Part shown: positions 1 to 64,000 of the stretch, in pieces | Layout of the letters: each line of letters starts with the position of its first letter | How positions within the stretch are numbered: the first letter of the stretch is position 1 | NCBI GenBank assembly: GCA_029204225.1 | Contig: CM055100.1 | Location: 6,115,165-6,179,164, forward strand | Reading direction: 5' to 3' | Length of the DNA: 64,000 nucleotides | Source of the DNA: Diphasiastrum complanatum | Lineage: Eukaryota > Streptophyta > Lycopodiopsida > Lycopodiales > Lycopodiaceae | The notes under the pieces: model-generated | Database searches by the model: none | The model's input: only the letters and a program-made list of their open reading frames with translations | What the model was told of the DNA's origin: nothing | Translations under genes and position numbers: made by a program

Positions 1-330
1 TTGTGCCTGCTCCACATAAACCTCCTCCTGTAGTTGCTTATTGAGAAAGGCACTCTTGACATCCATTTGCTAGATTTCTCATCCAAAGTACATTGCTATG
101 GCCAAGGCCCAACACGTTCTTGATAGATGTCATCTTTGCCACAAGCAAATGTCTCATCATGGTTAGACCCTTCACGTTTAACCACTGACCTTGCCTTATG
201 TTTGTCAACAATTCCATCACCCTAAAACCAGGTTCTACCTATATTTTGCTTGCTTTTGACAAATCCATGAGCTCCCACATCTCATTTGAATGAAGTCATG
301 CTCCTTTGGCATGGTATCTTGCCATAATTG
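1..330 (-). pseudogene. Ty1/copia reverse transcriptase N-terminal fragment (relic)
   Basis: The complement encodes the start of a copia-type reverse transcriptase in several frames. Recognisable pieces are WELMDLSK near 265-290, DKHKAR near 200, VAKMTSIKNVLGLG around 90-140, and DVKSAFLN followed by EEVYVEQ at 1-65. These are conserved blocks just upstream of the catalytic palm. The frames are broken, so this is a dead fragment. It runs off the left edge of the window, so the rest of pol may lie outside. Confidence 0.8.
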
Positions 331-654
331 TCTTTGCTTTGTGAACGGTGCGTTGAGACTTCAAAGTGAACGACATAAGTGCAAAGTTAGCTTCTTGCCT
401 CTCATGAGGCTACTTCCGAGACCTTGTCCCTTGGTTGCTATAGACTGCCTTGTTCCAAAACTTGCCACTTCTACTTTGGCAACTTTTTAGCTGGCAAGGA
501 TGATGAAGACCAAGTGTCCCATGGTGTTAGCCTTGCCTTGCTCTTAGTGACTTGCGAGGTTCTTGGCAAGCAACCTCGTCTCTATAATCAATGAGGGGAA
601 GGAACTCGCTAGCTTATGCCTTTTCACCATTTTAAACAGAGGTGAATGACCTTC

Positions 655-1200
655 ATTGAAGATTAGATCTCGACTAAGGATCTTCGTCCGACTTTCAAGA
701 TCATAGGTGATGCCTTTTGGACTCACCAACGCTGTGACAACTTTTATGGCCTTGATGAACAATGTTCTGAGACCTATTTAGGAAAATTTGTGGTAGTTTT
801 TCTTGATGATATCTTAGTGTACAACAAGACTAAGAAAGAGCATTTGGCTCACCTCAAAAAGGTGTTCCGTTTGCTCATAAAGCATAAGCTATTTGCAAAG
901 AGACCTAAATGTGAAATTTTTACCGAAGAAATAGCTTATTTGGGCCATATTATTTCCAAAGATGGGATTAAAATGGATCTAAATAAGGTCAAAGCCATAT
1001 TAAATTGGCCTAGACCAAACAATATAACAGATCTTAAGGTCTTTCTTGGACTTTCAGTATATTACAGACAATTTGTCAAGGATTATGCTCAGATATCTGT
1101 TCCCATGACAAATCTTCTTAAGGGGAAGGGAAAGAGTTCCTTTGGGGGCAAGAGCAACAGGAGAGTTTTGATGCTCTCAAAGCAGCCTTGGTTACAACAC
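655..1200 (+). pseudogene. Ty3/gypsy reverse transcriptase fragment (relic)
   Basis: The fragment carries MPFGLTNA at about 711-735 and, after a one-base frameshift near 775, the catalytic block VVVFLDDILVY at 790-822. Then come LGHIISKDGIK and the RT/RNase H connection FLGLSVYYRQFVKDYA up to about 1090. A second frameshift near 1140 precedes an RNase H-like tail (ESFDALKAAL). A typical Ty3 RT would continue into RNase H and integrase, which are absent. The open stretch at 790-1293 starts at a GTG inside the domain and is not a real gene start. Confidence 0.85.
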
Positions 1201-1323
1201 TGTTGGAATGTAAATGGAATTGCTTACATTACCATAGGTTACTTTGACCCAAAAGGTCGAGCGTTGTGTAACCATGGTCATTTATTATATTAGGCCTACT
1301 AAACTTAGAATTAGCTAAGTTAG

Positions 1324-1702
1324 TGTGAAATTAACTTGGTACGGACTCATGGGTCCACTAGGCCTAATTGTGACATTAAGTACCCCAACTTGACATATTG
1401 GAGGTACCTTAGTCTTTCTATGTAACTTATAGAAAGTTGGATAGTCAATAATCAAGTAGTTGGAAAGCCAATAGTCAAGTAGTTGGACAGCCAATAGTCA
1501 TGAAGTTAGATAGTCATCTTGGACTATATATATGTGTGCATCCCATTTGTATGAGACACTTTTGTAAGCAATACTGACTATTCTCCTTGGCTGTCCACAA
1601 GTTTCTACAAGAGGGTTTCTAGCCATCTCTCTCTTTCTTTTGAGAATGCTTTGTGTGATTGAATAGTTAAGATCCTGGATCCTTAGGCTTCTATTTCCTA
1701 CA
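1324..1702 (+). repeat. 5' LTR of copia element A
   Basis: The right edge is fixed by ...CTACA directly abutting the primer-binding site TGGTATCAGAGC at 1703. The left edge is set at TGTGAAA (1324), the same first bases as the two intact copia LTRs in this window, and is approximate. A TATA element (CTATATATATG) lies near 1525. No matching 3' LTR is visible, because the element is cut at 5211 by another insertion. Confidence 0.65.
1436..1503 (+). repeat. 23-bp tandem repeats in the U3 of LTR A
   Basis: Three consecutive units begin with GTTGG at 1436, 1459 and 1482 (23, 23 and 22 bp), followed by a fourth partial unit. They lie just upstream of the TATA element, the usual place for LTR enhancer repeats. 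Confidence 0.75.
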
Positions 1703-1714
1703 TGGTATCAGAGC
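1703..1714 (+). promoter_or_regulatory. Primer-binding site of copia element A
   Basis: TGGTATCAGAGC is the canonical plant copia primer-binding site, complementary to the 3' end of initiator tRNA-Met. It follows the LTR end immediately. Confidence 0.9.
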
Positions 1715-2305
1715 CTTTAGGTGATCATATTGCTTGCAGGAGGGCGCCCAATAGGAAGCTATCTTCTTCCCCTTTTGGTTGCAGAAAATCATCAAGCTGC
1801 TGATTTTTGCAGGAGAAGAATTTGTTCATCTTCTTATAGCTTTTTTGCAGGAAATTGCAGGGCACCTTCACCTATTTGAGAGCTAGCAGTAGGGCGCCCA
1901 TGCTCAAACCAATTGCATGTGATCTTGACTCAATTACATGCTGAAAATTTCAGATTTACTTCTTAAATGAAGATACATGTGTTTTACACACATTTCTTGC
2001 TGAAATTTCCCTGTTGGTGAGCTTGGAGTAGGGCGCTACCATCAGCTCTATATGCACATAGTGTGCACTCTTTTTAGCCACAAATTTCTGGTTTTGGTTT
2101 AGGTTTCATTTGAAGTCTACCTATTTGTGAGCATTCTGTTTTTTGTGCAGAAATCAGCCACCTATTTCATTACTTGTTGAGCAAATTGCATGTGGAGTAT
2201 TGCAATCTATTGTGCTCATAATTTCAACTTTGAGGTTGCTACCCTTTGAGTAGATTTTGTCTTGGAAAGTCTATTTCCTATGTACTACAAGCTGATTTTT
2301 CTGTT

Positions 2306-3565
2306 ATGGCTAAAGAATCGGAGTCTATTGGTTCTTTATTTAATGAAGATAGGCTGGATGGCACAAACTATTCCTTGTGGTGCTACATGATAAAGAACTT
2401 TCTAATTGCTAAAGGTTTGTGGGAAGTAGTTAATGGTGACGAAGAGAGGCCGCCTACCTTGGCGCCTATTACACCATCTAGAACAACTACTTCTTCATCT
2501 ACGGAGGTGTCATCCGATGAGCAAAAGAAGTGGGATCTACGAGATGCACAAGCACATTCCGTCATTGCATTATCAGTGAAGAGATCTATCCTTCCAAATA
2601 TTAGATCATGCAAGACTTCCAAAAGTGCTTGGGAGACTCTTGCAAAGATGTTTCAAGTAAAGAATGCGGCAAAAGTGGTATACCTTCGAAATCAACTTTC
2701 TATCTTGAAGATGCAAGAGGGTGATTTGCTTACAAATCACTTGACGAAGATCAAAGATCTTCGAGAGGAGCTTCTTAGTATTGATGAGGTGATTGAGAAC
2801 TCACAATTTGTATCTATTACTCTCAACTCTCTTCCTGAATCTTACCTTCCATTTGTGTCATCATTGAGCATTTCTCTTAGGGGACAACAAATCTCCTTCG
2901 ACGAACTTGTTGGCTTACTTCTTCAAGAAGAGCAAACAAGGATCAACTTTGGTGAACAAGAAGATCAAGCTTTCTTTGCAAAAGGCAAAGGCAAAGGCAA
3001 GTGGAAAGGGAAGCCTTTTTTCAAAACTTCCAAAGATGATAAAAAATCTAAGGAAGCTCACGATCAAGACTCCAAGAAGAAGGGTAAGTGCCACTATTGC
3101 AAGAAGTTTGGGCATCACATCAAAGAATGTAGGAAGAGGCTTGCAAAGGAAAAAGAGAAAGGTAACGATACAAGTACCACAATCATTACTTTGGAACAAC
3201 AATTTGGAAAGGATGATAATCTTTTCAATAATGATTATGCTTTTGTCACTAATAATCTCATTTTTCCTCAAGACGAGGTTTCTGCCACTTCAAATCTTGC
3301 TGGTTTTTCAGCAGAAAACAGCTCATCTTCAGCTTTACAAGTTGCTGTTTTTTCATCTATTGATTGGGTGATTGATGGCGATGCCACACGCCATATGACT
3401 TATCACAAAGAGGTCTTCACAAAGCTTGTGAAAGTGCATGATGGAAGCAAAGTTCAAGGTGTTGATAACACTTCTTATCCTATCAAAGGTATTGGAGTGA
3501 TCCCCATTATCTTACCCAATGGTGAGGAGAAGTACATTCGTAATGTACTTTATGTTCAAAATTAA
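2306..3565 (+). CDS. gag: Gag plus start of protease, copia element A
   Basis: The best start is ATG at 2306 (MAKESES). The frame is open from 2246, but the extra upstream residues do not look like Gag. The order is: an N-terminal copia Gag block (LDGTNYSLWCYMIKNFL), the UBN2-type capsid region, a Lys/Gly-rich linker, a CCHC zinc knuckle CHYCKKFGHHIKEC near 3093, then the protease start. The protease motif reads DWVIDGDAT where D-S-G-A/T is expected, so the active site looks damaged. The frame ends at 3565 because of a frameshift within protease. Gag packages the element RNA into virus-like particles in the cytoplasm. This copy is probably non-functional downstream. Confidence 0.85.
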   Translation: MAKESESIGSLFNEDRLDGTNYSLWCYMIKNFLIAKGLWEVVNGDEERPPTLAPITPSRTTTSSSTEVSSDEQKKWDLRDAQAHSVIALSVKRSILPNIRSCKTSKSAWETLAKMFQVKNAAKVVYLRNQLSILKMQEGDLLTNHLTKIKDLREELLSIDEVIENSQFVSITLNSLPESYLPFVSSLSISLRGQQISFDELVGLLLQEEQTRINFGEQEDQAFFAKGKGKGKWKGKPFFKTSKDDKKSKEAHDQDSKKKGKCHYCKKFGHHIKECRKRLAKEKEKGNDTSTTIITLEQQFGKDDNLFNNDYAFVTNNLIFPQDEVSATSNLAGFSAENSSSSALQVAVFSSIDWVIDGDATRHMTYHKEVFTKLVKVHDGSKVQGVDNTSYPIKGIGVIPIILPNGEEKYIRNVLYVQN

Positions 3566-5211
3566 AAAGAATCTCATTTCGGTGTCTACAATTATGAACC
3601 AAGGATTGGTTGTGGAATTTAAAGAAGACAAATGTCTTATCAAAGACCCAAAGAGATCTCTTATGATCATTGCTTCGGGAACATTACGTGGTGGATTGTT
3701 CCTTATGGATACCTGTGAGCGAAGAGCTTTTGTCTTGTTGCATCAAGTTCACATTCTTTGGAGTTGGCTGAATTATGGCATGCTAGGTTTGGACATCTCA
3801 ACTTTGCTAGCTTGAAGATGTTGAAGAGATTCAATATGGTTGAAGACATTCCTAATATTGAGCATCCCGAAGGACATGTATGTAAAGGATGCATACTTGG
3901 AAAATTTCAAAGGCAAGCTTTTCCAATTGATGGAACTATTCGAGTTGATGGCAAATTTGATTTGGTTCATAGTGATGTATGTGGTCCAATGAGGACCAAA
4001 TCCATTGGAAGGTGTAAGTACTTTGTTACTTTTATTGATGACCTTTCAAGATTTACATGGATTTATCCTATGAAGGCAAAATCTGAAGTTTTTCAACGCT
4101 TTAAGGATTTTCTAGTAATGATAGAAAACCAGTTTGGGCACTCTTTGAAGATCTTACGTACAAACCGAGGAGGAGAATATATAAAGAATACGTTCGGTAC
4201 TTATCTTCAAAGCAAAGGTATCCATCATCAAACGACAACCCCCTTACACACCTCAACAAAATGGTGTTGCCGAAAGAAAGAATCGCACTATCATGGAGAT
4301 GGCTCGATGCATGCTCAAGGCAAAGGGCCTACCTCACAAGTTTTGGGCTGAAGCGGTTATAACGGCGGCTTACATTAGTAATCGGTGTCCTACTAAAGCC
4401 TTGAAGGTATTAACTCCTTATGAAGGTTGGTATGGTACGAAGCCTACTGTTTCTCACTTATGCATCTTTGGTTGCACGGCTTATGCTTTCATTCCCGACA
4501 AGCTAAGAACCAAGCTTGATGAAAAAGGAGTTAAATGCATATTTGTTGGCTATAGTAGCGAAAGCAAGGGCTATAGGTTGTTTAATATGGATACTAATAA
4601 AATCATAGTGAGTCGTGATGTTCATTTTGATGAAAAGACCTCCTATGATATTGCGCCCACTCATGTCATGAAAGGGGACTTCCCCCATGATGCATATGTT
4701 GAAATATTTCCAGATTTGGTTTTGCCATCTAATCATGAAGAGAAGGGACTGCCATCAACTTCTAGTGGACAGCCCACTACTTCTTCATTTTTGCAGCCCA
4801 TAGTTCATCAAGAAGAACCTATTTATGGTGAAGAGCAGCCTGTTGAAGACATTGGACAGCAAAGTGTTGACAAAGGTAAGGCTGTTGGACAGCCCAAACC
4901 AGTCCCTAAATGGTTGTTGCAGACTTTGCAGGACAACAAAGTGGATCATTTCTATGAAGGGAAGACTCGTGCCTCTACTAAATCAGTAGAATTTGCTGAT
5001 TTTTCTGATTTTGCTCTTATTTCTATTGATGATGGTGCAGTAGAACCTGTTTTTTATGAGCAGGCCAAAGGAGTAAAATGTTGGGAGGATGCGATTCAAG
5101 AGGAGTACAACTCACTCATGAAGAACCACACTTGGGTTCTTGTTGATCTTCCACATGGGGCTGGAATCTTCATCTCTCAACAACGATACATTGAGCAGAT
5201 GTTGAAACAAT
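3558..5211 (+). pseudogene. Copia element A pol: protease end, integrase, deleted reverse transcriptase
   Basis: After the frameshift near 3560 the frame resumes with KNLISVS. Integrase follows, with its HHCC zinc domain (HARFGHLN...CKGCILGK, 3780-3910), SDVCGP (first Asp) and FIDDLSRFTWIY. The block usually reading SDNGGEY is TNRGGEY here, so the second catalytic Asp is Asn. A one-base insertion in a C run near 4240 shifts the frame before [10 protein letters not shown] (catalytic Glu). The pol then jumps from the first RT block (WVLVDLPHG, near 5150) straight to a block normally found after RT (GIFISQQRY), so most of RT is deleted. Coding stops where LTR B begins. Confidence 0.85.
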
Positions 5212-5856
5212 TGTGAGAGATTTCAACTAGGTTTAGTCGTATTCTGGTAAATTGTCAATAAGGGACCAAAACTCATTTTAGACTTAGAGATGAAATTTTT
5301 GAAGTTATATTAGTTTAAAATACATTCAATAAACACTTTTTGAAACTGTGGGAAAGTTGGTAGTCGAGTTTGAGAGAGATTCGAATTTGAACTTTGGGTA
5401 CATTGAATCTAGACCCAAAAATAGTAGGGTTTACATTTTGGAGGGAAAGCCAAGTGGCCAAATAGGGTTTGGAAACTCTATAAAAGGTTGCAACTCGTGG
5501 AGAGACATATCTTCTCTCTTCTATCTCTCATTTCATCATTATACATGGTTCTCTTTGGGTTCTACTATTCATTGGTGCACTATCTTGGTGTTATCTTGCA
5601 ATTCTATGTGTAGAATGATCATTTATTACTATTTTCAGTTCCACACGTGTGAAATACAGTAGGGTACTGTAATTCTACGGACAACAAACATATTTTATGT
5701 TTTGGTTCATGTTTGATCAATATCTCTTAGAGTTTGCATCCAATTTTGTATGTAGATGCTGATTTTTCTACATTGGCAAGATTGTTGGTTTGCTCCTTAT
5801 TGTAATCAAAGATTTGGGACATGGATTTGATCTTGAATGATCTGAAATCATTCACA
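5212..5856 (+). repeat. 5' LTR of copia element B, inserted in element A
   Basis: The right edge, ATTCACA, abuts a primer-binding site at 5857. The left edge TGTGAGAGATTTCAACTA resembles the LTR start of the intact element at 43664-49524. The resulting 645 bp is close to the 653 and 655 bp of the intact elements. CTCTATAAAAGG near 5478 is a good TATA box. The palindrome-like CACACGTGTGAA sits near 5642, downstream of TATA. It abuts and disrupts element A pol. Confidence 0.7.
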
Positions 5857-5868
5857 TGGTATCAGAGC
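5857..5868 (+). promoter_or_regulatory. Primer-binding site of copia element B
   Basis: TGGTATCAGAGC follows the LTR end directly and matches the initiator tRNA-Met type used by the other copia elements in this window. Confidence 0.9.
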
Positions 5869-6360
5869 TCTTGTGTTTCAGGTTATGAAAGAATCAGCCA
5901 TCTTTAGCAAGGATTTGGAGGAGTTACCAATGCTAGAGCATGCTAGATTGATCTCTACTCAAAAATCAGCATTTTTGCATGTGTAGAATTGATCTTTTGT
6001 AGGTCAAAACTCAATATAGGGTTAGATACTTGATCAATTCCGATTTCACACTTGGTTTACTGGAATTAGATGATTTTTGGTGCATTAGGAAGGTCTCATT
6101 GGAGTCTACAAAAAGATATACCAAGTTTCTAGAAATTGCATGTAAAATTTGAGATATTCAATCTTTTGTGATTTTGTCAAAACCCTAATTTTGATTGGAT
6201 CTCTAGTTTGTGAGATTATTGAACTTCATTTGAGTGTGTTTCAATCTTAGGAAGTGGCAAGAATCATTAGATTGAGGATAGATCATAGGTTGATCAAGAT
6301 TTCAAATAACGAATTGGTAGTAAAAGAGATTCAAATTGAGAGAAACTTGACAAGGAGGGG
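5869..6360 (+). other. Untranslated leader of copia element B; no Gag found
   Basis: This is AT-rich leader sequence with no recognisable Gag. A stretch of about 48 bp at 6258-6305 recurs nearly unchanged at 43563-43610, in front of another copia relic. This suggests that the two belong to one family. The jump from leader to integrase implies that gag, protease and the start of integrase were deleted. Confidence 0.55.
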
Positions 6361-6374
6361 GCAACAAGGGCCAA

Positions 6375-7480
6375 TGATTTGTGCGTGTCAATGAAGGCAA
6401 TGTCAATTGGTGGGGCATTCTACTTTATGACATTCATTGATGATTATTCAATGTGGATCTACACTACTACCAAAGAGAAGTGAAAGGCGTTTGATTGTTT
6501 CATAAAGTTCAAAGGTTTGGTAGAAAACCAAACGGGCGCCAAGATTAGAGTGTTGAGATCCGATCGTGGAGGTGAATACCCCTCCACTGCCTTCATCAAT
6601 TTTTGCAAAGAAAATGGAATCAAGCAACAATTGGCGCAGGTCAAGACGCCTCAGCAAAATGGCATAATGGAAAGAAAGAACCGCATAGTTGTAGGATTCG
6701 CTAAAGCCATGATGGCTTATATGGGAGTCGCAGATTCTTTTCGAGCTGAGACAATACGCATGGGCCATGGCAGTTTACTTGCAGAATCGAAGCCCTATAG
6801 CTGTCGTACAAGTGGGAAGAAACCGAGAGTGGATGGGTTGCTTGTATTTGGATGCAAGGTATATGTGCATATCCCTAAGAGTGAGAGAACTAAGATGTAG
6901 GTGAAGGCCTTGAAATGCATTTTTATAGGCTACGATGAGCAAACAAAGGATATCATTGCTACGATCCAATGGATTGATGTATGCACATCAATTGGGATGT
7001 GGTATTTGATATTTTTCACAGGTATGGTGATGAGGAGAAGGATAGTGATGATCTATCCAAGATCTTTATTGAAGATGAAGCTGAGGAGGCCAAGGATAAA
7101 GATATCTGAGAAAGCTATGCAAGAGGAGATCAATTCCATCAGATGCCACGACACTTGAGAGAGAGAGTAGATCAAGGCAAGAAACCCATTGGCAATAAAT
7201 GGGTATATAAGACGAAGTATAATGGCTACGAAAATCTTTTAAAACACAAGGCAAGACTTGTAGCAAAAGGGTATGCTTAGAGTAAAGGCATTGACTGTGA
7301 AGCGACATTTGCTCCTGTAGCCAAATGGAATACTCTTCGTATGATTATTGCTTTGGTGTTGTTACTTTGGTGGAATCAATATCAGATGGACGTGAAGTCC
7401 CCTTTTTTGAATGGTAAACTTGAGGAAAAAGTGTATATGCAGCAACCAACTGGTTTTGCGATACAAGGCATGGACTGACT
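6375..7480 (+). pseudogene. Copia element B integrase and start of reverse transcriptase (relic)
   Basis: The integrase core starts with FMTFIDDYSMWIY at 6427. LRSDRGGEYPS (second Asp intact) lies near 6550, and QQNGIMERKNR near 6655. A stop interrupts the frame at 6480 and another at 6898. RT begins near 7185 with NKWVYKTKYNG, then KHKARLVAKGYA, TFAPVAK and YQMDVKSPFLNG up to 7420. The sequence loses similarity near 7480, before the YVDD box, and no 3' LTR is visible. Confidence 0.85.
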
Positions 7481-8639
7481 AGAAAAAACTAATTACAATT
7501 CGCAAACTAACTGAAATGTTTAGTTCTATTTAATATGGATTATGCCACAAAATTGAAGTTAAATTGAATAAAGATCGTCTAATAAGCTCTGTGGTGTGTG
7601 AAAAATTTCTTGCTAAAAACCATGCAATAAGTTTGACAACAATTCTTCAACCGTTCGAAAACCAACTTACAATACTGCTTTGATGTATGGTCAATTCAGA
7701 TTTACAATATTTGCCAAGATTGCTCGTTATGGTAGTATAAAGATCGAAGCAAAAATCATTTTTTCTGCTATATGGACCAATTAACAAGCCAGCCTACTTG
7801 GCTTTGTTCCTAACGAAACTAAACAAACAAAAAGAACTTCGGCTTGCTTATACCTAGACTTTATGGTGCTTGGAATTTACATAGTAAGGTATGGCCAAAA
7901 GAACCCCTTTCAAACCTTAGGCCACAAAACACCAAGTCCTCCCCACCACATCAACTCTTCCCCCTCATCCACAAGGCCCTCTCTCAACTCTCACGTTTGT
8001 ACATAAAAAACCAAATATCATGGTCCTTCATAAAATCCCATGAATCTCTTGCAGCTGTTGAAGAATGAATTTTGTTACAATTCAAAACTTAATCCTCAAT
8101 GGTTGTGGATGGGACTTCGGGATGCTCTCATATCTTGAGCCTATGATTACCTACGTGTGTAGAGGTGTTTGTCCATGAAATGGACTACCATTATGGAAGG
8201 AAACGCACTTGCCTGCTATCTTTGCTTCTTAAAAACTTTTCTTGCATTCCTCAACTTGGATATAAGTAAGATCATCATCCGTGAAAATGTGAGTACCCCT
8301 AAGTTTGGGCCTTTACCTTAACGCTATCCATTGGAAGTAAAACGAATGAGTAGTGTATTTTATCCTTTTTAGTACTCCATGCTTTCTCCATACCTGTGGT
8401 CTCAAGCCCAAGTGTAGTCTCTAGGAAGCGTGTGGCTTCATGTGTCTCATTTCTTGTATCAGGTACTCCTGCAAATCTATTGTTAAGCTTTTTAAAATTC
8501 CTAATTCTCTCCTCTGTTAGAATAGCTGAGATCATGGTGGCCATAGGGGGTTTGTGGCATTTGCAGATTTTCCAACAACGATTGCCCATGTTTTGGTCTC
8601 TTCCTTTTGCTACTCTAACTTGCTCTCAAGGTCATGAAG

Positions 8640-8790
8640 AAATGGGTCTTTGATGCATCTCTTCATGTCCTTTGTTCAATGCAGCCACCTCTTTATGTAA
8701 TTGTATGATTTTAAGGGTCTTTGCTTCATCCAGCATCCTCAATTCTTGGAGTTCCTTTTCCCTTGTTTCATCCTTTGCCATTTGAATCTG
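8640..8790 (-). other. Short coiled-coil-like open stretch, not recognised
   Basis: Read on the minus strand, this gives a charged heptad-like stretch (QMAKDETREKELQELRML, then LKIIQLHKEVAALNKGHEEM). It could be a decayed exon of a coiled-coil protein. No flanking splice sites or partner exons are certain, and I assign no function. Confidence 0.25.
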
Positions 8791-9244
8791 TCTCTATTAA
8801 GGTTCCATCATTAAGCTCGATGAGCAATGGTTGCTATTAGGAGAGTAAATATCTCGTATTTCTTCCATATTGGAGTTAGTATCAAAGAGTTAGCATTTAG
8901 CAAGGGACTATAGCAGATCTTCCTGAAATCTTTTAGATTCGTCCTTGGCTCCTCTTTCTCCACCAATCTCGATGAAAGTTTGGCAAACCTGCCTTTATAA
9001 GTTAACACCTTTCGTGTTTCAAGGTTGAAAAGTTGCTGCAATTGCTGACCAAAAACACTCTTCAATATACTGAACACGGGCTGCCAAGAAATCAGAAAAA
9101 TCTCTGGTTTTGCTGCCTACAAATGCAGGCTGAACTCCACATTCAGTTTAAGTGTACTTCACTGGTCCTGGAAACTTTTTCACATGATGATCAAATGCTG
9201 GGATTCTGCGCTACTACACTCATTTTCAGCGTACCCTACGCGCG

Positions 9245-9247
<3 letters not shown>

Positions 9248-9327
<80 letters not shown>
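9248..9327. repeat. (GA)n microsatellite, 40 units
   Basis: An uninterrupted GA dinucleotide run of 80 bp. Open frames crossing it are artefacts of the repeat. Confidence 0.98.
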
Positions 9328-9330
<3 letters not shown>

Positions 9331-11772
9331 CACCTACATATGTGTCAGGTCATCATCCTTGAAAATGCACCAACTTCTGAATTGGGTTCAGTGTCTCAAA
9401 GCTGCCTGTCTACTTTGGAGTCAAAGAAAGCAAGGCATTGCAACAAGGAATTCCAAGTGAAGTTTGCAAGTTCAAAACAGTCATCTGGACTTGTTATGCA
9501 ATGCAGCCTGGTTGACCTGTCACATGGGCCCAAGTAATGGAGTGTCTCACTCAGACTAAACTTGGTGATAATTGATCATTGGAAGGGGGAGGGCACATCG
9601 AAAATGAATGTCAATCCAGAACTTAGAAAAATAGGGGCACGCTTCTCTGGGTGGGTTTATGATAATGATCAGAGGCCTATGTTTCCGCAGAAAAGGCGAC
9701 TTCAATTCTTTCTGATTTAAGCTTTTGAAACTGTAATAGACCATGTGCTTGATTCCATATCCAATGCTTCATATAATATGGCCTCAGGTTATTCTATTTT
9801 GAGCCGATGGAAGAGACTCTAGTTGCCCCATGGTGTAGTGCAGGGCATTCGAATTATCTCTGTAAGTATAATGAATTTATGACGACGGCACATCATGGTC
9901 TTTGATTTGCAGCAAAGAGTCCTGCAGCAAATTATTATATTGACGGTCAAGATTCTGTGTTCATGTGAGCCAAAGAAGGTTATAGTCACGTGTATATACT
10001 GTAAGCATCCACCTGCTGTGAATGACTCTTCAACAAAGTCTCAATGCTTGCCAGGAGCTCAAATGACAATATCGTAATATTTGTGAACTGCATAATGCTG
10101 TTACGAATATTTATGACCAGAAACTTCATGTTGATTGGATCATCTCAATTCCAGATATCACATGTATGCTTTTGCAGAAGTTTGAGCCTTGTATGATTCC
10201 TTTCACGATCTTGTCTACGAGTTCAAGCTTCATATTTAATTAGAGATTGAAGCAACATTCCATTTAGTCAAATTAATGCTAGTGCAATTTTTAAGAGAAG
10301 CTTTTGTATTCGTTCTTGCCAAGAATGCTCGAGTTTCCTTAGCCTCCGTTAGGAATTCACTCTCTGAACTTTATTATGCTGGCAAATTTCTCTTCTGATA
10401 ACAAAATATTGTATTTCCTATGTTACTACAATCATTTCTTGAGATGACATACTTAGAGGGTTTGAAAAGCCAGGATTGTCACTGCGAAGTGTTTCCTGCC
10501 AACATGATGGATGGGCTGCCTTTCTTCATCCATGTGTACTTGAGGTTGGTTTGTGAAGCAGCAGAGACTTTGTTCCTTTTTGTGTAATTATACAGTGCCG
10601 CTAATGTTTTGGTTTCAAAATTCATTTGCAACTGGCATTGATGAAGTATAAAGAAATGCTTGACTTGAACTCTGAGGCCCATGGTTATAAGGAAAATTAA
10701 TTTCTGGGCTGTTTTCAGGGGAAACTTGTTTCCCCAACTCTACCTGTCCTGGCAGCGTTTCCCAACTTGTTTAAATGTCTCCAAAACATGTTATGGGGAA
10801 ACACATTTGCTCCCATTGAGGAAACATTTTCCTGTCAGAAAGAAATGCATTTTCTCATGCTAAAAGGCAAAAAGCTCTATTTCACTCCAAAATGTCTGGT
10901 TATTGGTGACTTTGTGAAGTACTCTCCATTGATTTTTGAGAGCCTTCTGCTCGTCTTTCCACATTTTCACCCGTTCTCCTATGTATCATTATCTGCAAGT
11001 AATTTATTGCTTGTCGTTTTCATTTTACTCATGAATGTTGATGTGTTGTTTCTTGTTCCTGTTTATCTTATCTTGGTCGACATTTCCTGTTCCCCAATGG
11101 GTCTGCGGTTTCCCAAGTATGAAACATTTCTTAAAACTATGATGAGGCCAGTTCACTATTGTATTATCTATAATGTCTACTGTGTCATCATATTGCATAA
11201 TTCTCTTGACTTTTGTTCACTTTACCCCTCTTTTCCTCATTTTGAAACAGGTAGACTACAGAAAACAAAGAGAAGGGTAGAATTTCACAATTTTAGACTT
11301 GAGATTTTTATTCACGTAATGTAATATGGTTGTCTTGCGAAAAAATATATTAAACGATAACTTTTTTTTTTCAAGAACCAGTGCTTGCCAATGGAGGCAT
11401 TGTTTGTGGTGGGTGTATGCATTGGCAACAATACATGGCTTATCTGCTCTTACCTAGAAAAGTTCCTTGCTTGATACATCTGATATACCTCTCAATGGTA
11501 ATTTGTGTGACACTGTGCACAGGACAAGAAGCTCCAAGCTAGGTGATAATGAATCCCAGCAGGCCTCAAATGGATAAAGGACGAGCTACTTCATTGAATT
11601 TGTCCACTTCCAGAGAAGAAAAAAGGCACCATGTTTTTCATCTCCTAATGACGTGGATGGTTTAGGTATTCATTCCACATATGTGTGCAGATTTGGTGGA
11701 ACCTGATTATAAACAGCCAGATCAAAGAGGTAGTAGATCTTTAAGGCTCACCAGAGAAGAATTGGCCAGAAA

Positions 11773-12235
11773 ATGGCTGAAATGGCTGTAATGCCTTTTG
11801 TTCCGAGTTCAGGTGACCAGCAACCTTTTCATCACTCGCAGAGTCATGTTGGAGATTTGCATGAGGAGGATAGTGAGTGCCCACATATTGATGACGAAGA
11901 TGAGGGGCTGCTGGCCCTGGGAAAGAGACTAGATCCTAATGCTTCGCAGCTGCAAAAGAAAGAATTTAAGAGATCGTGGAGGGAAGAGTGGAAAGTACGC
12001 CATAAATGGGTGTATCCTATTAGGAAAGAAGGGGGAGAGCTAAGACTTAAGTGCCATTGGTGTACAATTTTTAACATGGACAATGTTTTTGCTAAGGAAG
12101 GATGCAGTACTATGCAGCTTAGTGCGTTGAATACGCACGCAAAATCAGAGGCTCATAAGACAGCGGAGACTCGTTGGGTTGGTTGTGATATGACATTGAC
12201 AACGTTGGATGTGCCAGATAGCTTGTGGGACCTGG
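11773..12235 (+). CDS. Exon 1 of a zinc-finger/coiled-coil gene
   Basis: The exon encodes an acidic N terminus, then EFKRSWREEWKVRHKWVYPI and a zinc-binding stretch. CHWC (near residue 95) is followed by VFAKEGCSTMQLSALNTHAKSEAHK, a C2-x(n)-H-x5-H layout like BED/TTF-type fingers near transposase-related proteins. ATG 11773 is the first Met in a run of Met codons, so the start is likely but not certain. It ends in CTGG|GTAAGT, a strong donor at 12236. Its phase (one base) fits the acceptor at 16947 exactly and yields 291 residues in total. The role is inferred only: nuclear DNA- or protein-binding. Confidence 0.6.
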
Positions 12236-13599
12236 GTAAGTTCAGATGTGACATTAGAGACGTTTTCAATCTTTTTATATCTCGAGTATAGATTCTAGAT
12301 TTAAGGAATTTTTACCTTAAGCTAAGTTGCAATTGCTGGATTTTTGTCTTTTGTTACTGTCATTGATTTGGCCTAGTACATATAAACATCTTTTGATGCC
12401 ACCTAGTTGATACAAAGCATTAGTAGGTGTTCTAAGAGTTTTCCCATGAATCCTATGGTCTACCTCATCAAGAGAGCTTCTTTTCTTCACTAATTAGTGA
12501 ATCTCCTTCTCTTTCAGAAACTTGTAAATAACTTATGCAGAATCACTTAAATATGTCCTATAATGACCAAAATTTTTTTAGTGTATATGTTTGTCTTCTC
12601 TCTCTCTTCTTGATCAAGGTCTAAGAAGTCGTTTTTGCTTCAACCCTAGCTTGGCACCTTTCTGAACATTCGTATTCATTTGTTACTCAAGCTGGATAGA
12701 AATCGCACCAATTTCTGCTCAAGCTACTCCTATTTGTCCCTACTAGTGCCATTGCTGGGTAGGAATCTACATGTTAAGCTTAGCTAGGTAAGACTTTGAG
12801 TTTACATCAAACTAAAATATCAGGAGCCACACGTATCACTTTTGAAGGATTTGCAAAGCTTTTAGCAGAGCTTTCATATCATAGGCTTTTGTGTTCATAA
12901 CTCGATGGATTGCTCTTTCTTCATCCAAAGTTTCAGATGAGGAGGGACATCAGTTTTCTTGGTAGACTTAGGCTACATCAACTTTGGGGTCGACAGGCAT
13001 ATTTCTAACAAGTGCTCCTGAGGAAAATCATCAGTATATCCAACAAAATTTACATTGATTCTGTATTCAGCGATCTTGGGATGGCCCTCTTGGGATCAAA
13101 GTAGATTCCTATTCTTCCATATGAGTGACACAAGCAAGTCTTTACTTCTAGGATATCTTGATGCGGATTGTCACATAACTATGATAGTTTTGAGACTTGT
13201 CATATTAGCTTTGTGTGAGGACAAGTGGGTTGGGGGTTTTACTCAATAAGTCAATTTTTTCAGCTTTGCATGTAGTAGTGTTTCATTGAATCGCGGTTCG
13301 AACGGAGTTGAGCTGCGATTCCCCAAGAATCTAAAGAGCCTGGTTAGAATACGAATGAAAACCAGTATTTAAGTTTTGAATCTTTTTTCTCAAGTCTTGA
13401 GGTATTTAGTGGACTTTGAACGACATTAAGCTGTACCTGGTTGCTTTGAAGTCCAGACCTGTATATGAATATGGTGTGTAACTGCGTACCCATCACTTAG
13501 GAATTTTTCCATGAGTCTTCATGGAGGCATTTCCCCCCTGGACAAGATGCTTGTACACACATCGACATTATATGTCTATTGTTCCTCCTCCAGCATACA

Positions 13600-14080
13600 C
13601 TGAAGATGGATGACTGTGAATCAATGACTTATATAGCACGGATCAAGGAGATAAAGAACAGAATAGAAGTGGTCATCATTCCAATGACAATTTGGTGATC
13701 AAGCATTGGCTGTAAGATCCTTTTTTTTAAAGAGGAAGAGGTAAAGAAAGATATTTTGGAAGTAAGCCAGCCAATAATTATTACGAAAGAACGTCGTTTT
13801 TTGGACAACAAAGAAGGGAAACTTGCTTTCACTGTGGGAAACCTGGTCACTATGCATCACATTGTAGATCGAAGCAAGTTTCCAACATGAATAAAAGAAG
13901 AGTAGGATGTTCTGCGGTGAATTAGGTCATGTTGAGGCTTTTTGTCACATGCAGAAAATGAGAGGGAGGAGGAGAAGAAACCATAAAAGGTTTCCTAATA
14001 AAACCTATGCACAAAATATGAAAGCAAAGCGGGAGGAAACCATGATAGGTTTCCTATTCAAACTCAAAGGAATGTTACAA
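13600..14080 (+). pseudogene. Copia gag relic with CCHC knuckles, inside the intron
   Basis: MTYIARIKEIKNRIEV at 13626-13672 matches the end of the UBN2-type capsid region. A basic linker and the zinc knuckle CFHCGKPGHYASHC at about 13829-13870 follow. A second knuckle (CGELGHVEAFC, 13913-13945) needs a frameshift to supply its first Cys. Stops and shifts show that it is dead. Confidence 0.7.
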
Positions 14081-14651
14081 CTTACAAGCCTTGATAAATG
14101 GACTTGTGCTTGGGGCTCTCTCGCTTTTCCCGGGAAGTTGAGCTCCCTATTTGAAGAGAGAGACAGGCCCACAGCCCCTTGAGATTTTGTGGGTGAGTTC
14201 TATAGAGGTGAAGATTTCATACCTTTGTTTTAATGTTCAGGGATTATCTTACGCTTAAAATCGATATATATGAGAAAAGCTTTCCTGTGCTCCTCAAGTT
14301 GAATGTGCTAGTCCATAAATATATTTTGCATCAACCCGGCCACCTGTGAACCTCATACATCAGGAAACGCATATGCATGGGGCTTGTTACTTGTATGCCT
14401 TCAATTTATTCATTGGTGGCTGTTGCTGCCTACATGAGAAAGCTACTTCGAGCTCAAAGAAAGAGAATCGGCTTGGTTAAGTTGTTGCCATGTCCTCTTT
14501 GTGGTTGCTCATATTTCCTAGAGAGAGCGCTAAATTAACTGCTGATGATTGCCCTTGGACTGATCTACAGACAATTAGCTAGAAGTTGAACATGTAAAAA
14601 TTGGACAACCTACTACTTTGTTTAGTAAATTTGGTTAAGCATAGTTGGAAT

Positions 14652-15372
14652 CATAGTTGCAGCGAATCGTGATTCGCTGGGTCCGCGATTCTGCGAATTG
14701 CGATTCGAACCCAGAATTGTACAATTTTTTTTTTTTTTGGAAAAATAGCTTATGGCTGAAATTTTTTTAGGGGAGCAATGGTCAAACCAGCGTTTTGCCT
14801 CCTGGAAGTGCACTAGATAGGGCACAAACAGATCTTATTTTTAGTAGGTATTTGGTTGTTATTTTCTCTGGTTCTTAGTAAATGTTAATGCTACAGTTTG
14901 GGCTAAATATTGGGCCCTTATAGGGGCGCATTTGGACCCCCATTTTTATCTACTACTGTCGCCGGGGGGGGTCCAGAGGGGGCTGGCGACAGCCACCTAG
15001 GCCCCCCCTGGCGGGGGGATCAGGGGGCAGGGCCCCCCGAAGCAAAAAGCGAGGTACAATTGCTCTACAGTTCTCTATCTCTGTCCCACTGGAACCATCT
15101 GTGATCGTAACGAACAGGCTAGGGGTTAGTTTTGAATTTTTATCCTTGATAGAACCCAGCATGGATTAATGCACCTGAATTGGACTATCTTGTAAACGAA
15201 ACATTCGGCAAACTACACAATAATAATGCTCTTAATTAGAGCTTTCATCTGATACCCATATTGCCCAAAAAAAAACAAAAAAAAAAACGATTCTGGAATT
15301 TTTCCGAATCGCGATTCAGAACCGTGATTTGGACAATTTCGGACCGCGATTCTGAATCTCAGTGCATCTATG
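14652..15372. mobile_element. Non-autonomous hAT-type MITE, 721 bp, with 8-bp TSD
   Basis: The left end is CATAGTTGCAGCG. The complement of the right end is CATAGATGCACTG, giving imperfect terminal inverted repeats. Both ends are flanked by the direct repeat GTTGGAAT (14644-14651 and 15373-15380). An 8-bp target duplication and a CATAG-type terminus are typical of hAT elements. Subterminal GAATCGCGATTCG-like motifs occur at both ends. The core (14920-15045) is extremely GC-rich, with long G and C runs. No transposase is encoded. Confidence 0.8.
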
Positions 15373-15439
15373 GTTGGAATGACGACTTATATCCTCTCCT
15401 TCAATTAGTAGCCATTAATAAATCAGAATGGGTGCGAAG

Positions 15440-15860
15440 CTGAAATGTTCATGTTACCGAAAGCAAGCAAACTTGATGGTACAAATTTCCAAGGGTTGAC
15501 GTTCAAAATGAAAAATCAATTAGTGATGAGTGAGTTACGGGATTTGTTATTTCTGTGATGCTACAGATTTAAAAGAGAGACAAGCTAGATGGGCTGAGCT
15601 AATGTAGGTGGAAAGCATTATGTATACTCCATATGTCAGTCCGCAACTATTTGATACCTCATATTAATGCGGCTAAAATACCATATCAAGCATGGGGAAC
15701 ACTCAAGGCATTCTTGAAGCTACTTCTTTGACTAGTCACTAGGTGATAATGTGAGTCAAACACAGTTTGATAAAAAGGAATGGAAAGCATTATGTATAAT
15801 CAATATGTCGATCCACAACAATTTACTTATGGGTCCTTCAGCTAAGGAAAAACAGGCAAA
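15440..15860 (+). pseudogene. Second copia gag relic, partly duplicated, inside the intron
   Basis: KLDGTNFQGLTFKMKNQL (15468-15522) is the copia Gag N-terminal block. WKALCILHMSVRNYLIPHI-like and AWGTLKAFLKL blocks follow (15609-15725). A second copy of the WKAL(C)I block starts at 15780 within 160 bp, so the relic contains an internal duplication or two fragments. Confidence 0.65.
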
Positions 15861-16247
15861 TATGAAGATACACATCAGCTCACATGACCTGAAATCAGAA
15901 ATGGGAAGATGTTGCCAGCCAATGGTACCTTGGGAGTAACGGTTTGTCTACTATGTAGAAGTGGAGCAGCGGAGATAAAACACTATTATTTCTTGGAATT
16001 TGGCAGTCTATACAACATTTGGGAAGAGTTTCAGGCCCTGTTTTTGACATTACCTCGGTCCCTTCATGTTTTGCTTCACTAACTCAATGTCAACCAAGTT
16101 GGTCGTTTTTGTCATCAAAGTGCATTCAAGGAGGTCTTTGCTAACTTCTAAGTCTCTTTTGTTATCATTGCGTCATATTTTGTAGTGGCTATACTCGTCC
16201 CACCCACTGTCCTGATAGGTGATAAGAATTCAATCGAATAAAATTTA

Positions 16248-16250
<3 letters not shown>

Positions 16251-16309
<59 letters not shown>
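16251..16309. repeat. (CT)n microsatellite
   Basis: A nearly pure CT run of 59 bp within the intron of the zinc-finger/coiled-coil gene. Confidence 0.97.
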
Positions 16310-16311
<2 letters not shown>

Positions 16312-16946
16312 CCAACCGAACTCTTATGCCCGTCCATAACTCCTTGAGAGTATTTTCTAGCAGCCACAACAGAATAAAGAAGGGAGTTACAAAAAGGATG
16401 TGGTATTCGAATGCTGGAAAACCAGCTTATTGTTTCAAACATTGTACCAATCCATTCAGCAGTATCCACCTGAAGCTCCATGGAGCATATTTTTAACTGC
16501 TGGCTCTGCATTGTCGAGCAATGAGGGGTTTGTTTTCAAGTTCTGTCATATTATGAATTGTCTCAGGTTTTCAATGAATAACAACAGAATGACACGCAGG
16601 AAAAATGAAGCAAATATCACTAGGCAAATTGGGCGAAAACATTCAGAATCATTCTAATGCTACACAATTCACCGTACGCTCCTTGTAGTTCTTGAGACTT
16701 CTATCAGCACAATTTGTGAAGTATGGATGATGCAGTTATTATTCTTACTCACACCTATTTGTCTTTTTGTTACTATTGCAGGGTTGTACTACAACTCTAA
16801 GGTTTATGGAATAATGTTATTTAGATTTTAACTCTTGATCCGAAATCATCTGTTGATTTTTTCACTTATCAATATCTTGCACTCACAGAAATATGTGTTT
16901 TAATAAACTACCTTTACTTTTGATAAAGTGCTTCAATTGCATGCAG

Positions 16947-17359
16947 GAGGTAAGCAGTCTGGTAATGGTCACGATGCTGCGGATGCGGAATTTGGAGAAA
17001 TGGCAAATGACACTGAACCAAATGTACGTTCTGTTGGACGAAAAAGGAAAGCTTTATCCCTTAGCAAGGGAGAAACTTTGGGTTCTATTATGCAAAACAA
17101 TAATACCAAGATCATTGAAGTTCTCCTTGATGCAGAGAAAGGAAGAAATAGGCGTCATGCCACTGATGTTGCACTGGCAAAGCGACACTTTCAATTAGAA
17201 GAGCAAAAATTGCATATAGAAGAACAAAGGCTTGAATTTGAGAAGATGAGGTTTGAGGGTACCATGGCTCTTGGGCAAGGATACATAACTGCACTGACCA
17301 ACATTGGTAATGGCTTGATGAAGATAGGGAATGCCATGGAAGCTGCTAAAAGATCTTAA
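16947..17359 (+). CDS. Final exon of the zinc-finger/coiled-coil gene
   Basis: The acceptor TTGCATGCAG|GA lies at 16945-16946. Phase two matches the exon ending at 12235. The exon encodes a hydrophilic stretch with a basic nuclear-signal-like GRKRKA. A strongly charged helix follows (HFQLEEQKLHIEEQRLEFEK), predicted coiled coil, then a Gly/Ala/Met-rich tail ending AMEAAKRS and TAA at 17359. The intron between the exons is 4711 bp and filled with transposon debris. I do not recognise the family. The layout (finger at the N terminus, coiled coil at the C terminus) resembles domesticated transposon proteins or trihelix-like regulators. Confidence 0.6.
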
Positions 17360-17399
17360 TTTTCATTTCTAAAAGTTTTCTAGAGGTAGCTGGGTTGCA

Positions 17400-20300
17400 A
17401 CAACATTTCAATTGTAGATTTGTAGGTTCTGGAGGGAAAATGGGCGTAAGCCCTTCTGCTTCCTGAAGCTTTGAACATTTGATCAAGGTGGAGTACTTCA
17501 ACCTTGGAAAGAATGCTCAAGTTTTGAACTTGTCAGTGTTTTGATAAACTAGAGCAGATATGACACGCTATTTGCTTTATGGATTTTTGGGTACTACTTG
17601 CAATTCAGGTGCAAGGCTAGTTCAGCAGAATGGAATGTGTATAGGAGTTGCCAAGTGGTGTTTTTCCTAGCAATGCCCAAAACAAATGAAAAGACTTTTC
17701 ATTGTTCCGAAGCATTATGTGAATTTTTTTTATGGCATGGTTGTGGTATCTATGTGTTAAGCTTATTTTTCCATTGGTGTGGCAATCTGGTAAGATGCTG
17801 TCTCTGGATACTGGTATGGTGGTAACTATCACCAAAGAGTATATCACCTTAGACTAAAACATTCAAACATGTGAGTCATGCTTTTGAGGTCCAAGCTGCA
17901 TGCATGATAGATCCATTGAGAACTTTATACTAACATCCTCGTCCGAGCATATGCTTTATTGGTATGGTGGTAACTATCACCTAAGAGTATATCAGTTAGA
18001 CTAAAACGTTCGAACATGTGATTCATGGTTTTGAGGTCCCAGCTGCATGTGTGATATATCCATTGAGAACTTCATATAGACATCCTCGTCTGAGGATATG
18101 CTTGACTGTGAGAAGCTTCAGCGGTTGACACAAACGGCATATTTTTCATCAGTTAGCAATGGATACAGTTACTCCAAAATGCATGGCAATCCCTTAGCGG
18201 ACATGGTTTATGAATCTTTGCTCAACTTATTGAATTATTGTAGTGGTAATATATAGTCCATTGTGTCCAAGCTAGCGTACTGCAATGCATCCTTAATCCT
18301 CAAGCTTACAATATTCTATATATGAAAAAGTGAGGAGCTGAATTAGGCATACAATATTTTGTTAATGATGTATACAATTCTTTACTCTTAACAATCTGTT
18401 TTCTTGTAGAGTAAAAACCACGTTCCTTTCTCCAAGTTGACATTTTTAAGTCAAGAAAATTGCTACTTTTGACACTTTGTGCTTGGTGCTTACACTGATA
18501 CATTATTCAGATTTCGAAATCTTTGTTTCCTTTAATGAAGTTAGCATGTATTGTTCCCAGTAGACACGTGTACTTTACTCTACTTGTTTGGATAAGTAAT
18601 TGTTTGTATCCATGTAGCAAGTGGTTAGGGAATTTTGTTTGAACTGAGCGTTAATGATCGAGAATCATTTCAGATTTAGATAAATGTCTTGCTGTCCTGT
18701 CACGGGCAACCAAAAGGAATGTTTTAAGGTCTAGGGTCGGTGCAAGAGCTTGGGCTCTGTTTTTTAGAGCTATATATTTTTAGGATTAAAATCATTTGTT
18801 ACATCACACTGAAACTTCATGATTTCTTCATCACTCAAAATGTTTTGGTTTTCTTTTCAACCTTTTTGCTTACAATTTGCCTTATTGTGTGGTATGCTAG
18901 GTGCACTTTTATGCGGCTTCCAAAATTCAAATTCTTAGACTTTGGGTTGTGAATGATAATTTCCAGAAATCAACTGTAACGTTACAGAACTTTGATCTGT
19001 TTCAGGATATAGCTATGCATCATTAGTTTTGATCATTGAAGTAATGAGCCATTTTTCATGGTTGCAAAGGGTTCTAGTTTTGTATGTTTGTTAAGTCTTT
19101 CTTGCATGCATCATAAATAGTTGGACATTTGAGACCAATTTTACTCCAATTATTACTACGTTCCTGAGTTGAAGTCGTATTGACCAATCTACAAATATGA
19201 GAGTATATTTACCATCTAAAAAATAGTCATGTATAGGGTCCAGGGAGCTTTGGACCATAAAAGGCCATAATATGATTGGTTGATCAAATGATATTCTCAC
19301 TTCAGTTTTTGGCCATATCCTTGGCCATAATGTGCCCGTGCCCTCATATATGATTGGGCATATTTTTTCCAAATCATTATTTTTATCTGAGCGGTTGGGA
19401 AAGAAGAAATTCAATATTCTAAGTGTGCCGAATATATATATTTTCTCTCGCATCCATAAACTCCATTATTTTTACAAATAGCAAATATATCAGTGCACGA
19501 AAATAAAATTTGCTGATTCCAGATAAGCAATCTGTTAGTGTGCACTAAAACTTGTAAAACTTGAGAATATCCATATCGGTCAAGTATCCTGGGCTGGTTT
19601 GCTCTGCTTTTCCTTGCCTGCCCATTGTATGTCAAAAGCGTTGCAGGCCTGGAGAACAATAGAATAGCGGAAGTGTTAGGAAACTGCTGTAAATTTAGGA
19701 CCACATTATTTCTACATATTGTAAACATAATAGCAGCTCTAAGGGTATGTTATTTTCTGCTTAATTCTTTATTCTTGCAGAAATTAATAGCATCTTCAAA
19801 TAATACAGTTCTGTCGTTAATTGCTCCGGCCCTCTCGAATGTGTGGTAAGTGTCAAAAAGACAGAACGACAACATGTGGGGAATTTGATTCTTCATAGGA
19901 CTGGCATTTTGGTTAAGCTTCCTGCATCTGGAAAATTCAATCAAGTCCTGGTAGGCATGATGCCTTGCTGCAGCAATCTCCACAGCTGTATAATGTATGG
20001 CTTTGACTCTCGTTCTACCCCTTTCACTGTTCAGCTATTACTGGGGGTCAGAATTGAATTGGATGTAGCATTGCTGATACCTTATTTTCCCAAATATATT
20101 GAAAGGGTGCCTCTGTGATATATTGTGATTTTAAAAAATGGTCTAAGCGAGGTTCAATATTTTTTCATATACTGAAGCAGCTTTAAGTGGATAGAAGTCA
20201 TGGCTTGAGTAGGCGTGGCATATAGGTCTCACCAGAAAAGATATGTCTAAGGCTTTAATTATCCTGCTGCTGGCTAGGTTTTTTGTAGGCCACTTTGTGT

Positions 20301-20860
20301 CATGGCATCTTAGAACTTGGAATGCAAGAGGTTTTCTTGCCTGACTTTGTATATCCTTGTTTGCTTCAGAAGTGGAAACTGCTTTCAGCAATGTCTCCTG
20401 CCAATATTTGAAAGAGAATACTTAGGCAGTCGGAGGATTTAATTCTACGAGAGTTGCTTGTTCAAAGTTGTGCATACATCTGAATTCGCACTTATTTTTG
20501 AACCCCCATATTAGAAAGAATAGCATCTCTCAGTGCATATTGCCAGCTCTGGGTTCAGCCTTGCATTCTATATCAACAATTTCTAGCCCTCCTAGGTTTT
20601 TCACTGAACCAAATGAAGCCCTTCTTGCCAAAAATAGTTGGAAAAAATGGTGCTGATATTTTTGTAACGCGTTTGAGTTTCTTTCCAACATGATAAATAA
20701 TAGAGCAACATTGAAGAAAGAACTAAAGCTTAAGTATTATTACCCAAGCTTAGAAGGTTAGTTCTTTCCCATAAAATTTTTTCGGCCTTAGAATAGGCCT
20801 GGATGTGTAAGTTTTAATAGCCGGCATCACCACGCTAAATTTTTTATGTATTGAATTATT
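17400..20860. other. Stretch without a convincing gene
   Basis: This lies downstream of the zinc-finger/coiled-coil gene. The first few hundred bases may be its 3' untranslated region. A 148-bp tandem duplication is listed separately. The remaining open frames are short and show no motif that I recognise. Confidence 0.5.
17813..18104. repeat. Two-copy tandem duplication, unit about 148 bp
   Basis: GGTATGGTGGTAACTATCAC starts both copies, at 17813 and 17961. The copies run through CATCCTCGTC(C/T)GAG(C/G)ATATGCTT and differ at roughly a dozen positions, so the duplication is not recent. Confidence 0.9.
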
Positions 20861-20861
20861 T

Positions 20862-20957
20862 TTGACTAATACACAATCACTCAATGTGTTTTTTTGACTA
20901 ATATACAATCACTAAGTGTGTTTTTTAGACTAAGATACAATCACTAAGTGTGTTTTC
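20862..20957. repeat. Three-copy 32-bp tandem repeat
   Basis: Three units with a period of exactly 32 bp (at 20862, 20894 and 20926) share GACTAA(T/G)A(C/T)ACAATCACT. Confidence 0.9.
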
Positions 20958-21327
20958 CAAGGAAACTAGTCCGCCAAAACAATCCCAAGCCATGATCCTT
21001 GGAAACCGTGAAAAATGCAAGTCAAACAGGGCAAAATCGATGACATGAAAAAATAGCTCAACAAGAAAATTGAAAAATGAAGGAACAATGTTAAGGAAAG
21101 GGAAAATAACGACAATGATTATATGTGGCAATTTTGAGGACCGAAAAAATTAAATGAGTCAAGTCGGCAGTTCGACAGACTACCGACAAAAGCAATACGG
21201 CGGCAACTACGTGACATGCAAACTAGAAAATGCAAATGGAGGCCAAAATACAACATGGGATATACCCCTACCTAAAAATAGTAGGGGATGACCTCAAGTC
21301 ACAAGGAAAGTACCTAGTGTGCCTTGC
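20958..21327. other. Stretch with no recognised gene
   Basis: I see no domain, LTR or repeat beyond the tandem repeat to its left and the SINE to its right. Confidence 0.4.
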
Positions 21328-21344
21328 CATTTAAAGATACATTG

Positions 21345-21425
21345 TCAAGGGTGTAGGCTCAATTGGTTATCTTGACATCCAAAGTTTCTTTACCAAGTTC
21401 GAGCCTCCCCTTGGAAACCAAGAAG
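21345..21425 (+). mobile_element. tRNA-like SINE, 81 bp, with 17-bp target duplication
   Basis: The body contains a box A-like stretch (TAGGCTCAATTGGTTA, about 21354) and a box B-like stretch (AAGTTCGAGCC), the split RNA polymerase III promoter of tRNA genes and tRNA-derived SINEs. It is flanked by perfect 17-bp direct repeats, CATTTAAAGATACATTG, at 21328-21344 and 21426-21442. Such long duplications are the mark of LINE-mediated retroposition. There is no poly(A) tail. It does not fold into an obvious complete tRNA cloverleaf, so I do not call a tRNA gene. Confidence 0.75.
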
Positions 21426-21799
21426 CATTTAAAGATACATTGGGAGTTACTCCCCAACCCCACCTTACTTTATTTAAACCCATGAATTACAATATGGGAA
21501 AAGTTTGGTTCAATCATGAGGTACCTCTGTACCCCTTGGCCCAAACCATATTTTCCCAATAAGAAAAGTATCCGTGAAGGGACATGATCCAAAATCATAT
21601 GGTACTCACTTTCACCCAATTTGATTGCTTGCAGTACCTCACTGATGGGCAATGGTACTTTAAGTCAAGGCCAAGACCGGTAATCAGAGGCATCCAATCA
21701 AGTTCTTAATATATCCTTGATTTAGCTCAGGTATTTGTTGTGCGTTTGCTTAGACTTTACGGGATTGCGATTCGAAGTTTCACTTTTGGTCGGTCGTAT

Positions 21800-22590
21800 T
21801 TGCTTAACTAAAGATGACACTGAGCTTCACTTCTTCTGAACATCACGAGACGGATGGCTAGATGGAAAGAACAAATCAAATGTTTCGAGCATATGTTTCC
21901 CAACGACAATCTCATTGGAAGAAGTATGTGCCCTTGATTGTGTTTGCTTATAATAGTAGTAAGCATTTGACTACCGGTTATAGCTCGTTCATGCTTATAT
22001 ATAATTTTGAGCGTAGATCACCCATTGGGGTAGAGACTTGAACGATCAAGTTTCAGAAAGTAGCGGATACGATATGCAATAAATGCTACAAATGGTACGT
22101 GATAATGTCCAAAGTGCTCAGAATAGGGATAGACATTATGCTAATATGAAAAGATCGCCTCGAGACTTTCTAGTTGAGAATTGGGTGTATTTACAAATCT
22201 CGATGGATTCTAGTGTAATGCGTACCAACAAGCATTACAAATTGTCCACTAGATATAGGGGACCGTATCAAATCTTGAAAAGATTGGATCCTTGGATTAC
22301 CAACTGGACCTCCTGAAAAAAACGCAAGTGCACCCTGTTTTTCATGTAAAGAGTCTGTGTGAAGGGGAACATCTTGGTTTTGAAGACCAATTGGACCTGT
22401 TGGATGAATCATCAGGTGTGATTCGACTTAAACCCAAAAGTATCTTGGATACAAGAACTAAAACGATTGAGGAATCATATAGTTACCAAGCATTTGGTTC
22501 AATGGAAGGGTCACACATACAATGATGATTTCTGGGAACATGAAGATAACCTAGAAAGGAGCTTCTCTAGCTTTAAGTTCTGAGGTCAGA
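21800..22590 (+). pseudogene. Ty3/gypsy chromovirus integrase end with chromodomain (relic)
   Basis: HHETDG and RTNQMFRAYV near 21840-21895, then VPLIVFAYNSS and TTGYS, are the catalytic-core end of a Ty3 integrase. RYRGPYQILKRL (near 22253) and VHPVFHVKSL (near 22330) mark the GPY/F region. VQWKGHTYNDDFWEHEDNLE (near 22495-22555) is a chromodomain-like tail (WKG...W...E.L), found in chromoviruses, where it targets heterochromatin. Several frameshifts make it non-functional. Confidence 0.85.
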
Positions 22591-22598
22591 ACTTGAAT

Positions 22599-23100
22599 AA
22601 GGGGAGAATAATACATATGTCTTGCCCACTATCTCGAATTGATTATCCCATTAGAGGTCAGTAGGCCTACCTTGACCCGTAAGTTAATTATAATTATGAG
22701 AGGTTTGGGGCCCTCAAGTGTATATTGTCATAATTAATGGTTGGAGGCTTAAACTCATGATCGTGGATTTCTATGGGTCTATCAGTGAGTCATAGGGGAA
22801 TTGGAGGACGTGGCCCAAATAGGCTGTAGAGGTGTCCAATAAGGTGTCAGAGTGCACTACTAGTGGTGCATGGGCCTTGGAGGGTATATACCCATTGGGC
22901 TTTCATTAGTGTATGCTTGATTGTGATGCTAATAGCTATATGCTACTAATATGACTCTTCTATCTCTGGGTGATTGTTTCTGTGAGCTTGGATATATATG
23001 CCAACTGATAAAAGAAGTTCTTATCAAAGGATCTCAGATTACTTGGAGAACGGATATTAATGAGCTGCTCTGATGAGAGTATCAGTATAGGTGTCTTAGA
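22599..23100 (+). repeat. Polypurine tract and probable 3' LTR of the gypsy relic
   Basis: AAGGGGAGAA at 22599-22608 is a polypurine tract just after the integrase stop. TGTCTTGCCC at 22618 would start the LTR. A TATA-like GGGTATATACCC lies near 22885. The right end cannot be placed. Confidence 0.5.
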
Positions 23101-23829
23101 CAACCATTCAGATAAATTGCGAAAACTATTAGGCGTCTAAGACAACCATGCAATTCACTTTCAATCGCTCATTTACCTATATAGCAACTGGAAGATCTTG
23201 TATTATTCTGTCTTGGCATTTACAAGATCGCTTAACAGCTGATTAACTGACTAATTAGAACAATTATTATTGGAACGTGAAGACGTAGACAGTCTGTACT
23301 TAGAATCCTGTGTATTTCTACAGAGTGTAGTCTTTTTTGCATTTTTCGCATCTTATGCGAAGCAGTGTCGCATTTCTGGAAGTGCCTGAAACAGCTTAAA
23401 AAAACTGAGTTAACACAAGTGTTGCAAAACACTTAGTTGCTCAGGATGGCCTGAAGGTGACAAAGGCAACAGTGTCGGGTTTTTTGCATGTGGAAATTCC
23501 TGAGTAAAAATGCAGACAGTAGCGACAATCAGTGCAAGAATGCAGACTGTTGAAAAACAGTGCATTTTTTGCAGACTACTTGAGAGTGATTTACATGGAC
23601 TTTGTTAGCAAATTCCAGAGAATTCCCCATATGCCGAGCCAAGCTGGAAACATAGAGCATCTCTCACCCAAGACCGAGGAGGTCTCAGAAGGAGGAGAGC
23701 AGGAAGAAGCTGAGAGCCGAGCAGGAGAGCCGAGGATTACTAGCTAGGATTACAGTAATTTCTATGTGAGCCTACATGGTGAATCCCGGAGAAGGAACGG
23801 CCATGTAGGAGCTAGTGATATTCCTAGGC

Positions 23830-24860
23830 AATGTAAATAAATGTAGACCCCTCTCAAATAAATACATCTATCAACAATGAAATTCACATCTAGTCCACTA
23901 TCAAACAATTGCCCAACACTAATAAGATTTTTTGTCAACTTAGGAACAAAAAGTACTTTAGACAGAGAAAGAACTTTTGATGATGAAAGCTTTAAGGGAA
24001 TTGTCCCTATGCCTTCAATAGCACACTCATGATCATTTGCTGTGTAGATGGACTTCTTGGCTCCTTCATAAGGTGACATGGATGAAAAAGAATGCTTGGA
24101 GCTACACAAATGTGAAGAAGCTCCATTGTCGACTTCTCCTTTCTCCTTGGAAATAAGATTGTTCTTGCTTGAAGAGGATTGGTGTTGATTCTTACTTCTT
24201 GTCTTGTGCTTGTCTTTGGTAAAGAGAGCTTTACCATCAATGTTGAGAGACAGTCTCTCCATTTTCAAGAGTTTATACTCTTGTCTTGATTCTTCAGAAA
24301 TGAGCACACTTTGGAGTGCTTCCAAACTTGGTAGCTCCTCCTTAATGGCATAACTCTGAACAAGGTTGTCATATTCCTCCTTTAACCCATTAAGTATGAC
24401 TTGAACAACTTCATTTTGGTTGATGGAGTCTCCTATGCATGACAATTCTCTATGGAGGTCTTTAACTCTCATTACATAAGCTGAAGCACATTCATCACTT
24501 CTCTTTGAAAAATTTGGTTTCTTAGTGTTAGAAGTCTAGAAGTATTCTTTGCCTCATAGATAGACTTGAGAGTATCCCAAGCATCTTTGGCATTAGTACA
24601 AGCACCAATTTCTCTTAAGATGTCATTTGAGAAATTCATCTTAATATAATGCAGAGCCATCCTAGCTCTCTTTTTGTACTTTGGAATTTCTCGAGGAATT
24701 TGTGGTTCTTCTTTAATGCCAAGTACAATATCCATCACATCTTGTAGTATTAAGACAGATTCCATTCTAACCTTCCAAATTGAGTAATTGGAGGTTGACA
24801 ATTTTTCACTTGCTTCTAATAGAAAGACACCCATTGAAGTCATAAAGAATGATGGAAATA
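23830..24860 (-). pseudogene. Copia gag-protease relic lacking the zinc knuckle
   Basis: On the minus strand, Gag starts near 24835 (LLEASEKLSTSNYSIWKVRM), close to the Gag start of the two intact copia elements here. A frameshift lies near 24475. The capsid region continues to about 24230. A deletion then joins the basic linker directly to a protease-like DNGASSH (D-S-G-A expected), followed by ANDHECAIEGIGTIPL and LTKNLISVGQLF. The relic ends near 23850 without integrase. Confidence 0.85.
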
Positions 24861-24912
24861 AAAAAAGATGGATGAAAGAATTGCTTATCTTCTCACTATA
24901 GGAACCAATCAA

Positions 24913-27289
24913 GGGTACAAAACCAAATCCTATGTAAGACTAAGCAAAAAACTCTGAGATAGATCTCACTAGCTTGACAATCTCTCTAAAACAAGATTTG
25001 AATCATCAAAAAAGATGAAGTATGGCAAAATTTATGGTTCTTTGAATTTCACACGTGTCAAATACTCCAAAAATGTCAAATTGACTCAAATACAATCTAT
25101 TTGTATGAAACAATTTGCCTAGAACCTATAAATTTTGTCTAAATCACATATAGATGAGATTGTTCAACTTCTGGATGGTTTTTGTGATCATTCAAGCAAT
25201 AAATGACATGTACACACGATTTGCCACAGGTCTAGGCGCCCTACCTATGACTCTTCAAAAGCTTATAACTTCTGATTGGCTTATCGAACTGTCATGATTC
25301 AAATTGCATTAGATTCAACACATTTCTAGCTTTCTAGTGGGCTAATTTGTATGAAATTTGGATCTAAGGTGAGAGAGAACCACCAAATTGAAAATGGGCG
25401 GATTTCACACGTGCCAGCACCTGAAATTCCGTACAGGACTTGATTTGGACCAGCCAATGTGGTTTGAAGCTCTAAATCACCAAAAAATTGCAAACTAGTT
25501 AGAAAGTAGAATCTAGTGTTCATAGGTGTGGTAGATGACTCTCGCTCCTTGATCTAGATTCATATATCCCTAAAGACTACAAGTTTGGCCTCTAAATTGC
25601 CCAAAATAGCCAATTAGTATATTGACAATTTTCACAAGTACAAATAATCCAAAATCAATGGGTTGAAGAATTTCCATGGCAAGGGGAGTGAGTAATTGAT
25701 CTAACTTTATTCTTGTACGCTAGGGAGAATAGAGTAACAGTTTCATATGTGAACTTTATCCCTTTAGCTGCTTTGGCAAGAAAAGATTTTCCTTCTTTCA
25801 GTTCTTGGTTTGGGTCATACTTGAAGAAGGATGGCTCCTACTAGGGTATGTCGGTATCGCTTTTTGAATCATCAAAGTGTGCGGCCTGCCATTTTTTTGT
25901 TAAACTTGGTGGTATTACCCCTAGATTTGGGGCAAGACCTTGTAGGTTGTGCTTATGTTGCGGGGAAGCATAATTGCACCTCCCTTGTCCATGTGTGCAT
26001 GATCTTGTTAAAAGTGAACTACTAAAGGCTTAAAAATTGCAAGCCAGATAAAAACATTAGGACTACAAATGTGAGATGTTTCAACCACCATAGCTCAATT
26101 AAGTAAAAGTTTTTTTTTAATTATGATTAGATTCAATTCCTAGTGTAGAAGACATGTAGTTCATTGTAGCATCATAAATTATAAAAGTGTGATATTTGCT
26201 CACTATCTTATTGTGACCTTTGGAATTGTAAATTTGTCTACAATATGTTTGTACAATCACATGATTGAAAAAAGTTTCACCAAAACAAGTGAGAAATTGA
26301 TGTTGATAGTACTATTGATGATTAACTATATAAATAGATAACCAATGCCACATTCTAACAATACAAGAGATCACATTTTAAATGACAATAAACATAGGTG
26401 GGCTTACGAATCTATCCATAAATTAGATTTTTTCACTATTTTAGTACACTTTTGGTTCGTTACTTAGAACTTGGCATGTTCAAAGTATCAAGCAACAAAT
26501 AAACAAATATTTATGTATATCTCATAAAGAGTAGAACATATGTCATTTTCTTTCAACGACAACTTTTCTCCACAAAAATGGTTTTTGAATCATAGTTGCA
26601 ATATTTATATAAATAATATATTGCATTCTGCGGAATGCACATATTGACATTACCACTTATTGAGCCAAGTATACTATGCTTGTTTATTATTGGATGTTGA
26701 GTTTACTAATGTTTAGTGACTTGCGGGGTAATTTAGATTGGTGGTAGATTCCAAATATAAGAAATTTTAATGACTATTCTATCTTGCCTAGGATAAGTAG
26801 ATGCTTTAGCACTTCACCCATTCTGCTTGTGTCTTAAATTTGATTCAAGCCCACAGACATTGCATAGACTCACTTTGAAAGATAAATATTTGCATTATTC
26901 TATGGAGAAAAGAATCTCACTTGTTTGGTACTGTACTACAATGTCCTCATTATTACAATAGTAGTCAAATATGCAATTACATCGAAGCACCTTCCATCTA
27001 TACTTCCAAAGATCCATAGTCGTATGCATGAATTGCCTTTTACCTCACGCCATCTTGACTTAGAGCACAATAAAAGTTAGCACATTGGCTTGTATGAGAC
27101 ACATACACCAATCTAACTCTAAGGTCCAAGGTGTGTGCATATCATGTTACCATAACAGTTACCATGTAGATATTATTGCATTAAAAAATAAATGATACTC
27201 AACTATTTATAATTTATACGATAGATTGCTCTCTAAATATCAATGTGAATATAGTAATTACTATATATCAAAATAAATTTCTACTATTT
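24913..27289. other. Leader of the minus-strand copia relic, then AT-rich DNA without a gene
   Basis: 24913-25660 is probably the 5' untranslated region or LTR of the minus-strand copia relic. It has two CACACGTG motifs (about 25041 and 25390) like those in the LTRs. No primer-binding site is visible. From 25700 to 27289 the sequence is AT-rich and I find nothing recognisable. Confidence 0.45.
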
Positions 27290-27490
27290 AGGCACAAGCA
27301 AGCATTTCTTCTCAAGAAATTCTCTACTTCATATGTATGTATGTATGTGTGTGACAAGGTACCTTCACCTCGAAGTTTCTTTCAAACCTTGAAATGTGAC
27401 ATTTGCAAGATTCTTAGAGAATGTCATTTAAAGTACAAAAATCAATGGTACATTTTCCATGAAAACAAGGTATTCTTATCATTCAAAGTT
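27290..27490 (+). other. Possible upstream exon of the transposase-like gene
   Basis: An open stretch after a TTTAG acceptor-like site contains LKCDICKILRECHLKYKNQW, a CxxC zinc-finger-like motif of the kind often found before transposase domains. It ends near a GT. It lies on the same strand as, and upstream of, the transposase-like gene, which resumes after the intact copia insertion. If real, the copia sits in an intron of that gene. Confidence 0.3.
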
Positions 27491-27703
27491 GATACAATTC
27501 TATAGGTTATGAACAATATTCAAAAGCATTAACATAAAATTGTGAGCTCAAATAATTACCGTATGCTTAATTCATAATATAGTTTGCAAGTATAAGTATG
27601 ATTGTGAAAATAGTGGCCTAATCACATGTTTTGAATGATTTTTTTCACTCAACATTGCAAAGTTAACAGTTACATGGGTTCTTGAATTTATTTAGGCAAT
27701 ATA

Positions 27704-28358
27704 TGTGAAAAATACAGATCCTAAGTGGATCTAAACTCCAAGATCATTGGCTTGAATGCTTGCACTCCAAACTACATAAGCTAGGAATTGGCAACACATT
27801 CTATGCTACCTAGAATGCAAAGAACTTGATCAAAAAGCATTTATCACAAATGGAAACTTCCATAAACATCAAGTGCGGCCCAAAATAGCATTATACAGTC
27901 CATAATACATCAGCCTACCACTTTTGGAAAGCACCTAAGATCATACACAATAGCTTGAAGACAATACACACAACAATGCTCTCAATGGAGGAAGAAACAA
28001 TGACAATGATCTATTGATCTCAATGAAGCATACAAAAGGTTTCTCCAACCTGTTCTCCACGACTTCCCTACTATTTATGGATGAGGAAGATGACTCTCTC
28101 TCCTCTCTCTAGAAGGTACTTGACCCTAGATATTCCCTATATAGGAAAAATAGCTAAAAATGGCTTATATGACCAAAATACATCAAAATGGTCTCATTTT
28201 GAAGGGTATGAAGTTTGACACTTCATCATACTGAAAAAATACAGTAAATAAAAACATTGTGGCCTGGTTCACACGTGTGAAACTCCAGAACCAAAACTAT
28301 TTACAATTTTAGCCAATTTAGGCCTCAAACTAGCTAGGAAATGTTGACAATTTTCACA
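27704..28358 (-). repeat. 3' LTR of copia 1
   Basis: 655 bp, identical by eye to 33480-34134. It contains TTCACACGTGTGAA (about 28269-28282). The last codons of the polyprotein overlap its edge. Confidence 0.95.
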
Positions 28359-31300
28359 CTCCCTCTTCAACATTGGATGCTAGTTTCAACATAGTCTTTG
28401 AGCACATTCCAAGATTAGATCTATGCATTAAATATAGGTCCTTTCCCAATGGTTTGGTGAAGATATCAGCCACACACTCCTTTGAAGAGACATGTTGAAG
28501 CTCCACCTCTTTGGCAATGACTTGATCTCTCACAAAATGGTGAGCAATCTCAATGTGCTTGCTCCTTGCATGAAAAACAGGATTGCTTGCCAAGCTTTGG
28601 GCTGAAAGGTTATCACAAAGTATGATTGGAGTCTTCTCTGGTTCCAGCAAGTGAAGATCCAATAACATCCTCTTGATCCAAAGAATCTCCTTGGTGCATG
28701 TTGTTAATGCCTTGTACTCGGCTTCGGTGGAAGATAGAGAGATAGTTGGTTGCTTCTTTGATAGCCATGAGACCACTCCATCTCCAAGATAGATTGCAAA
28801 GGCACTTGTTGACTTCCTATCCATTTGATCACCTGCAAAATCTGAATCTGAAAATCCACAAAGGTTAGGTGTAGTACCTCCATACAAGATGCCAAAATCT
28901 CTAGATCCCGAGATGTATCTAAGTACTCTCTTTCCTAGCTTCCAATGAGCCTCACTAGGATCTTGCATAAATTGACTTAGTTTACCAACCACAAAGCTTA
29001 GATCAGGTCTTGTGATGGTTAACCATATAAGAGATCCTATTAGCTTTCTATAGAGAGTAATGTCCTTGAAGGATCTTTCATTACTTCTTGTAGTTAGCTT
29101 TACATTTGATTCCATAGGAGTAGAAACAACTTTACAATCTTCCATATGAAACCTTTTTAGAATAGAGTTAACATACTTTTCTTGACATATGAATGTAGAT
29201 TTAGAAGTTCTAATAATCTCTATTCCTAAGATATAATGAAGTTTACCAAGATCTTGAATTTCAAACTCTCTTTTGAGTGCCATCTTGATTTCATCTATAT
29301 CTAGATTGTTACCACCACTTAAGATAATGTCATCAACATAGATCAAAAGTAAAGTGATATCATTTTCATTCAATCTAAAGTAGAGAGAATGATCATACTC
29401 ACTCATAACAAAGTTTTGAGAAAGTAAGAAGGAATTGAGCTTAGCATACCAACTCCTTGGTGCTTGCTTTAGCCCATACAAACTCTTTTGGAGATAGCAC
29501 ACATGATTAGGCTCATCATGTGAAACATAGCCCTCGGGTTGCTCCATGTAAATATCTTCTTCAAGATCACCATTCAAGAAGGCATTAGTAACATCCATTT
29601 GCCACATATCCCAATCATAAAGAGTTGCAAGAGAGATTAGGATTCGAATAGTTACCATCTTTGCCACGGGTGCAAAGGTCTCATCATAGTCAATACCATA
29701 TTCTTGAGCATACCCCTTTGCCACCAACCTTGCCTTGTACTTGTTGATTGATCCATCTTGATTTGTCTTGATCTTGAAGATCCACTTACAACCAATTGCC
29801 TTCTTGTCCTTTGGAAGCTTTACCAACCTCCATGTGTTGCTTTTGATGAGTGCTTGATGCTCATGATCCATGGCTTGGATCCATTCCTTCTTTTGAATTG
29901 CTTCACCTACACAAGTTGGTTCATCAAAAGAGGTAAGAAAAGCAAAGTTAGAGTTGTCCACCACTTGCTTTCCTTTTTCATCATAGGTTAGCCTTGATGG
30001 CTTAGCCCTTTGCCTTTGAGTCTTCCTTGAAGTTTGCTTTGGAGTGGCATCTCCATCTTCATCCAAGACATCTTGCACATCATGATGATTAGTAGGCACA
30101 TCAACATCAACATCAACAACATTGAAAACATTCTCTTCATGAAAGATGACATCCCTACTTATGACAACTTTCTTTGTAGAAGGAATGTACACTTTGTAAG
30201 CCTTGCTTACTTCACTATAGCCAACAAACACACCCTTCTTTGATGAAGGATCTTCTTTAGTTCTATCATCAAGTGTGATATTGACAAAACATGTACATCC
30301 AAAGATCCTACAATGCTTGACACTCGGCCTTCTACCATAAAGAACCTCATGAGGAGTTTTACCATCCAAGGAAGCACTTGTCCATCTATTACATAGATAG
30401 TTAGCACATGCTAAAGCTTCCCCCCAAAAAGACTTAGCAAGATTAGCATGTAGTCTCATTGCCTTGGCACATTCACAAAGGGTTCTATTCTTCCTCTCGG
30501 CCACTCCATTCTGTTGTGGAGTCCTAGGACTAGACATCTCCCTCTTAATCCCATGTGCTATACAAAAGTCTTTGAACCTATTTGAGGTGTATTCCCCTCC
30601 ATTATCAGATCTTAAGCATTTGATCTTTGTATTGAATTGGTTTTCCATTTCATTCTTGAACTTGACAAATGCAGCAAACACTTCATCCTTACTTTTAAGA
30701 AGATAGATCCAAGTATACCTACTAAAGTCATCAATGAAAGTTGCATACATCTTTGCACCACCATTGCTAGTTGTACTAGAAGAATGAATATCAGAATGCA
30801 CAAGTTGAAAAGCTTCTTTAGATCTAGAAGTAGATCTAGAATAAGCAAGTCTATGAGATTTGGACAAGGCACAATGTTCACAAACACTATTGTTTGCAAC
30901 AAGACTTTTAGGGAGACCAAGAACAAGCTCTTTCTTTGCCATTACCTCCAAAGATTTGAAGTTGGGATGGCCCAACCTCTTGTGCCAAACTTCTTGGTTT
31001 GTCAATTGCTCCCTAGCCATACATCCTTCATGATTAGAGATCACACATGCATCAAGCTTGAAAAGTTTACCATGCCTCCTACCTTGAGCAATCAAGGATC
31101 CACATTTACTTATCAAACATGCATCTCCAATGAACTCCACATCAAGTCCTTTGTCAATCATTTGACTTACACTAAGCAAATTCTTAGTGATTGAAGGAAT
31201 GTACAAAACATTTTCAAGATTTGCTTTCCTATTTGTTGAAAGGGAAATAGGAATAGTGCCTATGCCTTTGATGTCACATTGACCATCATTTGCAGTGTAG

Positions 31301-32307
31301 ATGATGTTACCTTCTCCCTCATAAGACAATAAGGATGTAAAGTATTCCTTATGTCTTGTCATGTGAGATGAGGCTCCACTATCAATCCACCAAGGATCAT
31401 TATCATCTATGTTGGCTAACAAACTTGAAGTCATAACAAGTGATTCACATGTGTTATGTTCTTCCTCATCTATTGTAAGATTTCCTTGCCTCTCTCCTTG
31501 CTCTCTTTTCTTCTTATAACATTCATTTGCAAAATGACCTTTTATCCCACAATAAAAGCACTCGAACTTTGACTTATTGTTCTTAGTAGAAGAGGAAGAG
31601 GAAGAGTGATCATCATGATCAAAGTTACCACCTTTGGACCATTTCCCTTTGCCTTTACCTTTGCCCTTGAATTTGCCTTTTGTGAAGAAAGCCTCTTCAC
31701 CTCCACCTTGCAAGGATGCACCATCAAGCTTTGATTGCAACCTATGTTCTTCAGCCAATAAGATTTCTTGCAAGTCAACCACACTTGGCAAGACTCTTTG
31801 AATGGCAAAACTTTGCACAAGGTTAGCATGTTCATTTAGCAAACCATTCAACATAACTTGGACTATTTCACCATCTTTTATGTTCTCATCAATGCATGCT
31901 AAATCATCACTTAGGGACTTAACTCTCAAGATAAATGCATGAGCACTTTCACCCTCTCTTTGCCTACTAGAAAATATTTGTCTCCTTAGGGTCAATACCC
32001 TAGATGTGGACTTTGATTCAAAGAGCTTCTTTAAGGCATTCCATGCCTCACTTGCACTTTGACACTTTCCAACTTCCTTGAGAAGTTCATTTGTAACATT
32101 CATTTTAATGATATGAAGAGCCCTTTTGGCCTTCTTATCAAACCTTTGTTGCTCTTGAAGTGTGAGAGGTCTCTCTTCAATTTTTGCAACTATGTCCATG
32201 AGTTCATTCAACTCAAGTAAGGACTCCATCCTCACTTTCCAAGTAGAGTAGTTTGATGAACTCAACCTTTCACTAGACTCTAGCATGATCCCACCATTGG
32301 AAGCCAT
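28354..32307 (-). CDS. gag-pol: Copia 1 Gag-Pol polyprotein, intact, 1317 aa
   Basis: A single frame encodes every copia function in order. Gag capsid occupies residues 1-200, and the CCHC knuckle CFYCGIKGHFANEC lies at 250-263. Protease has WWIDSGASSH (Asp 309). Integrase has HHCC from about 439 to 490, SDIH (first Asp, about 503), LRSDNGGEY (about 565) and [10 protein letters not shown] (Glu, about 600). Reverse transcriptase has YVDD near 990 and LYGLKQAPRSWY before it. RNase H has DSDFAGD (about 1152), STEAEY (about 1196) and CDNLSAQ. All catalytic residues are present. ATG 32307 starts MASNGG, 1.2 kb inside the primer-binding site. The stop at 28354 overlaps the LTR edge. Copia elements with one frame probably set the Gag:Pol ratio post-transcriptionally. 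Confidence 0.97.
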   Translation of the reverse strand: MASNGGIMLESSERLSSSNYSTWKVRMESLLELNELMDIVAKIEERPLTLQEQQRFDKKAKRALHIIKMNVTNELLKEVGKCQSASEAWNALKKLFESKSTSRVLTLRRQIFSSRQREGESAHAFILRVKSLSDDLACIDENIKDGEIVQVMLNGLLNEHANLVQSFAIQRVLPSVVDLQEILLAEEHRLQSKLDGASLQGGGEEAFFTKGKFKGKGKGKGKWSKGGNFDHDDHSSSSSSTKNNKSKFECFYCGIKGHFANECYKKKREQGERQGNLTIDEEEHNTCESLVMTSSLLANIDDNDPWWIDSGASSHMTRHKEYFTSLLSYEGEGNIIYTANDGQCDIKGIGTIPISLSTNRKANLENVLYIPSITKNLLSVSQMIDKGLDVEFIGDACLISKCGSLIAQGRRHGKLFKLDACVISNHEGCMAREQLTNQEVWHKRLGHPNFKSLEVMAKKELVLGLPKSLVANNSVCEHCALSKSHRLAYSRSTSRSKEAFQLVHSDIHSSSTTSNGGAKMYATFIDDFSRYTWIYLLKSKDEVFAAFVKFKNEMENQFNTKIKCLRSDNGGEYTSNRFKDFCIAHGIKREMSSPRTPQQNGVAERKNRTLCECAKAMRLHANLAKSFWGEALACANYLCNRWTSASLDGKTPHEVLYGRRPSVKHCRIFGCTCFVNITLDDRTKEDPSSKKGVFVGYSEVSKAYKVYIPSTKKVVISRDVIFHEENVFNVVDVDVDVPTNHHDVQDVLDEDGDATPKQTSRKTQRQRAKPSRLTYDEKGKQVVDNSNFAFLTSFDEPTCVGEAIQKKEWIQAMDHEHQALIKSNTWRLVKLPKDKKAIGCKWIFKIKTNQDGSINKYKARLVAKGYAQEYGIDYDETFAPVAKMVTIRILISLATLYDWDMWQMDVTNAFLNGDLEEDIYMEQPEGYVSHDEPNHVCYLQKSLYGLKQAPRSWYAKLNSFLLSQNFVMSEYDHSLYFRLNENDITLLLIYVDDIILSGGNNLDIDEIKMALKREFEIQDLGKLHYILGIEIIRTSKSTFICQEKYVNSILKRFHMEDCKVVSTPMESNVKLTTRSNERSFKDITLYRKLIGSLIWLTITRPDLSFVVGKLSQFMQDPSEAHWKLGKRVLRYISGSRDFGILYGGTTPNLCGFSDSDFAGDQMDRKSTSAFAIYLGDGVVSWLSKKQPTISLSSTEAEYKALTTCTKEILWIKRMLLDLHLLEPEKTPIILCDNLSAQSLASNPVFHARSKHIEIAHHFVRDQVIAKEVELQHVSSKECVADIFTKPLGKDLYLMHRSNLGMCSKTMLKLASNVEEGV
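28359..28367 (-). promoter_or_regulatory. Polypurine tract of copia 1
   Basis: On the element strand this reads AAGAGGGAG directly before the 3' LTR. It primes plus-strand DNA synthesis. Confidence 0.85.
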
Positions 32308-33467
32308 GATTCTAATGTTTCTTCAACTTTTAGGTTTTGTCCTAAAGCACTTAGCACTCACTTTTCTCTCAACAAATGATAGATAAAGAGATCTATGAAG
32401 ATTTAGGACCCTAAAACACTTCTATCTTGAACCTAGATGGTTTCCAAGCATAGAAAGGAAGATTGAAACACATGCAACACTTTGCACACACTAAGAATGG
32501 ATTACAAAATCAAACCAACCTGAACACACTCTTGCTTAAGCTCTCAAACTTTCCAGCAAGTGACCAAATCAAGTTATGGTGTGAAGAGTTACTTGCATTC
32601 TTAGAAAATACCCAAAACTAGGATGCCAAGATTACCTAGTAATGAACAAACTTGATCAACATATGATCAACACACTAAGATATTGATTCAACCTGTAAAA
32701 CCACATGTAAACCACACTTCTAAAAGTTTATAAACTCCAGCAAGTGATAAATACAAGATTTAGAGGTGAATGAATGAGCACACTTAGTGAATCACAAGAC
32801 TAGCTTCACTATCTTGTCAAATCTTGGTGTTTAGATGTAGATCTAAGATCACTTCACATGAGAATGTTCCTCAACCTGTTAAGAACCTGAAAACACACTT
32901 GCATAATGGTTAACGCCTTCCAGCAAATGCTCCAATCAAATTACATAAGGAGAGTTACTTACATGCTCAACAAAGTACACCAAAATTTATGCCAAAATTG
33001 ATGACAATCTTTACAATATGCTCTTCACAATGGAGCTTACAATATGTTCACCCAAAAAAGGGGATCTTTCATCCAAATGGGAGCTTTGCTCAGCCTTTAG
33101 GAGAATTACAACTCACTCAAAAGAGCATTTGTCATCCACTTAAGGAGAAGTTTCATCCACTTAAGGAGAGTGTTCATCCAAGAATGGAGATTGTCAACAA
33201 TAGGATTGAAAAGAACATTGTTAGTATTGAATATGCACAAGCCTCACAATCACAAATGATTAGGTGTTATGATCTGATCCAAAATAGTTTCTTTTCAGCC
33301 TCTGATCTTCAATAGACCTGAAATATGCTTTTGATCCACAAGTTCAACTCACAAAACAAAGGTTAGTAAGATTTGATCAACAAAGCAATGCAAAATCATG
33401 CTAGAACTTGATCAAACATCCAAATATCACCAAAAATGGAATACTTACTGTAAATAGAAGCCAACCA

Positions 33468-33479
33468 GCTCTGATACCA
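33468..33479 (-). promoter_or_regulatory. Primer-binding site of copia 1
   Basis: The complement reads TGGTATCAGAGC, directly adjoining the 5' LTR. Confidence 0.95.
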
Positions 33480-34134
33480 TGTGAAAAATACAGATCCTAA
33501 GTGGATCTAAACTCCAAGATCATTGGCTTGAATGCTTGCACTCCAAACTACATAAGCTAGGAATTGGCAACACATTCTATGCTACCTAGAATGCAAAGAA
33601 CTTGATCAAAAAGCATTTATCACAAATGGAAACTTCCATAAACATCAAGTGCGGCCCAAAATAGCATTATACAGTCCATAATACATCAGCCTACCACTTT
33701 TGGAAAGCACCTAAGATCATACACAATAGCTTGAAGACAATACACACAACAATGCTCTCAATGGAGGAAGAAACAATGACAATGATCTATTGATCTCAAT
33801 GAAGCATACAAAAGGTTTCTCCAACCTGTTCTCCACGACTTCCCTACTATTTATGGATGAGGAAGATGACTCTCTCTCCTCTCTCTAGAAGGTACTTGAC
33901 CCTAGATATTCCCTATATAGGAAAAATAGCTAAAAATGGCTTATATGACCAAAATACATCAAAATGGTCTCATTTTGAAGGGTATGAAGTTTGACACTTC
34001 ATCATACTGAAAAAATACAGTAAATAAAAACATTGTGGCCTGGTTCACACGTGTGAAACTCCAGAACCAAAACTATTTACAATTTTAGCCAATTTAGGCC
34101 TCAAACTAGCTAGGAAATGTTGACAATTTTCACA
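33480..34134 (-). repeat. 5' LTR (promoter LTR) of copia 1
   Basis: 655 bp. On the minus strand a TATA-like CTATATAGGG lies near 33912. TTCACACGTGTGAA (about 34045-34058) lies upstream of it, in U3. The untranslated leader between this LTR and the Gag ATG is 32308-33467. Confidence 0.9.
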
Positions 34135-34588
34135 ATATATGTAAGGCTGTGGAGTCTAATTCTACAAGTAGATTAGAATGAGATTTTTGTGTGCAATTTG
34201 AAATGCATAGCTCTTCAAATCAAAAGGAGCTCTGAGCTACACAACTTGTTAGTAAAGGAGAGTTGTGATTATAGCACATCCAATTATCATGTGAACAATA
34301 TCTATTTCTAGTATGTTTTGTTCAATTTACTCCCATAGTATATCATAGCAAGAATTAACCAGTGTATATTGATAAATTGAATCAACAATAACATTCATAC
34401 AATAATAACAATATTTCATAAAAACAGACATAATTTAGTCTCACTTTACAACAATTCAATGTAGCTAGTCTTAAGATGATGGAATGAGAACAAGTAGCTT
34501 AATATAATGCATTTTCATGGAGAAGTACAAAGTTGTTTTGCAAAATTATCATATGGATTGCTATGATAAAATATGATATATTTAAGTT
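34135..34588. other. AT-rich stretch between copia 1 and the transposase-like gene
   Basis: No domain is visible. Before the copia insertion this was continuous with the DNA left of 27704. It is probably intron or upstream sequence of the transposase-like gene. Confidence 0.4.
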
Positions 34589-34749
34589 TTGAAGACCGTA
34601 TGTGAGACGTCTATCTCTACATTTTTATATAATAAAATATACGATAAGTTTTTGCTAATTTCTTGCTTAAGAACATTGGCCATAATCAATATTATTACTG
34701 TTAGAGTGATAACTAGGTTAAACTATCTAGAAATAGGTAGATACTTAGT

Positions 34750-37181
34750 TACATGGATATGCAATGGGCATAGTGGATTACTAGGATATTGTGAAAGATT
34801 GCAGAACCATGGAAAACAACTTTATATGAATGAAGTTCACTTTTTAGAAGGTGAGTTAATTCGGATATCCTCTTATTGTCAGAATAGAGATTGTCATCTC
34901 CAAAAGATGTTAGAAGAAAATGAACAACTTAAAAAAAATAATGAATCATTACAGAAGATAACAATCAATAACAAATCAAAACTAGAGCAAATGCAATTAG
35001 TCTTTCAGTCTATTCGTATTGAAAACTTACAATTATTGAAGGATGTGGATTTGGCAAAGAAAAAGGCTGAAAGTAAGAAGCGAAAGCAACAAAGTTGCAA
35101 GGATATTCAAACGCTTTCAAAAGGAGGTTATCAAAATAGAAGGATCCGTGCATTCAAGTAAGCATATTCTGATTTTTGTAAGCTTTCAATGATATTTGGA
35201 TTTAATTTCAGCTATGGTGATATTCTGTTAACTATCTGTTTTTTTTGCAGATCTGCATTAGTAGCTCCTCAGAATATTAAAGACAATGCTTCACTAGAAA
35301 TGTCATTGGACACAATATTGACTTGCAAATCCACTGAGCGTATCATGATGAACATTAGGATTTCAAATGTAAAGTGTAAAATGGCAGAGTCTTTGATGGT
35401 GGACATTCAAAAAAATTTAGATAAGACTATAGTTCGGGGTGCTTGTGATTTTGCAGGTATTAGCAGGGAAGCATATGCAACAATATTTAAACTAATTAGA
35501 GAAGCTTTTAAGAAAGTTCAAATTAGAAAAGTCCCAATCCCTAGGACATATCACTTGAAAAAAGAGAGGGATACATTAAACATAGGTATGCATAAGATCA
35601 CTGGAACTCCATTTCATATTGAGGAGGTGTATGAAACTCATGGAAGATCGATATTCTATAATTCATCAAACAACTTATTTGTTGATCTAAATTACTTGCT
35701 GAGATACATCGTCACATTCTATAATATAACCTATGAAAAGGTGAATGGCAAAATAATCATAGTACTTAAGTTAGATGAGTCAGAAATTGTGAAAGGGCAG
35801 AAGATGGAGAGAGTTAGTATAACTCTCATGAATGGTGCTCTATCACAAACAGAGAACCAAGAAGATTTCAGATTCAGTGTCCAGTCAAAAAATGATATAT
35901 GGTGGTTGGCAGCGTTTCAGGTAACTAGCCTCATTATTACATTACATTCATTGAATAGTATTAATTCATTGTAAACTAAGTCTGATTAATTCTTTGGACA
36001 GGTGCTGAAGGAGGATCATGATATATTATCATATATATTCTCAAGGACATCTTATCCTAGGATCATCAAGAACCATATGGATGCAGGACTTCTCAATGTT
36101 CTAGGAGTTGGAGACTTCAATGTTGACTGGCACTTGGCAGGTGATTTAAAAACATTGAAATGTATGTATAACGTCTCTCACAGTGCTACATCAAAACACC
36201 CTTGTTTGAACTGCATGAAAATGGCAAAAGATGTAACTAGGAGTACAAGAATTACTAGAAAATATGCAGATCCAAATTAGAAGCCTGTGCTGCCTATCCC
36301 CTTAAAAAATGTGCATGTTTGCACTCTTCATGCAAAAGTTAGATAATAGAAAAGATCATTTATCTTCATATAGTTTTTGCTTGGAATACTAAGCCAACAT
36401 CATTAGCAAAGGAAGCTATCTCTCGATTAGAAGATGTTTGATCAAAAGCAGGACTCCATAAGGGACATGTCAAAATTCAAAAAGATGAAAAGCTTTCAGG
36501 AAAGAATGGGAACATGCCAACTAAGCCAAGCATAGGAGGAGAAAAAGCACGTCGTTTCCTATCAAATCATACTGGTAAGGCTTCTAATATTCAACACTCA
36601 GTCTGGATCGATATTATTGCTACCACTCAAGACTTCGAGAAAGACGGCAAAACCAGAGTACTAAAAGTTGATGTATGGAAGAAGCTTGATAGTATGATTG
36701 TTATTTTAAAAAAAGAAAAATACTCTGATATTGATAACAAAGCTGTCCAAAGGACTTGTGTCGAGTTTGTTAATGCAGTATCAAAAGCATGGGGAGAAGA
36801 TCACATCACTCATTACATGATTAGTATAAAATTTTCAAGATGCTTTCAATTTTTCATATATATTTAGATCCAAACATAAGACTAACATTATGATTTTGAC
36901 ATATGCAGCACATACTAAGAGATCATACAACATTTTTTGCAAACACATATGGAAGCTTGAGTGTATGGTCACCACAAGGGATGGAGAAGTCACATTGGCA
37001 AGCACGAGCAACATTTCATCGAAATACACAACATGGAAGAACCAATGAAAAACGAAACTACATCTGTCAATGGTTTCAATGGTTCTACCGCAGAGTTCAG
37101 ATTCGACATATAACAAAGTCCACACAATACAACAAGTTTAGAAAAGCATGCAAGTTCATACAGGAAGAGAAAACTAGATGA
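34750..37181 (+). pseudogene. Transposase-like gene with coiled coil, several exons
   Basis: The exons are: up to 35157 (coiled coil, LEENEQLKKNNESLQK and basic AESKKRKQQ); 35251-35920; 36002 to 36819 (with a frameshift near 36340); and 36909-37181. The first two junctions have good GT-AG sites and matching phase; the third has lost its GT (ATTAGT). Key blocks are LDESEIVKGQKMERVSITLM (about 35779), WHLAGDLKT followed by HPCLNCMK (about 36130-36220), and SVWSPQGMEKSHWQAR (about 36959). An Asp, a GD-L/W-K Asp and a QG-x-EK Glu in this order resemble a DDE transposase family known as repetitive proteins in animals, oomycetes and fungi. That family link is from memory. In-frame stops (for example TGA near 36439) suggest decay. 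The family is uncertain. Confidence 0.6.
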
Positions 37182-37372
37182 TTGTTGAGTAGAAGATCAT
37201 CATTGTCATCAAATCATGACATGTTCAAAATTGCTTTGCAAATTCATTGAACAAGAGAGGAGAAATACTCAATGTAAATGTATTGATTGTATTATAACAA
37301 AATACAAAGTGTCAACTATTCATCATTAGATCGTGTGTCAGATTCTATGGCAGTATTGTCATGAAGAAATTT

Positions 37373-38830
37373 TCAGCTAGCGTATGCATCTAATAGATGT
37401 GCATTATCCTTATTTTCACTAAGCTCAATATAAGTGGAATACAATGAATAATGAGAGCTCCTTAAAGGAACATTCCCATCAGTAAAACCTAAAATGTTCA
37501 AAACATAACATTTTTTGACAAAAATGATCTTATTTGTCTTAACAAATTTATGTCCTCCTAGGTAAAATGATAAAGCTTTAACTGCCATTATAAGACTCTC
37601 CCCAACTGGGCTCAGCTTGGAATGAGCAATACAGATCTCATTCTTCAAGAAATGCCTAAGATAGTGGCCAAGTCCACTATCCTTCTGAAAAGAGGATGCG
37701 TGTTGTCTGAAACCATCTCGTCTCGCAGCAAAATCATCAATTATGAGAGCATCCTGCAATAGGAAATATGTTAGCAAAAACACATTTAGTGATTAAAAAT
37801 ATTGTAATGCAAGAAAGTTTAAACACTTACACATTCTTCATCATCATCAGCAACTAGATCAGGATGATCCATATAATGACCACGTACTGAAGTGGAATCA
37901 TCAGCGAAATGCATTAATGATGGACGAGGGAAGCCCATCTAGGATTGAAATGTCGTGAATTCTTCATCGGATGGTCTGTCTCGCCCATCCTCAGCAATAT
38001 TTGATAAAGCTTTAGTCAGACATTCTTCACCGGTCCTAAGTCCCTCCTCATCATCAAAATCAATACCAGCAACAAGGTCATCTGTTTTGAGATCTACAAA
38101 GTCGGGGAATTCAAAAATTGTGCCGGATAATAAAGATAGAACCTCATCTTCACGATAGTCAAAAAATCTACATAAATCAACAGTAATATATAGGCAAATT
38201 GAAAAGACATTTAGACTCCTCTATCGGGATCGATTCATCAACAGATGTATTTTGGCCGATAAAAGAATCCCGGAGAACATCAGTATTTACATCAATAAAG
38301 TCACTTTCCTTATCAGGAGTGTCGATAAGGAAGTGACTGATATCCTTAATAGCTGACTGAACAGAGGATGATGCAAAAGAAGGGTTAGCAACAGATACTT
38401 CCTCATCATCTGGAATCTGAACGAAAAGAAAAAGTATGAAACCACTCTGATATTCTACCAATCGACATTTCTTGTTGCAATAAGGACACATTGAACTACT
38501 TTTGAAAAGATCAAACAATTTGGTGAACATTCTATCTAGTCTATGTCTGAAAGCTGGAAAGAAATGAACAAGATCAGTATAATGCATGTACTAGAGTGAA
38601 CCTATGTAAAAAATAGGCTTACTAAGTATATCTCTGAATCTAACATAATGTTCATAAAATGCATCAGAATTTGGTTGTGCAGTCTTGAAAACATGTAGAT
38701 ATAGCCTGAATAGACTGTGGAAGTAGTCTAGATTTTCAGTAATCCCAAATTCACTAAGAAATGAACTCAAACCTGAATCCCGTGAGAATTCTGAGGAAGA
38801 GGCCATGGAAATAATGTAGCGCGCGCACAA
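37373..38830 (-). pseudogene. Acidic protein gene of the island, multi-exon, not recognised
   Basis: Minus-strand exons are 38830/38806-38623, 38553 to about 38180, 38167-37831 and 37753-37373. Strong sites are GTAAGC at 38622, TTTCCAG at 38554, GTAAGTG at 37830 and TTGCAG at 37754. The intron around 38170 is very short and uncertain. ATG 38806 (MASSSEF) or 38830 could start it. Visible parts are a Phe/Tyr-rich helical start, MCPYCNKKC (a CxxC pair), a long Asp/Glu-rich middle (AGIDFDDEEGL, VADDDEEC) and a hydrophobic C-terminal region. One in-frame TAG lies near 37940 (TGG if one base is changed). It diverges from the histone-fold gene and converges on the transposase-like gene. Function unknown. 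Confidence 0.5.
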
Positions 38831-38892
38831 GACTGATATGCCACGAATTTTGAGAACAAAAAAAGTAAAAAATTAATTGGGTTTCGTGCCCT

Positions 38893-39185
38893 TTATACTA
38901 AATTTTTGCACGTGTGGTCAACGGTCAAAGGACACGTGTCTACTTTCAATTGAACTACAGGAACTGGCACGTGTGAGGTAACACCTGGACACGTGTGAAA
39001 TGACAACTGTACACATGTCTCATGTTCATTCATTTATTCGACAACACATGTCGCTCGAGCATTCGTTCGTACAAATTCCACATGTGTAAAGTGACATGGT
39101 GACACGTGTTGCTCTCGCATTGGACCTTACAAGTTCCACGCGTGTGACAGGACGTTCTTTCGCACGTGCGAACCACGATATAAAA
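38893..39185. promoter_or_regulatory. Bidirectional promoter with a CACGTG array
   Basis: Six exact CACGTG palindromes (38909, 38933, 38968, 38990, 39103, 39163), three CACATG (39012, 39045, 39079) and one CACGCG (39137) lie between two divergent genes. TATA boxes face outward: complement TATAAAG at 38893-38899 for the minus gene and TATAAAA at 39179-39185 for the plus gene. CACGTG is the G-box bound by plant bHLH and bZIP factors. Ten such sites in 260 bp is far beyond chance. They could instead be binding sites for an element-encoded protein, like the subterminal repeats of plant DNA transposons. Confidence 0.75.
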
Positions 39186-39498
39186 TCACAAGCTTCGATG
39201 AATTTTTTTCACTTTTTTTTTTTGCTTCGCATATCCCACCTATGTGCATCCTTCACAATCGATATTCTTCCTAACGCCTTCCATGGGCACAGGTCCGATA
39301 CATCTGCCTACATGTCTCCTTGTATCGCACTTGTGCACCTATCTTCAATACTAATCTATCTCTCTTGTAATAAGCTCGCACAGGTCTGATATACCGTACA
39401 TTTTGTTCGTACATATTGGTCTTCTGTGAGTGCTTTATCATCTTTCCCTGCTCATCCTAGCCATCACGCACAAGTCCGCTCTCCCATAGTACAGGTCC
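39186..39498 (+). other. Probable 5' untranslated region of the histone-fold/protease gene
   Basis: This is the stretch between the TATA box and the first ATG in the histone frame. It shows no domain and could hold an unseen leader exon or intron. Confidence 0.35.
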
Positions 39499-41402
39499 AT
39501 GGATAGGAGAAAGTAGACAAGGAGGGACTTCTTCTCTGTTGGCTCGTCCTCAGCTTCTGCGGTTGGCATTACACCTCCTGCCAGACCTAGAACGTGCAAC
39601 CGCAGCAGGTGGCTCTCTAAGATACGTAAGTATCAGAGATCCACCGCTCTGTTGATTCCAAGAGCTCCATTCTACCGTGCTGTAAAAACATAACTAGAAA
39701 TGATCTCGGATAGTTGGTTAGATTCACACCCAGTGCTCTGCAGTGCCTTCAAGAGGCTGCTGAAGATTACATAAGCCTATTTTTTGAAGATTTATTTTTG
39801 CTGGCAATCCATTCCAAGAGAGTCACCATAATGCCCAAGGATTTTCAGCTCCTGATGAGAATGAGGGAGAGGTTTTGCAAATTGCACGTATCTCAGTCTG
39901 CTGCTCCCAGACCAACTCCTCTAGATAGGACTGATCTTCCTACCAAGAGACCTAGGAAGCAGGCAGCACCCAAGAGAGCTCCGAAGAAAGTAAGGAGGGT
40001 AGACACCAGAGAAACCCTAAACCCTAACCCGGAATCAATTGTAGATAACGCTGCTCTTGATACTGTTGTAAATATAGCTACATCTATTTTGGATATCCCT
40101 TCAATCCTTGTAGATACTACACCACCTCCTCTTCCTCCCTCAAATCTTTATACATATATAGATTCTGATGACTATCTTAAATTTGAGAAGGACATATCTG
40201 ATGCTATAGATACAATTGGTACTCCTTTTTGTTTTAGACTAGATGAACTTGATTTTAGTATAAATTATAGAGTTCTTGATTGTTTGGATCTCAAAGACAG
40301 ACGGGCTTCTATCAGCGATCCTGTGATAGAGTCCGGGCTTACACTCTTGCAATATGACATTGCAAGAGATTCATCCAATGAGTTTCTGGTGCTGAGTAAT
40401 TTTTTGGTTCAGGCCTTCAAGGAAAATAATGACACATTGTCACAGTGTCTGACTAGTGGATTCACACCAGCAACAAAATATCTGCTCATCCCTTATCATA
40501 CCAAGTAAGATATATTAAATGCTTTTTGCTATTTTATGCATTAACATTGGCATTGTCAATGGAAATAGTTTTCAGAATGGAAGCTAAAAAAATTTCAATC
40601 TTATTTTGCAGTGACCCCTAGAGTTTAAATGTGATTTCTATTAAGAGATCTGTAGATAATAGTATTAAAGGTTTTTGTGTCAAGATGAATTCGGCGAGCA
40701 ATACTCATAAGGATGTAGATATTTACCTTCCATATTGAAGTAAATATATTCCTACAGATGTTCTCCATTTAGTGGACTGGCAAATCGTCAGTTTGGAGGT
40801 AAATTCTGTCTTTCTTAATAGCATTTTGAAATCAGTATTCTAATGTATTTGTTTCATTCTAATTCATTCTGTTTCATAATTGATTTCTTGTGTGCTAAAT
40901 TTTTTTGCAGTCACCCTAGCAAAATAATTCATTCAGTTGTGGGTGTTACACATTATACAATGCCAAGTTATTTTTTGAGTGGTTCAACCTTCAGGAAGAT
41001 GTTGATATTTCTAAGGTAATAAATTATGTTTATTCTTATTTTGGAATTATGATTAGTTTTTTATTTTGTTGATGTTTTTAGCCATTACTAATAGATGAAT
41101 GTTCTATCTTGCAGTTTACACTTCCTGAGTACACATCAAGCCAGGTGTACAGATTTAGACAAGAAATTATACTGAGTATACTGGCTAGGGCAAGGCTTCA
41201 GCCTCCCGTTATTGATGAATTCATAGATAAATATACATTGATATATCAAATAATGCTCCATTTTATGAATTTAGGAACACAAAATACATGTACCGATGCC
41301 CAGCTTGGCTTCCATTTATTGAATGAAAGAGTGTATACACAGAATTTTATTAAAGTTTATTTGAAACTATTATTCTCCCACAATGGTGATTGTTGTAGGT
41401 AG
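39499..41402 (+). pseudogene. Histone H3/CENH3-like fold fused to a Ulp1/SENP-like protease
   Basis: Exons are 39499-40504, 40612-40798, 40911-41015 and 41115-41402. All three introns are GT-AG and in phase. The histone part has SKIRKYQRSTALLIPRAPF (39619-39675). After a stop at 39691 and a frameshift near 39715 come [13 protein letters not shown] and [16 protein letters not shown], very close to the H3 alpha-2/L2/alpha-3 region. LLIP and EAAEDY are CENH3-like. A basic, H3-tail-like linker ([14 protein letters not shown]) follows. The protease part has [25 protein letters not shown] (stop at an expected Trp), MNSAS and QNNSFSCGCYTLY. This is a C48 layout with the nucleophile Cys kept, while the His and Asp positions look changed. 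In-frame stops are at 39514, 39691, about 40619, 40736 and 40917. It is probably decayed here. Inferred role: SUMO protease tethered to chromatin. Confidence 0.7.
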
Positions 41403-41540
41403 ATCTTTGCAGCATGTTATCAACTCCTGTCTTTTTCGCATCTGTGACATGACAAATATTAGTAAATGTGCAATTGTAAATGATGACATTTTCTATTTAT
41501 TTGTTCTATTTTGAAATGGCAATAAACATAAAGTACTTAC

Positions 41541-42793
41541 GAGTCTTTCGTTGATGATAAATCTGAAATATGTTGGTAGATTGGTTTGTAATAGCATGAT
41601 CAATGTTCTAATAAAATCAAGCTTCCAATGCTCTTCCACCTCAACCATAGTCAAATATTCCTCATTGTAGATAATGGTTATCTCCATTCGGTTTTTGTGA
41701 CCATTTAGTTCAAAGTCTTGATCCAGTGGTAGCCATGTACCTTCAATTTTCTTGTATCTTTAGTAGTTAAATGTGAGACTGAGCATTTGCTTTTCGATAT
41801 GATAATGAAAGATCATTGAGGACTTTTTAATCCTACATTCTATGTCATTATTTGTTTTACTATCCCAGCCTTGATCCATGAGATCTGACAAAGTCTCATC
41901 TGATAAATCCTTGCAAACAAATAAAGTTGGTGTCCTACAAACATTAGCACTCGAGAAAAAATCAACAAATATATGTAATGAGATAAACCAACTTAGGTGA
42001 ACAATTTTTGAGCCTGTGCTTATCTTCATAGCATTTCTAATATCAATGAGTAGCTTGCATCTCAAGGATTCAGAAAAATTGCTATCAGGAGTAGGCCACT
42101 CATCACTTTGAAAACTAGGCAATGGAATTGCTTCGAGCTTGCCAAAACCTCCATCTGTTTGTGGCGTATATAAAGATTCATAAAAACAGATACCGCATTC
42201 TGCAAGTTCCTTTGGACTTCTTCCTCTGTATTGCAGCTTTTCAACATCAGAGTGAATGGCGTCTAATATTCTTGCAAGTGATTGTGCGGGCTCCCATTCA
42301 CTTATGCATGATGAATATAAATCTGAAAGAAAAAAACAATGTTGAAGCATTTAAGTCATAATCTGAAGAGCATCAATAAAGAAAATCACCTATGATTGTT
42401 GTAGAGTGCATATGTTTTGATATACTTACAATTACATTTTTGATGATCATGAGGATTGATATCATGTACTTTGATTTCTGAATGCATATATACATGTTGT
42501 ACTAAGACTTCTGATATCGATTGACCTCCCGGGGTAGTCTTAAACTCCAAAATTTTTGCTTTCCAATAAGATTTGTAAGTCATTTTTGCTCTTTTCTTTT
42601 GTCAAAAATTGCCCTTTGATGATGGATGCAGCAATACCCATGAATTCTTCATATATTTTGTTGGCTTCCAGTTATCAGCTTCATCTTTCTCATTGTAAAT
42701 GATCACAGACTCGATTGTACATCTAGGTCTCCTTCCCATTGCTATTTTCAAAGCTTGGGCGCCAAAACTCTCTGATATGATACTTAATTTCAA
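41541..42793 (-). pseudogene. Island gene 4, possible BAH-like domain
   Basis: Minus-strand exon 1 runs 42793-42430 (donor GTAAGT) and exon 2 runs 42322-41541 (acceptor TTTCAG, donor GTAAGTAC). A later exon is implied but not found. Exon 1 has NSWVLLHPSSKGNF, an in-frame TGA at about 42600, then YKSYWKAKILEFKTTPGG and VLVQHVYMHSE. The join gives NYLYSSCISEWEPAQSL. This order (hydrophobic start, YWKAKI, V-V-x-Y, YxSS-W-PAxSL) resembles a bromo-adjacent homology domain, which reads chromatin marks. The likeness is weak. A second stop at 41760 precedes KIEGTWLPLDQDFEL. The gene converges on the histone-fold/protease gene. Confidence 0.4.
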
Positions 42794-43160
42794 TTTTTCG
42801 TATCATATTTAATCTAATGTGAATGCCAACATAGTCACAGTTACTACGTATACCATATTTTATGTAACTGTACATACTGTATTTCTATAACTGTAACTAG
42901 TATAGTTAGAACATTTCATTATACTAACCAGCATAGTCAAGTAAATTTAACTTGAGGTATTGACGTCGGGCAGATTAGCACGTGTCGGGCAGGAAGAAGA
43001 AACCAATGGGATATGTCCATGCTGACTGGACACAAATTTCAAAGTTTTCTATATGGCATTTTTATTTCTCAGTTAATCTGAATTATGTTACATAGATTTC
43101 AAATCTGTCCATTTTGATTGGGCCTAGTGACGGTCGAAACTAAAGACAAAAAATAAAAGT
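42794..43160. other. Right flank of the four-gene island
   Basis: AT-rich DNA with one GCACGTGTC motif near 42978, perhaps the promoter of island gene 4. I could not find a terminal inverted repeat or a target duplication that marks the edge of the island. Confidence 0.4.
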
Positions 43161-43164
43161 ATCT

Positions 43165-43540
43165 TCACAAAGGGTCTTTTTGATATTGAGAACTCCTCTA
43201 ATGTGTATGTTTGACTACCGGTGAGAAAGTATCAGTGTAGTCGATCCTATATTTCTGTGAAAAACCTTTTGCAACCAACCTTGCTTTGTATCTGATATTT
43301 TCTCCATCAGGGCCTGTTTTGATCTTGTAGACCCACTTGCATTTGACTGGTTTTCTTCCATCAGGTATAGGTGCAAGTGTCCATACATTGTTCTTATGCA
43401 TGGAGGACATTTCATCCTCCATTGCTTGAATCCAGCGATCTTGATCTGGTCCATCAATAGCTTTCTGGAATGTTTGAGGTTCGTCTGAGAAACCACAGAA
43501 TGGCTATATTCGTTGAAACATCCTGACCAAACCTTACAGG
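43165..43540 (-). pseudogene. Copia reverse transcriptase N-terminal fragment
   Basis: The minus-strand translation holds MEDEMSSMHKNNVWTLAPIP, VKCKWVYKIKTGPDG, YKARLVAKGFSQ and DTFSPVVKHT, the conserved start of a copia RT. The frame shifts at both ends, and the YVDD region is absent. Confidence 0.85.
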
Positions 43541-43562
43541 TGGTTTTCGTTGTATAGGAATT

Positions 43563-43610
43563 GGCAAGAGTCATTATATTGAGGATAGATCATAGGTTGA
43601 TCAAGATTTC
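43563..43610 (+). repeat. 48-bp copia leader repeat, also at 6258-6305
   Basis: GGCAAGA(G/A)TCATTA(T/G)ATTG continues as GAGGATAGATCATAGGTTGA and TCAAGATTTC in both places on the plus strand. It marks the untranslated leader of two related copia relics. Confidence 0.8.
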
Positions 43611-43663
43611 TACATTCTATGTGTTAATTTGCTAGATATAGGTGCTAGAAGAGAATTGAGAGG

Positions 43664-44316
43664 TGTGAAAAACTCAGATCCAAAAGATGCTAAAGTTTCA
43701 TAAAGATCTTGGCCATGGAAGTTATGCACATCTAGATTGAAAAAATGATAGAAATTGTGATGTTAAGCATACTAAACATCAACTAAACATCAAGATCTGA
43801 TCATAAGCTTCCACAAACAGAAACTTGCTGTCCCTGTCCGTACTTCAGAGCCTACAACCTGCATTTCACACGTGTGAAGCCATAGCAACAAAGAAATCAC
43901 AATTCTAGTGGCTAGAATGCAAGATATGAACAAAAAAGTGAGAGAGAAGAAGATGGATCTTCAAAGAGCATAACATTCATTCAATAGAATGAAAATGAGA
44001 TGTGTACATACTCGTGGAGATGGCTATTTATAGCAGCCATAGTGCCTCTTGGCCACTTGTCTTATGATAGGCTAAAATTGGGGTCCAATAGGATTCACCC
44101 ATCTACCTAGAAATTTGGTCAAATAGGAATGCACCAAATTATGAGCCAATAGAAGAGCTCCACACTCGACCTCCTCTAATTAATGTGACCTCAAAAGTAG
44201 TGTACACATACTTTGGGCCTCTACATACATGTATGAACCTATCTCTAACTTTTATTTGGCCATAGGCCTACAAAATCTCAAGTTAGGAAAATACTACTAG
44301 TTGACAATTTTTCACA
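43664..44316 (-). repeat. 3' LTR of copia 2
   Basis: 653 bp, identical by eye to 48872-49524. It contains TTTCACACGTGTGAA near 43865. Confidence 0.95.
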
Positions 44317-47300
44317 CTCCCTCTTCAACTAGTTTTAGCATAGATTTAGAAAGTACACCAAGACTTGTTCTATGCTTGAAAAATAAGTCCTTTCCCAATG
44401 CTTTGGTAAAGATATCAGCCACACATTCCTTTGATGGGACATGTTCAAGCTTGATCTCTTTTGCCAACACTTGTTCTCTCACAAAATGGTAAGCCACCTC
44501 GATATGTTTGCTCCTTGCATGGAAAACCGGATTGCTTGCTAGACTTTGGGCTGAAAGGTTGTCACAAAAGATGATTGGACTCTCTGAAAAATCCAGCAAG
44601 TGAAGCTCCATAATCATCCTCTTGATCCACACCATCTCCTTTGTGCATGATGTCAAAGCTTTGTACTCGGCCTCACTAGAAGAAAGTGATATAGTTGCTT
44701 GTTTCTTCGACATCCATGAGATAGCTCCATCACCTATGAAAATAGCATGTGCATTTATGGATTTTCTATCCATAAGATCTCCTGCAAAATCTGAATCTGA
44801 AAAACCAAATAAGTTAGGTGATGATCCTCTATAAACAATGCCAAAATCTTTTGTTCCCGAGATGTATCTCAAGATCCTCTTTCCTAGTTTCCAATGTTCT
44901 ATGCTAGGATCTTGCATGAATTGGCTTAATCTACCAACACAATAAGATAAATCAGGTCTTGTGATGGTTAGATATATAAGAGAACCTATTAGCTTCCTAT
45001 AGAGAGTAATGTCCTCGAAGGATCTTTCATTACCTCTTATAGTTAGCTTTACATGTGATTCCATAGGTGTATCAATAGGATTTGCATCTACCATATGAAA
45101 TCTATTGAGAATAGAAATAGCATACTTCTCTTGTGAAATAAAAGTGATTTGAGAAGTTCTAATTACTTCTATTCCTAAGATATAGCTCAAAAGACCAAGA
45201 TCATGCACTTCAAATTCTTTTTTTAGTGCTTTCTTGATATCTTCTATATCTTCCTTGTTCCCTCCACTTAAAATAATGTCATCCACATAAATTAGAAGGA
45301 TTGTAACATCATTAGCACTAATTCTAAAGTAAAGTGAATGATCATACTCACTCATAGTGAAGTTTTGAGAAAGTAGAAAAGAGTTAAGCCTAGCATACCA
45401 ACTCCTTGGTGCTTGCTTAAGACCATACAAACTTTTTTGTAGAAAACACACATGATTAGGCTTGCTATGAGAAACATAGCTCTCGGGTTGCTCCATGTAG
45501 ACTTCCTCTTCAAGATCACCATTCAAGAAAGCATTAGAAATGTCTAATTGCCAAAGATCCCATCCATAAAGAGTTGCAAGGGAAATGATTACTCTTATGC
45601 TCACCATCTTTGCCACGGGTGCAAAGGTTTCCTCATAGTCAATGCCATGCTCTTGAGCATAACCTTTAGCCACCAACCTTGCCTTCAACTTGTTGATAGA
45701 TCCATCTTGATTTGTCTTTACCTTGAAGATCCATTTGCATCCAATTGCACTTTTGCCCTTTGGAAGCTCCACCAATCTCCATGTGTTGTTCTTCATAAGT
45801 GCTTCAAACTCAAGATCCATTGCTTGGATCCATTCCTCTTTTTGCCTTGCTTCATCTACACATGAAGGTACATCAAAAGAAGTTAGGAAAGCATAGTTGG
45901 ATCCATCCACCACTTGCTTACCTTTGCCATCATAAGTGAGCCTTGAGGGTTTCACTTTATGCCTTGGAGTTCTCCTTGGAATTTGACTTGAAGAGGCTTC
46001 TTCAACATCCACATCCAATGTGTCATCAACTCCATTGTCATCAAGCACATTAGTTGCAACAACACCATCATCACTTGAAACAACTTTTGGAATGTTACTT
46101 TCATCAAAAATGACATCCCTACTTGTGAACACTTTCTTGATTGAAGGAACATAAATCCTATATGCTTTGCTTACTTCACTATAACCAACAAAAATGCCCT
46201 TTCTTGAAGATGGATCCTCCTTAGTTCTATCATCAAGAGTAATGTTGAAGTAGCAAATGCATCCAAAAGTTCTTAGAAACTTGACATTAGGCTTCATACC
46301 AAACAAAGCTTCAAAAGGGGTTTTTCCTTCCAATACAACACTTGGCCATCTATTGCAAAGGAAATTTGCACACAACAAAGCATCACTCCAAAAAGGTTTA
46401 GGAAGATTAGCATTCAATCTCATTGCCTTTGCACTCTCACACAAGGTTCTATTCTTCCTCTCGGCCACTCCATTTTGTTGTGGTGTTCTTGGACATGTGT
46501 ACTCCCTCTTGATCCCATGCTCATCGCAAAAGGCTTTGAATTTGTTAGAAATGTATTCACCACCATTGTCGCTCCTCAAGCATTTGATTTTGGTTGTAAA
46601 TTGAGTCTCAATAGCAACTTTGAACTTGACAAACACATCAAACACCTCATCCTTGCTCTTTAGTAGATAAACCCAACAAAATCTACTAAAATCATCAATG
46701 AAAGTTACATACATCTTAGCACCTCCATTGCTAATTGTAGTAACACCATGAATATCCGAATGCAAGAGAGAAAAAGGCATCTTAGATCTAGATATAGATC
46801 TAGTATATGGCAATCTATGTGATTTAGACAAAGCACATTCTTCACAAACATGATTCAAGCAAGTAAGAGACTTGGGAAGTCCCCTTACTACCTCCTTTTT
46901 GGCTATTACCTCCAAGGCCTTGTAGTTGAGATGTCCCATCCTTTTATGCCATACCTCTTGAATTGACATTTGTTCATTTGCCATGCATCCAACTTGGTTA
47001 GCAACAACACATGCATCAAGCTTGAACAATTTCCCTTGCCTTTTCCCTTTTGCAATGATACTACACCCCTTTTTGATCAAGCAAGCATCACCATCAAACT
47101 CAACTTTGAATCCTTTGTCAAGCATTTGGCTTACACTAAGTAAGTTCTTGGTAATGGATGGAATGAGCAAAACATCTTTCAATTCTATATTCCTATTTGT
47201 AGAAAGTGAAATAGGAATTGTGCCAATCCCCTTGATTGTACACTCACCATCATTTGCGGTATAGATTACCTTCCTATCACCATCAAATGCCATTAAAGAT

Positions 47301-48262
47301 GAAAAATACTCTTTATGATATGTCATATGAGAAGTGGCTCCACTATCAATCCACCAAGGATCAATGTCTCCATGATTAGCCAACAAGCAAGATGACATAA
47401 CAAAAGCATCATTTGAAAGAAGCTCATCCCCACCCTCATCAATAGTTAGATTGGTTTGCTTTTCCCCTTGATCCCTCTTTTTCTTGAAACAATCACTAGC
47501 AAAATGCCCTTTGACTCCACAATAGAAACATTTTAGCTTAGATCTATCCTTCTTTTTGCCAAAAGTAGAGTGCTCACCTTGGTCTTGCCCTTTAGACCAA
47601 TTGCTTTTACCTTTGCCCTTGAACTTGCCTTTAGAGAACATTGCCTCCTCTTCTCCTCCTTGAGATGTAGAAGATGCTCCCACTCTTGCTTGCAACCTGA
47701 ATTCTTCAGCCAACAAGACCTCTTGCAAGTCTCCAACACTTGGTAAACATTTTTGGATAGCATAACTTTGAACAAGATTAGCATGATCATCCAACAAGCC
47801 ATTGAGAATCACTTGAACAAGCTCCTCATTATTTATGCCATCATTAATGCATGCTAACTCATCATTCAATGCTTTAACTCTCAAAACAAAAGCATGTCCA
47901 CTCTCACTCTTCTTTTGCATACAAGAAAAGATTTGCCTTCTTAAAGTCAACACTCTAGAAGTAGACTTGGATTCATAAACCTTCTTCAAGGCTTCCCAAG
48001 CTTCACTAGATGATGTGCACTTACCAACCTCTTTGATAAGCTCATTTGTCACATTCATCTTGATCATGTGAAGGGCTTTCTTTGCCCTCTTGTCATACCT
48101 CAATTGTTCTTGAGGTGCCAAAGGTCTCTCCTCCACACCTACAACAATATCCATCAACTCATTCATCTCAAGCAAAGACTCCATCCTTACTTTCCAAGTA
48201 GAATAGTTGAGGGAGGTAAGCCTATCATTGCTTTCCAACATGTAGCCTCCATTTGTAGCCAT
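44312..48262 (-). CDS. gag-pol: Copia 2 Gag-Pol polyprotein, intact, 1316 aa
   Basis: It is one open frame from ATG 48262 (MATNGG) to a stop overlapping the 3' LTR edge. Gag has the CCHC knuckle CFYCGVKGHFASDC at 245-258. Protease has WWIDSGATSH. Integrase has HKRMGH...CEECALSK, HSDIH, LRSDNGGEY and [12 protein letters not shown] has LYGLKQAPRSWY and LLIYVDDIILSG. RNase H has DSDFAGD, SSSEAEY, CDNLSAQ and HARSKHIE. No catalytic residue is missing. It is a clear relative of copia 1 throughout, but their LTRs differ, so they are sister families rather than copies of one element. Confidence 0.97.
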   Translation of the reverse strand: MATNGGYMLESNDRLTSLNYSTWKVRMESLLEMNELMDIVVGVEERPLAPQEQLRYDKRAKKALHMIKMNVTNELIKEVGKCTSSSEAWEALKKVYESKSTSRVLTLRRQIFSCMQKKSESGHAFVLRVKALNDELACINDGINNEELVQVILNGLLDDHANLVQSYAIQKCLPSVGDLQEVLLAEEFRLQARVGASSTSQGGEEEAMFSKGKFKGKGKSNWSKGQDQGEHSTFGKKKDRSKLKCFYCGVKGHFASDCFKKKRDQGEKQTNLTIDEGGDELLSNDAFVMSSCLLANHGDIDPWWIDSGATSHMTYHKEYFSSLMAFDGDRKVIYTANDGECTIKGIGTIPISLSTNRNIELKDVLLIPSITKNLLSVSQMLDKGFKVEFDGDACLIKKGCSIIAKGKRQGKLFKLDACVVANQVGCMANEQMSIQEVWHKRMGHLNYKALEVIAKKEVVRGLPKSLTCLNHVCEECALSKSHRLPYTRSISRSKMPFSLLHSDIHGVTTISNGGAKMYVTFIDDFSRFCWVYLLKSKDEVFDVFVKFKVAIETQFTTKIKCLRSDNGGEYISNKFKAFCDEHGIKREYTCPRTPQQNGVAERKNRTLCESAKAMRLNANLPKPFWSDALLCANFLCNRWPSVVLEGKTPFEALFGMKPNVKFLRTFGCICYFNITLDDRTKEDPSSRKGIFVGYSEVSKAYRIYVPSIKKVFTSRDVIFDESNIPKVVSSDDGVVATNVLDDNGVDDTLDVDVEEASSSQIPRRTPRHKVKPSRLTYDGKGKQVVDGSNYAFLTSFDVPSCVDEARQKEEWIQAMDLEFEALMKNNTWRLVELPKGKSAIGCKWIFKVKTNQDGSINKLKARLVAKGYAQEHGIDYEETFAPVAKMVSIRVIISLATLYGWDLWQLDISNAFLNGDLEEEVYMEQPESYVSHSKPNHVCFLQKSLYGLKQAPRSWYARLNSFLLSQNFTMSEYDHSLYFRISANDVTILLIYVDDIILSGGNKEDIEDIKKALKKEFEVHDLGLLSYILGIEVIRTSQITFISQEKYAISILNRFHMVDANPIDTPMESHVKLTIRGNERSFEDITLYRKLIGSLIYLTITRPDLSYCVGRLSQFMQDPSIEHWKLGKRILRYISGTKDFGIVYRGSSPNLFGFSDSDFAGDLMDRKSINAHAIFIGDGAISWMSKKQATISLSSSEAEYKALTSCTKEMVWIKRMIMELHLLDFSESPIIFCDNLSAQSLASNPVFHARSKHIEVAYHFVREQVLAKEIKLEHVPSKECVADIFTKALGKDLFFKHRTSLGVLSKSMLKLVEEGV
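44317..44325 (-). promoter_or_regulatory. Polypurine tract of copia 2
   Basis: The element strand reads AAGAGGGAG beside the 3' LTR, the same tract as in copia 1. Confidence 0.85.
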
Positions 48263-48859
48263 GTTGCAATGATTGATCTCTGATCTTTGACCTGTTCCAA
48301 TGCACTAAGCACTCTCTTGAATCAACAAATGAAACACAAGAAGAAATCACAAAGATTTGGAACCTAAAACCTTACTTTTTCTCTCTTTTCCTCACTTTTT
48401 CCTCAATTTTAGCCACTAGTTTTATGATTTCTTGATCAAACCAAGACCAAACCTCAATATACTTGCTTTTCCCTCACTCCTAAGATTGAAATACACTCTT
48501 GAATCATTCAGCAAACTGAAAATCAGAGGGTTACATCAATTTTGAAGTTTTTGACATGAAGAAGCAAGAAATTGAATCAAAAAACTATATGCTAGAATGG
48601 AAAACTAATAGGATCTTGTTGGATCTTGCATCTCCCTCTTTCCAAAACAATTTTTGTCTCCTTATTCTGATAAGTATAGAGGGAATTCGCCCTACTTCAA
48701 TTGAAATGCATACAAATGATGTTTTGATCACAAAGATCCAATTTCTACACATAAATCAACAAGATTTTTAGCTAGAAACTTGATTGGAATGCTACAAAAG
48801 CAAACTCGCCCACAAATCTCTTCTAAATCTGGCAAAACCTGCACATTTGGCCGCCTAAT

Positions 48860-48871
48860 GCTCTGATACCA
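48860..48871 (-). promoter_or_regulatory. Primer-binding site of copia 2
   Basis: The complement reads TGGTATCAGAGC next to the 5' LTR. Confidence 0.95.
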
Positions 48872-49524
48872 TGTGAAAAACTCAGATCCAAAAGATGCTA
48901 AAGTTTCATAAAGATCTTGGCCATGGAAGTTATGCACATCTAGATTGAAAAAATGATAGAAATTGTGATGTTAAGCATACTAAACATCAACTAAACATCA
49001 AGATCTGATCATAAGCTTCCACAAACAGAAACTTGCTGTCCCTGTCCGTACTTCAGAGCCTACAACCTGCATTTCACACGTGTGAAGCCATAGCAACAAA
49101 GAAATCACAATTCTAGTGGCTAGAATGCAAGATATGAACAAAAAAGTGAGAGAGAAGAAGATGGATCTTCAAAGAGCATAACATTCATTCAATAGAATGA
49201 AAATGAGATGTGTACATACTCGTGGAGATGGCTATTTATAGCAGCCATAGTGCCTCTTGGCCACTTGTCTTATGATAGGCTAAAATTGGGGTCCAATAGG
49301 ATTCACCCATCTACCTAGAAATTTGGTCAAATAGGAATGCACCAAATTATGAGCCAATAGAAGAGCTCCACACTCGACCTCCTCTAATTAATGTGACCTC
49401 AAAAGTAGTGTACACATACTTTGGGCCTCTACATACATGTATGAACCTATCTCTAACTTTTATTTGGCCATAGGCCTACAAAATCTCAAGTTAGGAAAAT
49501 ACTACTAGTTGACAATTTTTCACA
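48872..49524 (-). repeat. 5' LTR of copia 2
   Basis: 653 bp. The minus strand has a canonical TATAAATAG near 49235. The palindrome TTTCACACGTGTGAA (about 49073-49087) lies downstream of TATA, in the transcribed part. The leader runs 48263-48859. Confidence 0.9.
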
Positions 49525-49529
49525 AGAGG

Positions 49530-52500
49530 TTCCATATCTTTGTGATTTCTTTTTGGAAACATTTGTTGTATTTCAGAAGAGTGATTTGTGCATTGGAACA
49601 TGTTTAAAGAGAAGGATTCAGCCTTTGCAACATGGCTACATCAAGTGGATACATGTTGGAAGGCAATGATAGGCCTACCTCAAGCAACTATTCATTGTGG
49701 AAAGTGAGGATGGAATCAATTCTTGAGATGAGTGATGTTTTGGATATTTTTGTAGGTTTGGAGGAGAGGCCAACAATACAACAAGATCAATTGAGGTATT
49801 ACAAGAGGGCCAAACGGGCTCTACAAATGATAAAGATGAATGTTACCAATGAACTTCTCAAGGAAGTTGGTAAGAGTACTTCATCAAAGGATGCTTAAGA
49901 TTCATTGAAGAAGCTTTATGAATCCAAGTATACTTCTAGTAAGAAGACAAATCTTTCAAAGTTTGCAAAAGAATGAAGAGAGTCCAAATTTTTTGGTTTT
50001 TAGAGTGACTGCTTTGAATGATGAATTATCTTGCATTGATGAGAGCATTAAGGAAGGAGAGCTTGTTCAAGTTATGCTTAATGGTTTGTTGGATGCTCAT
50101 GCTAACATTTTACAAAGTTTTGCCATTCAAATAAATTTTCCAAGTTTGATTGATTTTCAAAAGATCTTGATCAATGAAGAATATAGACTTCAATCAAGAG
50201 GTGGATCTTTTGGACCAGGAGGCTATGTTCATCAACGACAAATTCAAGGGAAAAAGCAAAAGTAAGTGATCCTTAAGTAGCATCAATCATGTTTGTGAGT
50301 CTTCGTTTGTCAAAGTCCATAGACTACCTTATACTAGATCTACAAAGCCTTTTCAAGTTGTACATTCGGATATTCATGGAATTACTACAATTAGCAATAG
50401 TGGAGCTAAGATGTATGTAGCTTTCATTGATGATTTTAGTAGATTTTGTTGGATCTATCTACTAAAGAGCAAAGATGAAGTGTATGATGTCTTTGTGAAG
50501 CTCAAGAATGCAAGGGAGAACCAAATTTCCACAAAGATCAAGTGCTTAAGGAGTGACAATGGCGGAGAGTACATATCTACCAGGTTCAAGATTTTTTGTG
50601 ATGAGCATGGGATCAAGAGGGAGTACACAAATCCAAGTATACCACAACAAAATGAAGTGGCCAAGAGGAAGAATATGACTTTATGTGAAAGTGCCAAAGC
50701 CATGAGGTTAGGTGATAATCTTCCAAAACCATTTTGAGATCAAGCTTTGTTGTGTGCTAACTTTCTATGCAATAGGTGGCCGAGTGCTATATTGGATGGA
50801 AGAACACCTTTTGAGATGCTATTCAAGAGGAGGCCGAATGTCAACTTTCTTAAAACTTTTGGATGTACTTGCTAGGTCAATATAACTCTTGATGATAGGA
50901 CAAAGGAGGATCCATCTTCAAGGAAAGGTATATTTGTTGGATATAGTGAGGTGAGTAAAGCCTACAAGGTTTACATTCCTACTACTAATAAGGTGATTAT
51001 TGGTAGAGATGTCATTTTTGATGAGGGGAATATTCCAAAGGTGTCTTCAAGTGATGATTTTGTGGATGGATCTAACATTCTTGATGTTGATGTAAAGGAT
51101 CCTACTTTATATGGTGATGATGAAGGACCTTCATCAAGTCAAAAGCCAAGGAGAACATCAAGGGAAAGAAAAATGCCTTCAAGGCTCACATATGATGCGA
51201 AAGGTAAGCAAGTTGTTGGAGGTACACACTTTGCTTTCCTAGCATCTTTTGGTGAATATTCTTGTGTAGATGATGCTATGCAAGTATATGGATGTTTTCA
51301 TGATTTTCCAGAAACTAGTGGATCTGGAGACCTTTGCACCCGTGGCAAAGATGGTGAGCATCCGAGTCATTATTTCACTTGCTTTTTGGATGGTATCTAA
51401 GGCAATTGGATTTACAAATGCATTCTTGAATGGCGATCTTGAGGAGTATGTGTTCATGGAGCAATCCAAGGGCTACATTTCACAAATCAAGCCAAATCAT
51501 GTTTGTTTTCTACAAAAGAGTTTGTATGGTCTTAAGCAAGCACCAAGGAGTTGGAATGCTAAGCTTAACTCTTTCTTATTCTCAAAAAATTTTATGATGA
51601 ATGAATATGATCATTCACTTTACTATAGATTTGTTGAAAATCAGGTTACAATCCTTCTTATCTATGTGGATGACATCATATTGAGTGGAGGCAACAAGCA
51701 AGATATTGATGATATCAAGTTTGCTCTCAAAAAGGAGTTTGAGGTCCATGATCTTGGTCTTTTGCATTATATCTTAGGAATAGAGGTATTTAGAACTTCT
51801 CAACTTACATACATATGTCAAGAGAAGGATGCTCATTCTATTCTAAAAAGATTTCATGTGGTAGATGCTAAAGCTTGTGATACACCAATGGAGTCAAATG
51901 TAAAGCTAACTATAACAAGTAATGAAAGATCCTTCGAGGACATTACTCTCTATAGGAAGCTAGTTGGTTCACTCATATATCTAACCATCACAAGACCTGA
52001 TATAAGCTAGTGTTTTGGTAGATTAAGCCAATTTATACGAAATCCTAATGTGGAGCATTTGAAGCTAGGCAAGAGGGTATTGAGATACATCTTGGGAACA
52101 AGAGATTTTTGGCATTGTTTATGAAGGATCATCACCTAACTTGTTTGGATTTTTAGATTCAGATTTTTCAGGAGATCAAATGGATAGGAAGTTCATAAGT
52201 GCACATGCTATCTTTATAGGTGATGGAGCTATCTCATGGATGTGGATCAAGAGGATGGTAAGTGATTTTCACTTGTTGGATTTTTCAGGGAGTCCAATCA
52301 TCTTTTGTGACAACGTTTCGGCCCGAATATTGGCAAGCAATCCTATCTTTCATGCAAGGAGCAAGCATATTGAGGTGGCATATCACTTTATGAGAGAACA
52401 AGTCATGGAAAAGGAATGGAGCTTCAACATGTTTCTTCAAGGGAATGTGTGGCTGATATCTTCACCAAAGCATTGGAAAAAGACTTGTTTATGATGCATA

Positions 52501-52554
52501 GAACATCACTTGGTGTACTATCTAAATCTATGCTAAAAATAGTTGAAGAGGGAG
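49530..52554 (+). pseudogene. Older copia relative of copia 2, decayed and internally deleted
   Basis: Gag starts at 49632 (MATSSGYMLEGNDRPTSSNY) and is closely similar to copia 2 Gag. A stop lies at 49897 and a small deletion near 49930. The zinc knuckle, protease and integrase HHCC are lost in a deletion near 50270. Integrase resumes with SDIHGITT and LRSDNGGEY; its catalytic Glu block reads VAKRKN instead of VAERKN. RT keeps YVDDIILSGG but has lost its first part (junction near 51300). RNase H lacks the STEAEY block. It ends with the polypurine tract AAGAGGGAG. Copia 2 is inserted in its leader. Confidence 0.9.
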
Positions 52555-52620
52555 TGACATTTTATTTGGCATTTTTAAAGGCCAAAATGAAATCTCAACT
52601 TAGAGATAGTTTCATACGAC
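52555..52620 (+). repeat. 3' LTR remnant of the older copia
   Basis: Directly after the polypurine tract, TGACATTTTATTTGGC through TTAGAGATAGTTTCATAC resembles the first 100 bp of the copia 2 LTR (element strand). The similarity then stops, so the LTR is truncated or replaced. Confidence 0.6.
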
Positions 52621-54020
52621 CGATGGTTCACTAAACAACTTCAAAGTGTCTGAAGTGTCCGACTTGTCCGACATCGTCGATGACTTCAACCGTTGGTTCA
52701 CTCACTTACTTCTATCCAAAGTGTTCGACTTTCTGACTACTTTGACGAGCGAAAAAAACTCAGCTACTTCTATTAGAACTTTCCAAAGTGCACGACTTCA
52801 TCGACATCTTCAAGAAACTCACTATTTCCAAATAGTCTGCAGAAATGAACTGATTGTCGCAGTTCACATTTTCCAACAGTAACTTCTTTTAAACTATTTT
52901 AGAGAAGTAAACTTTTGTCGGCTTTTTTGCATTTTTGCAAAGAGAGAGAAAAAGTGAAGGGTTTTTACTTCGACGAGAAACGTCTCCAGCCACTTCTGAA
53001 ATTTGTGAAGTGAGAGAAATTATGCGACATTCTTGTCCATGTCAGCGATCCCGAGTCCTCTAACTATATGCATAGTGTACAATTGTTATTCTGTCATTTT
53101 ATGTCATTGTAGTCAACTACTTTAACTACAACAATAACATAGTTGAAAGATAGACATTTATTATAATTAACTACAAGGATGCAATGTATAAATACACCCT
53201 CATCGCACACTCTAAATGATGCTCCACCAATAGAGCGAATCCAACATTCAAGTTACGTCCTGCTTTTTCAGGCTGTAACGTATTCAGTGTTGTTCAAGCT
53301 TTCATTGTGATGTAGAAGCAACATGTTATTCATCTATGTTTAACATAGATGTATGATGTTGTGATTTTGATTACACTCTTACTGCTTGTTCACTCACTTT
53401 GATCAGATCACGGACGTCAACAACTCCTTAGTATTTGATCAGATAATGGCTGTCTTTGACGCCTGAGGAACTTGCATTATAACACTGCATTATCATTTTA
53501 CATTATGAACTAAACTTTGTTCTGAATCTAGTTTACAGTAATACCACACCTCTTCTAATCTCTTCGGTGGACAAGACTCTTTTTTTATTTGGGTATGAAT
53601 TAATTTTTATCTTGTAAATGAGAACGCTTGAGTTGTGAGTCCATTCCTGCATTAACAATCTTTTAGACTGTTGTTTGCTAGTAGCAACCCATAAGAATGG
53701 AAGAGTTGTTCCGCAACTATTTATTTCTCTCTTCCTTCGTTCGGTCCTCTCACCCTTACAGTGATGACTCTCTCTCCTCTCTCTAGAGTCATATACTCTA
53801 AAATGGTCACTATGTATACCATACTAGCTATATTGGCCAAAATTGCCAATTTACATAAAAAATCAACTATTTGTGTATCCAAATGACTAAAGATACTTGG
53901 ACCATCTAAAAATTCTATAATAATATAATTTCACATATGTAAAAAAACCATATCAAGTTTATCTACAAATTTGGCTTCTAAAATGCCGAACTATTTTGGG
54001 ACCTGGCCATTCAACATGTA
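52621..54020. other. Non-coding stretch with an LTR-like promoter
   Basis: A good TATA box (GTATAAATACACC) near 53186 and the sequence after it look like LTR or promoter DNA, but no partner LTR or coding frame is visible. The CTCTCTCCTCTCTCTAGA stretch at about 53768, and the DNA after it, resembles part of the copia 1 LTR and may be a decayed LTR fragment. Confidence 0.4.
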
Positions 54021-54029
54021 CCCTTATTT

Positions 54030-54210
54030 TTTCATAGTCAATTTTCATCCCTTCAAAGGTAATTCAATGACCCAAACAAAGGATTTCATGCTTCATGAAT
54101 TCACATAAGGATTCTTTAACATAGAAATTTTTTGCCTCAAGCCTTGAGTACATAAAAACTGGAATAGTTATATCCTCACTTTTAAAAAAAAAATACACGA
54201 AGGTCTCTAT
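54030..54210 (-). pseudogene. Ty3/gypsy reverse transcriptase fragment
   Basis: On the minus strand, RLEAKNFYVKESLCEFMKHE is followed by ILCLGH-ITFEGMKIDYEK. This matches the block after the catalytic YLDD of Ty3 RT (K-C-EF-x-FLGH-xIS-xxG-x-D). One stop interrupts it. Confidence 0.55.
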
Positions 54211-54637
54211 GCTTGAAGTGGTTGACATTGCAGTGCAACAATAGACTAATAATTTGCAAATTGATAATCCTTAGATGATATTGAAGAAGGAACTTAAATT
54301 TATGAAATATTCAAGGAATTCATATACCTGATAAATAGAGTGCATTTTTTTCAAAGTTTTCTTGGCAATAGTTCAACATAGAAAATGAAAATTTTCTAAC
54401 TTCACTTATTGGAAGCACAACGTATCTACCCATGGTAGCTTAGAATGGCAGGAGGGGCTATGTGAACACGTCTAAATCTTGTTAGTAAGTTGGTGGATCA
54501 TGACTAGCAAACTATTCATGACATTCGTAAGATTTTCAACTTGCAAAGAATCTATTTCACGTGTAAGATGCTACAATTTGGATTAAAAAAGAATTTAACA
54601 TCAATATTTATAAATCATGACCTACATATAGAACATG

Positions 54638-54739
<102 letters not shown>

Positions 54740-57290
54740 TATCTTATTTCAAATTAAATGATTCCTACACTAATAGCACCATAATTCTTCCTTTGAGGAG
54801 ACAAAGATTTGCTCACATGAATGTAGTGGTATATGGAATGATTGACTCTATGCTTTTTGCATGTGGTCAATTCAAGCGCTATATGGTTCCTATGAGGGAA
54901 GTTCTTTAATCCCTGTAATGTAAGAAGTTCTATGAAGAACTCAAGAATATCTTAAAATTATTCTTTTCATGATAACCTGATTGTGAAATGACTTACCCCT
55001 ATGATTATGACCCAAACTTAGTAGACCATGGGCAACACTTATGATTATTTTTAAATAGGGGCCCAGTTCCATGTGCATGGACCTATAAGGCCAAGTAGAA
55101 AGCATAATCATGCCAAAAGGGTGGCCTTTAAACTTTGTCCAAGCAAAACAACCTCAAAGTTCGTTTGAAGACTTTCATCCAATCTGCAGCAACCTCAAAG
55201 TTGACCTCCAACTTTCATCCAAGAAATACGAGACGTTGAAAGGTAGCCTTCAAACCTCATCCAAGAAACAAGGGCCTCAAAGGCAAAGTAGCCTTAAAAC
55301 TAAGTCCACAAGAAACCACAAGGATACAAAATATCTCTACCCATTCATTTGGGGATTCGATCCTAAGTGGGAAAAATCACAAGCCAAGCTCTTATTTAAC
55401 ATGTTATAGGATTTTGGATGCCTTTCAATATATTCAACTACATCCTTTTCTAAGAGACATTTGTGATGTTCTTGCCTTGAAATAAGTATTATTGTCACAT
55501 AAAAACATGAGTCTTGTGGAAATGAGGATGAGAATGTGCAACATCCCTTTCAAATGCTTTGTAGGCCATATTTGAGCACTCAAATGCTCCTATTTGTTAA
55601 TCTATGAGGAACCAAGTTACCAACTTGTCTGAGCATGTTGTTATATTATTTTCAAAGGTCAACATAATAAACTCTCACTTATTTTATATTAATGATAAGC
55701 TTAGCACCAATATGGGCCCACACGGATCCAATGAGACACTTGCCTATATACCTTACATTACTTTACATTAAAAATGTACCATGGAATGTAAGCCCATGAA
55801 AATGATGTGTTATCATTCATTAACTAAGCTCACAATGGAATGCCAACCAACACATTTGCTAATGACTTCTTGATTTTATGAAATAAGCATTTGTATCATA
55901 TAATTTTGATGTGACCGGTTTGTTGGAAACCAAAAAATGACACTCATCAAGTAATAATATTATCTCCTATTTGTCAGAAGCCTATATATGATACTTAGTG
56001 ACACTATCGATATTAAGATGCTCATATATATTTCTATTTCAAAAGATTAGATGTGCTGACAATAAGCTTGAATTTCCTTGTGTGTCATCAATCTCCCCAA
56101 TGCCCATGGAAGAGAATAGATAGTGGAAGCATATGTTACTTAACTATAATCTAAATAAAATAATTATTATGTACAATATGGACTTTTTAATCATACTAGA
56201 TTGGTTCATGAATTAAGGTTACTTAAACAATATTTGTAACCTTAGTAATCTATTATGCACTTTCAATACAATCTACCTTGGCATGTTAGTATTTGCATAC
56301 ATGATAAACTTCTCTTATTGTTACAAAAAATGTACTCCATAACATTTCACAAAGATTGAATGTTAGTTCTTCATATTACCCACTCCTCAGCAATTGTTTT
56401 TTTTCAATAAGTAAGCCATATACATATGATTTAAAGCACCTATCACTCCATAAATAACTAGTAAATTGATGAAAATTGGTACTTGCTCCTAATCAACTCT
56501 AATATTAATGCTGGTAAGTATCTGTTAGTCTTAAATCTCACATCCTTGCTTTATGGTATAGGCTTTCCTAATTTTTGATTTCTTACTGCACTCAACGACT
56601 GAAATAACAACCACCATACATAACAAACAAAAGCTACATTTGAATGAAGGTTGTTTTGTCCAATACATGCATGAATATTGTGCAAGAACACAAAAAAAGA
56701 AAATAGTGCTTAAATTTTTTCCTTAAGCACATATAGCCGACTATATTTTTATTATGTCAGATTGCTATAAATTACAAACGTTCAAACTAATTCTTCTTGC
56801 ACATCATTCATTATTCATAGGTTTTTCTTGATTGGACGGACCTTCATACATGTGTACATAGAACTTAGAAAACCTAGCTATGAGTCCAAAATTGGAAAAC
56901 AAATAATAGTAATTTTTTAATTATCATATAGTTTTGAATTGAAAATAGTCTTGTTTTTTGCTCCATTTGCTAAACATTAAAAATATATGCCAATTTTGAG
57001 ACCATATTATAGTCACTTGCCATCTCTTTGTAGGTCTATGAGCCATAACTATTGGGGGATGCGCTGAGCCAAAGTTAGTTGTGAAAGGAATAAAATGTCT
57101 CACACATAGATCTTTGAGGATTTCTATCTTTGGTCAAAGTTTTGTGAGACAAATATGTACTCTAGAACTATTTGCTAAGTGGTACTACTCAGAGTATGCA
57201 ATGTTGTTGGATGTAAGTTACAATGTGCTTAGATCAGAAAAAGATAAGAAGGTAGAATATTGGTTTTCCATCCAAATAGAGAGTTATTTT
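54740..57290. other. AT-rich stretch without a recognised gene
   Basis: A degenerate repeat region at 55100-55320 (recurring CTTTCATCCAAG and CCTCAAAG pieces) is the only structure I see. Short open frames show no family motif. Confidence 0.45.
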
Positions 57291-57412
57291 TTGATAGAAG
57301 CACCCCTCTAGTTGATGAAATAAGATGGAGGAGAAAGAAACCTAGAAGCACTCCTCTAGTTGATAGAAGCACCCCTCTAGTTGATGAAATAAGATGGAGG
57401 AGAAAGAAACCT
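57291..57412. repeat. Tandem duplication, 69-bp period
   Basis: AGAAGCACCCCTCTAGTTGA through GAGGAGAAAGAAACCT occurs at 57297 and 57366, with a short partial copy between (57343-57364). In one frame it repeats STPLVDEIRWRRKK. Confidence 0.9.
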
Positions 57413-57960
57413 ATGCGATCAGGAAAGACCAAAATTGTGGGTGATAACTGTAAGGAGAAAGATACACCTTGAAATACTTACTAAGGAGGACACAAAATGC
57501 AAAGCAATGAAGTCTAGTAAAGAGGAAGAGTTACGACAATCTACATGAGAGAAGGAAAAGGCCTAATAGATTCTAAGTATATCTTTCACTCATGAGGGGT
57601 ATCATTCAATCCAAGAAGCCCTCTTGCTATGAATAAGCAAAGGGACAATGAGACAGCTTGGCAAAAGGAAATGCAACAGGAGATAGACTCATCAACTAGC
57701 ATGACACATGGGACTTTAGACATCATGCGAGTAAGGAAAGTACAAGTTTTGCAAGTTTTTTTTGCTTTAGATTATGGTGATAATGACAATCACATAAAAT
57801 CTAGGCCAATTTCACATGTTTGAATAAACACATCAAGTTATTGCACATGCCATTAGATACAAAAAAGAGGGCAATTGAGGTAGAGTGTTATGGACATCAA
57901 CAGATCTTAGACCTACTATCACCTTGGGATTAGACTATGATATATATTCCTAGCTTGCCA
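57413..57960. other. Stretch with no recognised gene
   Basis: A short plus-strand frame (57629-57823) begins with a piece that faintly recalls the copia RT start, but it is too weak to call. Confidence 0.35.
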
Positions 57961-57964
57961 CCTT

Positions 57965-58985
57965 TTAGTTACTCAATATATATTGCAACCTTTCTTGAAA
58001 CACATAATTTGAAACCCAACTGCTCAAGTAGCAAATACCTTTGAAGAACAAGGTGCTATGGAATACACCACTGTAATGGCAAAAAATGCAAATTGGTCTT
58101 AGCATTGTTGTGTGCCTCATGAGCATGCTTGGATCTGTGAAATGTGGACATTCGGCTCGACGATGTTTTCCTCCGCATCCATAGCATCTTACCGAGTGCA
58201 ATACACCATCGCCTCTAAGTTGATAGGCATACACTAGTAATAGATTCCCCTTAGGATCTTCCACAAAATCTTCTTTAGAGTTCGGAGACATTCAAGATGA
58301 TATGACCAATACCTCCACCTTGCCACTGGTTGTTAAAGAAACTTGTGATTTAGATAGATCAATTTGACATCCATGCTCCTTGTCGGTTTGATTATGTTTT
58401 TGACCATTGAATTCCTGGATTTGGCTGTCGAACTTGCTACTCTACATTTTGCCCTTGTAAGAAGCACAAATTCTTGATTGGACACCTGGTACTTGGATGA
58501 TCTCCAAATAAAAAGGTACATTCATCCTTCTCAAAAAAAGTGACCGTGCAAGCATTAGCTTGAGGACAGCCTGAACTTGAAGTGCAAGGTTCTTGGGCTT
58601 CTACTGCACTTGATCTGCTTGACTCTGCTGCACTTAGTTGTCTTGTATAGGGTTCCATTCTTGCTAGATCATCGCTCATTGTTGACTCTTGTTCATCTGA
58701 TTTCCCATCTGATGATTTATCAAAGCGGAAGAAAAAATCCATCATCCCATGTGAGATCTGCAGTTCCATCATGGCAGTATCTTTATAGAGTTGTGCAAGT
58801 GACGCATATGATGCTAACTCTTCCATACTAGATCTGATCTTTTTGGGCAATCCAACATAGTATTTTGCCATGATGATTTGTTCAGGAATCGGACAATCCT
58901 TCACTAGATGGAAGATTTGATGGGTGTAGTCTCAAATTGTTTCACCAGGGAACTTCTTTAGTTTAGATAATCCTGCAAGGGCGGT
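57965..58985 (-). pseudogene. Ty3/gypsy-like Gag relic with Cys/His knuckles
   Basis: The minus strand has LSKLKKFPGETI near 58960, an in-frame TGA, then DYTHQIFHLVKD and MAKYYVGLPKKIRSSMEELA, a capsid-like block. Then come a Ser/Glu-rich linker and Cys/His motifs: CTFLFGDHPSTRCP, CYGCGGKHRRAEC and CIFCHYSGVFH. A frameshift near 58440 splits the frame. No protease follows. This is probably a retroelement Gag, of the gypsy type by capsid pattern, or a non-autonomous derivative. Confidence 0.6.
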
Positions 58986-59540
58986 TTCCATAGTTCAGCA
59001 CTATAATTTTGCAAAGTAGCTAGTTGGTGGATTGCTTCAAGGACCATACAATGATGGTGGTGTTTCAACTTTCTTTTTGCTCTTTTTATTTAAAAAAAAA
59101 TTGTAAAAAAGAAAAAGAAGAAGAAGAAGAAGAAGAAGAAGAAAGAGTCGCTAAACGATGGATCAGTATGGATGGGAACAGACAAAGTTGGATTTAACAG
59201 ATGTGCACGATGAAAGTTACACTGTTAAGAGAAGATGGAAAATGGAATATGGATGGAACAAAAAAGTGATGGATGGATGGATGGTATTAATGGTAACGGA
59301 CTAATTTTTCTTGGTACTGATCAGCTTGATCTAAGGTTCATTCACTTGGTTCAGTCTAGAGATGTTGGATCTTGATGGATGTTGTGACTGCACCCTAGAT
59401 TTGACAAGATTTGATCAGTTTCAGTTGGCTAATAGTGTAATTTTAGCCATTTTTCTTGGTTTTTTTCAGGTATCTTTGATTGGCCTCAGATTTTCACAAT
59501 AGATAGATTTGACGCAGATCTTTTTATTGATCCTATCTGT
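58986..59540. other. Non-coding stretch with a GAA microsatellite
   Basis: A GAA trinucleotide run lies at about 59116-59154, with a short ATGG run near 59268-59285. Nothing else is recognised. Confidence 0.6.
59116..59154. repeat. (GAA)n microsatellite
   Basis: About 13 consecutive GAA units. Confidence 0.95.
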
Positions 59541-60230
59541 GAAGGCTACTCAGTGCGAGAGTTGGTCATGCGAGGGTTCTTTGTATTGTTTTGCAGTTAA
59601 AAAAACCACTTTTCTTGCAATTGGAAACTAACTCTTGTCTTTTTAGCAGTAGATGGATCTGGATCAAGATCCAACTTATGTCAAACCTACGAAAGTTAAC
59701 TCTCGCAGATGCGAAGGTTACTGACGTAAGATCAATCAATATTGGATACTAACTCTCGCAGACTTCATCACTGATGTAAAACAACATTTTGAAGACAATG
59801 GGATGGTCTACGAAGGTTACTTCTTAGTGGTGCGAGAGTTATTGATGTCTGCGAGGGTTCAAAACCACTTTTTGGCTCACAGATCAATCAATAATTCAAA
59901 CTAATTCTCGTAGGCTTTTTTGTATCACTGTCTCAATGAGTTGGAGCTTCGAAATTCTTTGCAAAGGTTAGTTGCCAAAAAAAACCAAAATTTTGATATC
60001 TGCGAGGGTTCTGGCCTTGATTTTGCTATTCTAGATCCTGGGAACCTTCGCAGAAGGTCTTAACCTGCAAGGTAATTTTTGCAGAGATTTTTGTGTCGCT
60101 ATCTCAATGAGACGGAGCTTCAGAAGACTCTACAAAGGTTACTTAGCAGTATTTTTTAAAATTTTAATATGTTTTGGATTTTTTTGGCTATTTTGGCAAA
60201 ATGGCTGGGAACTAACTCTCACAAAGATTT
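59540..60230. repeat. Dispersed GCGAGAGTT/GCGAAGGTTAC motif cluster
   Basis: A short motif recurs on both strands at irregular spacing: GCGAGAGTT (59557, 59838), TGCGAGGGTTC (59570, 59859, 60001), CGAAGGTTACT (59714, 59810), AACTCTCGCAG (59699, 59751), AACCTTCGCAG (60050), and weaker forms to 60220. Confidence 0.6.
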
Positions 60231-60389
60231 CTGTGTCCCGTCGGATAAGATTTCTATAGTTCATGAAATGGAAGCATTGGACTATTTATAGTATGAAGTT
60301 TTTTCAATATTTGCTATTCCAGTTGTGGATGTTTCAGATATGTATCTAAATGGTTGTGAATTCTCAGCAATTCTTAACTCAATAAATAT

Positions 60390-61530
60390 AGACTCATGAA
60401 CAAGCAATGAAAGAACAGATCATAAATAAATTTGAAGATGCTTTTCCAACTGAATTACCTCATGGTTTACCACCAGCTAGGTCAGTAGACCACATGATTG
60501 AGTTTATTCCAAGAAGTCAACCTATCAAGTTTTATGAGAAAGAGGAGATATAAATTTCAAATCAAATAGAAACTTATCTGAAAATGGGACATATACAACC
60601 TATTAAATCACCATGTGGCACTCCTATTCTTCTAAAAGCGAAGAAAGATGGAGGTTTCTAGATGTGTGTGGATTACAAGGGGTTAAATAAGGTGACTGTC
60701 AAGAATAAATATCCGTTGGAAAAGTCTGTCGTGGTATTCCTAGATGATATTATCGTCTACAGTAAGACCTTTATGGAACACATAGAACACTTGGGAATCA
60801 TCTTGATGAAACTTCGGTAGGACTTACTCTACGCTAAAGATTCCAAGTGTGAATTCTTTAAGCAAGAGTTGCTTTATCTCGATCATAAGATCATTGTTAA
60901 TGGGATCAAGATTGATGAGGATAAAATCAAGATAGTGATTGAATGGCCAATGATGGAAACTGTGAGGCAAGTTAAATCATTTTTAGGATTTACAGTTTTC
61001 TTCAGAAGATTTATTGAGGATTATGCTAAGGTAGCAACTCCGCTCAATAATCTAACAAAAGGGATTCTTAATAAAAAGAAAAAGAGGAATCAACCTAGTC
61101 TGCCTGTTGTTTGGAACAAGAAATCGAATTAGTGTTTTGAGAAACTTACCTTACGTCGTGAGAACTGACGCAAGTGATATTGCAATTGGAGTGGTTCTAT
61201 TACAAATGGATAGGCCACTAGCATTTGAAAGCAAAAAATTCACTGGTTATGTTATACTACTACGCAGGAAAATGAATTGTTTGCAGTAATCCATGCACTT
61301 AAAACCTAGAGACACTACTTGGATGGTAGTAAGTTTATAGTGTATATGGATCACTAGCCTTTAGTATTTTTGCAATCAACATGATCTTTGGAAGAGGAAA
61401 GCTCGATGGGCTGAATTGATGCAATAATTTGATCATGAAAATTGTTACATAAGAGGCAGCTCTAATCAAGTTGTATATGCTCTTAGTCAGATCGGTGAAT
61501 TGAATGAGTTGTCACATTCATCCAAAGTTC
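60390..61530 (+). pseudogene. Ty3/gypsy pol relic: reverse transcriptase and RNase H with internal deletion
   Basis: The relic starts with KFEDAFPTELPHGLPPARSV and MGHIQPIKSPCGTPI, then CVDYKGLNKVTVKNKYPL. A deletion joins this directly to VVVFLDDIIVYS (60727), removing the finger/palm stretch between. It continues with KCEFFKQELLYL, GIKIDEDKIKIV, FLGFTVFFRRFIEDYAKVA, and RNase H (RTDASDIAIGVVL, PLAFESKKF) to about 61500. Stops and shifts are frequent. Integrase is absent. Confidence 0.88.
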
Positions 61531-62640
61531 CACGGATCTATATCCTTTGCTGAGAGGAAAATATGAAACAGACTCCCATTTTGGTCATTGTCCAGACCAG
61601 AAGAAATGTGAATAGTATTGAGTCTAGTTCACAGGGGAAACATCATTAGTACTAAAGTGATTTCGTAGCCAAACAATGATGTATTAAATATTACCACGTT
61701 GATGTGTTCAACAAATTAGACTAAACAATAAGAGATTTATCAATTACAAATGACTACAAAGAAGCATACATTCAAACATGATACTGAACGCAATAAGAAA
61801 GATAGATTGATTCAGTAAGTAGCATGTACGAATTAGATGACGAGAGCACAAAACAACAGCGGACGAAAATCGCGTACTCTAAGTTATCTTTGAGTAACTG
61901 AAAAACTGCGTATGAATGTAGCCCATCATCAGGTCACTCGCATTCCACTCATTGGAATGGTGATGAAAACTCTTGGAAATGTTTTTATCTCTACTAGATG
62001 ACATTGCCCTGCCCACTGGCTATGAGCAACAACTTTCAAAAATCAATTTGACCCAAGAACGGCCAAAAATGGTGTCCTCTAGCAAAGATAGCCTTCTCCA
62101 GAGAATGGCCTTGCAAAATAAACTACAATTTTAAAATGAAGTTTTTTAAAAAAGAACTGGCATTCTTTTTTACTTCGGGTCCAATCTAAATTTCTAATTG
62201 AATATTTTGAAGAAAATAAAGTGCCTTTGCACTTCTCTTCCCTTCGGGTCCATTTCAACCACATCCAATGGTTTCTTTCCATCCAATGGCCCATGTCTCT
62301 CCCAAAGACATGTGATCTAGACTGTTGATTGACTTCAAGCCCTAATCAATGATTCATAGAGCCTCCACACACCAAAGTCCAGCCACACCTCAAGCTCTCA
62401 AAGATGGCATATCAAAAGTTAATTGTTTTACAAACCATATGTCTCTGACAAGTGTCCCTAAACTAGCCTACCACCTGCCTTAGGCCCAATATTGGCCACA
62501 TAAACTGACAAACCTGAGATATGCCCTCAAGTATAGCATAACGAAATAAAAAGGTTGATTTCCCTCCAAGTGGCTACATGGCTAATCCGAGTAGCTTGTT
62601 ACAAGATGAGTGCCCGATTGATATGTCGATAGCAGGTCAC
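61531..62640. other. Stretch with no recognised gene
   Basis: No protein domain, LTR edge or tandem repeat is visible in this interval. Its position after the gypsy relic does not reveal the missing integrase. Confidence 0.45.
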
Positions 62641-62648
62641 GTTCCGAT

Positions 62649-62660
62649 CACTACTGGAAA
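62649..62660 (+). other. CACTA-like terminus, unpaired
   Basis: CACTACTGGAAA followed by AT-rich DNA resembles the terminal inverted repeat of plant CACTA elements. No inverted partner was found in the window, so this may be chance. Confidence 0.25.
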
Positions 62661-62834
62661 TACAATAAATTAGATACACCATAAATCTAATTTAACTATA
62701 CAATATCGTATTTCAAGCTTACATAAAAAATACATCAAATCGGATATGATTCTTAACATACAATAATCAATAGTGATAGCCATAGTGCAGAATTAAGTAT
62801 TACACACACAAACTAAGCATATAAAAACTAAATA

Positions 62835-62990
62835 CCATTTCATTGAAGATAAATTTCTATCAACGAATTTGATGTAATACATTATAGAGCTGAAAATCAA
62901 CTAACTAATATTCTTACAAAGCCTTTAAGTTTATATGAAATTGAGTTTTTTAGAGAGAAACTTTATGTTTATAAGATAAATTAAGGCTCA
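62835..62990 (+). pseudogene. Copia RNase H C-terminal fragment
   Basis: KYHFIEDKF, then after a one-base shift FDVIHYRAENQLTNILTKPL, then FFREKLYVYKI and a stop, match the last part of copia polyproteins (YHFIRE...QLADILTKPL). The purine-rich CAAGGGAGAGAAC after the stop could be a polypurine tract. No LTR is evident. Confidence 0.7.
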
Positions 62991-64000
62991 AGGGAGAGAA
63001 CTAAATTATTGAAGCTATAATTTATCAAACTTTCCAAATCAACATAATGTAAATCATATTTTTTTAGTTTATATGCTATTGTATTGAGTGTCAGGTCGAT
63101 GGCACATAGAGTTTGTGACTCATGATAGTTGTCTGACCATTGTGCCTTGTAATAGCACCCCCACTAGAAAATGTCGTAGACTATATGTACTTTTTTCTTA
63201 GTTCATTTTATGCATGCTAGCTTGGAGTTTGGTGTCTATGTTGGTTGCTCTTTATTTTCTATAAGCTATGGTGTTTGATGTGCTCTTGATTTGTAGCATG
63301 CATGTGTAATCGGTCCTTGACAATAATCTATTTAATGATTCATGTATCAATCTGTATATTTGTCATATGTGATCAGTAATCCAAAACCCACAATCTTTCC
63401 TATGATAGTCATCTAAAAAATAAAGAAAATAGAAGAGTAGGTGAAATCCATATGGATTTTTGCCCATGGAGAAGCATATGTTATCTTGGAGTTGATGCTA
63501 AGGTAACTTTTTTAACAAATCCATTTATACAATATTGACGATCTTCTAGGACAAATCTAAAACCATCAAGCAAGTAGGTAGAGTTTTTTTTAATGGAAGG
63601 GTGGTGATTTTAGCTTTCAAAACACTTGTAAGTTTCATGGCTAGAGCTTACAACAACAAAAAAGTAGCAACGACCATATTGAAAGCCACAAGACTTGAGG
63701 AAGCATTTTATAACCATTGGAAGCATTGCTAAATTTGCTTAACCATTTTTGCTTGTCCTTTATCCATAGGTTAGCTTTGTTTTCTTTGTTGATTGCTATG
63801 ACATTGTGGTCTCTCCCTTCTTTAGGTAAATCTAGTTAGCTTGGATGTGATAGGTGTTAATTATTGTGACAATTCTATCAAAATTGATGCGTTGTTTTTT
63901 GGTGAGTTTGATTTTAAAAGTGTCTTCTTAATCTTAAATTGCAAAAAAGAAAAATTCTTCAATTTCCAATATGCACTACAAAGCACCTCGTCAAATTATG
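62991..64000. other. AT-rich stretch with no recognised gene
   Basis: Only short open frames occur. It may include the decayed LTR of the adjacent copia fragment. Confidence 0.4.

Follow-up and report, generated by a model that had tools for sequence, protein, structure and literature searches.

The closest described systems come from plants and fungi. The VANC proteins of Arabidopsis VANDAL elements bind tandem repeats located in noncoding sequence of their own family and cause silent marks to be lost (PMC10398659). Ulp1 is present in some VANCs, called KIU (PMC13317346). Ulp1 has also been described in CACTA elements of grapevine and, by database search, of rice (PMC2528002). EnSpm/CACTA and Transib/RAG1 transposases have C(2)C and H(3-4)H motifs in common (PMC12730594). 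In fungi, captured histone H3 copies were inactivated by RIP in Pseudocercospora, and many potentially active copies are present in Pyrenophora (PMC6710886). Ulp1 in plant elements, anti-silencing transposon genes and fungal H3 capture are already known; to these the present locus adds a histone-Ulp1 fusion. Titles and abstract openings of open-licence papers were searched and gave no gene with a histone-protease layout, in agreement with the sequence-only reading from which this analysis started. Nor did these titles and abstract openings show a histone that a transposon encodes in fusion with an enzyme and that selection maintains in a high-copy family.

The fusion was analysed in a window, i.e. 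the whole stretch of 64,000 nucleotides from Diphasiastrum complanatum. The features of the carrier element in window coordinates, with the evidence for each, are as follows.

34745..37190, plus strand: transposase gene remnant, exons at about 34745-35157, 35251-35922, 36003-36820 and 36904-37181, with stops and frameshifts (homologs P0009-P0042).
37373..38818, minus strand: gene M1, no assigned function, divergent partner of the histone-Ulp1 gene (ORFs).
38880..39498, no strand: noncoding region between the divergent genes, CpG-rich, with ACACGTGT-like palindromes (motif and CpG counts).
39499..39875, plus strand: histone H3-like part, a tail (MDRRK-stop-TRRD..) followed by alphaN and the histone fold (Pfam Histone, PDB match to H3); two stops and one frameshift here, open in sibling L020.
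39876..40136, plus strand: linker, basic then proline-rich (KRPRKQ..PKRAPKK), with the weakest constraint in exon 1, dN/dS 0.59 (sibling comparison).
40137..41402, plus strand: Ulp1 (C48)-like domain in four exons (introns, Pfam, siblings); interrupted here by three stops and shortened by a deletion near 41216 at its 3′ end.
41493..42802, minus strand: gene M2, no assigned function, convergent with the histone-Ulp1 gene (ORFs).
43169..43203, no strand: right terminal inverted repeat (TIR), 35 bp (sibling ends; 1,687 genome matches against 0 for the control).

An H3-type fold had been read in the first part of the window gene, and the profile search bore this out. Pfam Histone (PF00125) matched two window ORFs (39714-40505 at 5.9e-12 and 39517-39693 at 1.3e-6), and reached 1e-24 when both were read through with X at the stops. 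By PDB sequence match, the solved structures nearest to the read-through part were canonical H3 chains (2.9e-22), and none of the 60 listed among 176 matching PDB sequences was CENP-A by name. Ulp1-like blocks had been placed downstream, across three phase-correct introns. The three introns (40505-40611, 40799-40910 and 41016-41114) are all GT..AG and preserve the frame, and several sibling copies retain all of them. Peptidase_C48 (PF02902) is marginal in the window copy: exon 3 alone gave 0.03, pieces of the domain gave 14.6-21.0 bits, and two joined versions of it gave 19.0 and 21.0 bits, for a cut-off of 20.7 bits. In sibling L020, which is open for 470 aa, both profiles match (Histone at 1e-27, profile positions 27-122 of 122; Peptidase_C48 at 1.1e-10, 42.2 against 20.7 bits), which places the second part in the Ulp1/C48 family. 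The Histone match runs over the fold in L020, and for the window read-through H3 is the best of the solved chains.

The window copy is a pseudogene from a large family and is no working gene itself. Five in-frame stops interrupt it: two TAG codons, one following MDRRK and one at 39711-39713, a pair of stops in exon 2 and a single one in exon 3. The frame also shifts once near 39684-39711, and about 80 bp are deleted in the 3′ part near 41216/41217. Since the normal stop codon is lost with this deletion, the one at 41402 does not mark the regular end of the gene.

Sibling copies were searched for in the genome assembly (1.74 Gb, 5,176 contigs) with the window's ORF of 264 aa, which extends over the histone and Ulp1 parts. 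Scoring was limited to the best of 8,660 first-look candidates, i.e. 145 matches including the window's own (144 further copies), some of which resemble assembly duplicates. Every one of the 145 had an E-value of 3.2e-135 or better and took in the beginning of the Ulp1 piece together with all or some of the histone piece. By hand count, 45 of the 145 are free of stops over the 264-aa query stretch. The contig of the window contains, at a distance of about 700 kb (G000:C9:5456888-5457679), a copy with 100% identity to the window ORF (rounded; its score is slightly lower), which suggests either that the assembly is duplicated here or that a segmental duplication took place recently. Twenty sibling loci (L009-L028) were then fetched, all from matches without a stop in exon 1, so that this sample is biased towards open copies. 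A search of the same genome for intact copies had been proposed, and in five of the 20 loci (L015, L018, L020, L023 and L026) the frame stays open from the Met across the Ulp1 exons, every intron being GT..AG. Among these, the catalytic Cys is replaced by Phe in L018, and the frame of L015 continues beyond the common C-terminal stop. The remaining 15 have stops, frame or splice changes, or deletions.

Two adjacent genes, one for a histone and one for Ulp1, might be neighbours by chance and be misread as one, and the stops and frameshift of the window copy, seen by itself, could give such an impression. In 13 of the 16 aligned copies, a single open frame begins at the histone Met, continues across the linker and enters the first Ulp1 exon (one or two stops in the other three), and both pieces are covered in all 145 scored matches. 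At the DNA level the two-gene reading is already refuted, and its probability is close to nil. The single gene joining an H3-type fold to Ulp1 (C48) that had been proposed is therefore retained.

The carrier of this gene is a high-copy DNA transposon of about 9.3 kb, bounded by TIRs and containing four genes; the complete element at L019 measures about 9.27 kb. The 35-bp inverted repeat CATTAGAGGAGTTCTCAATATCAAAAAGACCCTTT was found at both ends of L019 and L020 and, with one mismatch, of L026. It also bounds L046-L048, three loci that were picked via repeat pairs and not via the histone. Genome-wide, with at most one mismatch, the repeat has 828 + 859 = 1,687 matches and the reversed control has 0. 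A DNA transposon had been suspected as the carrier of the Ulp1-bearing gene, and these repeats substantiate it. Histone-Ulp1 sequence is present in all three loci picked by TIR pairs and is broken by stops or frameshifts in all three. L043, an internally deleted element, retains a piece of the gene. In the fetched sibling loci, the transposase is covered to at least 78% in 10 of 20, M1 to at least 90% in 13 and M2 to at least 79% in 14, some of the losses coming from the 10-kb limit of the fetched stretches. No significant Pfam family was found for M1 or M2; by eye, M1 has an acidic look and a CPYCNKKC stretch.

In the window, homology to the siblings spans 34745 to 43203. No left TIR was found within the window at up to seven mismatches, and the left end of the element is missing upstream of 34745. 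Two other candidates for the element ends, an inverted repeat of 26 nt (33584-33609/43597-43622) and the TTCACACGTGTGAAA palindromes, were rejected because the sibling copies end at 43203. The right end abuts a copia-like reverse-transcriptase fragment, recognized by eye at 43204-43503, so a copia element was probably its insertion target. Long open frames for two copia-like polyproteins, also recognized by eye, are located at 28354-32322 and 44312-48304 (1,322 and 1,330 aa). These ORFs are extremely depleted in CpG (observed/expected ratio, o/e, of 0.06 and 0.09); the genes of the histone element have 0.31-0.46. Further away, an ORF at 11737-12291 contains a zf-C17orf113 zinc finger (PF25431, 3.6e-19) and is probably part of another transposon gene.

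The class of the element was approached through its transposase and its ends. No significant Pfam family was obtained for the transposase, and when the window pieces and four homologs were matched to Pfam with E values of up to 1, no MULE family came up. The absence of a mudrA-type transposase from these match lists points away from a MULE without excluding one. The predicted fold of the homolog P0010 matches RAG1 and Transib, and on this structure model the transposase is assigned to the RAG1-type DDE fold as RAG1/Transib-like. With such a predicted fold, the carrier does not look like the Kaonashi-type MULE that the sequence-only reading had cited as an example. A fern fragment, P0043 (Adiantum), is among the relatives of the transposase, and no relative was found in viral contigs. 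Target site duplications (TSDs) were looked for in seven TIR pairs (L019, L020, L026 and four further pairs, the fourth of which is 11.8 kb apart and was not fetched whole) and showed no consistent length. The hallmark of Transib is a 5-bp target duplication; none was seen by eye in the seven pairs, where recombined copies could mask one. Unlike the RAG1/RAG2 and Transib systems, the element has no recognized RAG2-like gene, its other genes being histone-Ulp1, M1 and M2. CACTA/EnSpm elements are recognized by CACTA ends and a 3-bp TSD. Here the ends start with CATTAG, and a 3-bp match was found in one of the seven pairs, so these hallmarks do not place the element in CACTA/EnSpm. The element resembles CACTA-ULP of grapevine and rice in that an Ulp1 domain is located inside a cut-and-paste element, EnSpm/CACTA in that case; it differs from it by these ends and TSDs and by its histone part, of which the available passages on CACTA-ULP make no mention (PMC2528002).

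The histone part was compared with canonical H3 and with CENH3. The tail of the protein reads MDRRKQTRRDFF. In the 16 aligned copies, K4 is kept in 15 and K9 in none, with D in its place in 14 copies and N in two, and the S10 position is F. R2, K4, T6 and R8 are kept in nearly all 16 copies and Q5 in 12, the K27/K36 region is replaced and the rest of the H3 tail is lost. By the K4, K9, K27 and K36 set, this is not a canonical H3 tail. The C-terminal stretch of the histone part is almost that of H3, and the alignment shows one extra residue in loop 1 relative to canonical H3. The L020 core shares 57% identity with canonical plant H3, 50% with Arabidopsis CENH3 and 47% with human CENP-A, the last two values being provisional. 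A tree of the core with H3 and CENH3 gave no clear placement.

Candidate relatives outside this family were checked in the same way. P0049 (391 aa, from a contig of 3,375 bases) was considered as the same fusion in a second species and rejected: its histone part is similar, but the rest has no significant relation to Ulp1. Local and end-free global alignments of its downstream part were equalled by 798 and 1,455 of 2,000 shuffles, respectively, and an HMM of the first Ulp1 part gave about 0 bits on P0049, below shuffled decoys. P0049 is a divergent H3-like protein with the tail MARTKQTMRK, the stretch LLIPRAPF and a long C-terminal extension, in which short Ulp1-like stretches are seen by eye only. 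P0044, P0045 and P0046 were likewise rejected as relatives of the full protein. They match solely through canonical H3 (tandem H3, or H3 joined to another gene), and no Ulp1 was seen in them.

On gene M2, the N-terminal part (window 42386-42802, minus strand; L026:8529-8921) resembles residues 723-774 of human CENP-C (KKRAK..YWKAKI for TKRTR..YWRGER) at E 0.44, which is not significant. The AlphaFold model of this part has a pLDDT of 30. Beside an H3-like gene, the resemblance is a lead worth testing.

These comparisons bear on insertion targeting. The H3-like fold might put the transposition machinery in nucleosomes or in centromeric chromatin, with the Ulp1 part serving as a remodelling or SUMO-binding module, so that insertions do little harm. 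The nearly intact H3-type C-terminal stretch and the longer loop 1 would fit, as would the plant CENH3-like details LLIP, EAAEDY and the DF after MPK, and the weak resemblance of M2 to CENP-C. The core is nonetheless nearer to canonical H3 than to CENH3 (provisional value), with no clear placement in the tree; the CENP-C match is not significant; and, judged by contig, the genome matches are spread over many. We consider insertion targeting distinctly unlikely.

Selection was estimated by dN/dS on 16 of the 20 fetched copies; L010, L012, L014 and L016 were dropped, their histone frame being missing or broken. The histone core gave 0.16 (0.11-0.26) and the first Ulp1 part 0.28 (0.19-0.43); values were higher in the tail, at 0.43 (0.21-0.82), and in the linker, at 0.59 (0.40-0.92). 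The later Ulp1 exons gave 0.28 (0.18-0.41) in the 10 copies with whole exons 2 and 3. For the other genes of the element the range was 0.40-0.52 over 6-10 copies (M1, 0.40 in 10 copies; the two parts of M2, 0.44 in 10 copies and 0.52 in seven). As copies were chosen for an open exon 1, the histone-Ulp1 values are biased downwards relative to those of the transposase, M1 and M2; the contrast between core and linker is unaffected. Between copies L009-L028, introns diverge by 0.065-0.103, less than synonymous sites (0.18-0.31). CpG decay in the exons is our guess for this difference, and transversions were counted apart because of it. Transversions alone gave 0.24 for the core, 0.35 for the tail, 0.37 for the first Ulp1 part and 0.43 for the linker, and transitions gave 0.22, 0.56, 0.37 and 0.78 in the same order. 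Constraint on the histone core is firm. That on the Ulp1 part, relative to the linker, is weaker than the core's and less sure, since its transversion value is near those of the tail and linker and its bootstrap range touches the linker's.

These values can be set against the view that the histone is a passenger, i.e. that a host H3 gene was transduplicated by chance beside an Ulp1 fragment and multiplied with the element without being of any use. Such capture has a fungal precedent: a hAT element captured and multiplied H3, and its copies were inactivated by RIP in Pseudocercospora (PMC6710886). In the same report and in the parts available, H3 sequence was raised to high copy by a DNA transposon in Pseudocercospora and its relatives and in Pyrenophora, as here, but it was housekeeping H3 with no Ulp1 fusion mentioned, whereas the present H3 is diverged and fused to Ulp1. 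Captured sequences most commonly end in pseudogenization or loss (PMC13317346), and many copies of the present gene are dead, including the window's and the three picked by TIR pairs. The difference between core and linker within the same exon is opposed to this view. So is the identity of the core to plant H3 (57%), when the histone cores of four other copies are 84-89% identical to that of L020; the histone therefore evolved as a protein long before the present amplification. A useless passenger would hardly show such constraint in its core, and we regard this view as very improbable.

For the Ulp1 part, the catalytic residues were examined in 10 copies. The His (in HW) is present in all 10 and the Cys in eight, the other two having Phe. 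In the HMMER alignment, the position of the catalytic Asp is occupied by K and not by an acidic residue; an N some residues further on is an alternative reading of this position. With K at the Asp position and Phe at the Cys in two of 10 copies, the protease may be weak or dead, and its activity is uncertain. No DNA-binding domain was recognized in the fusion protein.

The protein might also act off chromatin, as a soluble decoy or SUMO regulator. Its histone fold would then capture H4, chaperones or K4 readers, and the Ulp1 part would stabilize the transposase or relieve SUMO-dependent repression. The retention of the H3 tail residues listed above, when the remaining tail is lost, would agree with this, as would the equal dN/dS of the later Ulp1 exons and the first Ulp1 part. 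Many H3K4 readers, however, require a free A1, which is absent here because Asp follows the Met, and the very low dN/dS of the histone core suggests several partners. A soluble role is in our estimation unlikely.

The noncoding region upstream of the gene was analysed for motifs and CpG content. The ACACGTGT-like array (38880-39500) contains 12 overlapping CACRTGT/ACAYGTG matches, for a mean of 0.12 and a maximum of two in mononucleotide shuffles, and was found in all seven copies examined. In 12 of 12 copies examined, taken from the 20 fetched loci, the CpG o/e of the region was 1.06-1.57 (mean 1.32; 1.30 with the motif masked); it was 1.1 in the window copy. Elsewhere, tiles over the rest of L026 gave 0.05-0.78 and the window mean was 0.33. 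Only six of 634 window tiles exceed 1, four of them in this region. The stretch 38880..39498 is probably a bidirectional promoter and a regulatory target. Such a CpG-rich region in a CpG-depleted genome suggests that it was spared germ-line methylation or is held by selection; selection on the motifs or binding of host G-box factors could also be the cause.

The window feature is a degraded copy of a transposon gene encoding an H3-like-Ulp1 protein, and at about even chances we favour the reading of that protein as an anti-silencing factor comparable to VANC/KIU. The preserved histone half suggests that the element uses its own H3 to escape host silencing, and a fusion that brings a deSUMOylase to nucleosomes is plausible. 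In the proposed mechanism, the histone fold, paired with host H4, would be built into nucleosomes at the element, or would bind H3/H4 chaperones there. Nucleosomes without K9 would be unable to receive H3K9 methylation, and the Ulp1 domain would strip SUMO off silencing or other chromatin proteins bound at the element. The promoter of the element would then stay active and unmethylated, which would account for the undecayed CpGs. Several results speak against an anti-silencing role: the residues at the Asp and Cys positions of Ulp1, the broken gene in all three elements chosen by TIR pairs, the less sure constraint on the first Ulp1 part, the lack of a recognized DNA-binding domain in the fusion, the rejection of P0049 as the full fusion in a second species, and the other possible causes of CpG richness.

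The anti-silencing reading was compared with the known systems. The VANC/KIU (Kaonashi) genes of Arabidopsis VANDAL MULEs also stand beside a transposase gene, and KIU has Ulp1 (PMC13317346). VANCs act on motif repeats in the noncoding parts of their own family (PMC10398659), and a motif array with CpG retention is seen here. On the other side, their transposase is of the MULE type and the present one is RAG1/Transib-like, and no histone fold is mentioned in the accessible parts of those two reports. Anti-silencing has been reported for VANC, whereas for the histone-Ulp1 element we infer it. Fungal KDZ, EnSpm and other elements with TET/JBP are likewise DNA transposons with a gene acting on epigenetic marks; that gene is a dioxygenase acting on 5mC, and not a histone with a SUMO-protease-like domain as here (PMC12730594).

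A more specific form of the anti-silencing reading would be a counterfeit nucleosome. The element would encode an H3 variant that cannot be methylated at K9, tether it to a deSUMOylase and load it on its own CpG-rich promoter, possibly with M2 recognizing that histone. This form is speculative, and we think it rather unlikely as a whole. If it were true, the element would represent a class of transposon that evades silencing through replacement of the histone itself. Were the protein to enter chromatin, it could be regarded as nature's version of the H3 mutants that lack lysines. In that case, a transposon with a RAG1/Transib fold would also be linked to histone biology, and it would become testable whether a genomic parasite can escape silencing by supplying its own part of the nucleosome.
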